Positions 1-64,000 of a DNA stretch of 64,000 nt are shown here, piece after piece. The first letter of the stretch is position 1; each line of letters begins with the position of its first letter. Both the position numbers and the translations under genes were made by a program. This DNA is from an uncultured Prochlorococcus sp. GTDB taxonomy: Bacteria; Cyanobacteriota; Cyanobacteriia; PCC-6307; Cyanobiaceae. Location: the NCBI GenBank assembly GCA_902625845.1, contig CACOCT010000003.1, positions 1-64,000 of the forward strand, in the 5' to 3' direction. Under the pieces are notes generated by a model. The model saw only the letters and a list, made by a program, of their open reading frames with translations, did no database searches and had not been told where the DNA came from.

Positions 1-171
1 GAAACAAAAGTAGAAACTAAAGAAGAAACAAAAGAAGAAACTAAGGAAGAACCAAAAGTAGAATCGAAGGAAGAATCAAAAGCAGAAACTAAGGAAGAAC
101 CAAAAGCAGAAACTAAGGAAGATCCAAAATTTGAATCTAATGAAGACTCAAAAAAGGAAATTAAAGAATAA
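1..171 (+). CDS. C-terminal end of a protein with a low-complexity Lys/Glu/Thr-rich repeat tail (partial, runs off left edge)
   Basis: Open from base 1 in frame 1 to TAA at 169-171; translation ETKVETKEETKEETKEEPKVESKEESKAETKEEPKAETKEDPKFESNEDSKKEIKE*. Confidence 0.6.
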   Translation, partial: ETKVETKEETKEETKEEPKVESKEESKAETKEEPKAETKEDPKFESNEDSKKEIKE

Positions 172-390
172 TCCAAGAATTACTAAAGTTAAATAAAAAA
201 ACTATTTTTAAATAAATTGAAATTCTAATTTGGATTAAGTATTTTTAATTATAACTATCTACTCTAAATTAATAAAATTTTTGATTAATTGAATTTAAAT
301 AAAAATAAATATGTATTTTATAAGTTCAAAATTTAAATATTCTTGTAATTACTGGTAATTAATTTATTAATAATCAAGTTAATTTTCGAA

Positions 391-792
391 TTATTCAAAA
401 TCAAACCCTATAAATAACTCTTTGTGAACAACAAGAACATCGAATAAAGAGGTACCTGCGGCTGGTGTTAATGGAATCTGATCTACACTAAAGGCTTCTG
501 CGCATAACAAATGTCCATCCCATCTAGTGTTATGTTCACTTATTTCAATTGACCAATCAATAACTTTTTTAAAATGGTCTGGCATCAATGACCCAATCTT
601 TCTCGAGATTTGGCATAAATTTGTAAGTATTGGAGGCTTTGAAGGCCTCTTAAGATCTTTAATTAAACTTGGCTGTGTAAAAACACTTGTATAACGTATG
701 TATTCTATTAACTCATAATCTTTTTCAGAAAGGTTAGCTTCTTTTAGAGCTTTTTCAAATTGATCTAGAGGAGTTATTGGCCTTTTTATCAT
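391..792 (-). CDS. conserved hypothetical protein
   Basis: 133-aa ORF with non-biased composition. Confidence 0.75.
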   Translation of the reverse strand: MIKRPITPLDQFEKALKEANLSEKDYELIEYIRYTSVFTQPSLIKDLKRPSKPPILTNLCQISRKIGSLMPDHFKKVIDWSIEISEHNTRWDGHLLCAEAFSVDQIPLTPAAGTSLFDVLVVHKELFIGFDFE

Positions 793-921
793 TTAAGCCT
801 TATTTTTACCATCTATTATAAATTTTCTTCTGATAAAGAAAAATATTCCCGTCGTAATTATCATTACTGGTGCATGATAACTTAAGGTTGAAAAATATTC
901 TCCTAATGCTTGAGCATCCAT
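793..921 (-). CDS. small single-TM protein (MDAQALGEYFSTLSYHAPVMIITTGIFFFIRRKFIIDGKNKA)
   Basis: 42-aa ORF read manually; stop overlaps the start region of the next minus-strand ORF. Confidence 0.5.
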   Translation of the reverse strand: MDAQALGEYFSTLSYHAPVMIITTGIFFFIRRKFIIDGKNKA

Positions 922-1016
922 ATTTGAAAATTAAAATTAATATTAAAAAGTATATTATCTAGAAGTTTTTATTGTGATTTACAAGTGATTATTGTTATTA
1001 ATTTAAACTTTAGTAA

Positions 1017-1256
1017 TTAATCTTTTTTGATATTTTCGGCTTCATTTCCCTCACTCATATTATTATTTTTAATATTCTCAGGTTCATTAACTGCTTTATT
1101 TAATTCATTCTGAAATTCATTGGAAGCATTTTTAAGGCTTTGAAGAGTCTTACCAAGCTGTTTACCAAGTTCTGGAAGTTTTTTAGGACCAAATATTAGT
1201 AGTGCAAGTACAAGTATAACTGTAACTTCTGGCAAACCTACTCCAAAAATATTCAT
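1017..1256 (-). CDS. tatA: Sec-independent protein translocase TatA/E family
   Basis: N-terminal TM plus FGPKKLPELGKQLGKTLQSLK amphipathic helix typical of TatA. Confidence 0.93.
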   Translation of the reverse strand: MNIFGVGLPEVTVILVLALLIFGPKKLPELGKQLGKTLQSLKNASNEFQNELNKAVNEPENIKNNNMSEGNEAENIKKD

Positions 1257-1666
1257 AAAGAAATGATTTTAATTTGATTATATATTAGATATTTAATAAA
1301 AGCACTTAAGCAAATATTAGTACTTAATAAATAATCTTTAATTGTTAATTAAAAAATATTTTTTCAATAACTATTGCAGTTAAAGCACCTTTAAAAAAAA
1401 CGAACCAAAGCAATGAGTAATCAGTTAATCTTAATTTTTTTTGATACCAAGAAATCATTCTTTTGTGAGTTTGAATAATTTTTCTCATAATCAAAATTGC
1501 CTTTATTCTTTTTTAAATTTATACCTTGTATGAGATTTTTGAAAGTATTTAAATAATTAAAATAAATTTATTTAGCAATTAAGTAGGTAATCAATAAATA
1601 TTATTTGTTCTTTAGTAACATTTAATTTTTGAATATATTATTCTTAAAAAAGATAATCCCTAAGAA

Positions 1667-1906
1667 ATGAAAAAATTTTTCTTATCATTCTCTATTATAT
1701 TTTTTTTAAATCCTGTAAATGCTGTAACAACTAGGATGTTTAGAGTTTTAGATACTTGCGCGAGATACAGACTTAATGAATTGGATGCTTTTCAAGCTCT
1801 TGAAAAACTTAAATTACAAAATAATCAAAATAATCAATTAGAAGCAAAAGCAAAAATAAAAAAATATTGTTCCGTTTTTACACCCAACGAAAAAATAGAA
1901 TTTTAA
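1667..1906 (+). CDS. small secreted hypothetical protein
   Basis: 79-aa ORF with signal peptide. Confidence 0.6.
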   Translation: MKKFFLSFSIIFFLNPVNAVTTRMFRVLDTCARYRLNELDAFQALEKLKLQNNQNNQLEAKAKIKKYCSVFTPNEKIEF

Positions 1907-2466
1907 TCATTATTCAATTTGCTATTTATATTTACGCACTTATTTGTAGTATTTTTTACTTATCGTTTGCAAAAACATTAAAAAATTATTTAGGATATAT
2001 TTTTATACAAATTATCTTGAACATAGGAGAAAAAGTTCCTGAATTTCAAATGCTTGATCAAAACGGAATTCAGAGAACTAATAAGAAATTAAAATCACCT
2101 TTAGTGCTATTTTTTTACCCTAAAGACGATACCCCAGGTTGCACTATTGAAGTTTGCGGATTTAGAGATAAATATGACCTTTTTAAGGTACTTGGAGCTG
2201 AAGTATGGGGAGTAAGTAATGGGAATTCTGCAAGTCATTTATCATTTGCAAATAAAAATAAATTACAATATCCGCTTTTATGCGATACCAATGATTCTTT
2301 ACGCAAGATCTTTGGAGTTCCAAAAGTACTTGGTTTACTTGATGGTAGGGTCACATATGTAATTGACAGAAAAGGAATTGTTAGACATATTTACAGAGAT
2401 TTATTAAATGGTCCTGCTCATATTAAAGAAGCAATAAGAGTATTGAAAGAACTTCAAAATCAATAA
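1867..2466 (+). CDS. peroxiredoxin, BCP/PrxQ type
   Basis: GEKVPEFQMLDQNG...LVLFFYPKDDTPGCTIEVCGFRD; true start is probably about 2029, not 1867. Confidence 0.9.
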   Translation: MFRFYTQRKNRILIIIQFAIYIYALICSIFYLSFAKTLKNYLGYIFIQIILNIGEKVPEFQMLDQNGIQRTNKKLKSPLVLFFYPKDDTPGCTIEVCGFRDKYDLFKVLGAEVWGVSNGNSASHLSFANKNKLQYPLLCDTNDSLRKIFGVPKVLGLLDGRVTYVIDRKGIVRHIYRDLLNGPAHIKEAIRVLKELQNQ

Positions 2467-2526
2467 GAACGTCTATTCTTGATGTTAAGATTGCTTAATA
2501 ATTTCTTAAAAAACTAAAATTTTAAA

Positions 2527-2799
2527 ATGACAAAAGTTGGTTTAAAAGCAGTTGATGAAGCCATAGCTAATGGAGTTGATCTTGATGGAACGACTATTCC
2601 ATCCAAAATGCTTGATTTATATAATAGAATTATGTTTGAAGAAAATAAAAGAAAGAGAAGCGGTGTCAAAAAATCAATGAGAAATAGATGTGTTAAAACA
2701 GGATCAAAACATTTTGATAAAGACACTTTAAATAGTATGCTAATTGATGCAGGTTGGGAGGGTTTAAAAGATAAAGAGATTACTTTTTTCTATGGATAA
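2527..2799 (+). CDS. hypothetical protein
   Basis: 90-aa ORF. Confidence 0.6.
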   Translation: MTKVGLKAVDEAIANGVDLDGTTIPSKMLDLYNRIMFEENKRKRSGVKKSMRNRCVKTGSKHFDKDTLNSMLIDAGWEGLKDKEITFFYG

Positions 2800-2840
2800 A
2801 ACTTTATTAATATCGCAGATTTTTCATTCTTTTTTGAAAA

Positions 2841-3044
2841 ATGATTGATAACAATATTAGAAAAATAGCAGAAAAGCTCAACCAGTTAGCTTGTAAGGAG
2901 TGCACAAAAGGATGGATATCTGATCGTGATCAATCTACGGATCCGATTAAAGATATTTTAGATTGCTTCGAAAATGGACTAATTACAAATAAATTGAAAG
3001 ATAGGCTTATCAAAGAAACTAATGAAATTAAAAATAAAATTTAA
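2841..3044 (+). CDS. hypothetical protein
   Basis: 67-aa ORF. Confidence 0.55.
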   Translation: MIDNNIRKIAEKLNQLACKECTKGWISDRDQSTDPIKDILDCFENGLITNKLKDRLIKETNEIKNKI

Positions 3045-3142
3045 TCTCTTATAAATTTGATTTGTTTTAATGTAAAATTTAAACTAATTTATTAAAACAA
3101 ATAAACAATCCATCTTTAAAAATAGATATAAGCAATAATTAT

Positions 3143-3334
3143 TTGAATTATAAATTAAAAATGTTTAATGACTTTGCAGTTGCATTCAGTGAAATGGGAT
3201 TACGTAAATGGCAAATAATAGCAACGAGTATAAGCTTTATTGTTTTTCCAATTACTTTTTTTATTTCTTCAAAGAATTTTGACGCTGAGGCAGTATATGG
3301 GTGGATGATGGAAAAGCCTAAAAAGAATAAATAA
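3143..3334 (+). CDS. small membrane protein
   Basis: 63-aa ORF with one TM. Confidence 0.5.
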   Translation: MNYKLKMFNDFAVAFSEMGLRKWQIIATSISFIVFPITFFISSKNFDAEAVYGWMMEKPKKNK

Positions 3335-3640
3335 ACTATTTTGAATAGGGAACAAACTGATGCTAAGAATTTAAAATACTTGCTAATTATGTAATTAGAA
3401 ATATAAAATCTAATGTCTACTACTTCTTACTTAATGCATATACTTTTTGGTCAAGCATCAGGAATGAATAGTGATTTTATTCTTGTTATAATACCAATCC
3501 TTTCTATTATAGTCTTGATGTTTGGTATAAGATCTATCTTTTTCGATACAAGTAAAACTAAGCTAAAAAAACAAAGATAAATATCAACCCTTTTAATTTT
3601 TCTTTAAAAAAAGTTGTGTGATTTCTAAGAATAATTTAAT

Positions 3641-3949
3641 TTATTTACTATTTTCTTTAAAAAGTTTTAAAGATTTTTTATGAGCTAAATTAGCTTCTAT
3701 TACGGTTACAACTGAAATAAAAGATAGTCCAGCTAAGCCTATTAATTGGTCTGATTGAGTTGGGTCCTTATCTCCTTGTAAGAGTATTCCTAGAACAAAC
3801 CATACTAGAACTGCTCCTGCTGTAAGAAAATAAGGTAACCATCTTCTCTGGTAAATGTAACCAGTACCTAAACCAGGGAAGAAATTTAATAATGATGCAA
3901 CCCAACCGCTGGATGAAGCTAAAATTTGATCTTTGTTTATATTTTCCAA
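3641..3949 (-). CDS. small membrane protein, two or three TM
   Basis: 102-aa ORF. Confidence 0.65.
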   Translation of the reverse strand: MENINKDQILASSSGWVASLLNFFPGLGTGYIYQRRWLPYFLTAGAVLVWFVLGILLQGDKDPTQSDQLIGLAGLSFISVVTVIEANLAHKKSLKLFKENSK

Positions 3950-4017
3950 GAAATTTTAAAGTTTAGTTTATTTTAAAGTTATAAATTAAAAAATTGGGAA
4001 AAAATTTAGTTTAATAT

Positions 4018-4134
4018 TTATTTGAAAACTAAAGCCCACCCTGTCACCGCAAAGAGAAATACTGCAAGTGCAAACAAACTCTTGCTGTTAGCTTTACCTT
4101 TTTTATCGGTAGATTTAAAAGGAATAAGTCCCAT
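4018..4134 (-). CDS. small single-TM protein (MGLIPFKSTDKKGKANSKSLFALAVFLFAVTGWALVFK)
   Basis: 38-aa ORF read manually on minus strand. Confidence 0.5.
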   Translation of the reverse strand: MGLIPFKSTDKKGKANSKSLFALAVFLFAVTGWALVFK

Positions 4135-4419
4135 GTTTTTAAAAATTTTTTTTATCATACATCATTTTTTTTCTCTAAGGATAATGATTATTAACTTGTA
4201 AAAAAACAAATAATAGGTTAAGCAAATTTGGTTATAAGCAATTAGGTTTATTCTTCTATCAAATTTGCACATAAAAAAACTTTGGTTATTTATAATCAAC
4301 CGGTATTTAAAAAGTTTATATAATATATTTATATTTAATATATGCATTAATTATTATTATTATTATTTAATTGGTGAAGAAAATATTTAATTTATATTCA
4401 AATAAATTTTGATTAGATT

Positions 4420-4854
4420 ATGAAATTATTAATAAATACTAATTTATCAATACCCTGTAAGGAGTTTAAATGGCGTTTCTCTAGATCTTCTGGATCAGGA
4501 GGACAAAAAGTAAATAAAACTGATAGTAAAGTTGAAATTATTTTTGATATTAAGAATTCAAAATTCTTGAATGAATTTCAGAAAATAAAATTAAGAAAGA
4601 ATCTAAACAAGAAACTAGTAAATGACTGCATTTGCATTATTGTTAAAGATCAAAGGACTCAGGGACATAATCGTCAATTAGCTTTAAAGCGCATGGCTAA
4701 GTTAATAAAAGATACTTTAAATAAAAAAACAATATATAGAATAAAAACTAAACCATCAATATCAGCCCAAAATAAGAGAATTGAAGAAAAAAAGAAAAGG
4801 AGTGAATTGAAGAATACTAGAAGATTTAGGTATTTCGAGGGAAATTACGATTAG
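4420..4854 (+). CDS. arfB: peptide chain release factor-like / ArfB (YaeJ)-type peptidyl-tRNA hydrolase
   Basis: GGQ motif in SSGSGGQKVNKTDSKVE and basic C-terminal tail. Confidence 0.85.
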   Translation: MKLLINTNLSIPCKEFKWRFSRSSGSGGQKVNKTDSKVEIIFDIKNSKFLNEFQKIKLRKNLNKKLVNDCICIIVKDQRTQGHNRQLALKRMAKLIKDTLNKKTIYRIKTKPSISAQNKRIEEKKKRSELKNTRRFRYFEGNYD

Positions 4855-5026
4855 ATTATTTTGAGAATTAATGCACATAATTAATCTTTTGAAAATTAAA
4901 TGCGAATAATTTTTTTTAAAACAAATAAAGTTTACAGATTAAATTAAACTATCTCCTTAATTTGTAAATATTTTTCTTGACAAAGAAAACAAGATTTTTT
5001 ATTGTTTTCAACAAGACAATTAATCA

Positions 5027-5176
5027 ATGCAACAACAAAAAGGTATAACTATTGAAGCAGGTGTTAAAAGACTCTCTTCTTTAATGAAAAAGGGACTAAT
5101 AACAGAAGAAGAGTTCTTGTCTGCAGAAGAACTGATTATTCAGAGCGAAATGGAAATTCCTCCTGATAAGAAATAA
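5027..5176 (+). CDS. small hypothetical protein with SHOCT-like motif
   Basis: MQQQKGITIEAGVKRLSSLMKKGLITEEEFLSAEELIIQSEMEIPPDKK; L-x-x-L-x-x-x-G-x-I-T-x-x-E-F pattern. Confidence 0.45.
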   Translation: MQQQKGITIEAGVKRLSSLMKKGLITEEEFLSAEELIIQSEMEIPPDKK

Positions 5177-5577
5177 AAATTACTAAGTACTTATAAAAGT
5201 ACCTCTTGGATAAAGTCTGGCAATTTTTTTAAATTGAGTAAATTTTTTCTTTTTCATATCATGTTTGTATCTTTTCAGCATGAAAATATAATTTATAGTT
5301 CCAATTATCATTAATAAAAAGAGAAATTCAAATCCGGCTACAAAATTCATATCAAATAAAAATTATATTTTTAATCTGACAAATTTTTTTTTATAAAACA
5401 TCAGTATTTATATCTAGTTCCTACTAATAATTTTTATATTTATAAAAAATATTTTGGTTCTTTATATGATTTACTTATTACTTCTTTTAACAAATATCCG
5501 ATATTTTATGTAAACTTAAAGCAAACTTTTTATTTATCTAATACAAATTAATTGACTTTTTTTTAAACCCTTAATAA

Positions 5578-5832
5578 ATGACAAAAAATAAAAAATCTTT
5601 AGCAAAAATTATAGAAAAGCTTCAAGAAGATGAGGAACATACTAATTTTAAAAAATGGAATGAGGATTTGTTCTCAAAATTTATTTTATTATTTCCAACC
5701 GCTATATTTTTAATTACCTTTTTAAGGATCAATAATGATAAATCTTTTATTGATTTATTTAGTTTTTTATTAGTAGCATCAATTTTGGTTTTATTTGGAG
5801 TGGCTTTAAATTTTATTCTCACCAAAAAATAA
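5578..5832 (+). CDS. small membrane protein
   Basis: 84-aa ORF, two TM. Confidence 0.55.
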   Translation: MTKNKKSLAKIIEKLQEDEEHTNFKKWNEDLFSKFILLFPTAIFLITFLRINNDKSFIDLFSFLLVASILVLFGVALNFILTKK

Positions 5833-5975
5833 ATATTGATTTATTTGAAAGTAAAAGTTAGTTGATTAAGTTGTAATTTAATTTCTTAAATAATCAATTT
5901 ACACAATACTTTGATAATTTTGGTACTTGGATATGGTGATCATTCAGTTATGGTATTTAGGATTTAAATCAAAAA

Positions 5976-6182
5976 ATGCAAATACTTGTTGTTGGTATAG
6001 GTTTACTAATTGGTTTATTAATTAGTTGGATATATGGTCTCTCAGGTGGGGATGTGTTTGTTTGGATATTCTGTTTATATTTAGGTTTGGAGGTTGGTCA
6101 GATGATTTTTTCAGATGATAGTAACGATGATGATGATGATTTTGATGGAGGAATTTTGACTCCTGTATATCAAGGAATTTAA
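5976..6182 (+). CDS. small membrane protein
   Basis: 68-aa ORF, two TM, acidic segment SDDSNDDDDDFDGG. Confidence 0.5.
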   Translation: MQILVVGIGLLIGLLISWIYGLSGGDVFVWIFCLYLGLEVGQMIFSDDSNDDDDDFDGGILTPVYQGI

Positions 6183-6220
6183 TTAACTTTTCAATAATTA
6201 TTACTTATAATTTTTCCAAG

Positions 6221-6433
6221 TTATTTAAATCCTTTTCTCACAATCCATAAATAATAAGTAAGCCAAATTGGCGGCAGATACTTAAATAATTCCCCTAATT
6301 TATTTATATAGAAAGGTGTGCTTTCATATGTTATTAGTTCAATCACAAATGATGATAACAAGATCCAAATAGCGATACTAATAATATTTGCCCCTAATAA
6401 AGCGAACTTATTCTTTTTAAAAATCTTTGGCAT
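6221..6433 (-). CDS. small membrane protein
   Basis: 70-aa ORF. Confidence 0.5.
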   Translation of the reverse strand: MPKIFKKNKFALLGANIISIAIWILLSSFVIELITYESTPFYINKLGELFKYLPPIWLTYYLWIVRKGFK

Positions 6434-7190
6434 GTTAATTTTACTTCTTAAACATAACTTATAAATAACAAAGATAATTCACAAGCAATATTAATAATAT
6501 TTTTATTAAATAGATTTTTGATAATATAAATAATTAATAATTGAACCCAAAGTTATGTCATCACCTATGAAAGATTTTCTAGATCAGTTTTTTGAATTAT
6601 GTAAAAAATATCAGGAAGAAATTAAACCTGCAATTATGGCAGAGATATTAAGAGATTATGCAGATAGATTAGAGGGATAAAAACGAAGATAAGATTTCTT
6701 TGTTTTGTTTTCTAAAAGGTATTTATGATGCTTTAGATTACAGGAACTCTAAATAATTAGCGTTAGTAGCTTTAATTATTAATCAATTTAATCAAGGAAG
6801 TATTTTAAAGAATTAAAATCAAGGTTAAATAGGATTCTTCCAGAAAATATTTTGTATAACAAAAAAACTTTAATAAAAAATTTTGAATTATAAGGTTAAT
6901 AGATCTAAATAACTTATTAAATTCGAAAAATTTAGATTAAAGAAAAATACCTTTGCTTTGAATAAACATATGAAAATTAGGATTACTAAGATACATGTTA
7001 AAAAAAAGTTTTATTGAAAAAAATACTAAAGCTGAAATTGCAAATAAAGAAATTAAAAATGATCTTTTTTCAATTTTTTGATTATTAAAATACAATTTTT
7101 TCAATTTCATAAAAAGTTTAAGGTCTATAGAATTTTTAGCAAAAAATATTTGAATATTTTTAAAATTAAATGTTTTATTTAGATTGATTA

Positions 7191-8378
7191 CTAAGAACTA
7201 GATAAATTTCTTCCCTTCCAAGTCCAACCTTTGCCTGTATATGTTTTATAAATTGAAAGTAAGCTTATGTATAAAACAACTATTCCACCTAAGCCACTTA
7301 AAAACCAATATTTTTCTGGAATATTGTACTGAGCTTTTAACCAATACCTTTTGCATATGTAAGTAAAAATTGACATAAATGAAATAAAACCTACATTTAA
7401 AAAACTTGTATTTTGGTTTTTCAAAACAATAATTATTGATATGCTAAAAAGTAACCAAGGCATACTATAAGTTAAAAAAACATAAACAGATGCTGATATT
7501 GACTTGAGGAAATTTTTTTCTAAACCTAAAAACCAATTTTTGCTCCATCCTTCGATTAATGTATTGAAATCTTTATACATATTTAAAGAGATATCTTTAA
7601 TTGCTATGAGAAAATTTAATTTTAAATTACTATCTTTAATCTTTTTTGCTAACGCAAGATCTTCAACAACTTCATCATGAGTACCCTCATGTCCTTTGAT
7701 AAATTTATATGAATCGCTTTTGAAAAGCATAAAAGGGCCTGCAGCAAAGGCAATATCACTATCCTTGTTGTTGGTATCAGAGATGGGGAAACCTATCATT
7801 AATAAACTAGTCATGATTGGTTGAACCATCCACTCTGCTAAGCAGTTACAGTTTACTTTTGGGGCTAGTGATAATAAATCTATACTTTCTTTAGATGCTT
7901 TCGCTAATGCTTTAAGAATACAATTTTCACCAACTACAACATCTGCATCAATAAATAGTATCCATTCAGAATTGATTTCTTTTGAACCAACATAACATGG
8001 CCAATTCTTTCCTACCCATCTTTTATCAGTTGGTCTTGGACCTGATGAAATTATTTCTAATTCTTCAGGATTCTTAGAGACTTGATTTTTAAAATTTTCA
8101 ACTTTTGAAAAGGTTTTATCATTACTCGAATCATCCACTACTAAAGTCTTAAATTGAATACTAGGTCTTGATATCTGATTTAATGCATTTAAACAGTTAA
8201 TTATATTTATTTCTTCGTTATAAGCAGGAATTATGACGGTAAGACTTGTATCTATTGGTTCTTTAGAACAATTAACTTGTAGAAAAGGTGCTTTTTTAAA
8301 GATATAAATTTCTATTAAAATAGAACTAATAACTAGTGCAAAAGTTAAGATTGAAATTAGTAATAAAACTATATTCAT
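7191..8378 (-). CDS. family 2 glycosyltransferase, membrane anchored (HpnB/CruG-like)
   Basis: LTVIIPAYNEEINI, LVVDDSSNDKT, FIDADVVV and C-terminal TM segments. Confidence 0.8.
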   Translation of the reverse strand: MNIVLLLISILTFALVISSILIEIYIFKKAPFLQVNCSKEPIDTSLTVIIPAYNEEINIINCLNALNQISRPSIQFKTLVVDDSSNDKTFSKVENFKNQVSKNPEELEIISSGPRPTDKRWVGKNWPCYVGSKEINSEWILFIDADVVVGENCILKALAKASKESIDLLSLAPKVNCNCLAEWMVQPIMTSLLMIGFPISDTNNKDSDIAFAAGPFMLFKSDSYKFIKGHEGTHDEVVEDLALAKKIKDSNLKLNFLIAIKDISLNMYKDFNTLIEGWSKNWFLGLEKNFLKSISASVYVFLTYSMPWLLFSISIIIVLKNQNTSFLNVGFISFMSIFTYICKRYWLKAQYNIPEKYWFLSGLGGIVVLYISLLSIYKTYTGKGWTWKGRNLSSS

Positions 8379-8534
8379 ATCTAAAACTAATTACATTAAT
8401 AAATATATCTCAATTTTGATCTGTAGCTAATAAATTGATAACACCATACAAGACATAAATATTACTTTTTAATAGTTTTATAAATACTTGCTAATATATT
8501 TAAGTTATATTAATAGTCAGATAATAATAATTTA

Positions 8535-8639
8535 ATGGAAAATTCTCAACAACTAATTCTTATGGCGACTGCTTTACTTATAGTGATTTTTGCTGGGACA
8601 CTCGCTTTGAGGCTTGGGGTTGGTTTGAAAAATGATTAA
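8535..8639 (+). CDS. 34-aa single-TM protein, possibly PsaM-like
   Basis: MENSQQLILMATALLIVIFAGTLALRLGVGLKND read manually; the ALRLG-type tail resembles PsaM, but this is weak. Confidence 0.35.
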   Translation: MENSQQLILMATALLIVIFAGTLALRLGVGLKND

Positions 8640-8654
8640 AAACCGATAATAAGG

Positions 8655-9026
8655 ATGAATCAAGTTCAAATAAAACATTTTTGCAGATGGTTGAAATTAG
8701 TTAATAAGAGAATGAATGTTCAACTTAAAGATGATAAAAAGAATTATTCAGAAGATTGGACTGAAGAAGTAATAGTGCCAGAATCAATTTATGAAATACT
8801 TACTGATGAAGAAAAGCAAAATTGGGATTATTGCAACCTCAATGATATTTACAGTACCGAAGATATTGAGGAAATTTTTAAAGTTAAACCTAATGCATTA
8901 AATAAATGTTTTTCAAAAAGATTTTATAAACTTTCAGAAGATGAAATAAAAGAGTGGGCAAGATTTAGTAAAATGATAAAAACTAATTTACCTATTAATG
9001 AAATTTTAATTATATATTCTCAATAG
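8655..9026 (+). CDS. hypothetical protein
   Basis: 123-aa ORF. Confidence 0.6.
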   Translation: MNQVQIKHFCRWLKLVNKRMNVQLKDDKKNYSEDWTEEVIVPESIYEILTDEEKQNWDYCNLNDIYSTEDIEEIFKVKPNALNKCFSKRFYKLSEDEIKEWARFSKMIKTNLPINEILIIYSQ

Positions 9027-9093
9027 AGATGATTGTTTTTAATTTCCATTGTTTTTCTAAATTTTAAGTAAAATTAAATAAATAATATTTTAT

Positions 9094-9477
9094 ATGAAGC
9101 TTATTGAAAATTTTATAGAGAAGTTTCATAATAATTGTCTACCCTCTCCTGAGAAATGCCTGATTATTGAAGAAGGAGATGATTTATATATTAAAAAATG
9201 GATTAAAAATGGAAAAATTAATGGTAAAGCTAAAGATATGTTTAAGTGGATAGAAAAAAGATATTTAAATAATAAATCTCAGCTAAAAGAAATAGACCCA
9301 TATAAATTTAAAGAAATAAATGATAGGTTTCTTATTAAATATTGGAGGATAATTATTTTGTTATGTGATTATCAAATGAAATATAGATATTATTCAAAAG
9401 CAATATATGCTATTAAAGATAAAAGTTATCCTGATATGAATTCAAATGACTTTTTTGAATTATTTGATAAGAAATGA
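9094..9477 (+). CDS. hypothetical protein
   Basis: 127-aa ORF. Confidence 0.6.
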   Translation: MKLIENFIEKFHNNCLPSPEKCLIIEEGDDLYIKKWIKNGKINGKAKDMFKWIEKRYLNNKSQLKEIDPYKFKEINDRFLIKYWRIIILLCDYQMKYRYYSKAIYAIKDKSYPDMNSNDFFELFDKK

Positions 9478-9560
9478 ATGATTATTCAAAAGCGAAAATA
9501 AAAATATTATTTTAAAAATATTAAATTCACCCTTAAATAATAAGATATTTAAAAAATTTA

Positions 9561-9938
9561 ATGAACATTTCCCCTTTAATTCATTTTTCTATTATTTCAA
9601 TTGGATCATTGCTAGGCGCAAATTTAAGATATATCTTAATAACTAGATTTTGTTCAATAAAGTTAAGTAAGAGTGTAAGATTGCTACTCGTAAATTTATT
9701 TGCTTCAGTAATTTTGGGTACCTCATTATCATTAAATAATGATAGTGATTTAACAATTTATAGAGAATTAATTATTTTATTTATTATTGGATTCTCTGGT
9801 AGCTTAAGTACTTTTTCCTCATTTATTAATGAATTATTCAAATTATCGATTAAAAGGAAATATAAAGATATTTCAATCATTATTTTTTTATCTATATTTT
9901 TAGGTTTGTTATCAATTTCTCTTGGATTATTATTGTGA
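9561..9938 (+). CDS. crcB: CrcB/Fluc-family fluoride channel subunit 1
   Basis: GSLLGANLRYIL ... FIIGFSGSLSTFSSFINEL, four TM. Confidence 0.85.
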   Translation: MNISPLIHFSIISIGSLLGANLRYILITRFCSIKLSKSVRLLLVNLFASVILGTSLSLNNDSDLTIYRELIILFIIGFSGSLSTFSSFINELFKLSIKRKYKDISIIIFLSIFLGLLSISLGLLL

Positions 9939-9946
9939 ATTTTTAG

Positions 9947-10285
9947 ATGTTTGAGTTTTTTATTATTTCTATAAGTTCTATTTTAGGTTCTTTAATTAGA
10001 TGGAAGATTGGCAATATTTTTTTGGTAAATGTTCTAGGATGCTTCATCTTTGGATTTATAAATAATCTTCAAGTTTCAAAAAAAATCAAGTTATTTCTCT
10101 GCTTTAGTTTTTGTGGATCTCTAACTACTTTTAGTGGATGGATTTTAGATTTATTAAATATTTTGAATAAAGGTTTATATTTCTTATTTTTTTTAAGGGT
10201 AAGTTTGTTTTTAGTTATGGGATACTTTGCAATGTATTTTGGATACTCATTATCAGATAAGCTAAAAAAATTAAAAAAAATGTAA
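9947..10285 (+). CDS. crcB: CrcB/Fluc-family fluoride channel subunit 2
   Basis: GSLIRWKIGN..LVNVLGCFIFGF...FCGSLTTFSGWILDL, four TM; 8 bp downstream of subunit 1. Confidence 0.85.
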   Translation: MFEFFIISISSILGSLIRWKIGNIFLVNVLGCFIFGFINNLQVSKKIKLFLCFSFCGSLTTFSGWILDLLNILNKGLYFLFFLRVSLFLVMGYFAMYFGYSLSDKLKKLKKM

Positions 10286-10346
10286 AAACTAAAATAATGA
10301 AAAATTTGAAAGTATTATTTAATTAATAACATCAATTTATTAATAA

Positions 10347-10562
10347 ATGATGGGGAAGTCACAAGAAAGATACAATGAAGAATTTGATGAAGGTTCAGAA
10401 TTACTTTGGCCCTCAGAAGAAGAAGATAAAGTGACAAGAAAATTTTATAGAGATCTTTCACATTTATCTAAAAATGAAAATCATAAGAAAATTGATTCGA
10501 GTATTTTCAAACAAATAATAAAATTACTTTTTGGCAAAGGAGGATCACCGCTTCGTAAATAA
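10347..10562 (+). CDS. hypothetical protein
   Basis: 71-aa ORF. Confidence 0.5.
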   Translation: MMGKSQERYNEEFDEGSELLWPSEEEDKVTRKFYRDLSHLSKNENHKKIDSSIFKQIIKLLFGKGGSPLRK

Positions 10563-10693
10563 ATTATTTATATTAATATCGAATCTTAAAAATGATTTTT
10601 TAATAAATTTGAATAACAATCTAAAAAAATAAAAACCCCCAACTAGGGATTTAGGTTTTAAAATTTAAGTTACTTAAATTAATTTTTATACTG

Positions 10694-10846
10694 ATGAATA
10701 TCAATGATAATCCAGTATATGTAGGAGACCTCATCCCCTCAGTCGCAACTTATCAAAAAGCGATAATTATCTACAAAAAAGGTCTTAAATCTGGCGATTT
10801 CTATGAAGAGCCTATTGGCGATGATTTTAATTATCCTGATTGGTAA
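10694..10846 (+). CDS. 50-aa hypothetical protein
   Basis: MNINDNPVYVGDLIPSVATYQKAIIIYKKGLKSGDFYEEPIGDDFNYPDW read manually. Confidence 0.45.
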   Translation: MNINDNPVYVGDLIPSVATYQKAIIIYKKGLKSGDFYEEPIGDDFNYPDW

Positions 10847-11015
10847 ATTTTGTTCTTCTACTAATTTTGAAATACACAATGTTGTGTTTATAGGAAATAA
10901 ATATGAGAATATGATCTACTTATCTGTGCCTTATTAAACGTCATTTTTGAAAATAACCCCAGAAGCGAAATTAACCATGTAGTATTAAACTGTCTTAATA
11001 ATTTCTTTATATTTC

Positions 11016-12068
11016 ATGGCAATAGCAATGACTAAGGGCTACAGCGAGCAGACAGCTGGTGCAAAGCTCTGTATTGATCTTGCAAGTGACTGGGGTGCAG
11101 AATGTATCTCTGACCTAAATATAAGAGAAAATGTATTTTTAATGGATTATGGTGCTGCGGATGGTGGCACGGCTTCTGACTTTTGGGGAAAAATAATAAA
11201 TGATATACAAGAAAAGAATCAATCTACTGAGATTACTTTGATAGGGAATGATCTTTATTCAAATGACAATCAGGCTTTAATTAATAATTTATCAATCCAA
11301 TCTATTAATAATCAATTAGTTAAGACTTTTTTATGCGCTGGTAGTTTTTATGATCAGCTTGTTCCTTCTGAATTTATTGATTTTGGATTCTCAGCTACTG
11401 CAATGCATTGGCTCAATAAAAAGGTTGAAAATCTTAACGATCATACTCATGTACTAGCTTCAAACAATCAAACTGCAAGAAATGATTTCTTGAAGCAAGC
11501 ATTATTTGACTGGAATCAAATATTAGATATTAGAAGTAAAGAGCTTAAAATTGGAGGTAAATTACTTACCGTTAATTTATCTCGAGATAATGAAAATAGA
11601 TATTTAGGAAATAATGGCGGGCAGACAGTGAATGTTCATGATGAAATTCATTCTATTTGGAAAGAGTTGTTAGAAGAAAAACTTATTACAGAAGATGAGT
11701 ATCAGAAAGGGACCATCCAGAATTTTTATAAATCCCCTGAAGAATTTATTTCACCTTTAATTAATAAGGATTCTTCTGCATATAAAAAAGGTTTAAGACT
11801 AATTAAGGAAAGAACCGTATATGTAGATTGCCCATATAAGAAAAAGTGGAAGGAAAATAAAAAAACTGAGGAGTTTGCAATTGGATTAATGGAAACGATA
11901 AGAAGCTGGAGTAGACATAGTTTCATTTCTGCTTTGGATAAAAATAACCATACAAACTTAAATCCAGTTGATATACTTTTTAATCGTTTAACAAAACGAA
12001 TAAGTAACGATCCTGAAAATTGGAGTCTCGATTATGTAGAACATCACCTAATGATGGAGAGAGTTTAA
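11016..12068 (+). CDS. SABATH-type SAM-dependent carboxyl methyltransferase
   Basis: MTKGYSEQTAGAKLCID..., DYGAADGGTASDFW SAM loop, SFYDQLVPSEFIDFGFSATAMHWL; characteristic of plant salicylate/gibberellin carboxyl methyltransferase relatives. Confidence 0.85.
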   Translation: MAIAMTKGYSEQTAGAKLCIDLASDWGAECISDLNIRENVFLMDYGAADGGTASDFWGKIINDIQEKNQSTEITLIGNDLYSNDNQALINNLSIQSINNQLVKTFLCAGSFYDQLVPSEFIDFGFSATAMHWLNKKVENLNDHTHVLASNNQTARNDFLKQALFDWNQILDIRSKELKIGGKLLTVNLSRDNENRYLGNNGGQTVNVHDEIHSIWKELLEEKLITEDEYQKGTIQNFYKSPEEFISPLINKDSSAYKKGLRLIKERTVYVDCPYKKKWKENKKTEEFAIGLMETIRSWSRHSFISALDKNNHTNLNPVDILFNRLTKRISNDPENWSLDYVEHHLMMERV

Positions 12069-13117
12069 TGATTAATTTACAGACTCAACAGAAAAGAGAA
12101 GTGGGTATACTTGCCGAATATATCAGTGAGGAATTATCTATTTTTATAGTGGCAGAAAATAATCTTGAAGATCATCCAGCTAATGGAGGATTAAGACTTC
12201 TGAATTATGAAACAGATATGGAATGTATTCAGGATGGTTTTAAATTGGCAAATCTTATGAAGAGTAAGCATAGTATTTACTCTACAGGTTTTTCGGGTGG
12301 AAAAGTTGTTGCTAGATCTGCGGATATTTCTTCGGTCAAAGATAAACTTATATCTATAACATCTAAACTTCTTGAAAATCTTCAGGGGAAGATGATTACA
12401 GGATGTGATTTGAATACGAATATAAATGATATGGAGAAATTATTCAAACTAACTCCTCATGTTTTAGCAGCTATTAATAGTGGGGTTGATGCGAGTACCG
12501 CAACTGGTATGGGTGTTATTGGAGCATTTGAAGCATTTCAGAAATGTTTTTCGCAAGATTTTTCCAATGGAGTTCTAGTCCATGGATGCGGATCGGTTGG
12601 ACGAATTGTTGCCTTAGAACTTGTTAAAAGAAAAATAAAAACTTTTGTAGTTGATATTGATACTGAAAAAACTAATATACCTGGAGTAATATCACTTGGA
12701 AATGATAAGAATTGGTATCGAAAGAATTTTGATGTAATATTTCCATGCTCTATTTCAGGTCTTATAAGTACAAATATTGCTCAATTCCTTCTTAAAACCA
12801 AAGCGATTATTTCAGCCGCTAATGGCCCTTTTAGTAATGATGTAATTCCTGCAAAACTTACAGATTCAAATGTTGTTATAATTCCTGATCCACTTGTTAA
12901 TGCAGGAGCAGTAATTGCTGACTCTATTGAGAAATATGCACCTGATGCATGGACTAGAACCTCTCCTGAAAAAGTTTATAATTTCGTGCAAGAGGAAGTT
13001 AGAAAGAAATGTTTTACCTATTTATCTCTTGAACAAAGTGGTTTAGAATCTAAAGAAATTTTAAGTCTAATGCAAAATGATAGACAAGAAATAATAGGTA
13101 AATCATTTTTCAATTGA
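12068..13117 (+). CDS. Leu/Glu/Phe/Val dehydrogenase-like protein
   Basis: NPANGGLR-like segment (HPANGGLRLLNYETD), GVLVHGCGSVGRIVALEL Rossmann motif; ORF track opens at 12020, but the ATG overlapping the upstream stop (TAATG, 12068) is the more likely start. Confidence 0.8.
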   Translation: MINLQTQQKREVGILAEYISEELSIFIVAENNLEDHPANGGLRLLNYETDMECIQDGFKLANLMKSKHSIYSTGFSGGKVVARSADISSVKDKLISITSKLLENLQGKMITGCDLNTNINDMEKLFKLTPHVLAAINSGVDASTATGMGVIGAFEAFQKCFSQDFSNGVLVHGCGSVGRIVALELVKRKIKTFVVDIDTEKTNIPGVISLGNDKNWYRKNFDVIFPCSISGLISTNIAQFLLKTKAIISAANGPFSNDVIPAKLTDSNVVIIPDPLVNAGAVIADSIEKYAPDAWTRTSPEKVYNFVQEEVRKKCFTYLSLEQSGLESKEILSLMQNDRQEIIGKSFFN

Positions 13118-14304
13118 TGAATAATCTTAGTATCCCAAAACATGTAGATATAGCAATTATTGGTGGTGGGATGGCTGGCCTCAGTGCAGCAGCCGCACTA
13201 AGTGAAATGGGAATAAAAAATATTGCTTTGTTTGAAGCTCAAAAACTTGCTAACGCTAATGGAAGTAGTTTCGGTGAGTCAAGAATGTATAGAGAAATGT
13301 ACTCAGATCCTGTTCTTTGTAAACTTGCAAAAGAATCAAATAAATTATGGTCAATGCAAGAATCATTATCAAATAAACCTCTCAGGAAGGAGCATGGTTT
13401 ATTGTTTTATGGGGAATCTTGGGATGAAGAAACCATTGAAGGCTCTATTCCTGGAGCTCAAAAAGTCATGGATGAACAGAACATTCCATATGAGTTTCTC
13501 TCTTCAGAAAAGATCTCAAAAAGATTTCCTATTAAACCTAAAGACCATTTTGTAGGTCTATTTGAACCAAGCGCAGGTGCAATTTTAAGTGATAAAGCTA
13601 TCGATAATTGGATACAAATTATAAAAAGAAATGGTAATCAAATATTTGAAGATTGCAGAATAAATAAAATTAATCAAAAAGATAATCAACTTGAAATTAT
13701 TGAAAATAAATCTGTTGCTTTCGATCAATTAATTGTAGCTTCTGGTATGTGGACTAACGAGCTATTGGAAAATATAGGATTAAAGCTTGACATTAAAATA
13801 TGGCCAATGCTTTGGGCTCATTATTTGGTAGAAGAAAAATTTATAAATAGTTATCCTCAATGGTTTTGTTTTCAAAAATCAAAGAATGATGATGGCGGGC
13901 TATATTATGGCTTTCCTGTATTAAGTAGAAATAAAAATAATATTCCAAGAATAAAAGTTGGGATAGACTGGGCTCCACCAAATATTATTGGAATAGATAA
14001 CAAGTCAATGGTAAATCCTTTTATGGATCCTTTAAAACAAATGCTGGATAATTTTATTTTAAATAATATAAATGGCGTAATAGCCTGTGATGAAACTTTT
14101 GTAAGCCCTTATACAATGACGAGCGATGTGAATTTTATTCTTGATAAACCTAAGCCAAATATTACTGTCTTTTCAGGAGGTTCAGGTCAATCATTCAAAT
14201 TTGCACCACTAATAGGTAAATGTCTAGCTGAAAAATCTTTAAATAAAAATTGTAGTTTCGATATAAGTTGTTGGGAAATTAATAGAGTATTGACAAAAAC
14301 ATAA
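13117..14304 (+). CDS. FAD-dependent amine oxidoreductase, sarcosine oxidase / N-methyltryptophan oxidase-like (DAO family)
   Basis: VDIAIIGGGMAGLSAAAAL dinucleotide motif, FGESRMYREMY, GGSGQSFKFAPLIGK; coupled start (TGATG). Confidence 0.85.
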   Translation: MNNLSIPKHVDIAIIGGGMAGLSAAAALSEMGIKNIALFEAQKLANANGSSFGESRMYREMYSDPVLCKLAKESNKLWSMQESLSNKPLRKEHGLLFYGESWDEETIEGSIPGAQKVMDEQNIPYEFLSSEKISKRFPIKPKDHFVGLFEPSAGAILSDKAIDNWIQIIKRNGNQIFEDCRINKINQKDNQLEIIENKSVAFDQLIVASGMWTNELLENIGLKLDIKIWPMLWAHYLVEEKFINSYPQWFCFQKSKNDDGGLYYGFPVLSRNKNNIPRIKVGIDWAPPNIIGIDNKSMVNPFMDPLKQMLDNFILNNINGVIACDETFVSPYTMTSDVNFILDKPKPNITVFSGGSGQSFKFAPLIGKCLAEKSLNKNCSFDISCWEINRVLTKT

Positions 14305-14379
14305 TTTTGTAGATTGTTAGAAAAATATAAATCTTTATCTTATTAAAATTTGAAGAAATAATATAATACTTCTAAGAAA

Positions 14380-14417
14380 AAAAAGAGGATTGATTTTATC
14401 AGTCCTCTTTTTTGGAA
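14380..14417 (+). terminator. intrinsic terminator-like hairpin downstream of the three-gene operon
   Basis: aaaaaagaggattgattttatcagtcctctttttt. Confidence 0.7.
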
Positions 14418-14910
14418 TCAATTTGAAATATTAATTGCTTATTAAAAGCGTTGCTTTTCTTTTTAAATTTCACTTAATCATGATCTTTAAAAGCAAATTC
14501 ATAGGGAAAATCTCGATTGTAATTTGTCCTGATATCGTTAGTAATTATAAAACGAAGTCTTATCAGACTAATTGATGAACTTTAGTTATCAAGATATTCC
14601 CTTTCTCGGGAAGACACTAAATTTCAGGCGGACTTTCAATCATAAAAAGATTGCCTCCAACTCAATAAATACAATTTAATACTTTGCATATTATTTAGTA
14701 AATCAGTGTTTATGCTGATTTACATCAAACACCTTTCTGTTTGAGAATTATATTGGTCTGCTTAATTTATTCCAGAGAATATTAAAAATTTATTTTTATT
14801 AAGGAAACTTTTTCTAAGGTTTGTAACTTTATATATTTTCCAATTCATTTTTGAAATGCTTATTTTATGTATTTATTATTAAAGTATTGTGATAAATATT
14901 CAATAATTAA

Positions 14911-15123
14911 ATGACTAGTACTCGTAAAGCAAAATGGGAAACAACTCCAGAGCAGATCGATAATCAAATACTTCCTGCATATAATGAAATAGCAAAGCAA
15001 AGTGTCCACTTAATAAATGAGTTTCAATGTCCACCTGAATATGTAGCTGACATGCTAAGAGATATAGCAGATGCTTTAATCTCTGCTCATCCTGAATCGG
15101 AAAATAAATGCTCATGCTGCTAA
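14911..15123 (+). CDS. hypothetical protein with C-terminal CSCC
   Basis: 70-aa ORF. Confidence 0.6.
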   Translation: MTSTRKAKWETTPEQIDNQILPAYNEIAKQSVHLINEFQCPPEYVADMLRDIADALISAHPESENKCSCC

Positions 15124-15167
15124 ATTCTGTTTTGTTTTCTTGAAACCAAATTAAAGATTTTGATCTA

Positions 15168-15545
15168 ATGATTCATGATTCCATAAAATTAATTGGCAAG
15201 AAACAGAATCCAAGAAAAGATTCTCTCTTAGCCTCTCTTAAGGAGGTAGATGGATTAGTTTCTACTTTTGAAAATAATTTTGAAGTATGGTCTGATTTTG
15301 ATAAGTGGGAGAATATTATTTTTCAAAGATGGGTTTTTGAAAGAGCGCTTGAAGTTTATAAGGGAAAAAAAATAGATTTGAAATGTGAATGTTGTGAATA
15401 TAGTTACGTTATCCAAAGTGATTTCAAAAATAGTCTTAAACAGGAATGCTATGGGATAAAAACTGCATATATGATTGAAAAAATTGTTGATGAAATTATA
15501 TTAGCTAAAGCTAGAAGAGAGACTGATGGTACATATTCTGCATAA
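15168..15545 (+). CDS. hypothetical protein
   Basis: 125-aa ORF. Confidence 0.6.
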   Translation: MIHDSIKLIGKKQNPRKDSLLASLKEVDGLVSTFENNFEVWSDFDKWENIIFQRWVFERALEVYKGKKIDLKCECCEYSYVIQSDFKNSLKQECYGIKTAYMIEKIVDEIILAKARRETDGTYSA

Positions 15546-15617
15546 AGTTGTTAAAAATCTCCTTCACATCAGGCCAAACTAAAACTAAGCTGATAGTTCA
15601 ATAAATAAATTAATGAA

Positions 15618-15932
15618 ATGGATAAAACTGATAATGAACTTTCCGATAAGCAAAAACAGTTTGTTGAGTTTCTTGAGAAAGCTTCGAATCAAGATAAAGA
15701 ACCTTCCGATGATCAACTAATAAACGAAATACAAGAAGAAGTAGAAGAAGAGGGAAAAAAAGAAGTTATTCATCTAAATTCGTTGATTACAAAAAATATT
15801 TCTCTTTTTACAAAAAATCCTAATTATAAATTGTTGGCTTGGCTTATCGTTCAATTAACTATACTTTCATTATTTATATTGACAGCATCATTCCTGAAAA
15901 ATAATCTTGTTCCATATATAAATTCTTTATGA
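15618..15932 (+). CDS. single-TM hypothetical protein
   Basis: 104-aa ORF. Confidence 0.6.
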   Translation: MDKTDNELSDKQKQFVEFLEKASNQDKEPSDDQLINEIQEEVEEEGKKEVIHLNSLITKNISLFTKNPNYKLLAWLIVQLTILSLFILTASFLKNNLVPYINSL

Positions 15933-16041
15933 ATCGATAGATGTAGAATTATTGAGCTTATTTTATAAATGTTATCTATTTAAGAAAGGTATATTTTTTA
16001 GATATTTAGTTTTTACTAATAAATTACAATTATCATTTTAT

Positions 16042-16281
16042 TTAGTTCGCATAATTACAGTTTCTATAGGCTGCGATCTTTACAAACTCTTCAACAGGCA
16101 AAGCTGATTTTTCTTCAATATCTTTTTCTGCTTCATTATTTTTCCAGACAGATAAAAGTCCTTTTTTTGAATTATTTATACAATCATTTTTGTATTTTGC
16201 TTTCCTATTTACTGGTGATAAATACATAGAAAATAAAATTAAAAAGCTCCAAAAGTAACTACTCTTCGATGCCTTTTCCAC
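16042..16281 (-). CDS. hypothetical protein
   Basis: 79-aa ORF. Confidence 0.5.
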   Translation of the reverse strand: MEKASKSSYFWSFLILFSMYLSPVNRKAKYKNDCINNSKKGLLSVWKNNEAEKDIEEKSALPVEEFVKIAAYRNCNYAN

Positions 16282-16671
16282 TACTCTAAGAATTTGTTTC
16301 CTATTACAAGTAGATATTTGTGCTCTTCTAATTAAGATTACTTTTCAATAAATTGTATTTAAATTAATAAGAATGAGTATCTTTATTGCAGCATTTTTGA
16401 AGATGAAATCATAATTAATTACTTTTAAAAAGTCTAGAGAATCTTTTAGAAATCTAATATAAATGATCTTTAATAAGTGATTAATTTTTTAAATTTAAAT
16501 TAAACAAATACTAAAGAAATTTTAAGATTTATTTGACCAGCTAACAAATATAAGACTTATGTGATGATCCTTTATCCGTACAATTTAATCCTTTAAACCG
16601 AACCTTATTTTCTGTCATATATTTTTTGGAGTAGTTAGAAATAAATATATTATTGTATTGAATTAATAAAA

Positions 16672-16851
16672 GTGAACTTAAAAATTTCTAAATTCCCAAT
16701 TCTCAATAAAGAGAGAAAAGAAGTTGAATATGTTAGAGATATTTATAAAAGAAGAATTCAAAGTGAAGCCGATTCTTTTTTTAATCAGGAAGAACAACCA
16801 GATACTATTTTCGCACAAAATATTTTGTATGTAGATCCAATTTCAATTTAG
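16672..16851 (+). CDS. 59-aa hypothetical protein
   Basis: GTG-start ORF read manually: VNLKISKFPILNKERKEVEYVRDIYKRRIQSEADSFFNQEEQPDTIFAQNILYVDPISI. Confidence 0.5.
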   Translation: MNLKISKFPILNKERKEVEYVRDIYKRRIQSEADSFFNQEEQPDTIFAQNILYVDPISI

Positions 16852-16911
16852 TTATAGAATATTTTCAATAATTTAAATTTTTAATAAATTTTCAATATAA
16901 AATTAGTAATT

Positions 16912-17175
16912 ATGGAAAATCAAAAGCTCAATCTTAATCACCAGTGGACAAAAACACTAAGAAAAAAATTTAATATATTTATAAAGGAGAAGAATCCAAC
17001 TTTTTCTGAATGTAAGGAATTTATAAGAAATTTAGGTATTGATTTGAATGATATAAATCTTAGATTTGCTGCAGGTATCTATATTTTTGAAAAATATGAT
17101 GGAAGACATACAGTAGAGGAAATAAGGGATATAATAGAGGATGAAATTGATAGTGTTATTAATATAGATAAATAA
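16912..17175 (+). CDS. hypothetical protein
   Basis: 87-aa ORF. Confidence 0.55.
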   Translation: MENQKLNLNHQWTKTLRKKFNIFIKEKNPTFSECKEFIRNLGIDLNDINLRFAAGIYIFEKYDGRHTVEEIRDIIEDEIDSVINIDK

Positions 17176-17201
17176 ATTATATTTACCAGTCGAATAAAAA
17201 T

Positions 17202-17462
<261 letters not shown>

Positions 17463-17784
17463 TTATGTAAACCATAATTAATATTTTTGTTCATTGAGGC
17501 TCTAAAAATAAAGATAAGTTTAAATACTTAATTTAGAATTAATTTCATATTTTTAAACCAGTGTATAACAAAGTTTTTATAAAGATAATGGTTTAAATTA
17601 TAAAATCTCTTAATTTACACTTGTTAACATTTGGGGCTTAATTATTTATAAATTAGTTGTTAAAAATAGCTTTTAATGTTTTTCATAGATTACAAAATTT
17701 CTTTTAATTACACTAATTAAATGTGATTAATTTACATGTTTAATTCACAGATGACTCTTAAGATGAAAATAAAGTTTATTTTTT

Positions 17785-17982
17785 ATGGACGAAATAAATC
17801 ACAATAATAATGTTATTGAGGTGTGTAAAAATTCTATAAACTATGTAAGACTTCGTCAGGATTATCTATCAAAAGATAATCAGTTAAGAGAATGTAATGC
17901 AATTTCAGAAGAATTTAGAGAATGGCTTAAAAAAGGTTATCCAACTGAAAATATTATTTATCTTATTGAATTTAAAAAATAA
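17785..17982 (+). CDS. hypothetical protein
   Basis: 65-aa ORF. Confidence 0.45.
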   Translation: MDEINHNNNVIEVCKNSINYVRLRQDYLSKDNQLRECNAISEEFREWLKKGYPTENIIYLIEFKK

Positions 17983-18186
17983 AGTTCTAAAGATTGGATT
18001 TTATAATTAAGATAAATATTTTAAGAAATAATCCCAAATATAAAAAGATAAATTTATTTGTTAATTAAATTACAAATAAAAGAAAATTAAGATTATTTGT
18101 AACTAGTAGTATAAAAATTTATTAAGTGGTGATAATTTTGGATTATTAATCATGTAAGAATTTTAGATAGTATTAAATTAGATTTT

Positions 18187-18330
18187 ATGAATAGAAAGTT
18201 ATTTGAAGATATTGATGCTCAACTACTATGTGGAGTAAAATGTTCAGAATCAAGTCAAGTACAGCAGAATTATTTTGAAAGATTAAAAATACAAACAGAA
18301 TCCGCATTTAATAATAAAAAATATGTTTAG
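18187..18330 (+). CDS. 47-aa hypothetical protein
   Basis: MNRKLFEDIDAQLLCGVKCSESSQVQQNYFERLKIQTESAFNNKKYV read manually. Confidence 0.4.
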   Translation: MNRKLFEDIDAQLLCGVKCSESSQVQQNYFERLKIQTESAFNNKKYV

Positions 18331-18370
18331 GTTTAAAATTTAATTTTTAAAAATATATTAACTACTAAAT

Positions 18371-18634
18371 TTGTTGACTTATTTATTAACTATTCTTTTA
18401 ACGATAGTGTTTTTAGTTTGCGTAATATGTTTTCTTTTAAGTTTTTACAAAAATTCTAAAAAGGAATTCGATATTATAGAAAATAATCCAAGTTTATTGA
18501 CTAAAGATTATGATCAACATGTTAGAAGGTTAAATATATTTCGAAGTTCTAATTACAGAGGTATAACTTATTACTTTAGTAAGAAAGGAGGTCTTTACTA
18601 TTATTCTAAAGACAATGTCAGAATTTATATGTAA
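18371..18634 (+). CDS. single-TM hypothetical protein
   Basis: 87-aa ORF. Confidence 0.5.
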   Translation: MLTYLLTILLTIVFLVCVICFLLSFYKNSKKEFDIIENNPSLLTKDYDQHVRRLNIFRSSNYRGITYYFSKKGGLYYYSKDNVRIYM

Positions 18635-18675
18635 AACTATTTTTTAAAATCATCTACGTTTAAAAAACTATTAAA

Positions 18676-18807
18676 TTAAATGGCCAACGCAAGTTTAAGT
18701 TCTAACTTTTTTGCTTTTTTTATTAAAAAAATAGCTTCATTCCTCTTGGTGGCATTTTGAGCTCGGATCAGTAATTCAGCATATTTTTTATTAATATTTT
18801 TTTTCAT
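18676..18807 (-). CDS. 43-aa basic helical protein
   Basis: MKKNINKKYAELLIRAQNATKRNEAIFLIKKAKKLELKLALAI; abuts hli at 18811. Confidence 0.45.
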   Translation of the reverse strand: MKKNINKKYAELLIRAQNATKRNEAIFLIKKAKKLELKLALAI

Positions 18808-18810
18808 GAT

Positions 18811-18957
18811 TTATACAAAACCAGGAATTATTTGTCCTGTTGTCAAATAAGCCCCCAAGGCAGCTATTAAGCCAAGCATTGCAAATCTCCCGTTAAGGGT
18901 TTCTGCCACAAGTTTTTCTTTTTCGATTGTTTTTGTTTTTGTGTTTGATTTTTCCAT
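18811..18957 (-). CDS. hli: high-light-inducible protein (Hli)
   Basis: MEKSNTKTKTIEKEKLVAETLNGRFAMLGLIAALGAYLTTGQIIPGFV. Confidence 0.92.
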   Translation of the reverse strand: MEKSNTKTKTIEKEKLVAETLNGRFAMLGLIAALGAYLTTGQIIPGFV

Positions 18958-19130
18958 TTGTTTAGAATTTGTATTGAATAATTTTGAAATGTTTAACTCT
19001 TGAAACTGCTTTATGGAATAAAAAATTATAAAACCGTAGAAGCAATTACTAAAACCAAAAATTCACTGAGATGACTCATAGCTTTTAACTAATTCTTTAT
19101 AAAGCTCTAAGGAAAGAGGTTCCATAGCAA

Positions 19131-19334
19131 TTAAAAAATCCCAGGAATTATTTGTCCTGTAGTTGCATAAGCACCTATTAAAGCGATGAAGCCAAGCATT
19201 GCCCATCTTCCGTTAGCTTTCTCAGCTTCTGCAGGATAACTTGTATAGTCTTCAACTAATTGAGTTTTGACTTCTGTTGGGAAGATATTTTGTCTTCCAC
19301 CTGATTCTGTTGTAATTGAAACTGAAGTAGCCAT
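19131..19334 (-). CDS. hli: high-light-inducible protein (Hli)
   Basis: ...YPAEAEKANGRWAMLGFIALIGAYATTGQIIPGIF; start probably 19334 (MATSVSI), overlapping the upstream hli stop. Confidence 0.92.
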   Translation of the reverse strand: MATSVSITTESGGRQNIFPTEVKTQLVEDYTSYPAEAEKANGRWAMLGFIALIGAYATTGQIIPGIF

Positions 19335-19450
19335 TAGAACCATCCAGGGATGAGTTGACCGGTAACTAAATAAGTTCCCATAAGCAATAAGAATCCCATC
19401 ATCGCTGGGCGTCCAATTGCTTTATCAAAAATGTCTTTGTTTGATTCCAT
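19334..19450 (-). CDS. hli: short Hli-like protein
   Basis: MESNKDIFDKAIGRPAMMGFLLLMGTYLVTGQLIPGWF read manually; TAATG overlap with the 19131-19334 gene. Confidence 0.85.
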   Translation of the reverse strand: MESNKDIFDKAIGRPAMMGFLLLMGTYLVTGQLIPGWF

Positions 19451-19922
19451 TTGATGAATTTTTTAATATGTAAAGAAATATAACATTAATATTAAAGATT
19501 GTAAAGTTTTTAATATTTTCTGAATATTTACAGGGCATTCTTTACAGTTTTGCTACAAAAATGTAAATTTCTGGTATTATTTTTATTAAGAAGAGGCATT
19601 GTTGAAATTAATCATAAATTAGATAAATAAAAATCTTCTTGATATATTTGATAATCTTTTTTATAGGATGGCTTTAATAAGTTTTTTGGTCTATTTTAGA
19701 TCAATGCTTTTTTTCTAAACGAATATATAGAAATGGAGAAATTCCATTGGTAAGATTTTAGAAATGAACAATTAAAATCTTTTAATATTTGATTAGAAAT
19801 TTAATATACATGAAAAATTTTGTAGATTTTAAATCCTCTGTTATTAAATAATTGATGATATTAAGACAATTAGTTTGAGTTAACTTTTTATAGTTTATAT
19901 TTCAAAAAATATCTAATTTATT

Positions 19923-20225
19923 ATGGCTTTGTTTTTTGGAGAATGGGAATTCCCCTCGCAGGAAAATACAATTGAAACCTGCAAAGTTTTTGCTGATTAT
20001 ATAGATAATGGTGCTAAAGGCGATGATTTTGAAGGTTTTAAAATTCTTTATAGATTGCACGATTTGCATAATGGAACGGGTGTATTTATTGCTGAGGCTG
20101 ACGATACAACAAAAGTTTTTGATCATGGGGCACCCTTTATAAAAATGGGAAAATGCAAGGTAAAAGTAAGGCAAATGATGACTGACTCAGAATGTGTACA
20201 GGCTTATAAAAGAAATTGGAAGTAA
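19923..20225 (+). CDS. DUF3303-like protein
   Basis: MALFFGEWEFPSQENTIETCKVFADYI... small alpha/beta fold pattern. Confidence 0.6.
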   Translation: MALFFGEWEFPSQENTIETCKVFADYIDNGAKGDDFEGFKILYRLHDLHNGTGVFIAEADDTTKVFDHGAPFIKMGKCKVKVRQMMTDSECVQAYKRNWK

Positions 20226-20277
20226 GAATTTATCTGAATTTTATTTTAAATTAGTTAGGCAAATCTCTTCTCTTAGA

Positions 20278-20379
20278 ATGGATTTATCGGAATCTGCAAT
20301 CATTGGAGGAATTATTCCAAATATCACAGCATTTATACTTTTTTGTTTATTAATTATCTATTTCGCGAGAACAGGCTGA
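20278..20379 (+). CDS. small single-TM protein
   Basis: MDLSESAIIGGIIPNITAFILFCLLIIYFARTG, internal ATG of ORF 20194-20379. Confidence 0.45.
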   Translation: MDLSESAIIGGIIPNITAFILFCLLIIYFARTG

Positions 20380-20464
20380 ATGGCAAATATGTTTGGATGG
20401 AATAAGAATGATAAAAATTCTTGAAAACTCACTAAGCTATAGATTTTATAAGCGTGATCAATTT

Positions 20465-20894
20465 ATGAAAAGATTAAGAAATTTGCTTATCTCAGCAATA
20501 ACAATTTCATCCATTTTTATACCTTCGGAAATTTCTAAAGCTGAAGAAAAAATAGAAGTCATACCCTAAATTCAGAGTACAAAAGGCCTTGGAGGTAAAA
20601 AGATCTCCTATCCTAGATGGAAGTAAGCTGAGCTTAGGTTTTTTTAAAGTGATAATTCCTGTAGGAGGGAAGACCCCAATACATACCCATCCAGCACGAA
20701 TGGTTGTTTATCTCGCTCAAGGAGGTTTAAAGCATACAAGAGGAGATAGTATTAATATTTTTTCATCAAAACAATCATTTATAGAGAGTAATAATGTAGA
20801 AGAACATTTTGTAGAAAATATTGGTAATGAACCAGCGATTATTTATGTAGTAGCTGCGTCTGTTGTTGGTATGCCTACTACCATTAATAAATAA
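20465..20894 (+). pseudogene. secreted cupin-domain protein interrupted by a frameshift between signal peptide and cupin
   Basis: MKRLRNLLISAITISSIFIPSEISKAEEKIEVIP* then, one frame over, ...FRVQKALEVKRSPILDGSKLSLGFFKVIIPVGGKTPIHTHPARMVVYLAQGG. Confidence 0.65.
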
Positions 20895-21049
20895 AAAATA
20901 ATACTTTTATTTAAGAATTTAAGGTAATTAAAGGGAGCATCTCTTTTTTTAATAGAACAAAAAAAGAATTTTTATTATCTTCTATGATTATTTTTGGTAT
21001 AAGTAATTGATTGTTTTATATGATTTACATTCCATATTATTAAAATAAT

Positions 21050-21240
21050 TTAGAGAAGTACCAATTTACTGCACTCGGGAAGTAAAGGAAGGAATATCTA
21101 CTGAAGAATTTCAAAAATTTATAGATGGTCCATCTGGTCCAGGATTTGTTATTGATGTATTAATGAACGTATGTAAATCAAATAGATATGTCATTAATGG
21201 ATGGACAAACTCCTTATTCAAGAGTTTTTCATATGCAATT
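21050..21240 (+). pseudogene. decayed fragment paralogous to the protein at 39438-39785
   Basis: YCTREVKEGISTEEFQKFIDGPSGPGFVIDVLMNVC vs YCFWEVKEGISAEEFQEFIDGPSGPGFGQDALMNIC. Confidence 0.75.
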
Positions 21241-21427
21241 AAGCTGAATCTTTTAATATTGCGTTGAGTTGCTCATAACTTAATTGTTGTAAATAATTTC
21301 TCATCGTTAGCCATGATTTGCGGCTCTCTAATTTCCCGCTTTTTTTAATTAGACTTGCAGATACGTGATCGACTAATTCTTTATGGTTCATATACATATT
21401 CTTCCTCAACTTCAATAACAACACCAT
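21239..21427 (-). CDS. hypothetical protein
   Basis: 62-aa ORF; internal start MYMNHKELVDHVSASLIKK plausible. Confidence 0.5.
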   Translation of the reverse strand: MVLLLKLRKNMYMNHKELVDHVSASLIKKSGKLESRKSWLTMRNYLQQLSYEQLNAILKDSA

Positions 21428-21524
21428 TAAAAAAATCTGCTAATAATTTTGACGTATCGGTTAAAGAAATTATTCTTTTTTCTTTAGAAATTTCTTTTTC
21501 TATTGGGTTGATGTTTTTCATCAC

Positions 21525-21815
21525 TTATCCAAAATAGTGTTGTACTTCAGTCCAGCCATTATTTACTAATTCATCCCATGTCTCAAATGCACAATTAAGA
21601 TCAAGTAATCTTGAATTTTTGAGTCCAGCAGGTTCTCCTAGATGATTTGTATAGAAAAGATGAGTAAAAACTTTGATATTGTTTACTCGGGATTTTTTAC
21701 ATTTATCAAAGAAAATTAGACGACTACCTTCTGGGTTGAGTAGGCAACCAGATGGGGTATCAGTACGACTGCCGTAAGAAAAATTAGTCCAAACATTAGC
21801 TCCTCCTAAGGTCAT
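21525..21815 (-). CDS. DUF1651-like protein
   Basis: GCLLNPEGSRLIFFDK...FETWDELVNNGW; C-terminal W-x-x-L-x-x-x-G-W pattern. Confidence 0.6.
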   Translation of the reverse strand: MTLGGANVWTNFSYGSRTDTPSGCLLNPEGSRLIFFDKCKKSRVNNIKVFTHLFYTNHLGEPAGLKNSRLLDLNCAFETWDELVNNGWTEVQHYFG

Positions 21816-21977
21816 TAGAGTAATACATGTGTACTAATACTATAATCATGATTATGTGAGGGCGTCAAGTGTTTTTTAAAATATTTTTTGAAGTATTTGT
21901 TGAATTTTATGATAGTTATAATTTGCAGCTGCAATAAAATAGAGTAGGCGTTTGTAGTTACTTTTTATAAATAATAA

Positions 21978-22456
21978 ATGATTAACAAGAAAACTTATTA
22001 TTTGTGGGGCCTATTCCCTACTGAAGAGACAGTATACTGAATTTATAGAAGATAAAGTTCAAACTAAATTGATTAGTCCATATTTTGATCTGAACATTAC
22101 TCTTTCAGGCTCTTATTTAAAAATTGATAAAACTTTTATTTGTAAATTAAGATCTTTTGGAGAAAATAATTCTTCAATCATGTTGCATGTTGATGGATAT
22201 TCTTTCAAACAAGAAATGTTTAAATCATTTTATCTTTCAATAAAAAATTCATTACCTCTAAAAAACTAAGAGAAAATATTATTAAATTAGATAAATTTGA
22301 TTTAGATAATAATTATTCCCCTCACATTAGTTTGTGCTATGGGAATCATCGAATTCAAGAAAAAAAGAATTGATTTTTAATTTACCTAAATTTAATAAAA
22401 GAATTAGAATGTCTAATATTGGATTGGTTGAGATAAATCAGGATATAAATCAATAG
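21978..22456 (+). pseudogene. 2H phosphoesterase (2'-5' RNA ligase/CPDase-like) pseudogene
   Basis: Fragments in different frames: MINKKTYYLWGLFPTEETVY / EFIEDKVQTKLISPYFDLNITLSGSYLKIDKTF... / KLRENIIKLDKFDLDNNYSPHISLCYGNH; second HxS motif retained, first is N-I-T. Confidence 0.65.
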
Positions 22457-22604
22457 AAAATTAAGGAAAGTTTTGATTTTAATTAAATATCTTTTATAAA
22501 ATCTAAATAATTTTTAATAGTTTTATTTTTAATTAAGTTTTAAATGGCGGTTAACCCATCTAATTAAAGAAATTATAGATTAATTTCTTATTAGATTAAC
22601 AAAT

Positions 22605-22847
22605 ATGCTAAAAAAAATGAAAGATGGGTGGTTACAAAACCCTATAAATAAAAATATTTTGCGGTTTTATAATTCTCAGCCAAATACAACTAAAATGTTT
22701 ATCATTTGTATAGATGAGATTGTAAATAAGGATCAAGAAATTGATTTTATTATTAAGGAAAAAGAGATACTTAAAGTTAATGAAGCAGTTCATCTTTGGA
22801 GAAATCTAAAGTTAAAAGGTTGGAAAGAAATGAAAACTAAAATTTAA
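22605..22847 (+). CDS. DUF1651-like protein
   Basis: GWLQNPINKNILRF...EAVHLWRNLKLKGWKEM. Confidence 0.6.
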   Translation: MLKKMKDGWLQNPINKNILRFYNSQPNTTKMFIICIDEIVNKDQEIDFIIKEKEILKVNEAVHLWRNLKLKGWKEMKTKI

Positions 22848-23491
22848 AGAAAAAGGTTTCAAATATTTCTCAAAATACTAAATAAAAATTAAATTTATTA
22901 GATTTTATAAAAAATAATCTTATTTAAATTATCTAATTCCTCTACCGTTTTGAAATATAAGAAATTTGATAGAATCAAATTTACTTGATTTCTACTACAT
23001 TAATATGGTTGTTTCAAAAGATCATATTAATCTTAATTATTTAAAGTTAACTTATCAAATAATCACATTAAAAGATTTAGAAAATAAACATAAAAAATGG
23101 GCTGAAGATACATCTCTCACCTAATAATTTATTTTTATTAAATGAGTTATCTACAACCAAGAGATTCTATAGATGCAAATATATGGATTTATTTATTAAT
23201 GTTTTTAAATTAAATGCTTCTTAATTTAAATCCATGAGTAATTCTTAAATTTCTTTGTTGCGAATTAGCTATGGCCAAACTTCTTTAAAGTTAACTCTAT
23301 GTTTACTCAAATTTATTGATTGATTTTATATTGAAATGATAAATTTAATAATCCCTTTAGTAGTTGGAATTTCTAGAAGGGTTACTTGTTTAAATTAGTC
23401 GTTAGTTTGATCTAAAAAGAAAACAAATTCAGCTGTTTTTCGAATGCCTTGACAAACTTGTAGTTATAATAAAAAGACTTTAAATTAAAAA

Positions 23492-23713
23492 ATGGATTCA
23501 AACAACAATCGACCTATACTTAATATTGATAATAATGAATATTATATTGACTCATTGCCAGAAGAAGGCAAGGGATTGGTTAATGGTCTTAGGACGGCAG
23601 ATGCTCAATTAAAAATATACGAAGATACTTTAAAAATGATTAATATAGGAAAAATTAAAATGTTAGAGGATTTAAAAAAGATTGTTGAAAATATTGAACC
23701 TTTAAAAAAATGA
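23492..23713 (+). CDS. conserved hypothetical, DUF6447-like
   Basis: 73-aa ORF; ...EYYIDSLPEEGKGLVNGLRTADAQLKIYEDTLKMINIGK. Confidence 0.6.
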   Translation: MDSNNNRPILNIDNNEYYIDSLPEEGKGLVNGLRTADAQLKIYEDTLKMINIGKIKMLEDLKKIVENIEPLKK

Positions 23714-23755
23714 TTGATAGGTGATCTAGATTAGAGAATTAATTCCCATATCTTT

Positions 23756-24376
23756 TTGGATCATAGACTTTTTTTTTCAGCGACTCAAAGAAATAAAATT
23801 TATATTGGAGATGTTTTATCAAAAATTCTTCTTAAAAAAGGTTCCGTTTTAGAAATTGGTAGCGGAAGCGGCGAACATGGAGTTGAATTCCAAAAAAGAT
23901 TTCCAGAAATAATATGGCAAACAAGTGATCCTGTTTCGGAACATAGAAAAAGTATTATTTCATGGATTGATCATGAAAAATTAAATATTAAAATGCCTAA
24001 ACCTTTAGTAATTGATGTTACTAAAATTCCTTGGCCAATTCCCTCCAAATTACTCGATACTTTACAAGTGATTATCTCTATAAATATGGTTCACATAACA
24101 CCTTGGGAATGCACAGAAGCATTATTTAAAGAGTCAGGTAAATTATTAAATTGTGGAAAATTTCTTATTTTATATGGACCTTTTAAAATAGAAAATAAAC
24201 ATATAAGCGTAAGTAACGAATTATTCGATAAGTCATTAAAAATCGAAAATAAAGATTGGGGTCTTAGAAATTTGGAAGAAGTAAATAAAGAAGCAATAAT
24301 AAATGGTTTCCAACAAAAACAGCTTATAAAAATGCCCGCTAATAACCTTACTTTAATCTATCAAAAGGTAACTTAA
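23756..24376 (+). CDS. DUF938 family SAM-dependent methyltransferase
   Basis: FFSATQRNKIYIGDVLSKIL, VLEIGSGSGEHGVEFQKRFPEIIWQTSDP. Confidence 0.85.
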   Translation: MDHRLFFSATQRNKIYIGDVLSKILLKKGSVLEIGSGSGEHGVEFQKRFPEIIWQTSDPVSEHRKSIISWIDHEKLNIKMPKPLVIDVTKIPWPIPSKLLDTLQVIISINMVHITPWECTEALFKESGKLLNCGKFLILYGPFKIENKHISVSNELFDKSLKIENKDWGLRNLEEVNKEAIINGFQQKQLIKMPANNLTLIYQKVT

Positions 24377-24805
24377 TAATTTATCAAGAAAAAATTAGTA
24401 GTTGGTACTTCAAAAAATTTATAGAATAAAATTAAAGAAAAATTCTTACTAATATAAATCAATTATGGGGGATATTTTTTGTTAAATTTGCATCAATAGT
24501 GTAGAGATAAGAACTTTCCCTAAAAATAACGAAGTTGAAGATGAATTTTTGGAATAGTTATTTATTTTAAAAGGACTAATTGTTGTTATTTGTTTTAAAA
24601 ACTACTTTTAATGAACATGAGGCTTTCTGTAAAAAATTCAAGAAGCAATATAAATCTATGGAAGATTATAATTTAAATATTAGTAAAGATTATTTTTACT
24701 TAAGGTTTTAATAAGTTGCTGTTAAATGACAAAAATAAAGATTAGCAGAGCAACATTAAGTAATAGACTTATTGTCTTAGAAGAAAATCTCATTAGTAAA
24801 AAAGG

Positions 24806-24885
24806 TTTTTGTACTCTCGTGTGTAGGAGTGCGGCGTTAACCTTGAAACCGCTAGGTTCGTGCCCTCCGAGAGAAGACAGATCCT
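24806..24885 (+). other. structured RNA-like segment, possibly a decayed tRNA-Ser(UGA) fragment
   Basis: ctctcg...gtgcggcg..ccttgaaaccgctaggttcgtgccctccgagag: locally G+C-rich with CTCTCG/CGAGAG ends and a TTGAAA anticodon-loop-like segment. Confidence 0.3.
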
Positions 24886-25005
24886 TAAGCTACTTATACC
24901 AATAAAAAGTTTCTAAAACAAGTAAAAATTAATTATCTTATCTTATTAATTTTGAGCATTTTTTAGCTTAAAACTTAGAATAAATAACAATAAATAACAT
25001 TAATA

Positions 25006-25107
25006 ATGAATTTACATTTACTAATAGACATTGGATTAATTAGCGCTGCGTTATCTTTTGTGCTCATACTAAGATCTAAAGGTAATGCTGCAAAAAAATT
25101 AAAATAA
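25006..25107 (+). CDS. 33-aa single-TM protein
   Basis: MNLHLLIDIGLISAALSFVLILRSKGNAAKKLK. Confidence 0.4.
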   Translation: MNLHLLIDIGLISAALSFVLILRSKGNAAKKLK

Positions 25108-25171
25108 GAATGAATCAAAGATCTATAACTGAGAACAAATTACTTTTTTATTTGTATAAGTTCTTTAAATA

Positions 25172-25575
25172 ATGTGTGGAAGATTTGAATTAAAAACCAG
25201 ATATGATTAGTTGTAAGTAAACTTATAATAGTAATTCCCATCTGGACTTAACAGTAAATATTTGAACCAAAATCTCATAAAGCCTTCTGATCCAGTTTTG
25301 GTGATAAAAAACGAAGCCAAAATAAAAGTAACTTTTATATCTTTATGTTATTTATCTCCATAGAAAAGTATCCTTTTGACAAATAAAAGCCCAGACCATT
25401 TAAGGCTCATCTAGAGAAAGTGGAAAAAAGAAATTATTCCAGGTTGGTTGAAGCTATAAAAGATGTTTAATACCTGGGACTGGTTTTTATTAAAGTATTT
25501 CGAATAAGATAAAGAAATTATGAAATTTTTTGGCTATGTGGATTTTGGTCGGAATGGTTTTTTTCATAATAGGGC
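25172..25575 (+). pseudogene. decayed SRAP/YedK (HMCES-like) gene
   Basis: MCGRFELKTR... PSDPVLVIKNEAKIKVTF... RPFKAHLEKVEKRNYS...; matches the intact gene at 34174-34812 but broken by stops/frameshifts. Confidence 0.75.
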
Positions 25576-25849
25576 CGCTATAGAAAGTTTTTGTTTATAA
25601 ACAACATAATGAAAACAGATAATAAATCTTCTTCATTCAAGAATTCCTTTATCGTTACAAATGAATTTGAGAAACAATGAAGTATAAATTTTAAAAATGC
25701 AATATGAAAGATAAGGATTACTTTTTTATGAAGAAATGGTCATATATAGGATATTTAATGGAAAAATCAAATAATTTTTAAATAAGTCAAATTAGCTTAT
25801 TTTAAAATAGTAATAAAACAAAATTTACATACTAAAAAAGAATTTTAAT

Positions 25850-26155
25850 ATGGTATTTTCAAATATAGTTTCTAATGCTAATAATACAGTTTTAGATCCA
25901 GAGATAATAAAAAGAAGATATCCAGAGGCAAGAATAATAGTTCTTGATGATGATTTTAATACTTTTGAAAATGTAGCAAATTGTCTTGAGGCTATCATTC
26001 CTGGAATGAATAGAGAAATATCCTGGAAACTTGCTGTAGAAGTAGATAGTGAAGGTTCGGCAAAAGTATGGACAGGTCCTCTTGAACAGGCAGAGCTTTA
26101 TCATCAGCAACTACAAAGTAAAGGATTAACAATGGCACCACTTGAAAAAATCTAA
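25850..26155 (+). CDS. ClpS-like adaptor protein
   Basis: RRYPEARIIVLDDDFNTFENVANCLEAIIPGMNREISWKLAVEVDSEGSAKVWTGPLEQAELYHQQLQSKGLTMAPLE matches ClpS core. Confidence 0.75.
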   Translation: MVFSNIVSNANNTVLDPEIIKRRYPEARIIVLDDDFNTFENVANCLEAIIPGMNREISWKLAVEVDSEGSAKVWTGPLEQAELYHQQLQSKGLTMAPLEKI

Positions 26156-26275
26156 AATTTTTAGATTTTTAACTATCAATTAGATTTTTATTCATAATTT
26201 CAAAAAATAAAAAAGAATATTGGACTTTAAATAATTTTAGGAATTCATCTAATATCTTTAGAAAATCTTTAAGTA

Positions 26276-26398
26276 TGCAAATTACTTTTTTAGCAAAATT
26301 ACTTTTTTTCTTAGCTCTTTTTTCTCTTTCTTATTTCTCAAAAAGGTATTCTCAGAATAAAAATGCAGTTCGAAAGCCAAAAAAGCTAAACCAGTGAA
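26276..26398 (+). CDS. small single-TM protein
   Basis: MQITFLAKLLFFLALFSLSYFSKRYSQNKNAVRKPKKLNQ. Confidence 0.35.
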
Positions 26399-26517
26399 TT
26401 TAAGATAATTATTAAAATATTACAGTAATTAATACTTATTTTTTAGGAAATTATTTACATAAATAATTTATTAACAATAATCATGATATAAATTAATACA
26501 ATATAAAAATTATTTTA

Positions 26518-26667
26518 ATGAATAACCATTTAATTTCTCTAAATAAAAAAGATGAAATTGATCATATAGATTCTTACTTTGAATGTATTAGTGAATGTTA
26601 CATTATTAATGGACATAAAGAATGTGTTACTCGATGTGTTGAGATCCACCTAAAGGGTGGGGAATAG
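26518..26667 (+). CDS. 49-aa twin-CX3C protein
   Basis: MNNHLISLNKKDEIDHIDSYFECISECYIINGHKECVTRCVEIHLKGGE read manually. Confidence 0.6.
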   Translation: MNNHLISLNKKDEIDHIDSYFECISECYIINGHKECVTRCVEIHLKGGE

Positions 26668-26735
26668 TGAAAAAATATTCTTACTAAAGAAAAAAATCTA
26701 ATATAAGTTCTGAAGTTATTATTTGCTGTTCATAT

Positions 26736-27212
26736 TTATAAACTAATAATAAATAGGGCTATTAATGCACAAAAAATAATCCATATCCAGATAGGGAGAT
26801 TTATTCTATAGAAATTTTTTTGTGTTATTACTTTTTTATTTCTATAATATTTTTTATATAAATAAAGTGGATTAATACATAACCTAATTCTCTCAAAAAT
26901 AGCATATTTTTTTATAAGAAAATCTAATTCTTTTTGTATTTGAGGATCTTCTAGTTTTTTATTTATTTTTTGGTTATGTTCAATTACCTCATTAAAGTGA
27001 TCAGTTTGAAATTTCGGGAAATCTCTATTATCTAATGTTTGTTGTCTTAAGGTAATCCATTCTTTTGATGTTATATCTTTCGGTATTTGATAAATTTCAT
27101 TATATTTTCTCAAAAATGCAATTATTGCGGTATTTGTTGATGGATCAGGTTTGGGAATTAAATCAGGTCTTTTCTTTTGGATAATATATAATTCTTCCTT
27201 AGAATATTTCAT
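26736..27212 (-). CDS. hypothetical protein with C-terminal TM; distant paralog of 42522-43247
   Basis: 158-aa ORF; YSKEELYIIQKKRPDL... vs YTKEQLKFIGERIPEL...; preceded by leader repeat. Confidence 0.7.
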   Translation of the reverse strand: MKYSKEELYIIQKKRPDLIPKPDPSTNTAIIAFLRKYNEIYQIPKDITSKEWITLRQQTLDNRDFPKFQTDHFNEVIEHNQKINKKLEDPQIQKELDFLIKKYAIFERIRLCINPLYLYKKYYRNKKVITQKNFYRINLPIWIWIIFCALIALFIISL

Positions 27213-27232
27213 AAAAAAGAGGGGGCTTCCCC

Positions 27233-27254
27233 TCTAATTTAGATCAGCTGTCAA
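27233..27254 (-). repeat. leader repeat copy 1 (TTGACAGCTGATCTAAATTAGA)
   Basis: 22 bp upstream of ORF 26736-27212. Confidence 0.85.
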
Positions 27255-27270
27255 CCAATAATATCTTAAG

Positions 27271-27426
27271 TTATCCAGAACAAGAAAATACTCCTGCTAA
27301 AATATTTTTGAAAAATGGTGCTTGTCCAAGTGCATATAAAAAGAAACTTGAAGAAGCGATAGTTAAAACAACTTTAGAGGATTTATTAATCTTTAAATTT
27401 GATACTTTTGTCAAAGTTGAGTTCAT
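27271..27426 (-). CDS. 51-aa single-TM protein
   Basis: MNSTLTKVSNLKINKSSKVVLTIASSSFFLYALGQAPFFKNILAGVFSCSG. Confidence 0.4.
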   Translation of the reverse strand: MNSTLTKVSNLKINKSSKVVLTIASSSFFLYALGQAPFFKNILAGVFSCSG

Positions 27427-27531
27427 TTTTAAATTTTGAATTTGAGTTAATATTAACCTGCGTTATAAATTTTTAATTATTAGAATTTACAAAATTATAT
27501 TTTTTTCAATCGAATTGTTATTATTTTTTCA

Positions 27532-27720
27532 ATGACGTTAAGTTCATACAGAATGCATAGGATTTATCTTGCGGCTACCATGGAATACGGTCTTGGCTCT
27601 GATAATCCAGAAGAACTTGCTTATTATAATAAGCTTAAAGAAGAGATAGATGATATGAAAAAGGACACAATCAATAAAGGTATACCCTTTTATTGGGATA
27701 GTCACGAAGGTAACAAGTAA
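27532..27720 (+). CDS. 62-aa hypothetical, paralog of 39927-40115
   Basis: MTLSSYRMHRIYLAATMEYGLGSDNPEELAYYNKLKEEIDDMKKDTINKGIPFYWD. Confidence 0.7.
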   Translation: MTLSSYRMHRIYLAATMEYGLGSDNPEELAYYNKLKEEIDDMKKDTINKGIPFYWDSHEGNK

Positions 27721-27992
27721 TAAATTTGAATACTTTTTTAGTAATATATGGGAGTCTGATGCTTGTTCTTCTGCCTTTATTGATGATTATTTAAGGCAAA
27801 AAACATATTTACTGCTTTAGATTTAATTTATAAGTTTTGACACTAAAAGGCTATTATATTTTTTTGATGACCTTGTATCACAGGATTCAAAGAAAAAAAT
27901 AGTTATTTTTTCTATAATATCTTAAAAAAGCAAACTTCATTTAGTAATGATAAAACTGCTATTACTACTTTTAATACTGTAGAAATACTATT

Positions 27993-28148
27993 TTATATTT
28001 TAAATAAAAAGGTTATTTCTTGTTTATTTATAGGTAAACATTCCGTCGGATAGCTAATTACTTTTTTTGACATAATTCCGATACCTATAGCTAATAAGAC
28101 TAAGAAAAATAGATATCTTGACCTTGTGCTTTCTAGTATATTTTTCAT
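27993..28148 (-). CDS. 51-aa single-TM protein
   Basis: MKNILESTRSRYLFFLVLLAIGIGIMSKKVISYPTECLPINKQEITFLFKI. Confidence 0.35.
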   Translation of the reverse strand: MKNILESTRSRYLFFLVLLAIGIGIMSKKVISYPTECLPINKQEITFLFKI

Positions 28149-28664
28149 TTTAAAGTTTTACTGATTGAATTAGTCTTTGAATCATAGCCAATATAATTAC
28201 AGCTAATAGTAGACCAATATTATGATATTTCATTGTGTGATTTTTTTGCTCTATTATGATTTTTCTTAATTCTAATTTTCTAGGAAGATTTTCGAGAACA
28301 GATAGATTATATTAATCTTTTAAAGCCATTAGATTTTTTATTATTTCTTAAGTATTTAACGGAAGAATCTTTTTGGGTATGCCCTCAAAGAATTTTAAGA
28401 AATTTTTTGATTTGTTATTTTATGTTTATATGTAGTTTTTAAGAATAGATGAATTTTGCATGATGTATACAATACGTTTGTTTAATTATATTTTTTTGGA
28501 ATTTTTCAACCAGAAAATTTTTTCTATTTTAAACTTACGTATTGTAAAATTAATAAAGTAGATTGTTTTAACAGCCATAAATGTGTTTAGTTACAAATTA
28601 AATATATCTAATTTTTATTTCAGTAATAAAACTGATTTTTTAATTAAATGATTCAGCCTTTGAT

Positions 28665-28916
28665 TTAATTTTTTGCCCAAACTTCTTCTGTTCTCCTCCA
28701 CCCATGAAAAAGTAATCTTTCATAAATTTCTCTAGCTAATTCTATTTCTACAGAAACCGTTGCTGTCATTATAGGCGGTTCTTTTCCTAATACTCCAACT
28801 ATTTTTCCAGAATCAATAAACATATATTCGAAAACACTATCAATGCTCTTATTGTTTTTTGTAAATCTTTTTACTTCTGATCTATTCGAATTTATTAGCC
28901 AATAAGATTTAACCAT
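28665..28916 (-). CDS. DUF1651-like protein
   Basis: YWLINSNRSEVKRF...AREIYERLLFHGWRRTEEVW. Confidence 0.65.
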   Translation of the reverse strand: MVKSYWLINSNRSEVKRFTKNNKSIDSVFEYMFIDSGKIVGVLGKEPPIMTATVSVEIELAREIYERLLFHGWRRTEEVWAKN

Positions 28917-28947
28917 ACATTAAGCCGTAGTTATTGTAATCTTTTCA

Positions 28948-29235
28948 CTATTGTTCAGAAATCCAGCGATTAATTATTGTGCCTTCATAGATATGCCCAG
29001 ATGCTTCAATAACTGGCTTTGTTTCTGGATTATTAAAGATATCAAATAAAACATTTTTTGGTCCTTGAAACATTACGGTTGCTCTTTTTGGCTCTTCCAA
29101 AGATTTTCCAATATAAAAAGTTTTTACACCCATCTTTTTGAACATTTCTTGTTGCTCTGGTGCATTCATGTGAGCTTCATATTCCTCAAAAGTATTACTT
29201 AATTTGAAATCTAAAACAGTTGTTTCAATAGACAT
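28948..29235 (-). CDS. DUF3764-like protein, close paralog of 41999-42283
   Basis: MSIETTVLDFKLSNTFEEYEAHMNAPEQQEMFKKMGVKTFYIGKSLEEPKRATVMFQGP... Confidence 0.75.
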   Translation of the reverse strand: MSIETTVLDFKLSNTFEEYEAHMNAPEQQEMFKKMGVKTFYIGKSLEEPKRATVMFQGPKNVLFDIFNNPETKPVIEASGHIYEGTIINRWISEQ

Positions 29236-29255
29236 TTAAAAATAGTTAATTGCAA

Positions 29256-29277
29256 CTTATTCTAGATCGACTGTCAA
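29256..29277 (-). repeat. leader repeat copy (TTGACAGTCGATCTAGAATAAG)
   Basis: Upstream of ORF 28948-29235. Confidence 0.7.
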
Positions 29278-29440
29278 TATTTAGTATTCAGGATATTGTT
29301 TTCTAAGTTTTTTTAGAGACTTTTGTAGAAAAGAAATACTATTTGAAAGTACATAGTAAATTAACTCTAAAATTGAGTAATTATTTTGATGTTATTCAAA
29401 TCAAATTTTGATTATATAAAAGAAAATAAAATTAAATTAA

Positions 29441-29908
29441 ATGCTAAAAGCCTTAATTATTCTTCCTGTTTCATTCTCTATTTGGTTTGGGTTAGTAAAA
29501 TTACTTTCAACAAATAAGGAATCTTCAATTAATATTCTTTCAAAAAAAGTTTTTAATGATTTCAATTTAGTTTTTAGAAATATTATTGATATTTTAGATT
29601 CTCTATTTAAAAGCTTTATTCAAATATATGAACTTTTAGGTTTAATATTAAAAAATATAGTAGTAATTTTTAAATCTTTAAGTTCTACTTTTGGACAATT
29701 TATTAATCTTTTCAAGGGTATTGGTATAACCTTATTGAGCTTTATATCTTTGTGCAAAGGCTTATATAATGAAACAAAAAATATAACTTTATTTAATAGT
29801 TTCGAAGCAATATTAAATCAAACCAAATCTGCAAAAAATAATGTTGTCAGATTATTTAAGGTTAAAGCGGATGACTTAAATAATAAAGAAGTAACTTTAG
29901 AAAGATAA
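29441..29908 (+). CDS. hypothetical protein with signal/TM and amphipathic helices
   Basis: 155-aa ORF. Confidence 0.55.
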   Translation: MLKALIILPVSFSIWFGLVKLLSTNKESSINILSKKVFNDFNLVFRNIIDILDSLFKSFIQIYELLGLILKNIVVIFKSLSSTFGQFINLFKGIGITLLSFISLCKGLYNETKNITLFNSFEAILNQTKSAKNNVVRLFKVKADDLNNKEVTLER

Positions 29909-30009
29909 TGATAATACTTTCATAAACAAATTATCCAGAAGAAAAAGACAAGGATCTTCATCCCTCTATTTATTTTATCCTTAAATAATTGGCATAATTA
30001 TGAAGTGTT

Positions 30010-30240
30010 TCATTTAAGTATTTAAATTGAATGTCCCTCTTTTAATCTTGGCAAAAAATTATTTTCTGGGAAAATCTTTTACATATTTTCAGAGAGGAAA
30101 AACTCTAATTCTCTTTTTATAGCGCCTTTATATAAATAATTTTTATTGGGAATAATAAAAGAGGCCTTACTAATTGAACATTAATTTTTTATTCTTTTTT
30201 ATTAACTCTTAATGACAATAATTTAGTAGGTTTATCCTTC
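30010..30240 (-). pseudogene. decayed paralog of the PDZ protein at 41427-41996
   Basis: Nucleotide similarity on minus strand: ttctgggaaaatctttt...ttttcagagaggaaaaactctaattctcttttta...tatataaataatttttattggg vs 41460-41560. Confidence 0.65.
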
Positions 30241-30382
30241 ACACTAAGAAAGATCAACTTTATCCTCATAATCCACATCAGAGAAAAAAGCGAAGCAATT
30301 AATTTTCTATATTTTATGTTACTGCTGCTTGAATCGTTCCAATCTTTCTTTTTCAGCAAGATTTGGAGTGAGCCTAAAATAT

Positions 30383-30553
30383 TTAGAAATGATAATATTG
30401 AATTTCTTCAACTTGTTTTATGTCATAATCACAAATGCCAAATTGTATACATTCCATTTGTTCATCAGTTATTTTTTTTTCAACTGAGAAAATATCAAGA
30501 AAATTGCCGACTACTTTCTGAAGATTATGTTTAAATGGATTTCCGCAAGTCAT
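30383..30553 (-). CDS. 56-aa hypothetical protein
   Basis: MTCGNPFKHNLQKVVGNFLDIFSVEKKITDEQMECIQFGICDYDIKQVEEIQYYHF read manually. Confidence 0.4.
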   Translation of the reverse strand: MTCGNPFKHNLQKVVGNFLDIFSVEKKITDEQMECIQFGICDYDIKQVEEIQYYHF

Positions 30554-31093
30554 AATGAAACTCCTTTAATCTGGTTGTTATTAAGTAATAGTTATTTTAA
30601 AAATAAACTGTTGTATAGGGATTTGTTTTTATTGAGTCCCCATAGTAATTTTCTGCTGACTTAACCAATATCCAATAAAGAAAATTAACAAAGGATTTCT
30701 GCATAAGAATCTCCGTAACTATTTCTATTCAAAGTGGAATTTACTATTAAAACAACAGATAAAATACTTAATTTTTATCTACTACTTCTCCTCCATGCTC
30801 TCTTTCTACAACATCTAAACATATAAGAATATCTTTTTTATAGATCTGTTTTCTTCAGATACGTAAGATGAGTTCTTATTTGGTCAATTGTGTCTTGTTC
30901 TAATCCTTTTATTATTAATTAATTACCATCTCATAGTGAGAATTTCAATCAAGATAATTACTATTTTTTAGAGGTTTTTTTAAAAGTTATATATGCAAAA
31001 TTACCAATTTTAACATACAAGCTAATGCATATGTTATTGCTATGCCATAAATAATTATTGATCCATAAGTTTTATTGTTAAGAATTTAATTTT

Positions 31094-31279
31094 TTATTCC
31101 ATTTTTGGGGTTGGTTCGTAAACAGTTCCATTATAAACTCCAACTGCAAGTGATTCTTAGGTGGCTTTATCCCATACAGCTAGATCCTTCTCCTTTTTAT
31201 AATTCCAAAGGACTGTATTTCTAAAACATTTATTCCAAACTTGTGAATTTCTTGTTAAAGGAACTAAATCAATCGACAT
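31094..31279 (-). pseudogene. small ORF interrupted by an in-frame TAA
   Basis: MSIDLVPLTRNSQVWNKCFRNTVLWNYKKEKDLAVWDKAT*ESLAVGVYNGTVYEPTPKME*. Confidence 0.55.
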
Positions 31280-31485
31280 TATTTAAATCTATTTTATAGA
31301 GATTCTAAATTACTTGATAGATTTTTGATTTCCATCTTTAGATTATCTGAATTATTAGATAATTTTTGCAAAATTAAAATTGTTTTAACTGCAATTAACA
31401 AAAGGGCTGCTGTAGAAGTTATTAAGCAATATTTAACAACATTTGGTCCTTTATGAGGAGATACAATACGAAGTGGATATATCCA

Positions 31486-31507
31486 TCTAATTTAGATCAT
31501 ATGTCAA
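31486..31507 (-). repeat. leader repeat copy (TTGACATATGATCTAAATTAGA)
   Basis: Upstream of a small minus-strand reading frame ending near 31300. Confidence 0.75.
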
Positions 31508-31750
31508 CCAAAAATACTTAAATAGTTATTTTTTACAAACGCTTTGTTTAAAGAAATATATTGAAGGATATTTATTTGGAATAAAAAAGCCAGCCTGTAT
31601 CCCTACTAGCTGACTCATAACGATCTTAGTTGAAAAATTTTAGATAAGTATGTTCATTTTTGAAGTCATACTTAAAACTACTGCAAGAAAGAAAATGCAA
31701 GAAACTGCTTTTAAACGAAAATATCCCTGATTCTTAGAGATGAAATTCAT

Positions 31751-31885
31751 TTATACAAAACCAGGAATAATCTGACCTGTAGTTAGATAAGCGCCAATAA
31801 GAGCAATGAAGCCCATCATCGCAAATCTTCCGTTTAGCTTTTCAGCTACAACCTTTTCTTTCTCAATTGTTTTTGATTCTTTCAT
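31751..31885 (-). CDS. hli: high-light-inducible protein (Hli)
   Basis: MKESKTIEKEKVVAEKLNGRFAMMGFIALIGAYLTTGQIIPGFV read manually. Confidence 0.92.
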   Translation of the reverse strand: MKESKTIEKEKVVAEKLNGRFAMMGFIALIGAYLTTGQIIPGFV

Positions 31886-32512
31886 TTGAACGTTTGTTTG
31901 TTTTACTAAGACGCTTCCTAATGCAATCTTATAAATACTTTAACGACAAGCAATATTTAATGTGAGTATAATTACTTACTCTCATATCCTTTATAAGCTG
32001 AGCTTATCTATCTAAAAATCTGCATTAGCTAAAAATATATTAAAAATATACGTTGTATTCATTAGATGTGTCTTTAACTTTAATGATTGAGAGTGTTTAT
32101 AGTCTAAAGCATAGTCAATAAGTTTAAATTTATTTCTATATATTCCTCTTACAAAAATTAGTTTTGTCCCAGCCTTGTTTGAGCATCTCTTCATATTCTT
32201 TATAGCCATCTTCAATTGTTTCAATCTTGCTCCCTTTCCAATCTGGTTTTGTTGAAGTTCTAAAAATATAACCAAAATTTATTTCAATTTAGTCGCTTTT
32301 TTTATATGCGATATTTTCATATTTACGAAATCTTTTTAATCGATTTTTTTTTGTTTCTTCATTAAGGAATAATTCTTCGGTTAATTTCATTTCTTATTTT
32401 TTACTAACCATGGAAAAAGATTAGCTATTTCAGTCTTCAGATTTTTAAGATAATAAAATAATGTGATTAAGCCCAAAATTATCATCAAAGTAATTATTAA
32501 TTTCATTTATTT

Positions 32513-32695
32513 TTATCTTCTAGCTAGGTAAATGATTGCTGTCATAGTACTGATGAACACAATTCCGAAGTTCCAAACAGTTGAACTATTTCTATTAATT
32601 TGTTGAACCCAACTTGGAATTCCATCTGACATGAAAATTATAGTTAATCCAAATAGCAAAACTATTGGTAAGCCAATCGCAAAAAATAATTCCAT
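32513..32695 (-). CDS. small membrane protein, two TM
   Basis: 60-aa ORF preceded by leader repeat. Confidence 0.6.
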   Translation of the reverse strand: MELFFAIGLPIVLLFGLTIIFMSDGIPSWVQQINRNSSTVWNFGIVFISTMTAIIYLARR

Positions 32696-32714
32696 TCAAA
32701 AAAGGTTTTACATT

Positions 32715-32736
32715 TCTAATTTAGATTAGGTGTCAA
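32715..32736 (-). repeat. leader repeat copy (TTGACACCTAATCTAAATTAGA)
   Basis: Upstream of ORF 32513-32695. Confidence 0.8.
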
Positions 32737-32799
32737 CTATTAATTCTTTTTTAAAGTGTTATTATTTAAAATAAAAATCAATTATTTTACCTTTAATCG

Positions 32800-33035
32800 A
32801 AGAGATTAGTGCTTCTCTATTCCTACGCAATAAGCCTTTTCCATATTTCTCTTTCTTCTCCTAACTTAAATTCTTCTCAATTTTGTATTAGTATCAGTTC
32901 TCTCCCTAATACTCCAATAATTTTCCATTATCAATAAAAATATATTTATTAAATTGAGCCTCATTCCCACTATTTTTAAGAAATATTCTTACTTCTGATC
33001 TATTGGAATGAATAAGCCAATATCCTCTACGCATA
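32800..33035 (-). pseudogene. decayed DUF1651-like paralog
   Basis: MRRGYWLIHSNRSEVRIFLKNSGNEAQFNKYIFIDNGKIIGVLGRE... then stops; cf. 28665-28916. Confidence 0.65.
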
Positions 33036-33038
33036 TTT

Positions 33039-33329
33039 TTAACTATCTAAGTATCGACAAATAAATTCAAAATGTTCATAATCCATACTTATAGTTTTGT
33101 ATTTATCAGTTTCAATTTTTCGATTATTTTTTAATTCAACTTTGATAGTTGGATGTTTGATTGAGTAAGTAGGTTTTAATCCTAACCGCTTTGCTCTTTT
33201 GTGCATATATTTTTTTACTTGAGGATTACAGCCGCAAAATAAAAGAGAGGGTCTAACAATTTTACCCGCCGAAGCTTTTGCGATCTTTTCTTCGATCTCT
33301 TCTGAAATTCTCTCTAGAATAGTCATCAT
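33039..33329 (-). CDS. hypothetical protein, coupled to the ligase-like gene
   Basis: 96-aa ORF, start overlaps stop of the 33326-34081 ORF (ATGA). Confidence 0.65.
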   Translation of the reverse strand: MMTILERISEEIEEKIAKASAGKIVRPSLLFCGCNPQVKKYMHKRAKRLGLKPTYSIKHPTIKVELKNNRKIETDKYKTISMDYEHFEFICRYLDS

Positions 33330-34081
33330 TTTTTAATAGCCATCTGCCAGAAAGGATATACCCCACAGGACTTTTCTCGCAATAATTGTAATTTTCTAGA
33401 ATTTATTTTGACTACTATTCCATCAGTAGGATAGTTAGTAAATAGTTTCTTATTAATCCATTGATTCCTAAACATTTCAACTTGAGATGTGAATTTGAGA
33501 CTTTTATATTCTGGAATAGTAAAGTTTAATTTTTTTAGATAATTCAAAGACTCATGTTGGTTTAATCTGCCATTAATTATCTGAAAAGAACAAAATCTAA
33601 GATGGTCGCTTTTAGAATCAGCAGCCCTAATATAAGCGGCTGCTTGTCGTTGAGAATAAGTTGATCGTTCATATTCTGATGGAGAAAAGAGCTCTCCTCT
33701 AACTTGGAATAAACCTCTAATTGCAATTTGTTTAGGTATATCAGGAATCTTTTTTATTTTATTTGTAATATCTCTACCCTTACGACTTATAGCCTTAACT
33801 AATTCTCCGTCTATATATTGAATAGCAATCGCACATCCATCAATTTTCGGCTCAATAATTAATCTTGTTTTAAGTGTTAATCCATTTATGAATAATCCTA
33901 TACGATTTTTAGGTAATGATGGTAAAGGTAATATTGTTTTTTTTGTAAAGTAGTTAGCTTTAGGATTTATTCTATATAGATTTGCCTCTAATTGATCAAA
34001 TTGAGTATCACTAATTAAAGGAGTTCCCATTCTGTAATTATGGTCATACCATTCAATTCGCTCTTCTAAGTAAGTACTCAT
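33326..34081 (-). CDS. minimal NAD+-dependent DNA ligase-like protein (adenylation domain only)
   Basis: EPKIDGCAIAIQY (KxDG), AISRKGRDITNKIKKIPDIP, FQVRGELFSPSEYE, TDGIVVKINSRKLQ, FWQMAIKK (motif V); ends directly after motif V. Confidence 0.85.
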   Translation of the reverse strand: MSTYLEERIEWYDHNYRMGTPLISDTQFDQLEANLYRINPKANYFTKKTILPLPSLPKNRIGLFINGLTLKTRLIIEPKIDGCAIAIQYIDGELVKAISRKGRDITNKIKKIPDIPKQIAIRGLFQVRGELFSPSEYERSTYSQRQAAAYIRAADSKSDHLRFCSFQIINGRLNQHESLNYLKKLNFTIPEYKSLKFTSQVEMFRNQWINKKLFTNYPTDGIVVKINSRKLQLLREKSCGVYPFWQMAIKK

Positions 34082-34113
34082 AATCTTTTATTTACTTTTA
34101 AGGAGCAAATTGC

Positions 34114-34135
34114 CATTATTTAGATTGACTGTCAA
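34114..34135 (-). repeat. leader repeat copy (TTGACAGTCAATCTAAATAATG)
   Basis: Upstream of the ligase-like ORF 33326-34081. Confidence 0.7.
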
Positions 34136-34173
34136 TTATTAACTAAAAGGGATTAATATTGTAAGCATTTCAT

Positions 34174-34812
34174 TTAAAACAAACTCATTTGGTCAATAGG
34201 CTTTCTATTTATTTCTTCTACTAACCATCCATCAGGAGACCAACCCATCAAGAGGGGAAGTAAACCTTTTAATTCATCAGCATCTTTAATCTGCCCTGTC
34301 CATTGTTCCTCATATCCATCAGGTATGACAACAGGCATTCGGTGATGTAGTGGTTTAACTAGAGTATTTGGTTCGGTTGTTAAAATACAACAACTCTCTA
34401 TTTCAGTCCCATCAGGTGAACTCCACTTGCTCCAGATTCCTCCTAACCAAAAAGTCCCATAATTATCCTTTCGAATACGATATTTTTTTTCAAAAAAACC
34501 ATTCGCTGGTATCAAGCACCTTTTGTGTTTCCAACTTCCACTAAATAATTTTTTCTCTTCTATCGTTTCCGATCTTGCATTAAAGGGTCTTGGTCTTCCT
34601 TTATCAAAAGGGTCTTTAGACCAAGGTGAAATAAACCCCCATGACATAAAAGTAGTTTTAATTCTTCCTTCGTTTTTTATTACAAGAACAGGATCAGTGG
34701 GCCTTATTAAATTTTGCGCTTTGAATTTAGTATCAAGTCCGTTTGGATAATCTTTTTTTAGAATCTTTGGTAGTTTTTCAAAATTAGTTGTTAGTTCAAA
34801 TCTTCCGCACAT
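34174..34812 (-). CDS. SRAP domain protein (YedK/HMCES family)
   Basis: MCGRFELTT start with catalytic Cys2, RPFNARSETIEEKKLFSGSWKHKRCLIPANGFFE, LHHRMPVVIP. Confidence 0.95.
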   Translation of the reverse strand: MCGRFELTTNFEKLPKILKKDYPNGLDTKFKAQNLIRPTDPVLVIKNEGRIKTTFMSWGFISPWSKDPFDKGRPRPFNARSETIEEKKLFSGSWKHKRCLIPANGFFEKKYRIRKDNYGTFWLGGIWSKWSSPDGTEIESCCILTTEPNTLVKPLHHRMPVVIPDGYEEQWTGQIKDADELKGLLPLLMGWSPDGWLVEEINRKPIDQMSLF

Positions 34813-34928
34813 TTATTTTGAAAATTCTCATAAACTCACTTTAAAAAAGAAAAGAGCTAATTGCTTTTTATTGTAAATATATCCTCAATCGTATTTTATA
34901 TATTTGGTACTAGAAATAAAAGCATCAT

Positions 34929-35084
34929 TTAATTTTCTTTTTCCCAAACTCTAGCAAGTTCTCTTAGTAAAGTTTTCACTTCCATATCTGACACACCAGA
35001 GTCTTTTTGGAATTGAGTACAAATTTCTTTAATCTGCTCATAAGCCTGCTCTAGTAATATCGTTTTTTGATCTGGGTTTGCCAT
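34929..35084 (-). CDS. 51-aa helical protein
   Basis: MANPDQKTILLEQAYEQIKEICTQFQKDSGVSDMEVKTLLRELARVWEKEN read manually; leader repeat upstream. Confidence 0.6.
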   Translation of the reverse strand: MANPDQKTILLEQAYEQIKEICTQFQKDSGVSDMEVKTLLRELARVWEKEN

Positions 35085-35108
35085 TTTAAAAAAGGTTTAT
35101 ATCACCCC

Positions 35109-35130
35109 TTTAATTTAGATCAGTTTTCAA
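35109..35130 (-). repeat. leader repeat copy (TTGAAAACTGATCTAAATTAAA)
   Basis: Upstream of ORF 34929-35084. Confidence 0.7.
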
Positions 35131-35166
35131 ATAGCATCACTATAGCAATGTACAATTATGTATAAA

Positions 35167-35311
35167 TTATCTAGTCGTTTTTGTATATAAATTCTTTGTG
35201 TTTCCCTTATCTGTTGTGAACATTGCTGCTAATATTACACCAACTAAAAATGCAAATACCATTGTTATTCCTACTACTTCAGACATCCCGCTAGGTAGGT
35301 AATTTAAAAAC
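35167..35311 (-). CDS. small single-TM protein
   Basis: Internal start MFLNYLPSGMSEVVGITMVFAFLVGVILAAMFTTDKGNTKNLYTKTTR within ORF 35167-35355. Confidence 0.5.
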
Positions 35312-35808
35312 ATAATTAAATTAAAAGAATTGAAATCATATTTAAAAAGTAGCAATTAGTTAAAACTCAAACATTAATATCATTATTATTAATAGTATTT
35401 CCTGATAATCTTTACAATACTTCTATACTTTTCTCATTTCTTATTTACATCAGATGTTAAAGAGTAGTGATAGTTTTCAGCTTGCTTAGATTCACCTAGA
35501 TTCGTCCATCGTTGAAGAATCTCAGGTATATTCTCCTATTCACTTATTATTTGTATTCACGAACTTTTGAATATTTTCTTCTGAAGCTTTAAGCAGAATG
35601 ATAACTTTATAAGAATCATCTTTACTAACCCCTCTAAAAGTAGGTTTGATATAAAATTCAGAATCTCTTTACTCAACATCTTCTCTATTGAAAATCACTA
35701 ACTATTCTTCAACTGTTCTATGGATTCAAAATATTAAAATTGTTATGATTTTCGGTTGATAAGAAAGGTCTTGTCGCATCTAATTTTGGATAGATTGTTA
35801 ATCTTTAT

Positions 35809-36081
35809 TTATGAGTAGACTTTAGCGACTATTGGACCAGCTTCTTCATCAGTAAATACAGGTGTGGTTTCCCAATTGAGAAATTCACCCCACTCAGCAG
35901 CATGTTGATATATAGCTTTTGGATCATCAGTTTTCAAAACTATCCAACCCTCTAGAGACCCAGGTGCATGATATCTTCCTATCATCTCAACTCCAGGATA
36001 ATTCCCCCCCCCACCAAGAAATTTTTCTGCACCTTTTTGATGATATCCAGTCTTAAATGACCAATGCTGAACGTAGAGCAT
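35809..36081 (-). CDS. DUF3303-like protein
   Basis: MLYVQHWSFKTGYHQKGAEKFLGGGGNYPGVEMIGRYHAPGSLEGWIVLKTDD. Confidence 0.7.
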   Translation of the reverse strand: MLYVQHWSFKTGYHQKGAEKFLGGGGNYPGVEMIGRYHAPGSLEGWIVLKTDDPKAIYQHAAEWGEFLNWETTPVFTDEEAGPIVAKVYS

Positions 36082-36240
36082 TTTTATATTTTTAATTGGC
36101 TTTCTATTAGTAGCAAGAAAAATGATTAATGAAAATAAATTTTTTCCATTTCATGAGAGCAAATTTCAGTTAATTCATTAAAAAAACAAAAAAAAGACGC
36201 CTGCTGGCTTTTACTGATTGCTATCGGTGAAATTTTTTAT

Positions 36241-36284
36241 GCCCTCGTTCGGACTTGAACTCGAGACCTCACCCTTACCAAGGG
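36241..36284 (-). pseudogene. truncated tRNA-Thr(GGT) 3' half (attachment-site remnant)
   Basis: gccctcgttcggacttgaactcgagacctcacccttaccaaggg vs 3' part of the intact tRNA-Thr at 45295-45366; last 18 bp cctcacccttaccaaggg identical. Confidence 0.88.
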
Positions 36285-36352
36285 AGATAATTATTTGATA
36301 TAAGCTAGTAATTGCAATTGTTTATAGAGAAATATATATTAAATTTCACTTA

Positions 36353-36383
36353 ATTAGTGCGAAAATTAGTGCGAAATTAGTGC
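36353..36383 (+). repeat. three direct repeats ATTAGTGC at left terminus
   Basis: ATTAGTGC at 36353, 36365 and 36376 (12/11-bp periodicity). Confidence 0.85.
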
Positions 36384-36408
36384 ATAATAAGGTTAATTAG
36401 TTTGATTT

Positions 36409-36750
36409 ATGCATAAAAGAGCAACTAAACAAGAAACTGAATTAAGAGTTGCACATGCTGCCGAATTAGTTGCTGAAGGACAAGCTTATTCTTCAATTAC
36501 CACCCATGTCGCCGCGAAATATCGAATATCAAGAAGAAGAGCAAGAGAAATCACAAACAAAGCCTACCTTTTACTAAAAAATGATATCGAGGAAGGGGAC
36601 TTAAATCGTCCTGAGATGATAGCAAAATTATTATGTACTTTAGAGACTGCAATGCATAGAGCAATGCAGGAAAAACAATATTCAGCAGTTGCAAGTAATG
36701 CAAAAGTTCTTATGAAGTTAGTTGGCTTAGAAGCAAAAGTAAAAAGTTAG
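36409..36750 (+). CDS. HTH protein resembling phage terminase small subunit
   Basis: AAELVAEGQAYSSITTHVAAKYRISRRRAREITNKAYLLL...RPEMIAKLLCTLETAMHRAMQEKQYSAVASNAKVLMKLVGLE. Confidence 0.6.
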   Translation: MHKRATKQETELRVAHAAELVAEGQAYSSITTHVAAKYRISRRRAREITNKAYLLLKNDIEEGDLNRPEMIAKLLCTLETAMHRAMQEKQYSAVASNAKVLMKLVGLEAKVKS

Positions 36751-36751
36751 A

Positions 36752-36801
36752 GCGGGTGCTTTGGGAGCACTAGGTCGCAGGTTCGAATCCTGTCGCCCCG
36801 A
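36752..36801 (+). pseudogene. truncated tRNA-Pro(UGG) 3' half
   Basis: gcgggtgctttgggagcactaggtcgcaggttcgaatcctgtcgccccga: anticodon stem-loop (TGG), T-arm and acceptor 3' strand without the 5' half. Confidence 0.85.
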
Positions 36802-36820
36802 CTCAGTAAATCCAAGTGCA

Positions 36821-36847
36821 AGACAGGTTTCCCAAGCCTGTCTTTTT
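36821..36847 (+). terminator. intrinsic terminator
   Basis: agacaggtttcccaagcctgtctttttta, 10-bp stem with one G-T wobble plus T-run. Confidence 0.8.
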
Positions 36848-36931
36848 TATTTGTTTTCATTCTCAGATGAGAAAGGGGATCTCTAGGGGGATCTAGTTTG
36901 TAGTTACAAGTACGGATTGGTGCTTATTTAA

Positions 36932-37135
36932 CTAAAGATTATCGGTATCAGCAGCGTCTTCCTCCTCATAGCATTTATCAGTATTTATAAATTCATAATT
37001 TAAGGTAACTACTCCCTCACCTGTTGTTCTCGCATGAGTATCTAAGGCAATGTAATTTAGATGGTTAGGTAAATTATTATTTTCTTTATCCCATATAGAG
37101 GTTAAGTATCTTTCCTTTTGATATAGTCCCATCAT
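36932..37135 (-). CDS. hypothetical protein
   Basis: 67-aa ORF. Confidence 0.5.
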   Translation of the reverse strand: MMGLYQKERYLTSIWDKENNNLPNHLNYIALDTHARTTGEGVVTLNYEFINTDKCYEEEDAADTDNL

Positions 37136-37153
37136 CCAATATTTCTCCTCATC

Positions 37154-37522
37154 CTAAATACTTCCAGATTTTACAAAATCATATTTTTCTCCATTTCCAT
37201 ATTTTTTATTCAAAGCATTTTCAAAAAATTCAAATTTAGATTTTAATTGATCTCCAAAAGAATTTGTTTGAATTGATGTGGCTCTACCAATTATTCTGCA
37301 TAAACCACTTATTGGTGTAATAAGAAGACTGTAATTATCTAATTTTGAATTTCCTTTTGGTAATTTATCTTTGAAATACCAATAGCCTCCATCATTACTT
37401 AACTTCACACCTTTTTTTCTAATTGCTTTTACTGTCTCTCCCACTTCTAATCCAAACTGTCCTGATAGGACTTCCAAAGGAAATGAGATAGCTATAAGAA
37501 TAGGAAAAATAAATCTAAGCAT
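37154..37522 (-). CDS. secreted hypothetical protein
   Basis: 122-aa ORF with signal peptide. Confidence 0.6.
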   Translation of the reverse strand: MLRFIFPILIAISFPLEVLSGQFGLEVGETVKAIRKKGVKLSNDGGYWYFKDKLPKGNSKLDNYSLLITPISGLCRIIGRATSIQTNSFGDQLKSKFEFFENALNKKYGNGEKYDFVKSGSI

Positions 37523-37669
37523 AATAAATTACTACTTAATATATAGAGTAATTATTTTCTATTAAATATCAATAATTCCTGAAGGTTCTCCCTCTAGCCT
37601 TTCCATTAATTCTCTAAGTTGGTTAAATTGCAGCTAGTAAAGGTATTAAAAATATTTTCTTAAAGATTA

Positions 37670-38056
37670 CTAATCCCTAGGAAGTATTCTATTTAATTCT
37701 GGATATTCAATTCTTAATTCTTCTATAAATGCATCAACAGTTTTCGATATCTCTCCTTTATATTTTAGATATTCCGAAACTTGAAATAATTTCATCGTTG
37801 ATTTTGTTAGAAGTAAAGTTGCAAGAGGAGATTTATCTGCCAATTTATTTGAGGGAAAATATTTTATAGCTTCAGGATAAGTTTCTTCCATATCCTCAAT
37901 ATAGTTTTCTATCTTTTCATTTAATTCATCATATTTTGTTGATAGAAACTTTTTGGTATTTAAATATTCAAATCCAGCAAATATAAAAACAACAGGGAAA
38001 CTCAAAAATAATATTGAAAGAGAAATCCTTAGAAGATTCTGGGAAAATTTTTCCAT
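37670..38056 (-). CDS. membrane-anchored hypothetical protein
   Basis: 128-aa ORF, leader repeat upstream. Confidence 0.65.
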   Translation of the reverse strand: MEKFSQNLLRISLSILFLSFPVVFIFAGFEYLNTKKFLSTKYDELNEKIENYIEDMEETYPEAIKYFPSNKLADKSPLATLLLTKSTMKLFQVSEYLKYKGEISKTVDAFIEELRIEYPELNRILPRD

Positions 38057-38077
38057 AAAAAAAGAGGATCTTATCCC

Positions 38078-38099
38078 TCTAATTTAGATCAGCTGTCAA
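38078..38099 (-). repeat. leader repeat copy (TTGACAGCTGATCTAAATTAGA)
   Basis: Upstream of ORF 37670-38056; identical to copy 1. Confidence 0.85.
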
Positions 38100-38777
38100 C
38101 CAAGTAAATACTAATCCATTCGAGTTAATAAATAATTCCAATCAATATTTCAACCATTTTTACTATCAATAGGAAATTTATTTAAAAAATCTAATAGTCT
38201 TAATATCGCTTTCAAATGCACCAGCTTTTTCAATTTGAAGTTCTCCTTTTTTAGCTATGCCAATATGAGAACTTAGATCAGTTGGTGGTTCATATATATG
38301 TAATTCCCTCTCTAGAAATACATGATCTAAAAATTGTTTAATGGCTCTTACGATATAGTTGCGACATACACTCTCTGGTTTCCAATCTTTTACGCAAATA
38401 TCTATTAGATCAGCAGGATTAATTGGTGGATTATTTTAACTAACTATATCAAGAGCCACTTTATATGGAGGTAAATATTTTTATTGAAAGTTGATTCTGT
38501 TATTGGAGTCCCGAAATTGATCTTTTGATCTAAAAAACTTTCTAATATGTGAACCCAATCCTTATCCTTTTTAGGTTCGTTACCTTGATCTAATTCTGCA
38601 GCAGCTTTTAATTTATGTCCTTCAATAATAAATTTCTAAATATTTCAAGTTTTTTATAAAGCATTATCAAATGTTGTGGGAGACCAATCAAATGGAAGCA
38701 TTACTGATTGCTGTTTTTCATCTTTCTTAATTTAAGTTGAACCTTACCTCTTCTCTCATTGGAAGTTATACCCATCA

Positions 38778-39107
38778 TTAGGGTTTTTCAATTGGAAGTT
38801 TAGGCTTTTGAATTGGAAGTTCAGAAGCACTATTAGTTGATTGAACTAAAAGTTTTAATAATTCTGCTTGCCTCTTAGATTGACTAGCAGTTGTTCCTAA
38901 TGATCCAACAGCGGCACTAGTCACTGCCATTGTTCCAGCTGGAGTAAGTGAAATTAACAATAAATTCCAGTTTCGATTGTAATTAGTATTCTGAACGGAT
39001 TTTAATCCTAGGAAAATGCTAATTAGCAGTCCAACTAATCCAAATATTTGGCAGATGGTTCCAAAAAAAGAATCTTTAGCATTTGCTTCATTAAGTAGCT
39101 CTTCCAT
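38778..39107 (-). CDS. membrane hypothetical protein
   Basis: 109-aa ORF, leader repeat upstream. Confidence 0.65.
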   Translation of the reverse strand: MEELLNEANAKDSFFGTICQIFGLVGLLISIFLGLKSVQNTNYNRNWNLLLISLTPAGTMAVTSAAVGSLGTTASQSKRQAELLKLLVQSTNSASELPIQKPKLPIEKP

Positions 39108-39126
39108 AAAAATAAGATTTTATTCT

Positions 39127-39148
39127 TCTAATTTAGATCAGCTGTCAA
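39127..39148 (-). repeat. leader repeat copy (TTGACAGCTGATCTAAATTAGA)
   Basis: Upstream of ORF 38778-39107; identical to copy 1. Confidence 0.85.
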
Positions 39149-39172
39149 CCAAATTAATTATTTCATGAAGCC

Positions 39173-39274
39173 TTATTTCTTAGAGGTCATCTTAAAAGTT
39201 ATATATGCAAACCCACCAAGCAATAACAAACTAACAACACCATAAGTAATTGCTATGCCATACATATAAGTCAT
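39173..39274 (-). CDS. 33-aa single-TM protein
   Basis: MTYMYGIAITYGVVSLLLLGGFAYITFKMTSKK. Confidence 0.45.
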   Translation of the reverse strand: MTYMYGIAITYGVVSLLLLGGFAYITFKMTSKK

Positions 39275-39388
39275 TTATTTGGTATTTATTTTTTTCGTAA
39301 TTCTAAGATAAACATATAAACCAACACCTAGAAGAAAGACATCTAAATAAATATGCCATGGTGGAAATATCTGATGCAACAGTTCCAT
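39275..39388 (-). CDS. 37-aa single-TM protein
   Basis: MELLHQIFPPWHIYLDVFLLGVGLYVYLRITKKINTK; leader repeat upstream; stop abuts next ATG. Confidence 0.5.
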   Translation of the reverse strand: MELLHQIFPPWHIYLDVFLLGVGLYVYLRITKKINTK

Positions 39389-39412
39389 TTAAAGAAGAGG
39401 GTTGTTATAGCC

Positions 39413-39434
39413 CCTATTTTAGATCTAATGTCAA
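39413..39434 (-). repeat. leader repeat copy (TTGACATTAGATCTAAAATAGG)
   Basis: Upstream of ORF 39275-39388. Confidence 0.7.
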
Positions 39435-39437
39435 TTA

Positions 39438-39785
39438 TCAAGAAAAGACTGGTGGATAAGGTGTTTTTCCATTCATTAAAGCTGTATCAATTGGTTTGCA
39501 GATATTCATCAGTGCATCTTGTCCAAACCCCGGTCCAGAAGGTCCATCTATAAACTCCTGAAATTCCTCAGCAGAAATACCTTCTTTTACTTCCCAAAAA
39601 CAATATACAGGGCCAGTTTTAGTTACGGCATTTGCAGAATGGTTATAAAATCCTTTTTTTTTATTAGCTGCCACGGCATCGTCCCATCCACCGCCAGGGG
39701 CCATTGCTGCATAAGCTGTTTCCCACCATTTTTCAGCTTTTCCTGCCTTAAATTCATGATGAACGATATAAAACGTTGAAGACAT
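39438..39785 (-). CDS. conserved hypothetical protein
   Basis: 115-aa ORF: STFYIVHHEFKAGKAEKWWETAYAAMAPGGGWDDAV..., FWEVKEGISAEEFQEFIDGPSGPG. Confidence 0.7.
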   Translation of the reverse strand: MSSTFYIVHHEFKAGKAEKWWETAYAAMAPGGGWDDAVAANKKKGFYNHSANAVTKTGPVYCFWEVKEGISAEEFQEFIDGPSGPGFGQDALMNICKPIDTALMNGKTPYPPVFS

Positions 39786-39926
39786 AAAATAATATTTGAA
39801 CTGATGATTAACATACTTCGAATAAGTAAAGGAAAGATTAATTTATTTCCAAATTTAGATTTTCAAATTTCTGAATCAACTTTACTTGAACATCAATATT
39901 ATCTTCGAATTATTTATAATTTCAGT

Positions 39927-40115
39927 ATGACTTTAAGTTCTTACAGAATGCATAAGATTTATCTGGCCGCGACCATGGGTTATGGTCTTGGCTCTGATGA
40001 TCCAGAAGAACTTGCTTATTACAATAGGTTGAGAAAAGAAATGGATATTATGAAAAAGGACTCAATCAAGAAAGGGATACCTCTAACTTGGGATATCCCA
40101 AAGGGAATTGATTGA
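39927..40115 (+). CDS. 62-aa hypothetical, paralog of 27532-27720
   Basis: MTLSSYRMHKIYLAATMGYGLGSDDPEELAYYNRL...; internal ATG of ORF 39804-40115. Confidence 0.7.
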   Translation: MTLSSYRMHKIYLAATMGYGLGSDDPEELAYYNRLRKEMDIMKKDSIKKGIPLTWDIPKGID

Positions 40116-40210
40116 TGAGTCTGAATACTTTTTTATTAATTGATGGGAGCCTAATGCTTGTTGGATTACCGTTATTGATGATCCTAAAAGGCAAAAAGAA
40201 GACTCCCTAA
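40115..40210 (+). CDS. 31-aa single-TM protein coupled to the preceding gene
   Basis: MSLNTFLLIDGSLMLVGLPLLMILKGKKKTP; TGATG overlap; decayed copy at about 27726-27800. Confidence 0.45.
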   Translation: MSLNTFLLIDGSLMLVGLPLLMILKGKKKTP

Positions 40211-40321
40211 ATAATTATTATCAAGAAGTAAACTTGTATTATCAAACTTGAAAATACCGAATTTCTCAAATTGTTTTGCTGTTAAAAAGCGGTACAACCA
40301 TTAAGCGTTTCATTTATTGGC

Positions 40322-40522
40322 TTATAAGAATTTCAAAGGATAATTAACATTGTTGGGTTCAAGATGTTTTGTGTAACAAGCTGTTGTGCAATCCACTCCC
40401 TCAGCATTAATACTGCAAGATGTTATGCATTCAAAAAAACTTTCCAAAGCATCTGTATCTTTAATATTTGTATAAATGTCTTTTTTCATTGTTAAACCTA
40501 TACTCTGAAGCTTATTTAGCAA
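40322..40522 (-). CDS. twin-CX3C small protein
   Basis: ...DTDALESFFECITSCSINAEGVDCTTACYTKHLEPNNV. Confidence 0.65.
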   Translation of the reverse strand: MLNKLQSIGLTMKKDIYTNIKDTDALESFFECITSCSINAEGVDCTTACYTKHLEPNNVNYPLKFL

Positions 40523-40655
40523 ATATTTAATTATGAAGTCAAATTTTTGGTAAAGTACCTAGTCTTTTTTGGAATAATGCCACACTATAGAAAAAATGGT
40601 CCAATAGTGTAAGTAGAAAACTTATTAATTAAGTTATATTTTTACTCTATGGATT

Positions 40656-40728
40656 ATCGGTTTTTACGATTCGGTTTTGAAGTGTAAACCGAAGTTCGGT
40701 GTATTTGCCCTATATAATCATTCGGTTT
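40656..40728 (+). promoter_or_regulatory. candidate operator/promoter region with repeated TTCGGTTT
   Basis: atcggttt 40656, attcggttt 40669, aaaccgaa 40686, gttcggtgt 40694, attcggttt 40720, with TATAAT at about 40713. Confidence 0.5.
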
Positions 40729-40790
40729 GCGACATTACAAACATTACTTATTCATATAAAGATAGGTATGTACTTATTCAGAGGTAAACA

Positions 40791-41030
40791 ATGTATTCAA
40801 TGTTTGATCTATTCTTTGATACTCCTGCATATAGACCCGTATATGTAATCTCTGATAGTGAGATGAAGGAGTTACAAAGAACACAAAATCAAGATGAACT
40901 TGAGGAAATTCGTAATCAAAAGAAAAGACTTGAAGAAGCATACAAAGCTCAAGTCAAACATCTTAATGAAAGAGAAAAAGAGTTAAGAACTGAACTAAAA
41001 GCTATTGAACCCGCTAAGAAAAAAGTTTAG
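40791..41030 (+). CDS. small coiled-coil protein
   Basis: MYSMFDLFFDTPAYRPVYVISDSEMKELQRTQNQDELEEIRNQKKRLEEAYKAQ... Confidence 0.65.
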   Translation: MYSMFDLFFDTPAYRPVYVISDSEMKELQRTQNQDELEEIRNQKKRLEEAYKAQVKHLNEREKELRTELKAIEPAKKKV

Positions 41031-41052
41031 TTTTTGATTTTTTTTATCGAAA

Positions 41053-41074
41053 AGAGGGTTTATCCCTCTTTTTT
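41053..41074 (+). terminator. intrinsic terminator
   Basis: agagggtttatccctctttttttt. Confidence 0.8.
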
Positions 41075-41092
41075 TTATGACAGTAAAAATAT

Positions 41093-41275
41093 TTACCACC
41101 ACATACCGAGATTTAATTTTTTGGGTTCTGTATTACATGCAAGCTCACACTCGCTTAACTCTCTGACTGAGAGAGCCTCAAGTATTCTTGCCATATCAAT
41201 AGAAGATAGTTCTCCATTGACGTTCCACTTAAGTGTAGTTTTACGTTGAGGTGTGCTTTTTGTTTTCTTCATCAT
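41093..41275 (-). CDS. hypothetical protein
   Basis: 60-aa ORF. Confidence 0.5.
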   Translation of the reverse strand: MMKKTKSTPQRKTTLKWNVNGELSSIDMARILEALSVRELSECELACNTEPKKLNLGMWW

Positions 41276-41426
41276 GACTTTTTAAGGTCGGGGATAATTA
41301 AATAGCATGATTATTTAAAATTCACAAATAAAATGTGAAGTTTTTATAAGTTAAGGAATTAAATTTATTTATCAAAAATCTAGAAATTCAATTAGCGGTG
41401 TAATTAGTAAGCGTTTCATGTAAAAG

Positions 41427-41996
41427 TTAAATTGAAGTTCCTTTTTTTTGATTTGGGAAAAAATAATTTTCTGGAAAAATTTCTTTTAAATTTTCTGGAA
41501 AGAAAAACTCTAATTGCCTTCTCATGTCTCCTTTATATAAATATTCTTTGTTGGGGACTTTAAAAGTATCTCTTACTAATCGAACATTTATATTTTCCTT
41601 TTTACCTTCCTCATTAACTCTTAATAAGGCTAATTTAATTGGCTTATCTTTTGGTCCTTTTATTAAAGAAACGGCTTCTGTTATACCCATTCCTTTTGTT
41701 GATTTCCCATCAATTTTGATAATTACATCATTTGGTTGAATGTCAGCGGAAGCAGCAGGAGAATCATTTATTACAGATTGAATAGTTAATTCAGCAGTAT
41801 CACTATTAAGAAAAAGCCTTATTCCAATCCCTGAAATTTTTTTATCTTTTTTAGTAGATAGCTTTTTATTAGTTCTCACGCATCCCTCATAATCTCTTGC
41901 TTCTAAACATTTCATATGCAATTCATCAGATATTCCTGCATTAACAGCAGTAGGTAAAGCGATAGCAGCTAGTAGTGGGAGTAGTAAGCGTTTCAA
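41427..41996 (-). CDS. secreted PDZ-domain protein
   Basis: Signal peptide plus ISGIGIRLFLNSDTAELTIQSVINDSPAASADIQPNDVIIKIDGKSTKGMGITEAVSLIKGP. Confidence 0.85.
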   Translation of the reverse strand: MKRLLLPLLAAIALPTAVNAGISDELHMKCLEARDYEGCVRTNKKLSTKKDKKISGIGIRLFLNSDTAELTIQSVINDSPAASADIQPNDVIIKIDGKSTKGMGITEAVSLIKGPKDKPIKLALLRVNEEGKKENINVRLVRDTFKVPNKEYLYKGDMRRQLEFFFPENLKEIFPENYFFPNQKKGTSI

Positions 41997-41998
41997 AA

Positions 41999-42283
41999 TT
42001 ATTCAGAAATCCAGCGGTTAATTACTGTCCCTTCATAAATATGACCGGATGCCTCAACTATTGGCTTAGTTTCAGGATTAACAAAGATGTCGTAACAAGT
42101 ATTTACTGGTCCTTGAAACATAACTGTCGCTCTTTTGGGATCCTCTAATGATTTGCCAATATAAAAAGTTTTTACTCCCATCTCTTTAAACATGGCCTGT
42201 TGTTCGGGAGCATTCATATGCGCCTCATATTCCTCAAAAGTATTACTTAATTTGAAATCTAAAACAGTTGTTTCAATGGACAT
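41999..42283 (-). CDS. DUF3764-like protein, close paralog of 28948-29235
   Basis: MSIETTVLDFKLSNTFEEYEAHMNAPEQQAMFKEMGVKTFYIGKSLEDPKRATVMFQGP; leader repeat upstream. Confidence 0.75.
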   Translation of the reverse strand: MSIETTVLDFKLSNTFEEYEAHMNAPEQQAMFKEMGVKTFYIGKSLEDPKRATVMFQGPVNTCYDIFVNPETKPIVEASGHIYEGTVINRWISE

Positions 42284-42303
42284 AAAAAAGAAGCTAATTG
42301 CCC

Positions 42304-42325
42304 CTTATTTTAGATGAACTGTCAA
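42304..42325 (-). repeat. leader repeat copy (TTGACAGTTCATCTAAAATAAG)
   Basis: Upstream of ORF 41999-42283. Confidence 0.75.
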
Positions 42326-42337
42326 TATTATTCTTTA

Positions 42338-42540
42338 GGCCATTGCCAAGGAACTAAGCCACCTAATGCCGCCCTATTTCTTGGAGTATCTTTCTAGTAA
42401 GCGGCATTGCAATTACAACAACCCCAAGTTCTATTAATAGGAAAATCTGGAATACAGCCAATTAAAAAATATATCGTCACGCATAAAGTCCTCTTCAGTT
42501 GGATAACCTAAAACAGCTTTTCTAATTTCTTTCCAAATTG
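42338..42540 (-). pseudogene. decayed copy of the zinc-binding protein at 43457-43798
   Basis: gccattgccaaggaactaagccacctaatgccgccctatttcttggagtatctt... vs 43520-43620. Confidence 0.8.
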
Positions 42541-43247
42541 ATTAAATTATCTTCTTTTGTTTCTGGAAGATTATCTACTATATTTGAAAAACTTAAAAAA
42601 AACATTAAAAATGCTATTGGCAGGCCTAAGAAATAAAAAAAGTTAGAAAGCATTCTTATCTCTTTAATATCTTCTAGATCCTTAATAGCAAGTTGTTCAA
42701 AAACTTCTTTATATTCGTCCTGAGTTGAAGGATCTCTTAGTTTCTTCAAGATATTCTTGTTATGCTCCTCAGCTTGCTTTATTTTTTTTTCGACTTCATT
42801 AATAACCTTTTTATTATTTAGTTCAATTGACTGCTTAATTTGATCCTTGTATTGAGTAAAATCTGGTTGACTTAACGCCCATCTTTTCCAAGTGTTCCAT
42901 TCTTGTGCCTGATTATTTATTTGATTAGAACGATTTGAAAAAAATATACCACTAGCAATATTCAGTCCTCCTCCCTGAATGGCATTTACAGTATTTTGAT
43001 TATTATTTGCTCTATATATTCCTGTTAATAAACTAAGTGCTGATAAGACATCCCATCCATTAAATTGACCAACGGATCTTGGTTCTATATAAACTTCATG
43101 CTGTTTTAAAAATTCTATGATTATTTGATCAAGTGATGGCATCTCTATAAGCCTGGGATCATCTTCTTTAGAGGGGACTTTAGCTAATGCCAATTCTGGT
43201 ATCCTTTCTCCAATAAATTTAAGCTGCTCTTTCGTATAATTCATCAA
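42522..43247 (-). CDS. hypothetical protein with coiled coil and C-terminal TM
   Basis: 241-aa ORF. Confidence 0.65.
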   Translation of the reverse strand: MMNYTKEQLKFIGERIPELALAKVPSKEDDPRLIEMPSLDQIIIEFLKQHEVYIEPRSVGQFNGWDVLSALSLLTGIYRANNNQNTVNAIQGGGLNIASGIFFSNRSNQINNQAQEWNTWKRWALSQPDFTQYKDQIKQSIELNNKKVINEVEKKIKQAEEHNKNILKKLRDPSTQDEYKEVFEQLAIKDLEDIKEIRMLSNFFYFLGLPIAFLMFFLSFSNIVDNLPETKEDNLINLERN

Positions 43248-43456
43248 AATATTTTTTTTAATTCTAGTTTATTTGTCAATACGAATTTTGCTAATGCAGA
43301 AGATCCTGATGGATATAAAATAGAGTTAATAGAAAGAAACTAATGACATAATTAGAAGAAAATACTATTTTCGACCAAAACCTGCACTAATTTGTTTTCT
43401 TAGTAACAATTCCTATGAATCCAGTTTGCTGCTTGCCAACACTTACCCACATTAAG

Positions 43457-43798
43457 TTAGAAAGGTATCTCTTCGCATTGTTGTGTGTAATATTTAGGAG
43501 GTTTTTTATCATCATCTTTTCGCCATTGCCAAGGTACTATTCCACCTAATGCATCCCTATTTCTTGGAGTATCTTTAAAAAATGCAGCATTGCATTGCCT
43601 ACAACCCCAAGTTCTGTGTTTTGGAAAATCTGGTTGGCATCCCGCAATATGATATTTCCCACTTTCCCAAGCTTCTTGAGTTGGCATACCAAACATTGAA
43701 GGTTTAACTTCTTTTTTGCCACAATTTACGCATTTAATTGGCTTTCGATCAGTTACAAACCAATGAGGTTGAGATTCAGTGCATTTAAAAATATTCAT
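43457..43798 (-). CDS. zinc-ribbon-like protein
   Basis: CVNCGKKEVKP and CRQCNAAFFKDTPRNRDALGGIVPWQW; start overlaps integrase stop. Confidence 0.7.
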   Translation of the reverse strand: MNIFKCTESQPHWFVTDRKPIKCVNCGKKEVKPSMFGMPTQEAWESGKYHIAGCQPDFPKHRTWGCRQCNAAFFKDTPRNRDALGGIVPWQWRKDDDKKPPKYYTQQCEEIPF

Positions 43799-45153
43799 GC
43801 TTCAATCCTATTTTTAGAGTGGCTTTCAAATGCTCTTTGAACACTTAATTCAGTTGTATAAGCTCCGTAAGCTTTCATGTGAACGTCAACTGTGTGACCC
43901 ATTGCCTCTGCGGCATCTTTTATAGATATTGGAATTGTCGAACCTTTATGGCATTGATGAGCAAATCTATGCCTAAGACTGTATGCAGTTATATCAGAAT
44001 TATTTTTTCTAATTTCTTTCCAAATTGGATTTTTTTCTAATTTATCTACAAAGGCTCTACCAACATCTCCATATCTATTTTTCTTCTCAACTAAATTTAT
44101 TTGAGTTCTAATTGTTGCTGGTAATTTAACTAATCCAGAATCATATAAATTAATTAATTTTTCACCAAGTTTTGGCTTTTGAATTAAGTCCATTGCAAAA
44201 GCTCTTCTTGACTCTCTTTCAATATCAGATGTATTAATATTGTTTTTTACATGACCAACATATAACTTTCCATCTACAACTTTTAGAGCAGCAAGTTCAG
44301 CAAGTCTTAAACCAAAAATAGATATTAAACCAGTTGCTAAAAACATTTCATTATCTCTTGATTCAAGATCATCTAATAATCTGAATAAATCTATTTCTTC
44401 TACATAAGGAGTTAAAGATTGTTTTTTAGTTTTCTTAGCTTTACCTTTTAATTCTTTTCTAATTTCATCTTCGGGAGGTTGCCATCTTTTATCATTCATT
44501 GAATGTCTTTTGATTCCATAATTTAAAATTTCACACCATGTATCGATATATCTTTTTTTCTGATCTGGGGTAATATCAGCTAATTTTTCAACACATAATT
44601 TTATTAATTCTGTTCCTGTATTAGGTGCTGGTCTTTTATTCATTACTTCTAAAAATATTTGTATTCTGGTGAAATATTTTTTTTCAGTATTACTTGAAAT
44701 ACCTTTTTTAGTTGCCATATATTGGTCAACTTTTGAAGCCTTTAATTTTTCCTCATATTCTTTAAAAACTACATCATATTTTTTTTGAGGGTAAAAATGT
44801 TTTGGAGGAACTATTAAAAAATCTTTCCATGCTTTATTAGGAGTTTTAATATCATCATCTACAAATTGAGCTTTCCATCTTCTAGCAGCTTCACCTAATG
44901 GGAGATTTTCGTTAATAACTAATGGTTTTAAGAAATTTATAGCATTTTCAATATTTAATTTATTTTGGCTTTTCCATTGAATTGGAAGTGTAACAGAAGT
45001 CCTCTTATTGGCTTTGCCTAGCCCTTCTTGATAAACGTATAGGATTTTAGTTTTGCCACTATTTTCACCATTTACACGCCATCCTGCACCAAAATTAGTG
45101 CGAATACTATCTCTAATATCTTTTTCCCATGAAACCCTGTTGCTGCTTGCCAT
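43795..45153 (-). CDS. tyrosine recombinase / integrase
   Basis: FGLRLAELAALKVVDG, TAYSLRHRFAHQCHKG, AAEAMGHTVDVHMKAYGAY (R..HxxR..H..Y). Confidence 0.9.
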   Translation of the reverse strand: MASSNRVSWEKDIRDSIRTNFGAGWRVNGENSGKTKILYVYQEGLGKANKRTSVTLPIQWKSQNKLNIENAINFLKPLVINENLPLGEAARRWKAQFVDDDIKTPNKAWKDFLIVPPKHFYPQKKYDVVFKEYEEKLKASKVDQYMATKKGISSNTEKKYFTRIQIFLEVMNKRPAPNTGTELIKLCVEKLADITPDQKKRYIDTWCEILNYGIKRHSMNDKRWQPPEDEIRKELKGKAKKTKKQSLTPYVEEIDLFRLLDDLESRDNEMFLATGLISIFGLRLAELAALKVVDGKLYVGHVKNNINTSDIERESRRAFAMDLIQKPKLGEKLINLYDSGLVKLPATIRTQINLVEKKNRYGDVGRAFVDKLEKNPIWKEIRKNNSDITAYSLRHRFAHQCHKGSTIPISIKDAAEAMGHTVDVHMKAYGAYTTELSVQRAFESHSKNRIEA

Positions 45154-45186
45154 TTCTATTAGTGCTATTAGTGCGAATATTAGTGC
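45094..45186 (+). repeat. four direct repeats ATTAGTGC at right terminus
   Basis: ATTAGTGC at 45094, 45158, 45167, 45179; same orientation as the left array. Confidence 0.8.
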
Positions 45187-45294
45187 GGAATCGTTAATAT
45201 GTCCATATATTCACTTATAAGTACTTGAATTGAGGTGTATGATTTTTACTCTCTAAATTCTTTAAAACCCCTGTGGTAGTTGGGCTTTGGGCTA

Positions 45295-45366
45295 TGCCCT
45301 CGCCGGGACTTGAACCCGGGGCCTCACCCTTACCAAGGGTGTGCTCTACCACTGAGCTACAAGGGC
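45295..45366 (-). tRNA. tRNA-Thr (anticodon GGT)
   Basis: GCCCTTGTAGCTCAGTGGTAGAGCACACCCTTGGTAAGGGTGAGGCCCCGGGTTCAAGTCCCGGCGAGGGCA folds as cloverleaf. Confidence 0.95.
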
Positions 45367-45376
45367 ATTTATAAAG

Positions 45377-45458
45377 TGGGCCGGGTTGGATTTGAACCAA
45401 CGTAGGCAGAGCCAGCGGATTTACAGTCCGCCCCCTTTAACCACTCGGGCACCGACCC
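45377..45458 (-). tRNA. tRNA-Tyr (anticodon GTA)
   Basis: GGGTCGGTGCCCGAGTGGTTAAAGGGGGCGGACTGTAAATCCGCTGGCTCTGCCTACGTTGGTTCAAATCCAACCCGGCCCA, long variable arm. Confidence 0.95.
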
Positions 45459-45558
45459 CCACATTAAAAATTTATCAGTTAATGGTCACTTTGTGTAGAA
45501 ATGTTTTGGTTTTTTTTTCTTGATCAAGATACGATTTATTTAGAAAATAATTTATTTT

Positions 45559-45993
45559 ATGGATATTTTATTGATAAATGGTCCAAATCTGAATTTACTA
45601 GGTAGTAGAGAACCTGAAATTTATGGAAATAAAACATTAGATCAAATAGAAAAAGAATTAATTCAGATAGCGAAACAGAATAAGTTTAAATTAGATTGCT
45701 ATCAAAGTAATCATGAAGGTCAAATTGTAGACAAAATTCAAAATTCCATGGGAAATGTTAACGGTATTATAATAAATGCAGGTGCTTTAACTCATACTTC
45801 AGTAGCACTTAGAGATGCATTAGTAGGTTCAAATATTCCTTTCATAGAACTTCATATTTCAAATATTTTTAATAGAGAAGGCTTTCGAAAAGAATCATTT
45901 CTTACAGATAAAGCAATTGGAATAATTAGTGGTTTTGGAGTAGATAGTTATTTTCTATCTTTAGAAGCAATAATAAATTATTTAAAAAAATAG
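45559..45993 (+). CDS. aroQ: 3-dehydroquinate dehydratase, type II
   Basis: [51 protein letters not shown]. Confidence 0.96.
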
Positions 45994-46003
45994 TTGTATT
46001 CAA

Positions 46004-46609
46004 ATGAGCAAAATTAAGAGGCCTATATTTCACATAAAACATTTGACAAAATTGTCCTCAGAAAAATGGATAAAATTAGCTTTGTCCAATCCAATAGAAA
46101 TATTAATTGATCATGCCCACTGCGAAAGGAAAGCGGCTGGAGTTGCTATTCAGTTAATGTTTAGATATCCTGCAGAACCAAATTTAGCTGAAGTTTTAAG
46201 CCCCATTGCAAGAGAAGAATTGGAGCATTTTGAAAAAATATTATATTTTCTTAAAACTAAAGGAATAGAATTGAAAGCTTTACAACCACCCCCATATGGA
46301 TCTGAACTTGCGAAAAATATTAGAAAAAATGAACCATTAAGAATGCTTGATAGTTTTTTAGTGGCTGGCATTATTGAGGCCAGAAGTCATGAACGTTTAA
46401 GTATCCTTGCTTTAAATGCAAAAGATAATTCTGCAAGAGATCTTTATAATTCCCTTTTAGAAAGTGAGGCAAGGCATTTTGGAATTTATTGGAAATTAGC
46501 AAAAAGTAAATTTGATATAGATAAAACAACAAAACGACTTGCCGAATTAGTTAAGAAAGAGGAAGAAATTCTCTCCAATACTTATATGAAGCCTCGCGTT
46601 CATAGTTAA
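46004..46609 (+). CDS. MiaE-like tRNA-(ms2io6A) hydroxylase
   Basis: DHAHCERKAAGVAIQLMFRYP, REELEHFEKI, EARSHERL. Confidence 0.85.
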   Translation: MSKIKRPIFHIKHLTKLSSEKWIKLALSNPIEILIDHAHCERKAAGVAIQLMFRYPAEPNLAEVLSPIAREELEHFEKILYFLKTKGIELKALQPPPYGSELAKNIRKNEPLRMLDSFLVAGIIEARSHERLSILALNAKDNSARDLYNSLLESEARHFGIYWKLAKSKFDIDKTTKRLAELVKKEEEILSNTYMKPRVHS

Positions 46610-46615
46610 TTTAAG

Positions 46616-47374
46616 ATGAAAAAAATACTTATATTCATTAAGAAAATATTTTTTCCTATAAAGGAAAAAGGTTCTCTAACAATTATTGCCGTAGGTCCTG
46701 GGGATCCTTCACTCTTAACTATTCAAGCTATTAATGCTCTCAAAAAATCTAAAATAATATTTTATCCAATCTCAGGAGAAGATAAGAATAGTTTTTCCGC
46801 TAAAATAGTAAATAAATATATAAAAAAAAAGAAACAAATACCCTTAATATTTCCTATGGGTAAAAAAGAATATGATTCTGAGTTTATTTGGAAGAGTGGC
46901 GCAAAAATAATTGTTGATTATATAAATAGAAATCTTCAAGTTGCATTACTCTGTCTTGGTGATACTTCTATTTGTGCAAGTTCTTTTTACTTAAAAAAAG
47001 AAATAAAAAAAAATTATCCTCAAATTAAAATAATAAATATCCCAGGCATCTCATCTTTATCTTTAGCCGCTGCACTTGGAGATTTTCAACTTATTAAAAA
47101 AGGAGAAAATTTGAATATTCTTGAGTGTCCTGACGATAAAGTTCAATTCCTTAATTTAATTAATAAACAAAGTAAAACAGTTTTAGCAATTTTGAAAGTT
47201 GGTAAAAGATGGGAATGGGTTAAATATGCTTTAGAGGAAAAAAAGATGTTGCGTAAAGCTATTTTAGCTGTAAATCTAGGTATGGAAAATCAATATATTG
47301 GAGATGCCTCAAAATACTTCTCAAATGAATTGCCTTATTTTTCATTAATTTTGCTGAGGTTAGGTCTTGAATAA
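46616..47374 (+). CDS. cobI: precorrin-2 C20-methyltransferase
   Basis: IIAVGPGDPSLLTIQAINALK, LCLGDTSICASSFYL, INIPGISSLSLAAA. Confidence 0.88.
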   Translation: MKKILIFIKKIFFPIKEKGSLTIIAVGPGDPSLLTIQAINALKKSKIIFYPISGEDKNSFSAKIVNKYIKKKKQIPLIFPMGKKEYDSEFIWKSGAKIIVDYINRNLQVALLCLGDTSICASSFYLKKEIKKNYPQIKIINIPGISSLSLAAALGDFQLIKKGENLNILECPDDKVQFLNLINKQSKTVLAILKVGKRWEWVKYALEEKKMLRKAILAVNLGMENQYIGDASKYFSNELPYFSLILLRLGLE

Positions 47375-47476
47375 TAAATTTCATCTTTCTGAAGTTAAAT
47401 TGATTCCTTCGAAACTTGAAGTTAAAAAATATATAAAAATGTATAGTTATAAAAGAAACTGAATTTTTGGAGTATT

Positions 47477-48850
47477 TTGGAACTTCCCTCAATAGCTGTT
47501 ATAGGAAGACCTAATGTGGGAAAATCTACCTTAGTAAATCGATTTTGCCAAACTAACAATGCAATTGTTTATGACAAACCTGGTGTAACGAGAGATAGAA
47601 CTTATCAAAATGCTGAGTGGTGTGGGAAGGAATTTATTGTCGTTGATACTGGTGGATTGGTTTTTGAGGATGATTCGGAGTTCCTCCCAGACATACGCAC
47701 GCAAACTTTTTTAGCCTTAGAAGAGGCTTCCATGGCAATATTTATTGTAGATGGTATGCAAGGTGTTACGGATGGCGATCTTTCTATCGCTAAATGGTTA
47801 AGGAGTGCAAAATGTAAAGTAATAATTGCTGTTAACAAATGCGAATCAACGATACTTGGAGCATCTCTTGCCTCTGATTTTTGGAAACTTGGTCTAGGTG
47901 AACCATATCCAGTTTCAGCAATTCATGGAACAGGTACAGGAGATCTATTAGATTTAGTAATTTCAGAACTTCCTGAAAAAGATAAAAAATTTCAAGGAGA
48001 GCAATTTTGTATGTCAATTATTGGTCGACCAAACGTAGGTAAATCAAGTTTACTTAATTCAATATGTGGCAATAATAGGGCAATTGTAAGTGATATTAGC
48101 GGAACAACTACTGATTCAATAGATTCCTTTATAAAAAAAGGAGATGAATTTTGGAAAATAATAGATACTGCTGGAATAAGAAGAAAAAAAAATGTAAAGT
48201 ATGGAACAGAATTCTTTGGAATTAATAGATCCTTTAAATCAATTGATAGAAGTGATATATGTCTTTTAGTTTTAGATGCAGAAGATGGTGTAACGGAGCA
48301 AGATCAGAAATTAGCTGGCCGTATTGAGGAACAAGGAAGATCTTGTTTAATTGTAATTAATAAATGGGATTTAATTGAAAAAGATAGCTCAACAATATAT
48401 TCAATCGAAAAGAAATTTAGATCAAAGTTATACTTTTTAAATTGGTCTAAGATGATTTTCATATCAGCATTAACTGGTAAGAGAGTAAATGACATATTTG
48501 AAAATGCTAAATCTGCAATTGATCAGCACCGTAGAAGAGTAACTACCTCCGTTGTCAATGAAGTTATAAAAGAAGCAATAAGTTGGAGAAGTCCTCCTAC
48601 GAAGAGAAGTGGTAAGCAAGGAAGAATATATTATGGAACTCAGGTAAAAAATCAACCTCCGACTTTTTCACTATTTGTAAATGATCCTAAATTATTTGGA
48701 AGTACATATAGAAGATATATAGAAAAACAATTTAGAATGAACTTAGGATTTGAAGGCACTCCCTTAATTTTTTTATGGAGAGGTAAACAAAAGAGATCAT
48801 TGGAGAGAGATATCTCTAAAAATAATATTCAATTAATACAAGATGATTAA
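47477..48850 (+). CDS. der: ribosome-associated GTPase Der/EngA
   Basis: Two GTPase domains GRPNVGKST and GRPNVGKSS. Confidence 0.97.
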
Positions 48851-49764
48851 TGAATATACTCACTAAATTTCCACTTGGCCAATACGTAGATGGGAACAAA
48901 AGCTGGTTAAGAATTATCGATAGTAGATTAAAATTTATTATATTATTAATATTTTTAATTACTCCAATATGGGCTGGTCCAATATGGAGAATTAGTTTGG
49001 TTTTATTTTTAATATTTATCACTTTTATTAGCTTACTTCCAATAAGGGTTTGGTGGAGATCTATCTCATTTTTGATCTTTTTATCTATTCTTATCGGATT
49101 AATATCTATATTTGCAACTTCTAATTTATCTTCTTTGGAAATACCTTTAAGAGATCCAAATGAGTTAAGTTTTTTATTATCAAAAAATATAAGTTGGAAT
49201 ATTATTCAAATCCCTAACTTTAAAGTAGGTTTTATAAATTTTGGCCCATATAATATTTCTCGAAAAGCATTTGAGTTAGGAATAAAAACATCAACATTAA
49301 TTTTTACTGTTGTTCATAGTGTTAATTTAGTTTTACTTACAACTTTAAAAGAAGAAATTGTTTGGGCAATTAGTTGGTTTATATATCCGTTAAGAAAATT
49401 TAATATTCCAGTTGATAGATTATTATTTCAGTTGTTACTCTCATTGAGATTTATTCCTTTAGTACAGGAAGAATTTCAAAATATACTTAAATCAGTTTCC
49501 GTAAGGTCTGTACATTATCGAAATCTGGGTTTTAAAAAAACATTTAATATTTTGCTCAGTTTGATAGAAAGAATTTTTTTGAATATTTTATTACGAATTG
49601 AACAAGGTTCTGAGTCCCTTTTATCTAAAAACTTTTTACAAATTGATATTCAAAGGTTTAAACCCGAACAGGAACAAAAAATATCATCTTTTATAATTAA
49701 TTTGATTTCTATATTTTTTATATGCCTGGCAATTTTTCTTAGAAAACAGTATGGTGCATTATGA
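48850..49764 (+). CDS. ECF/CbiQ-type transporter transmembrane protein
   Basis: DSRLKFIILLIFLIT..., LLLSLRFIPLVQEEFQNI, IERIFLNILLRIEQ. Confidence 0.85.
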   Translation: MNILTKFPLGQYVDGNKSWLRIIDSRLKFIILLIFLITPIWAGPIWRISLVLFLIFITFISLLPIRVWWRSISFLIFLSILIGLISIFATSNLSSLEIPLRDPNELSFLLSKNISWNIIQIPNFKVGFINFGPYNISRKAFELGIKTSTLIFTVVHSVNLVLLTTLKEEIVWAISWFIYPLRKFNIPVDRLLFQLLLSLRFIPLVQEEFQNILKSVSVRSVHYRNLGFKKTFNILLSLIERIFLNILLRIEQGSESLLSKNFLQIDIQRFKPEQEQKISSFIINLISIFFICLAIFLRKQYGAL

Positions 49765-49781
49765 ATAATAATTGATTTAAA

Positions 49782-50048
49782 TTGAGCTCAGAGCGTTATC
49801 TAAATCATCCGACATTTGGAATGTTGTACCAAGTATCACCTGCTAATGAGGGAAAAGATATTTATGCGACTTTATACGCACAAAAGATGTTTTTTTTAGT
49901 TTCTATTAAACCAAGAGAAATATTATTTGAGGTCATACCCTATTTAGACGCAAGAAATCAGGCTGAAATAAATTTGCAAAAGGTTAGAAGAGAGTCCCCT
50001 AATGATTTAGCAAAATGGGAGAATTTGTTTAAGCAAACTTTTTTATAA
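49782..50048 (+). CDS. pipX: PII-interacting protein PipX
   Basis: SERYLNHPTFGMLYQVSP...LYAQKMFFLVSIKPREILFEVIPYLDARNQAE. Confidence 0.9.
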   Translation: MSSERYLNHPTFGMLYQVSPANEGKDIYATLYAQKMFFLVSIKPREILFEVIPYLDARNQAEINLQKVRRESPNDLAKWENLFKQTFL

Positions 50049-50060
50049 AAGATATTAAAA

Positions 50061-50687
50061 TTGGATTATCTTGAGATCAAAAAAATATTACCTAAGGGTG
50101 TCAATTTACTTGCAGTAAGTAAGGGATTTAATTCTGGTGATATTGAATATATTCAATCATTGGGTCAAATTGATTTTGGTGAGAGTAAAGTTCAAGAAGC
50201 TATGCTTAAGCCAATTTTTCAAAGTAGTAATAATCTTAATTGGCATTTTATAGGAAAAATACAAACTAATAAAATACGTAAAATAGTTGAGAATTTTGAT
50301 TTTATTCATTCAGTCGATTCTTATAAGAAATTATTGAAAATTTCTCAAGTTGCAATTGAATTACAAAAAATACCAAATATTTTTATACAAATAAAGTTAG
50401 CTCATGATCCAGAAAAAGCTGGTTTGCCTTATTCAGATTTAATTGCTAATTGGAATCAGATAAAAAAAATCAAAGGAATCCTAATAATTGGATTAATGAC
50501 TATTAATCCAAAGGGACTTAATGCAGAACAAAATTTTGAATTATTTAATAAGTGCAGATTAATTGCTAATAAATTAGAACTACCACATTGTTCAATGGGT
50601 ATGTCCAATGATTGGGAGGAAGCTATCAAAGCTGGAGCAACATGGATAAGATTAGGTTCTCTAATTTTTGGAAAAAGATTTAGTTAG
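50061..50687 (+). CDS. pipY: YggS/PipY family PLP-binding protein
   Basis: LLAVSKGF, DFGESKVQEA, NWHFIGKIQTNKIRKIVENFDFIHSVDS, SMGMSNDWEEAIKAGATWIRLGSLIFG. Confidence 0.93.
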   Translation: MDYLEIKKILPKGVNLLAVSKGFNSGDIEYIQSLGQIDFGESKVQEAMLKPIFQSSNNLNWHFIGKIQTNKIRKIVENFDFIHSVDSYKKLLKISQVAIELQKIPNIFIQIKLAHDPEKAGLPYSDLIANWNQIKKIKGILIIGLMTINPKGLNAEQNFELFNKCRLIANKLELPHCSMGMSNDWEEAIKAGATWIRLGSLIFGKRFS

Positions 50688-50828
50688 TAATTAATAATAA
50701 TTAAGTAAAAATATTAATAATAAGCTTGCAGTTATTAACAACTAACGTTATCTAGGTATAGGTGGTTTTCATAATTTTATGAATTAATTGCTTGGTTTTC
50801 TCAATTTACATTAAGGGGATTTGAAAAG

Positions 50829-51389
50829 GTGTCACTTATTTCTCGATTAAAGGCTGTTGTCGCTGGTGATGATTACCTGGATGATGATTTTGATGAACTT
50901 GATTATGAATCGGAACAAGAGTTCAATTCAATGAATGATCATAGAAGTAATACTAGGAATTCAGGTTCTAATCCTTTTGATTTTATGAATAATAAATCAT
51001 CAAAAGTTATTGGGATGCCAGGTATCTCAAATTCATCTTCAGAAGTCAATCTTCTCGAGCCAAAAAGTTTTGATGAAATGCCTCAAGTTATTCAAGCACT
51101 AAGAGAAAGAAAAACAATAATTTTAAATTTGACAATGATGGATCCCGATCAAGCTCAAAGAGCTGTTGATTTTGTAGCAGGAGGAACATATGCGATGGAC
51201 GGCCATCAAGAAAGAGTAGGGGAAAGCATATTTTTATTTACTCCTAGCTGTGTAAATGTTACAAGTTCTTTCCCTGTTGAGGCATCTCCATCAAATATTA
51301 CAAATGAGGACATTACGTCTTTTGGACTAAATTCTAATTCCGCTCCTCAACCAGCATGGGGGGATTCAAAGTTATCTGCCTATTCTTAA
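50829..51389 (+). CDS. sepF: cell division protein SepF
   Basis: [51 protein letters not shown] pattern. Confidence 0.95.
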
Positions 51390-51392
51390 GTC

Positions 51393-52205
51393 GTGTCTTA
51401 TAAGCTAGGTGTAATAGGTTTTGGCAATATCGCGAAAGCTATAATTACGCCCTTGTTAGAACACAATATTTTGCGACCTGAAGAAGTAATTTGTTTAGTA
51501 AATTCCGAGAAAAGTTTTGAAGATGTAAAAATTAATTATAAATATAAAATAAATATTTATCATTTAAATTCATCTGACGCAAATTTGGTTTGGCATTGTC
51601 CAATAAAGTTACTAGCTATTAAGCCACAGCAATTAAAATATATAAAAGAAATAAATTTTAATGAAACTAATAAATATTTTTTAATCTCAATACTAGCGGG
51701 TGTTTCCTTGAAAACTTTGGAAAATATTTTCCCAAAACATAACTGTATTAGGGCTGTAACAAATATACCTATAACTATTGGACAAGGTTTAACAGGAATT
51801 GCTTGGAATAATGATATTGATATGAAGAATAAAATCTTTATAAAAAATATTTTCGAAAATTCAGGTAAAGTTTTTGAATTGTCTGAGGATTATCTTGATA
51901 TATTTTTAGCTTTAACTTCCTCTGCTCCAGCAATAATAGCTCTAATTATAGAGGCCTTAGGAGATGGGGGATTAAGCGGTGGTTTAACAAAAAAATTATC
52001 AGAGGAGTTGGTTATAGATATGATCTTTGGAACTGTTTCAATGATGAAAGATTTAGATGTTAGTCCTTCCGAATTAAGGAATATGGTTGCTTCTCCTGCA
52101 GGAACAACAATTGCCGCTTTAAGAATTCTTGAAGAGAAAGGTTTTAGATCAGCTTTGATTGAATCAATAATGGGTGCGATGAATAAGAGCAAAGAATTTA
52201 AATGA
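51393..52205 (+). CDS. proC: pyrroline-5-carboxylate reductase
   Basis: LGVIGFGNIAKAI, AVTNIPITIGQGLTGI, SPAGTTIAALRILEEKGFRSALIESIMGA. Confidence 0.94.
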   Translation: MSYKLGVIGFGNIAKAIITPLLEHNILRPEEVICLVNSEKSFEDVKINYKYKINIYHLNSSDANLVWHCPIKLLAIKPQQLKYIKEINFNETNKYFLISILAGVSLKTLENIFPKHNCIRAVTNIPITIGQGLTGIAWNNDIDMKNKIFIKNIFENSGKVFELSEDYLDIFLALTSSAPAIIALIIEALGDGGLSGGLTKKLSEELVIDMIFGTVSMMKDLDVSPSELRNMVASPAGTTIAALRILEEKGFRSALIESIMGAMNKSKEFK

Positions 52206-52209
52206 AAAT

Positions 52210-53367
52210 TTATTTTTCTTTAATTTGGAAATAAACTCTTTCAATATGATCTATATTTTTTTCAATTGTATATCTTTCAATTACTCTTTCTCTAGCTTTA
52301 ATTCCCAAAATTTTCGTAAAATGTGGATGATCTTGTAATATAGGAATCATTGTTTTTAATTGAGTTGTTACATCATCAGTAGAAATTACTATTCCAGCGC
52401 CTTTATCTAAAACTTGACCATCGGCTCCTGCATCGGTCGCAACGCATGCAGTACCAGAAGACATAGCTTCTAGCAGTGATAAAGATAAACCCTCAACTAA
52501 ACTAGGCAAAAAAAATACTTCTGCAATTTGCATAATCGCTACTCTTATTTCAAGATTGGATTCTTCTCCCCACCAAATTAAATCCTCTTTTTCTAAATCT
52601 GAGAAATTATGCTCTAAAGAGGGCTTCATAGGTCCATCTCCTACTATTAAAAGCATACAATTTTTGCTCTTCGTTTGACGCCAAGCTTTTAAAAGTGCTT
52701 CTATATTTTTTTCATTAGCAATTCTACCCATATAAAGAAAAATTCTTTTTCCCCCAATTTTTTCTCTTATTAAATTATGGTTTTTATTCCTTTTTTCAGG
52801 GGGTTTCCAAATATTTTGGTCAACTCCATTTGGAATAATTATTTGTTTCTCCGCACTAACTCCTAGTTTTGTTAAGACATCTTTTTGATCCTGAGAAAAG
52901 ACTATTACTCTATCAAATTTAGCGAGACTAGGTGCATATAATTGATAGGTTAACTGTTGAGCACTTGCAGTCAAATTTCTTATTTTTGAATCGAATGCTG
53001 GATGAAATGTTGCCACTAAGGGAACATTAAGTTGTTGGCAAATCTCAGGTAATTTAAAATCTAATGGAGATAATGTAAGGCTGGCATGTACTATGTCTGG
53101 TTTTAGTTTTTCAAGAGAAACTTTTAATTCCTTTTCTGCTCTAGGAGAGGGTATTGTATAGACTTGAGATTTTATTAAATAAGGAAGACTTACTTCTGGA
53201 TCATTTGCTAGAAAAAGTGATTCAGATTTATTATTAAGTAAATGATTATCAAAATGAATAAAACTTACTTTATGTCCTCTTTTTTTTAAATTTTCCGTAA
53301 TTAAATTTCCATAACTAACATTCCCACAGAATGGAGATTTCTTTCCAAGCCAAGCTATGCTAACCAC
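52210..53367 (-). CDS. GT4-family glycosyltransferase
   Basis: LYMGRIANEKNIEALLKAW, FFLPSLVEGLSLSLLEAMSSGTACVATDAGADGQVL. Confidence 0.9.
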   Translation of the reverse strand: MVSIAWLGKKSPFCGNVSYGNLITENLKKRGHKVSFIHFDNHLLNNKSESLFLANDPEVSLPYLIKSQVYTIPSPRAEKELKVSLEKLKPDIVHASLTLSPLDFKLPEICQQLNVPLVATFHPAFDSKIRNLTASAQQLTYQLYAPSLAKFDRVIVFSQDQKDVLTKLGVSAEKQIIIPNGVDQNIWKPPEKRNKNHNLIREKIGGKRIFLYMGRIANEKNIEALLKAWRQTKSKNCMLLIVGDGPMKPSLEHNFSDLEKEDLIWWGEESNLEIRVAIMQIAEVFFLPSLVEGLSLSLLEAMSSGTACVATDAGADGQVLDKGAGIVISTDDVTTQLKTMIPILQDHPHFTKILGIKARERVIERYTIEKNIDHIERVYFQIKEK

Positions 53368-53437
53368 AAGTATATTTATAATTATTTATTTAATATACAG
53401 TTTGAGAGAAAGCCTAGAAATTATATTAAAGAAATAT

Positions 53438-54217
53438 TTATCTATAAAATTCTCCTAAAATTTTTAATGATGATATTTCTTTCCCTAATTGAGCGGGAAT
53501 CCAAATGGAAAATATTTTTAGTATTTTATTCCATACTTCTTTTGGACCTAATAATTCTCCATTTGATTTTATAGGTAAATTCGGGAAAAGAAGTCTTTGC
53601 ATTAATGCAATTTCTGATGCATTTAGATTTATTAAACTTCTTGAATCTTCGACAATTGAAAAGCCTTCACTAGGGATAAAAAAACATTTCCAATCCCAAT
53701 TGCCAATAGGAGGCTGAATTGGTTTACCAGTCTCGCAGCAGTAATGTAAGGGTAAACTTAATCCACCAAGTGCTAAAAGATGCATAAGTGATTGAATGCT
53801 CATAGCAAGTATTTTAAGATCACTTTCTACTAAAGCTTTGTATTCACATAAACGATCTAAATGTGCAAGAACTGTAGAAAGATAATTATTTTGAGTATCC
53901 TCATTTCCTATTAAAAGAAAAGTTAATTCTGTAATTGCTTGAGCTGCTGCTAAGCATTCAATACTTTTTCCCAATCCGCTATAACTTTTTATGATTTTTA
54001 ATTGACGTATAGTTTTAAGATTTTTTTTACCAAATATTTGAATTTCCAAAAGTGTTAAAGGAGTCGCTGAGGCTAAACTACTTTTAGGTTTCCTCGCTCC
54101 AGGTACCGCAAATCGGCTTAATCCTTGCTCTTCAGATAATAAAGTTATTAAACGATCATTTTCACCAAGAGGTGTAGCTTTAATGCATAATCCTTTTAAT
54201 TTTTTTTCATTTGACAT
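53438..54217 (-). CDS. recO: DNA repair protein RecO
   Basis: GLCIKATPLGENDRLITLLSEEQGLSRFAVPGARKPKSSL. Confidence 0.93.
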   Translation of the reverse strand: MSNEKKLKGLCIKATPLGENDRLITLLSEEQGLSRFAVPGARKPKSSLASATPLTLLEIQIFGKKNLKTIRQLKIIKSYSGLGKSIECLAAAQAITELTFLLIGNEDTQNNYLSTVLAHLDRLCEYKALVESDLKILAMSIQSLMHLLALGGLSLPLHYCCETGKPIQPPIGNWDWKCFFIPSEGFSIVEDSRSLINLNASEIALMQRLLFPNLPIKSNGELLGPKEVWNKILKIFSIWIPAQLGKEISSLKILGEFYR

Positions 54218-54880
54218 TTATTGATTTTTTAATTCTTGGAAAATATCATGATAGTAAGATGTTCCAATACAATCAGCTCCAGCTTCTAAAGTATCTTTTA
54301 CATTTGCGATTGTTTTTATCCCTCCCACTATTTTAATAAAATTATTTTTGCCTAATAAATTCATTATTTCTTTGATCTCATTAACTCTTAAATATTGACC
54401 AAAACCATCTCCAAATTGAAAATTCTCTATGCCTAGTTCAAGAGAAATATTTATTGCTCTATTAAAAATTTCTTTACTTAGCGGTCTTTTATTAAAAATC
54501 AAAGTGATTGGCAATTCTAATTTTGATATATTTTCAATGTCTCTTGCAAATTCTTCATCCTTATTATTTGATAATGCGAAAAATTTTGGTATATATTCTA
54601 TTCCATCTGATCCTGCATCCTTTGCATAATTAATTAATTCTTGCACAAAATTATTTGGTAAATCTCCAAATGGGTAAGAGATTAGTGTATGTATTTTTAT
54701 CTTGGACAATGGAAAATTATCTCTTATATATGATAGATAATTTAATGAAGTTGATATATTTTTGATTTTATATTTCTTAATCAAATTTATATTATTTGTA
54801 AAAGATTCTTTTGATAAATATGGATTTAAAATAATTGAGTGAATCTTTTCATTAAATTCATAATCTTTATTTGTGCTCAT
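54218..54880 (-). CDS. deoC: deoxyribose-phosphate aldolase
   Basis: ISYPFGDLPNNFV, IKIVGGIKTIANVKDTLEAGADCIGTS. Confidence 0.88.
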   Translation of the reverse strand: MSTNKDYEFNEKIHSIILNPYLSKESFTNNINLIKKYKIKNISTSLNYLSYIRDNFPLSKIKIHTLISYPFGDLPNNFVQELINYAKDAGSDGIEYIPKFFALSNNKDEEFARDIENISKLELPITLIFNKRPLSKEIFNRAINISLELGIENFQFGDGFGQYLRVNEIKEIMNLLGKNNFIKIVGGIKTIANVKDTLEAGADCIGTSYYHDIFQELKNQ

Positions 54881-55469
54881 TTAATTTTTTTGATTGAATT
54901 AGTCCATACCCTCCATGATTTCTTTTATAGATGACTTGTAGTTCATTATTCTTTTTATTTCGGAAAAAATAAAAATCATGATCAATAAAATCAAGTTGTT
55001 TTCTGGCTTCAGAGATTGATATCGGTTCCATTTCAAAATATTTATTTTTAATAGATGGTTCCGGTAAGCTTCCCTTTAACCCTTCTTTTAAAAAATCAGT
55101 AGTTTCTGCAGCTATATTTGAAGTATCATCTAAACTAGCATTTTTAAATTGAATTGTTTCTTTGTAGTTACTATTGATTGTTCTTTCTTTGTATTTTCTT
55201 AGCTTTCTGCAAAGTTTATTAGATACCAAATCTATACTTGAATACAAGTTATCTGATTTTTCTTCTGCCCTTATTATTATTCCATTCGCAAAAATAGTTA
55301 CTTCTGCACTTTGAAAAGATACTCTTGGATTTTTTTCGATCGAAAGATGTATATCTGCTTCTTTGACGATATCTTTATAATGATGGGTAGCTTTAGTAAT
55401 TTTTGACTCTGTGTATTCTTTAAGTGCGCCAGTCAGTTCAATGTTTTTTCCATGAATTAAGATTTTCAT
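54867..55469 (-). CDS. hpf: ribosome hibernation factor / light-repressed protein LrtA
   Basis: MKILIHGKNIELTGALKEYTESKITKATHHYKDIVKEADIHLSIEKNPRVS, C-terminal IDHDFYFFRN. Confidence 0.92.
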   Translation of the reverse strand: MKILIHGKNIELTGALKEYTESKITKATHHYKDIVKEADIHLSIEKNPRVSFQSAEVTIFANGIIIRAEEKSDNLYSSIDLVSNKLCRKLRKYKERTINSNYKETIQFKNASLDDTSNIAAETTDFLKEGLKGSLPEPSIKNKYFEMEPISISEARKQLDFIDHDFYFFRNKKNNELQVIYKRNHGGYGLIQSKKLNEHK

Positions 55470-55516
55470 AATAAAATTTTAAATTTTGCTATCTCTCCTT
55501 TTTAATTTACATAAAT

Positions 55517-56164
55517 ATGCTTATTAGGACATCTATACTTAAACAACCTAATAAAATTTTATATTTTGAAAAGGTTCTTAAATTACAAGAAAAATATCAA
55601 AAATCTCTAATTACTGGTACATCTAAGACACAATTTGTATGGATTGGAGAACATAATCTTTGTTATACCATTGGAAGAGGTGGAGACAAGAATAATCTTT
55701 TACCTTCACTAGACAAAAATGTTGATATATTCGAAATTAATAGAGGTGGAGAAGTAACTTGCCATATGCCAGGACAATTGGTTGTTTATTTGGTGCTAAA
55801 TCTTAATAACTATAAAAAGGATTTAAATTGGTATCTAAGAACAATAGAGGAAATTATTATCAAAATCCTCCATCACTTTAAAATCGATAGTTCAAGAAAA
55901 AAAGGTTTTACTGGAGTTTGGTGTGGTAACAAAAAAATTGCTTCAATCGGTATTGGATGCAAAAGATGGATCACTATTCATGGATTTTCTTTAAATGTAA
56001 ACTGTAATTTAAATTATTTTGACAGTATTATTCCCTGTGGAATTAAAGGTTGCTTAATGACAAAAATTAGTGATTTTAATCCTCATGTAAGGATTATTGA
56101 TGTTAAGGATATTGTTAAAAATGTAATCAAGGAGGAATTTAATTTTAAATTTGTATCAGAATAA
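55517..56164 (+). CDS. lipB: lipoyl(octanoyl) transferase
   Basis: [51 protein letters not shown]. Confidence 0.95.
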
Positions 56165-58142
56165 GATAAATAAATTAAATATCTTACTAAAAAATATGAA
56201 AAAATTTGCTTATATGACTGCCCAAAAGTTGTCTTCTAAAGAAGTAAAAAGATTACAAGATAGGGATTTTATTCGAAAGTTAAATCATCTTGATCAAATA
56301 TGGAAATGTTTAAAAAATAAACATGGAGACATATTAGCTGTAAAGGATTTAAGAGGTAAAAATAAAGAGGAATTTTCTTATTCAGAATTAGACCAATTAA
56401 TAACAAGAGCGTCTCAAGCTTTCTATAACGTTGGAGTAAGGAAAGGAGATGTTGTAACTATTATCTCAGAAAATTCGCCAAGGTGGTTAATCGCTGATCA
56501 AGCAATTATGAGATTATCTGCTATTGATGCGGTAAGAGGAATTAATTCTCCATCAGTCGAATTGGACTATATCATTAAGCACTCGAAATCTATAGGTTTG
56601 ATAATTCAATCTAATTCAATTTGGGAAAAATTAGAGAATAAAGAAGAATTATTGAAGAATTTAAAGTTTATTATTAACTTTGAGGATTTTTCAAACAATG
56701 GAATTTTATCTTGGGAGGAATTCTTAGAATTGGGCAATAAAACCAGCTCCGAAAGTTACAAAGAAGAAGTTGATAAATGTAATATCAATGATGTTGCGAC
56801 AATACTCTATACTTCTGGAACTACTGGAAAGCCCAAAGGAGTTCCCTTAACACACGCAAATTTATTACATCAAGTAATAAATTTAGCTTGTATTGCTGAT
56901 CCAAAACCAGGATCTTATGTTTTAAGTGTTTTGCCTATTTGGCATTCTTACGAAAGGAGTGCCGAATACTTTTTTTTATCATCTGGCTGTTCTCAATTTT
57001 ATACCATACCAAAATATTTGAAAGATGATATTAAAGAAGTAAAACCAATCATTATGGCTACTGTCCCAAGGCTTTGGGAGGCTATATATGATGGCTTTTT
57101 TCTCGCTTTAAAAAAGATGCCCAATACCAAACAAAATTTAATCAAGAGATTATTAATTATTAGTTCTAAATTTAAAAAAAACTTACGTAAATTCAGGAAC
57201 CTACAAGTGGATGATTCAAGCATAATTGAAAAAATTAAATCCTTGTTTTTAATGGTTTCTTGTTTCCCTGTTCATAAATTAGCATCAGTATTTCTTTGGC
57301 CAAATCTCAAAAAACAATTATGCGGAGATAAATTAAAATTTCCAATTAATGGAGGTGGTGCGTTACCTGAACACGTTGATTTGTTTTTTGAAGCATTAGG
57401 TATTGATGTTTTGGTTGGTTATGGCTTAACTGAAACAAGCCCTGTTTTAACTTGTAGGAGAACGTGGTGTAATGTTAGGGGTAGTTCTGGGCAACCATTG
57501 CCATCAACGGAAATAAAAATAGTTGGTGAAAATAATTCAATTTTAAGATTTAAAGAAACTGGAAAAATATTTGTTAGAGGTCCACAAGTTATGGGAGGTT
57601 ATCTTCATGATGCCTCTTCTTCTATGAAGGTTTTATCAATTGATGGATGGTTTGATACGGGTGATCTTGGATTCTTAATACCAAATGGCTCATTAATAAT
57701 CACTGGCAGATCAAAAGATACTATTGTTCTTTCAAGTGGCGAGAATATAGAGCCAAATCCTTTAGAGGCTAAAATTTTAAGTTCCGAATTTATTTCTCAA
57801 GTACAACTAGTTGGTCAGGATAAGAAAAATTTATCCGCTCTTGTTGTTCCTAATATTGATTTAATTGAATCTAAATTTTCTGAGAATGATTTAATAAAAA
57901 TAAATCAAAATAAAGAGATTAGTAAATTTTATAAATCTAAAATAAATAACCTACTCAAAAATAGAATAGGAGCTAGATCAGAGGAACAAATAATAGATTG
58001 TTTATTTATATCTCCATTTACTATTGAAAATTCTTTACTCACTCAAACCTTAAAACAGAAAAGAAAAGAAATTGAAAAATTATATGAAACTCAAATAGAA
58101 GAAATGTATAAAAAACAAATTAAACGAGAAAATTTGATCTGA
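56151..58142 (+). CDS. long-chain acyl-CoA synthetase (AMP-forming)
   Basis: [50 protein letters not shown]. Confidence 0.95.
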
Positions 58143-58175
58143 TAACTATATATTAAAAACATATATTTATTTTTT

Positions 58176-58619
58176 ATGACCACAAAAGACTCTATTTCAA
58201 TTAAAAGATCAATTGCGATAAAAGCTATTGTTACTCCTACATGGAAACAAGATGCAGAGAATGAAATTAGTAAAGCAATCTCCTCAACGGATCAACAATT
58301 ATCTCAACTTGAACAAGAAGGGCAACAAGTCGTTAGTAATATTAGATCTCAAGCCGCGAATCCACTAGACCCAAGAGTTCAAGAACAAGTTGGGCAGATA
58401 CAACAACAAATAGCTGCGAAAAGGAATGAAATAGAAGAGCAAAAAAGGAATTTATTACAACAACAAAATCAAGTAAGAGATTTAAAAATGGATGATATTG
58501 TTGATCAAGGACAAGTAGATAGTTTTTGCGACGTTAATGTCGGTGATAACTTGATTAAGAAAATGCAAGTTTCCATTACAGTTAAGGATGGAATAATACA
58601 ATCAATAGATAATCTTTAA
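58176..58619 (+). CDS. YlqD-family protein
   Basis: Coiled-coil Q-rich protein followed by VNVGDNLIKKMQVSITVKDGIIQSI. Confidence 0.7.
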   Translation: MTTKDSISIKRSIAIKAIVTPTWKQDAENEISKAISSTDQQLSQLEQEGQQVVSNIRSQAANPLDPRVQEQVGQIQQQIAAKRNEIEEQKRNLLQQQNQVRDLKMDDIVDQGQVDSFCDVNVGDNLIKKMQVSITVKDGIIQSIDNL

Positions 58620-58692
58620 TCGTTAATTTACAACTTTTAGATAACAAATATGTTTAATATAGATTTCTAGAGTTTTTGATAGATTCTTTACC

Positions 58693-58875
58693 ATGCTTTC
58701 AACCAAAATCACCTATGAACTAGCTGATTGGATAAGAAAATGGATTAAGAGTAGAGATGAACCACCTTCAATTGAAAATTGTTTTAAATTTGTTGAATGG
58801 AAAAGTAAAATTAATACAATAACTGAAAGCGATAAATTACAGATAGAAGCAATATTAATTTATGAAACTTCATAA
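58693..58875 (+). CDS. hypothetical protein
   Basis: 60-aa ORF. Confidence 0.5.
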   Translation: MLSTKITYELADWIRKWIKSRDEPPSIENCFKFVEWKSKINTITESDKLQIEAILIYETS

Positions 58876-59035
58876 TAGATTTTTTAAAAGATATAAATTT
58901 AATTTAATTATTTATAGTTCCCATATTTACAGGTTTTCGTATAATAAGATTAAGAGTTTTTAAGGTTATTTAATTTGAAGAATTGTTGATACTTCAGTCG
59001 ATAATCTCTAAGAACTAATGCTATAAAAATTATTT

Positions 59036-60379
59036 ATGTCTCACGAAATATTTATGCCGGCTCTTAGCTCAACAATGACTGAGGGAAAAATTGTTGAGTG
59101 GTTAAAAAATCCAGGAGATAAAGTTGAAAGAGGTGAATCAGTATTGGTAGTTGAATCTGATAAAGCTGATATGGATGTTGAATCATTTCAAGATGGATAT
59201 TTAGCAGCAGTTTTAATGCCCGCAGGTAGTACTGCGCCAGTTGGAGAGACTATCGGAATAATTGTAGAAAGTGAGAATGAGATAGCAAGTGTCCAAGCTG
59301 AGAATAAAAATATTAGTGCAGTTAAAGATAAGCCAGAAAAGATTGAGGTTGCTGATGAGGTAGATATACAAAGTACAAAGGAAGTTGAAAGAGTAAAGCC
59401 TCCTATAAAAAAAATAAAAATACAAGAGAAAAAAATAGAGGTTAATGCATCGACTTCTAATAGTTCTTCAAGAGTAGTTGCATCTCCAAAAGCAAAAAAA
59501 ATTGCTTCTCAAATGGGAATTGACTTGTCAAAAGTAAATGGCTCTGGACCTCATGGAAGAATCCAGGTAGATGATGTACTAAAAGCAAAAGGTCAACCAG
59601 TTTCTGTCCCATGGATTGGGGAAGGAAATACCTCAGCATCAATTATTAATGCCAATTCTAACGAGAGCATTCAATCAAATAATCCTGGCAATAGTTTTGG
59701 TAACCCTGGAGAAACTATTCAATTCAATACTTTGCAAAAAGCTGTTAATAAAAATATGGAATCTAGTTTGAGCGTACCTTGTTTTAGAGTTGGTTATTCA
59801 ATAAATACAGACAAATTAGATTCTTTTTATAAAAAAGTTAAACAAAATGGTGTAACTATGACTGCAATTTTAGTAAAGGCAGTTGCTAATGCACTTAAGA
59901 ATCATCCTCAGGTAAATTCCAGTTATTCTGAAGGTGGCATTTCATATCCTGAAGAAATAAATGTTGCAGTTGCTGTTGCGATGGAAGATGGTGGTTTAAT
60001 TACTCCAGTTTTAAAAGATCCTAACAAAACAGATTTATTTGAACTATCTAGGGAGTGGAAAGATTTGGTCAAGAGATCGCGCACGAAACAATTAGAGCCT
60101 GAAGAATATTCAACAGGTACATTTACGCTTTCAAATCTAGGTATGTTTGGCGTAGATAGATTTGATGCAATACTTCCTCCAGGGACTGGAGCTATCTTGG
60201 CAATTGCCGCTTCAAAACCAACTGTTGTTGCTGGAGATAATGGATCTATCTCAGTTAAAAAAGTTATGCAGGTTAATCTTACTGCTGATCATAGAGTTAT
60301 TTACGGAGCAGATGGTGCAGCTTTCCTAAAAGATTTAGCTAATCTTATTGAGAATCATCCAGAAACTTTGATAACTTAA
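59036..60379 (+). CDS. pdhC: dihydrolipoamide acetyltransferase, pyruvate dehydrogenase E2
   Basis: Lipoyl motif VVESDKADMDVESF, E3-binding domain, catalytic LTADHRVIYGADGAAFLKDL. Confidence 0.95.
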   Translation: MSHEIFMPALSSTMTEGKIVEWLKNPGDKVERGESVLVVESDKADMDVESFQDGYLAAVLMPAGSTAPVGETIGIIVESENEIASVQAENKNISAVKDKPEKIEVADEVDIQSTKEVERVKPPIKKIKIQEKKIEVNASTSNSSSRVVASPKAKKIASQMGIDLSKVNGSGPHGRIQVDDVLKAKGQPVSVPWIGEGNTSASIINANSNESIQSNNPGNSFGNPGETIQFNTLQKAVNKNMESSLSVPCFRVGYSINTDKLDSFYKKVKQNGVTMTAILVKAVANALKNHPQVNSSYSEGGISYPEEINVAVAVAMEDGGLITPVLKDPNKTDLFELSREWKDLVKRSRTKQLEPEEYSTGTFTLSNLGMFGVDRFDAILPPGTGAILAIAASKPTVVAGDNGSISVKKVMQVNLTADHRVIYGADGAAFLKDLANLIENHPETLIT

Positions 60380-60388
60380 TTCATATTT

Positions 60389-61528
60389 TTGGACTCAATT
60401 TATAAACAAGATGAATTAGATTTGCAACTAAATTCATATGATTACAAACTAGATCCTTCTTTAATTGCAAATAGACCAAAAAGGATAAGGCATGAATCAA
60501 GAATGATGGTTGTAAGACAAGTTAGTTATGATATTAGTTCTTACGAAGATAAACTTACTAAAAATATAATTGATGAACTCAATAATGGAGATTTAATTAT
60601 TGTTAATGATACCAAAGTAATGAAGGCAAGATTAAATGTTCAATTAAGTAATGGTTCTTTAGTTGAGCTGTTAATTTTAGAATTAGTAAACGATACTGTA
60701 TGGCTTTGTTTGGGAAAACCAGCTAAAAAACTTAAGTTAAATGATTGTGTGAAAATATTTTCAAAGAGAATTAATAAAAATATTGAATTGAAAATAGTTG
60801 GAATTGATAAAGAAACAGGGGGTAGATTAATACAATTTCCAGATTTTATAAATAATCTCATAACCATGGATGCATTACTTAATGATTTTGGGGATATACC
60901 ATTACCACCTTATATCAAAAATATAGATGAGAAATTAGGACATGAGAATTCTTATCAGACTGAATATGCAAAGAATCCTGGAGCGATTGCCGCTCCTACT
61001 GCAGGATTACATCTCAGTAATAGCCTACTATTAAAGTTAAAAAAGAAAGGTATTAAAATAATGCCCATAACTTTGCATGTTGGTTATGGAACGTTTAAAC
61101 CGATTGATCAAAATAATTTAATCGATTTAAAATTACATAAAGAATTTGTCAATATCGGTAAAAATGTGATCGATGAAATAAAAGCTACAAAACAACAAGG
61201 CAAAAAAATTATCGCGATAGGTACAACTAGTGTTAGGGCTCTAGAAAGTTGTTATATCGAATCTAAAAAAGATATTTTCCCTATTAATAAAAATGTGGAT
61301 TTGGTAATTAAACCTGGCTTTAAATTTAAAGTCGTAGATGGTTTATTAACTAATTTTCACTTGCCAAAGAGTTCCCTATTACTCTTAGTAAGTGCAATGA
61401 TTGGAAGAAAGAGACTACTCAGTTTATATGAAGAAGCCATAAAAGAAAAATATAGATTTTTCTCTTATGGCGATGCTATGTATATCAGTCCAGAGGCTTT
61501 TTTAAAAGGTTCTAAAATTAAGCATTAG
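60389..61528 (+). CDS. queA: S-adenosylmethionine:tRNA ribosyltransferase-isomerase
   Basis: [50 protein letters not shown]. Confidence 0.96.
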
Positions 61529-62504
61529 CTGGTTCTTGAATTATTCCAGTTGGAACTTCTGTAAACATTACAGATGAGAGATATCTCTCTGCTAAATCAG
61601 GTAGAACAACAACAATAGTTTTTCCTGCATATTCATCTTGCTCTGCTAATCTAATTGCTGCAACAGCAGCTGCTCCACAAGATATTCCTACTAGTAGACC
61701 TTCCTCTTTTGCAAGTCTCAAGGCCATCTCGATGGACTCATCATTTGTCACTTGTTCAACTTTATCAACAATTGATAAATCAAGATTTTTGGGAATGAAT
61801 CCTGCACCTATTCCCTGTATTTTATGAGGCCCAGATTTCACCTCTTCACCATTGAGAGTCTGAGTAATGACCGGACTATGAGTTGGTTCAACAGCTACTG
61901 ATGTTATATTTTTCCCTTTTTCATTTTTAATATATCTGGAAACTCCTGTAATAGTTCCTCCAGTTCCTACTCCTGCAACTAGTACATCAATTTCTCCATC
62001 GCAATCTTCCCATATCTCTGGACCAGTGGTTTTGAAATGAATTTCTGGATTAGCTGGATTATCAAATTGTCCTGGCATAAAATATTTTGAAGGATCACTT
62101 TCTGCAATCTCCTTTGCTTTTGCAATAGCTCCGGGCATCCCTTTTGCTGCTTCTGTTAATATAATTTCTGCACCAAGAACAGCCATTACCCTTCTCCTCT
62201 CAAGGGACATTGATTCAGGCATAGTGAGAATTAATTTGTATCCTCTTGCTGAAGCTGTAAATGCAAGTGCGATGCCTGTGTTGCCTGAAGTTGGTTCTAC
62301 GATTACTTTATCTTTAGTTAATTTTCCACTTTTTTCTGCGTCCCAGATCATATTTGCTCCAATACGACACTTAACGCTGTAAGCAGGATTTCTACCCTCT
62401 ATCTTTGCAAGTACAGTAGCTTTTGCATTTTTGGTAACAGATTTCAATCTTACTAATGGAGTATTTCCAATAGCAAAACTATTGTCTTCATAAATTTTTG
62501 CCAT
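61518..62504 (-). CDS. cysK: cysteine synthase
   Basis: [67 protein letters not shown]. Confidence 0.95.
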
Positions 62505-62588
62505 TATTTATGTGTAATATTTAATTTAATTTTAACTATGTTTTAAAAAAATAGTATATAAATTTCTTAACACTAAGAACTATAAAAT

Positions 62589-64000
62589 TTAAGTATTTAA
62601 GGCCTTTAAAAAGACATTCCATATATGATTATGATCCTCAAGACCAACTGAAACTCTTATTAAATTAGATGGTACCCCACAACTATTAGCCCATTCTAAT
62701 TCGTTATAGTGCGCCAACAACACATATGGACATATAAGACTAAATTGTGTACCTAAACTTGGTCCTTTTGAAAGCTCTAATGTATTATAAAATTTCTTTG
62801 TTTTTTCAATATTACCTTTTAATTCAAATGATAATAAGCACCCATAACCGCCATCCCTTTTAAGAATAGAATTAAAATTTGGACAATTTTCAGGATGAAA
62901 GACTGTTTTTACTGCATGATGATTTTCTAATTTTTTTTTCAACTTTAAACAATTACTATTTTGATTAATAACTCTAAACTCAATATCTCTGCTGGATTTT
63001 TCTAAAGATACTAAATCATTATCAGATAATTTTGGAATATCTATTTCATTAAGTGCTTTTTTAAATTTATCAATCCACTTACTTTTAGGATTGAGTATAA
63101 GAGAACCTGCGAGAATATCTCCACTTCCTGAGAAAATCTTAGTTAATGATGTAAATACGATATCAGAATAATTGAGAGAATTGATATTCAAATTAGAGCC
63201 TATAGTATCATCAGTAATCAAAGGTATATTATATTTTCTTGCTATTTTTGAGATTTCAATAATGTTAGTGCATTTAAGTAAAGGATTACTAGGTAATTCT
63301 ATGATAATGGCTGCAGGATCTATTCTTTTTATCTCAAATTCAATTTTTTGAAGATCATCTTCAATAATTAAATTTGCCCCATAAAAAATATTCTTTGGCA
63401 ATTTAAGAACATCAACATATGGAAATCCAATTTGTAGGGTTGGTTTTTTGGGAAGAATTTTATAAATAATCTCTAAAGCACTATATAAAGCTGACATCCC
63501 TGAAGAAGTAATATGAATCAACTCTGAATTTGATTGAACATATTTAGAAATTCTGGTTATAATTTTTCTTTCTGAATCTTTAGCTATGTCATTTTCAGCT
63601 CTAGGCTCTAATTTTAAATTAATTGCAGCTTCTCTAGATGATGCACCTAGACCAGTATGCTGCCAAAAAACTTTTGCGAAATTATTTGCTTCATCTTTAG
63701 TGATTAAAAAAAATAAGCTTTGATATTCCTTTATGAAAGAATTAGACGGATTAGTGAATTTATCACAATAAATTTTAGCTTTTAAAACAAAATTTCTACT
63801 TGAATAAGGCCATACATTATGGCCTTGCAAATTATTCTGTTTAAGTAATTCATTAGATAATTTTTTTAATAATGGATTTATACCAAATCTTGGATAAATT
63901 GATTTTAAAAAATTTATGCATTCTGGTTTTTTCTCCTCATAGGCAATAACATCATTCCATTCTGGGAGAGCGACTGAAACAGCATGTTGGCTGTCTGGTA
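62589..64000 (-). CDS. PLP-dependent trans-sulfuration enzyme (MetB/cystathionine gamma-synthase family), 5' end beyond window
   Basis: SLTKIFSGSGDILAGSLI PLP-Lys region, LIRVSVGLEDHNHIWNVF; frame stays open upstream of the 63830 TTG to the window edge (...PDSQHAVSVALPEWNDVIAYEEKKPECINFLKSIYPRFGINP...). Confidence 0.85.
   Translation of the reverse strand, partial: PDSQHAVSVALPEWNDVIAYEEKKPECINFLKSIYPRFGINPLLKKLSNELLKQNNLQGHNVWPYSSRNFVLKAKIYCDKFTNPSNSFIKEYQSLFFLITKDEANNFAKVFWQHTGLGASSREAAINLKLEPRAENDIAKDSERKIITRISKYVQSNSELIHITSSGMSALYSALEIIYKILPKKPTLQIGFPYVDVLKLPKNIFYGANLIIEDDLQKIEFEIKRIDPAAIIIELPSNPLLKCTNIIEISKIARKYNIPLITDDTIGSNLNINSLNYSDIVFTSLTKIFSGSGDILAGSLILNPKSKWIDKFKKALNEIDIPKLSDNDLVSLEKSSRDIEFRVINQNSNCLKLKKKLENHHAVKTVFHPENCPNFNSILKRDGGYGCLLSFELKGNIEKTKKFYNTLELSKGPSLGTQFSLICPYVLLAHYNELEWANSCGVPSNLIRVSVGLEDHNHIWNVFLKALNT

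Follow-up and report, generated by a model that had tools for sequence, protein, structure and literature searches.

A three-gene operon of marine Synechococcus and some Prochlorococcus is a candidate pathway from lysine to homarine

Three genes, here termed A, B, and C, lie in tandem in the window, the 64,000-nucleotide stretch of an uncultured Prochlorococcus sp. contig (CACOCT010000003.1, positions 1 to 64,000) that was analyzed (Table 1). The host is a Prochlorococcus genome of 1.18 Mb (66% complete), whose nearest named relative, as judged by gene A, is HNLC1 (97% identity). All three genes are intact open reading frames, with the overlapping stop and start codons described by an initial sequence-only reading of this DNA; the ATG of gene B (12068-12070) shares one base with the TAA of gene A, and the ATG of gene C (13117) shares one base with the TGA of gene B. 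The terminator which that reading placed at ~14.4 kb corresponds to a strong hairpin (16 bp, -19.1 kcal/mol) and its U-run, as good a fold being found in 0 of 200 shuffled sequences; the hairpin was absent from the output of a simple terminator scan. Values of dN/dS ranged from 0.06 to 0.24 across the three genes, indicating their maintenance by purifying selection. Just 3' of the terminator is a Yfr8/9 cyanobacterial small RNA (Rfam RF02360, 65 bits; 14462-14666, forward strand), and two small membrane proteins, the first of them a CrcB fluoride channel, are encoded upstream of the operon (9561-10285, forward strand).

Table 1. Coordinates and predicted functions of the operon features in the window
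Feature	Position	Strand	Length	Family and proposed function
Gene A	11016-12068	+	350 aa	SABATH-fold SAM methyltransferase (PF03492); proposed picolinate N-methyltransferase (homarine synthase)
Gene B	12068-13117	+	349 aa	Leu/Phe/Trp-dehydrogenase-like (PF00208); proposed L-lysine 2-dehydrogenase yielding piperideine-2-carboxylate
Gene C	13117-14304	+	395 aa	NikD/sarcosine-oxidase-like FAD oxidase (PF01266); proposed piperideine-2-carboxylate oxidase yielding picolinate
Intrinsic terminator	14379-14413	+		Hairpin and U-run at the operon end; fold z -4.6

Separation of the three genes in other genomes, or loss of catalytic residues, had been named at the outset as grounds for abandoning a joint function. 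The catalytic residues are present, and the tightly spaced A-B-C order recurs across over 20 loci, among which amino-acid identity falls as low as ~43-56%, with gene ends that overlap or nearly touch in most loci examined. Carriers include HNLC1, HNLC2, MIT9401, MIT9201, several uncultured Prochlorococcus, and marine Synechococcus-like genomes of the same family. Gene A was detected in 14 of 266 Prochlorococcus genomes (6 of 87 near-complete ones), and gene C was detected in 28 of 34 genomes of a Synechococcus-like genus (17 of 19 near-complete). Two samples, of 386 and 194 cyanobacterial genomes, yielded neither a full-length gene A nor a gene B of the trio type outside the picocyanobacterial family; in the sampled genomes, the only match to gene A beyond picocyanobacteria was a 58-residue fragment (genome G710, E 1.4e-4), and the next relatives of gene B outside the group scored ~119 bits, as compared to more than 620 inside. 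In the loci examined, the conserved gene order was seen in marine Synechococcus and in a small share of Prochlorococcus. Searches with gene C returned nothing from viral contigs and, from plasmids, only relatives below 60% identity (best ~26%), several of which are annotated SolA. In two Synechococcus-like genomes, L034 (7596-8626) and G242 (C1:267203-268230), gene A is split into two frames beside a gene C that looks intact, as does gene B in L034, which is one of the loci with the conserved order; these are either natural A-defective strains or assembly errors.

Several other genes were observed around these loci. The Synechococcus-like genomes L036, L037, and L039 contain another SABATH-like gene, unrelated to the first (20-26% identity), with no B or C adjoining. 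A glycosyltransferase family 2 gene in the window (7191-8378, reverse strand), nearest to HpnB/CruG at a score below cut-off, has strong matches (59-89% identity) in all four trio-bearing Prochlorococcus genomes tested and weak matches, to other glycosyltransferases, in all five trio-free ones; in every lineage inspected, no more than a few kb separate it from the trio. In MIT9401, an autotransporter of 1202 aa that combines DUF285 repeats and Ig-like domains is encoded near the trio (L006, 1879-5487, reverse strand).

Gene A scored above the cut-off of the SABATH family to which it had been assigned at first reading (Methyltransf_7; E 7e-24, 85 bits, cut-off 29.8, residues 36-347). It has the fold family and SAM-site motifs in common with SABATH methyltransferases (salicylate, loganate, and caffeine enzymes, and the mycobacterial fatty acid O-methyltransferase 5f2k, its best solved relative by sequence), and the core motifs D44, D79-L80, S110-F111, and W132 are kept in all full-length copies, but it is distant from these enzymes in sequence. 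Plant SABATH carboxyl methyltransferases have an N-terminal Gln directed at the carboxylate of the substrate; as judged by a single pairwise alignment with 8wwq, gene A appears to have an alanine there instead (A16, kept in all full-length copies). Caffeine-group N-methyltransferases are among the SABATH relatives matched by gene A, so N-methylation is within reach of this enzyme. The nearest solved relative methylates a carboxylate, which counts against that reading. Both methyl-ester and N-methyl formation had been put forward initially; an N-methyl betaine appears the more likely product and a methyl ester the less likely. To our knowledge, picolinate as a substrate, and its N-methylation, would be new for the SABATH family.

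The description of gene B as leucine dehydrogenase (LeuDH)-like is borne out by a score above the Pfam cut-off (ELFV dehydrogenase; 52 bits, cut-off 23.4) and by retention of the catalytic residues, K67, K79, and D114 being invariant and the carboxylate-binding N252 kept. In structural comparison, the AlphaFold model of gene B (pLDDT 80.5) aligns with phenylalanine dehydrogenase at Z 35, and the NAD-binding GxGxxG motif reads GCGSVG at residues 173-178. Fold and catalytic residues are common to gene B and the leucine, phenylalanine, and tryptophan (ScyB) dehydrogenases, from which gene B differs in its side-chain pocket, where N39 and D285 are invariant. Side-chain specificity of leucine dehydrogenase is associated with L40, A113, V291, and V294 (PMC2723916; PMC8766677). 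Two of these positions, 40 and 294, are described as essential to specificity for glutamate and as altered in leucine dehydrogenase (PMC2723916). The corresponding gene B residues are N39, G112, V282, and D285 in 24 of 24 copies, and the hydrophobic side-chain pocket of leucine dehydrogenase is not present. The predicted pocket is larger, polar, and acidic and would suit a cationic side chain. Asn and Asp at specificity positions 40 and 294 suggest a different, probably cationic, substrate, which we infer to be lysine. Gene B most likely runs oxidatively as a lysine dehydrogenase, contrary to the reductive amination initially suggested. The nearest named family, tryptophan dehydrogenase ScyB (NCBIfam NF035922), was rejected as a functional assignment on account of a score far below cut-off (96.7 bits, cut-off 600) and the acidic pocket.

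Gene C belongs to the flavoprotein superfamily of monomeric sarcosine oxidase and SolA, with which it shares a fold (DAO family; 132 bits, cut-off 27.9), and a search with the single sequence returned sarcosine oxidase as the first PDB match. A profile of the gene C family (11 members), however, places NikD first (148.5 bits), followed by sarcosine oxidase (131) and N-methyltryptophan oxidase (111). For one Synechococcus gene C, identity is 31-33% with NikD and 25% with sarcosine oxidase; for the window's own copy, the values are 26% and 25%. Gene C residues E108, Y264, R59, and K361, invariant in 24 copies, align in all three alignment modes with NikD Glu101, Tyr258, Arg53, and Lys358, which we take to be active-site (Glu101, Tyr258) and carboxylate-binding (Arg53, Lys358) residues; a literature search for publications naming NikD residues found none. 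In sarcosine oxidase an Ala takes the place of Glu101, and gene C is set apart from monomeric sarcosine oxidase and SolA by its NikD-like Glu108 and by a Ser in place of the flavin Cys. The covalent-flavin Cys of sarcosine oxidase and NikD is absent from gene C: every copy has a serine (S330) where MSOX has Cys315, with NikD Cys321 close by in the alignment. Because of this replacement, gene C probably holds its flavin noncovalently, which counts against the proposed oxidase role. The pairing of NikD Asp276 with gene C D284 falls in an ambiguous loop alignment that varies with method and is not settled by MAFFT. The structural model (pLDDT 71) compares slightly better with sarcosine oxidases than with NikD, superpositions of the latter giving an rmsd near 10.5 that probably reflects domain rotation; the predicted fold is of the sarcosine oxidase kind and too uncertain to choose a subfamily. 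Sarcosine and N-methyltryptophan oxidation were rejected as roles, with scores below the family cut-offs (sarcosine oxidase TIGR01377, 149 bits, cut-off 480; SolA NCBIfam NF008425, 184 bits, cut-off 257) and NikD nearer. By sequence comparison, the imino-acid aromatase NikD is thus a nearer relative of gene C than the sarcosine oxidase named at first reading.

Directly and closely 3' of gene C, and in the same direction, the Synechococcus loci inspected have a fourth gene, which encodes a BCCT betaine/carnitine/choline transporter (PF02028, 421 bits, cut-off 27); in one Synechococcus genome, which we take to be WH7803, A, B, C, and BCCT are consecutive. A BCCT homologue is encoded on another contig of the window's genome (~59-63% identity, 418 bits). 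BCCT was found in 6 of the 266 Prochlorococcus genomes, and 4 of these 6 are among the 14 with the trio (hypergeometric P 7e-5, relatedness ignored); the other two, one of them 96% complete, have no detected trio. Ten trio-bearing Prochlorococcus genomes have no detected BCCT, and the transporter is thus not strictly required. In Synechococcus it would presumably recover or exchange homarine.

Homarine (N-methylpicolinic acid) is among the most abundant small nitrogen compounds of seawater plankton; diatoms also make it, possibly by another route. A predicted lysine dehydrogenase, imino-acid aromatase, methyltransferase, and betaine transporter together lead to the prediction of a pyridine betaine, homarine, and the A-B-C operon is judged likely to direct its biosynthesis. 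Gene B would oxidatively deaminate L-lysine at the alpha carbon with NAD+ as acceptor, and the product, 2-keto-6-aminohexanoate, would close spontaneously to delta-1-piperideine-2-carboxylate (P2C). Gene C, as a NikD-kind FAD oxidase, would then remove four electrons from P2C to form aromatic picolinate, and gene A would move the methyl group of SAM to the pyridine nitrogen of picolinate, yielding the betaine. The P2C intermediate, N- over O-methylation, and homarine as product are all inferred from the gene sequences. The three family assignments and the operon hold, as does the original suggestion of an undescribed route acting on an amino or imino acid by N-methylation and oxidation.

A literature search found no publication on homarine biosynthesis genes or on SABATH enzymes in Prochlorococcus, and one elsewhere could exist. 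Among the cyanobacteria of PMC8269262, homarine is reported in both Synechococcus strains tested (up to 400 mM in WH8102 and 4-5 mM in WH7803), and its biosynthesis and degradation pathways are described as uncharacterized as of 2021. The presence of all four genes in the presumed WH7803 genome agrees with this homarine content. The same paper names quinolinate as the homarine precursor, against a lysine route. The ~100-fold difference in homarine between WH8102 and WH7803 is left unexplained by operon presence and also counts against the proposal.

Other readings of the trio differ in the final methylation, in the substrate, or in the direction of the pathway. Were the first two steps the same and gene A to methylate the carboxylate of picolinate or P2C, the product would be a volatile or signaling methyl ester. 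Such an outcome would accord with the SABATH membership of gene A and with a nearest solved member that is a carboxyl methyltransferase, but is improbable given the apparent loss of the carboxylate-facing Gln noted above (A16 in all full-length copies; one pairwise alignment, with the role of the Gln presumed from plant enzymes), the link of a betaine transporter to the trio, and the millimolar homarine that Synechococcus holds (PMC8269262). Alternatively, the chemistry could be similar and the substrate another: ornithine, converted via pyrroline-2-carboxylate to a methylated pyrrole-2-carboxylate, or tryptophan or phenylalanine, converted to a methylated betaine or imino acid. The gene B pocket does not argue against ornithine, and aromatic substrates would be in keeping with ScyB as the nearest named family of gene B (97 bits), the best fit of its model to phenylalanine dehydrogenase, and the resemblance of gene C to N-methyltryptophan oxidase (184 bits, NCBIfam). 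However, the ScyB and N-methyltryptophan oxidase scores fall well short of the respective cut-offs (600 and 257), D285 and N39 are ill-suited to an aromatic side chain, and NikD exceeds N-methyltryptophan oxidase by 37 bits for gene C; another substrate is considered unlikely, if less so than a methyl ester.

The operon might also be catabolic, with imported N-methylated amino acids or betaines demethylated by gene C, the product deaminated by gene B, and gene A contributing a side activity. Membership of gene C in the sarcosine/N-methyl amino acid oxidase superfamily, and a BCCT transporter, usually an uptake system, 3' of the trio in Synechococcus, would fit such a role. It would be futile, though, for a demethylation operon to begin with a methyltransferase that consumes SAM, and gene C bears NikD-type residues; we regard catabolism as doubtful, on a par with ester formation.

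It seems reasonably probable that the operon is the picocyanobacterial homarine pathway, that it comprises three new predicted activities (a LeuDH-derived NAD lysine 2-dehydrogenase, a P2C aromatase that resembles NikD but binds its flavin noncovalently, and a SABATH enzyme that N-methylates a pyridine carboxylate), and that it marks the homarine-making lineages of Prochlorococcus.

If correct, the homarine assignment would provide a marker operon through which metagenomes and transcriptomes could show who makes homarine, when, and where, and a biosynthetic counterpart to the homarine catabolic pathway reported in 2026 (as cited in PMC13390433). The SABATH family would gain an N-methyltransferase with a pyridine carboxylate substrate, and the leucine dehydrogenase family a lysine-specific member.

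The proposed pathway is reminiscent of the nikkomycin NikC/NikD branch of Streptomyces, in which lysine undergoes 2-transamination and a sarcosine-oxidase-like enzyme converts P2C to picolinate (PMC4021061), i.e., via the same intermediates as proposed for the operon. The combination of genes had at first been considered undescribed and unrecognized. This no longer applies to its first half, which resembles the nikkomycin sequence from lysine through P2C to picolinate, and still applies to the substitution of a dehydrogenase and the addition of a methyltransferase. In contrast to the nikkomycin branch, the first step would be carried out by a dehydrogenase rather than an aminotransferase, and picolinate would be methylated rather than activated as a CoA ester; NikD holds its flavin by a Cys that gene C is without. 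The chemistry of the first half is known from nikkomycin; what appears new to us is the set of enzymes, the methylation, and the host organism.

Follow-up and report, generated by a model that had tools for sequence, protein, structure and literature searches.

The hairpin and T-run at 27254–27210 on the minus strand of the window (the whole 64-kb stretch of DNA analysed here) are real and under selection, and they make up the 3′ half of a sharply bounded element of ~48 bp that, among the genomes searched, was found only in high-light Prochlorococcus. On a slight balance of probability, we read this element as a portable promoter wrapped in a read-through barrier, the barrier consisting of a terminator and a masked ribosome site. 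A broader proposal, which we put forward tentatively and with rather less than even confidence, is that a self-insulating 48-bp promoter module recurs across dozens of unrelated small island genes of high-light Prochlorococcus, that its discriminator and its ribosome-site tract coevolve as the two arms of the hairpin, and that the expression of genes newly inserted or shuffled among the islands would depend solely on a signal of their own, which may be stress or phage infection, whatever the surrounding transcription. High-light Prochlorococcus are among the most abundant phototrophs, and few regulators are known for the islands that hold their niche and phage-response genes; Prochlorococcus has no genetic system (PMC9692554). 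If the proposal is true, the plugging in of many unrelated island genes and their retention under one control would be accounted for by a shared promoter that carries its own read-through barrier, and the element would define a regulon by sequence.

Anatomy of the element and its copies in the window

The layout of the element is TGATTGACAGTCGATCTA-NNN-TAGAGGG-loop-CCCTCTTTTTT-ATG, in which the loop is A-rich. A profile of 113 non-redundant copies revealed that (i) conservation, counted relative to TTGACA, was limited to positions -3 to about +44, the flanks being flat and no sequence being conserved outside the 48 bp; and (ii) the TA and the T of the TANNNT block were 99–100% conserved, with three variable bases between them. 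The ATG follows the upstream motif by 18–24 nt, with a peak at 21 nt. The last ten bases before the start are 89% pyrimidine in the element copies versus 46% in ordinary genes, and runs of at least 5 T occur in 66–85% of the copies, depending on the context group, versus 12.5% of ordinary genes. The subfamilies of the element, as seen at 27233–42328 of the window and in related loci, are TCGATCTAACATAGAGGG, which is present in most strains, CTGATCTAAATTAGAGGGG, which is present in the window's clade, and TAAAATAAGGGGCAATTAGCTCC, which is present in several clades, for example before DUF3764. The clade-specific form precedes unrelated genes within one genome, a pattern that looks like concerted evolution or copying. 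Because the hairpins vary under a fixed layout, we also considered an integron attC site. The attC sites are located after genes, contain R′/R″ core sites and are independent of the next start codon, whereas the fixed distance between our element and the ATG argues for an expression signal. A sigma-70 promoter with TTGACA as the -35 box was rejected, because a conserved -10 box is absent at 16–18 nt and TANNNT lies just 7 nt away.

The window contains 10 matches to the upstream motif, where 0.08 would be expected. In copy 1, a 7-bp stem (AGAGGGG/CCCCTCT) with the loop AAGC is followed by TTTTTT and the ATG at 27212. All of its features lie on the minus strand: the conserved block TGG-TTGACAGCTGATCTAAATTAGA, a putative part of the promoter that matches the motif pattern with 0 mismatches and is also seen in the 113-copy profile (27233–27257); the candidate -10 box TAAATT, of the form TANNNT, assigned from the spacing of 5′ ends in strain MED4 (27236–27241); the terminator-like hairpin AGAGGGG-AAGC-CCCCTCT (27218–27235); and the T-run, which extends to the start codon and whose first T pairs with the base of the 5′ arm (27213–27218). 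Transcription is predicted to start at 27227–27229, 6–8 nt after TANNNT, where the 5′ arm ends and the loop begins. The gene behind copy 1 (26736–27212, minus) encodes a protein of 158 aa without a Pfam match. A 51-aa reading frame (27271–27426, minus), seen as an ORF only, ends 16 nt upstream of the TTGACA of copy 1 and is a possible source of read-through RNA.

The hairpin sequences that the earlier note quoted for the copies at 27210–27254, 38078 and 42304 were located at these positions on the minus strand, and the weaker forms that it named are present on the same strand at 35130 and 29277. The copy at 38051–38102, which reads AGAGGGATAAGATCCTCTTTTTTTATG at 38099, carries the hairpin AGAGGGATAAGATCCTCT and a T-run before the gene at 37670–38056. 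The copy at 42277–42328, which reads AAGGGGCAATTAGCTTCTTTTTTATG at 42325, belongs to a second subfamily (AAGGGGCAATTAGCTTCTTTTTT) and precedes a DUF3764 gene (41999–42283); a copy of the same subfamily with a weak hairpin (29229–29280) precedes another DUF3764 gene (28948–29235). The copy at 35082–35133 has the hairpin AAAGGGGTG...CCTTTTTT and an ATG at 35084. Beyond the copies listed in the earlier note, the window contains copies at 39148, 39434, 31507 and 32736 on the minus strand and at 23714 on the plus strand. The first of these (39100–39151) has a weak hairpin and precedes the gene at 38778–39107; the second (39386–39437) has the hairpin AGGG...CCCT before a short ORF that begins at 39388; the third (31459–31510) is decayed, with little or no stem and with the usual place of the ATG empty; the fourth (32688–32739), before the gene at 32513–32695, is without a stable stem; and the plus-strand copy (23711–23762) is decayed, has no stem and is located right after the stop codon of the ORF at 23492–23713.

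Folding of the hairpin and covariation of its arms

The segment at 27210–27254 has a folding energy of -15 kcal/mol (z -2.6), which was equalled by 1 of 200 shuffled sequences, and the segment at 42282–42325 has a z of -2.0, with 7 of 200 shuffles as good. The folding of the segment at 38055–38099 was within chance (z -0.1, 75 of 200 shuffles as good), and that of seven further copies tested was not clearly better than that of shuffles. As a family, the hairpins lie well outside chance expectation: the mean folding energy of 230 unique hairpins was -4.0 kcal/mol, compared with about -1.05 in the flanking sequence and -0.4 before ordinary starts; only 53% of the hairpins were below -3, and about half of the copies are without a stable stem. 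A G+C-rich stem followed within 0–2 nt by a T-run passed the terminator scan at 27235–27218, 38080–38063 and 42306–42288.

Naive pair counts are misleading for this hairpin because its stem joins a purine-rich arm to a pyrimidine-rich one, and purine-rich and T-rich tracts pair even when slid out of register. We compared the pairing of each 5′ arm with its own 3′ tract and with the 3′ tracts of other copies of the same subfamily. Across 264 copies, own pairing scored 11.42 and swapped pairing 10.66 (z 7.4). The z value was 5.7 for the 230 unique hairpins (reached by 0 of 1000 swaps), 3.7 when the consensus arms were removed, and 4.5 when one copy was taken per cargo cluster, with a minimum of 3.5 over 60 resamplings. 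Watson–Crick pairs numbered 1042, compared with 991 ± 9.3 after swapping. A gapped alignment, which was fitted to the structure and hence leans towards it, contained 62 two-sided changes versus 47 ± 5.3. Column-wise covariation in an ungapped alignment showed no excess over shuffles because the loop length varies, and the alignment-free swap tests were used instead. The arms covary in every one of these alignment-free tests, which bears out the earlier note's argument that covarying stems under a fixed layout point to selection; the covariation is significant but modest in size.

Predicted transcription start and alternative readings

The rule for the transcription start was derived from 14 RACE-mapped 5′ ends of MED4 ncRNAs (PMC2518516), of which 13 were used and the processed Yfr12 was left out. 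Ten of the 13 ends are located exactly 6 nt after TANNNT, and those of Yfr17 and Yfr21 are located at 5 and 7 nt. The 1,657,990-bp genome used is taken to be that of MED4 because its Yfr10 start reads ACTCCTCACAC at the published coordinate. The TANNNT of our element is the best candidate for its -10 box because it is nearly invariant with three free inner bases, as a -10 box should be; the 113-copy profile is flat upstream of TTGACAG and shows no second conserved block that resembles a promoter. The 6 nt that follow TANNNT are taken up by the 5′ arm of the hairpin. With a spacing of 6–8 nt, the predicted start coincides with the end of the 5′ arm or lies in the loop in 122 of 122 stable hairpins and never reaches the 3′ arm; with a strict 6 nt, transcription in slightly more than half of these hairpins would still start at the final paired base of the 5′ arm and not in the loop. 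In MED4, starts are predicted within about 2 nt of 347651 (+), 358185 (-), 359629 (-), 1352056 (-), 1355163 (+) and 1361488 (+). The own mRNA of the gene, predicted to begin for example with AUAAAACCCUCUUUUUUAUG, would be without the 5′ arm, so that the hairpin could not form. In folding models, the unpaired probability of the leader is 0.71 in the own RNA and 0.37 in read-through RNA.

Attenuation and antitermination, both of which the earlier note offered as functions of the hairpin, are disfavoured because either needs transcription to start upstream of it. Terminator attenuation in the 5′ UTR of the gene's own transcript is disfavoured by the start predicted from the MED4 spacing, and antitermination found no support; the only conserved promoter-like feature, TANNNT, directly adjoins the 5′ arm. 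The earlier note also held that a start downstream of the hairpin would count against its proposal; the start is predicted inside the hairpin, which goes part of the way towards that refutation: it speaks against attenuation of the own transcript but leaves room for a role in read-through RNA.

Under the reading that we favour, we infer promoter activity, start site, termination and a block of translation as follows. TANNNT would serve as the -10 box, and the next 6 nt would be the 5′ arm of the hairpin. Transcription would start at the end of this arm or in the loop, and the 3′ arm and the T-run would form a short pyrimidine-rich leader just before the ATG; the own mRNA, which is without the 5′ arm, would have no hairpin, and its leader would be open to ribosomes. 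RNA that comes from an upstream gene would contain both arms, and the hairpin and T-run could terminate such RNA just before the start codon; in upstream RNA that passes the hairpin, the pyrimidine-rich leader would be masked. If only read-through RNA is blocked in this way, the gene would be expressed from its own promoter alone wherever the module lands, and such a barrier fits genes that move between neighbourhoods.

The hairpin may instead be a true 5′-UTR structure of the own mRNA, which would start upstream (within or before TTGACAG...), and the stem may act by attenuation, by protection of the 5′ end from RNase E or by control of translation. We consider this unlikely, though the most serious of the alternatives: the stem is selected and located just before the start codon, and the leaders of MED4, with a median of about 29 nt (PMC3898218), also fit a start a few bases further upstream, but the flat profile upstream of TTGACAG offers no conserved promoter, and the MED4 -10 spacing places the predicted start within the hairpin, in the loop or where the 5′ arm ends. 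Nor is an alternative conserved structure evident, and no family of the Rfam 15 covariance models matches the element, the window giving only tRNAs, Yfr8 and Yfr13. It would also be unusual for a terminator to lie in the first ~25 nt of an RNA, which we count against such a 5′-UTR structure.

That the element is a promoter and ribosome-site module only, in which the purine block is a discriminator, the C/T tract serves S1-type initiation and the pairing is largely a by-product, seems improbable to us. In Prochlorococcus, S1-dependent initiation is believed to rely on pyrimidine-rich tracts (PMC5607370), and this explanation would accommodate both the pairing of such tracts out of register and the half of the copies without a stable stem; it is opposed by the finding that own arms out-pair swapped arms, even when only non-consensus arms (z 3.7) or one copy per cargo cluster are considered, and by the lack of such a tract in ordinary genes. 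Least probable, and in our judgement very doubtful, is a plain 3′ terminator of the upstream gene that abuts the next promoter by chance and leaves the downstream gene unprotected. Although 75 of 101 classifiable copies are located behind a co-directional ORF, many of them within 50 nt, and the terminator scan was passed at 27235, 38080 and 42306, the hairpin travels with the promoter and the start codon: the genes that it precedes are unrelated and differ in their upstream neighbours, and a stem is retained in many copies whose context is divergent. Hairpins are stronger in copies that lie at most 80 nt downstream of a co-directional ORF (p 0.0037; p 0.028, one-sided, with one copy per cargo cluster and context), an effect that we rate as weak support for a read-through barrier because it was not seen in the first 113 copies (p 0.58) and vanished within cargo clusters (p 0.62).

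The portable promoter with a read-through barrier has counterparts in known systems. In IS10, the own transcript starts within the hairpin, and for our element a start inside the hairpin is predicted from the MED4 spacing. IS10/Tn10 is protected from read-through (Davis, Simons and Kleckner 1985, as cited in PMC2965389), and the 5′ terminators of insertion sequences have been described as "mobile attenuators", class a (Naville and Gautheret 2010, PMC2965389). The proposed module resembles both in that a mobile gene has its own promoter and a 5′ structure that prevents expression in a transcribed region. By contrast, IS10/Tn10 guards a transposase, whereas our element precedes dozens of unrelated small island genes, with no transposase found among the cargo tested; in addition, the element packs promoter, hairpin and leader into 48 bp, and its host is cyanobacterial. 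In gene e of phage T4, early read-through RNA hides the ribosome site, and late RNA starts inside the hairpin. The start predicted inside the hairpin of our element would likewise free the ribosome site; unlike in gene e, a terminator-like T-run accompanies the stem, and many unrelated genes share the module. No Shine–Dalgarno sequence is evident in the element.

Distribution, cargo genes and genomic neighbourhood

In a search of 85,462 species genomes with the exact upstream-motif pattern, all matches were labelled Prochlorococcus, save one in an uncultured Synechococcaceae single cell. With one mismatch allowed, the consensus was found in 62 of the 398 Cyanobiaceae genomes sampled; each of these 62 belongs to the window's own genus, and the other 58 genera sampled gave no match. 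The Rfam matches to Yfr8 and Yfr13, together with the labels of the exact matches, assign the window to high-light Prochlorococcus. The window has a GC content of 28%, and its genome, which is small and 66% complete, contains 16 upstream-motif matches; in the deposited orientation of the contigs, 15 of these are on the minus strand. A covariance model identified 12–25 copies per genome in eight genomes, including 20 in MED4 and 19 in the window's incomplete genome. In MED4, most copies are grouped next to the marker ncRNAs of islands 1, 2 and 5.

In 2006, Coleman et al. reportedly described in Science a 48-bp repeat of Prochlorococcus genomic islands, which is probably the same sequence as our element: the two share the length, the organism and, according to our census, the multiple copies in MED4 near islands 1, 2 and 5. 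If so, the element was already known; to our knowledge, neither the promoter and hairpin anatomy nor the covariation was described there. A phage origin found no support in a search of 50,697 phage records with the 49-nt consensus, which gave no credible match and only weak chance matches to the hairpin part. Islands 2 and 5 of MED4 include genes responsive to phage infection, to phosphorus starvation and to high light (PMC2518516). One MED4 copy (654664–654715, minus; locus L212) is located ~100 nt upstream of the phage-induced ncRNA Yfr15 (654301–654562, minus) and near the phage-induced genes PMM0684–0686.

The genes behind 264 non-redundant copies form 88 cargo clusters, which mostly encode proteins of 30–260 aa. 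The cargo includes DUF3764, DUF3804, a bacterial PH domain (bPH_3), DnaJ, GIY-YIG and a pilin-like N-methylation motif, as well as many small membrane proteins, secreted proteins and DUF proteins. Ten cargo proteins tested matched 0 PADLOC families, and no toxin Pfam family was found among the cargo examined. A toxic or defence cargo was rejected on these grounds, and the earlier suggestion of a leader that keeps toxic cargo silent has no support in such a mixed set of genes.

A second repeated module, ATGAAACGCTTACTACTTGCACCGCT..., is present in the window at 41993, 41416 and 40311 (minus) and in other loci (L002, L033, L041, L074, L093 and others), with 59 distinct copies in the loci examined. 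It is the start of a signal peptide (MKRLLLAPLL...), and the idea that this repeat is the 3′ end of a cassette was rejected because it is a coding start. Truncated remnants of the module are often located 2–13 nt upstream of the TTGACAG element, suggesting a shuffling of 5′ gene modules.

Diverged duplicate blocks (76–83% identical) link the two halves of the region (27510–27802 with 39905–40197, 28936–29235 with 41984–42283, and 30022–30161 with 41427–41566) and include the two DUF3764 genes. A 47-nt fragment at 36238–36284 shares 87% identity with the 3′ portion of the tRNA-Thr gene (45294–45367) and is a possible integration remnant at an island border. At 36820–36844 on the plus strand, a strong 11-bp hairpin (AAGACAGGTTTCCCAAGCCTGTCTT) resembling an intrinsic terminator is followed by TTTT and is unrelated to the element.
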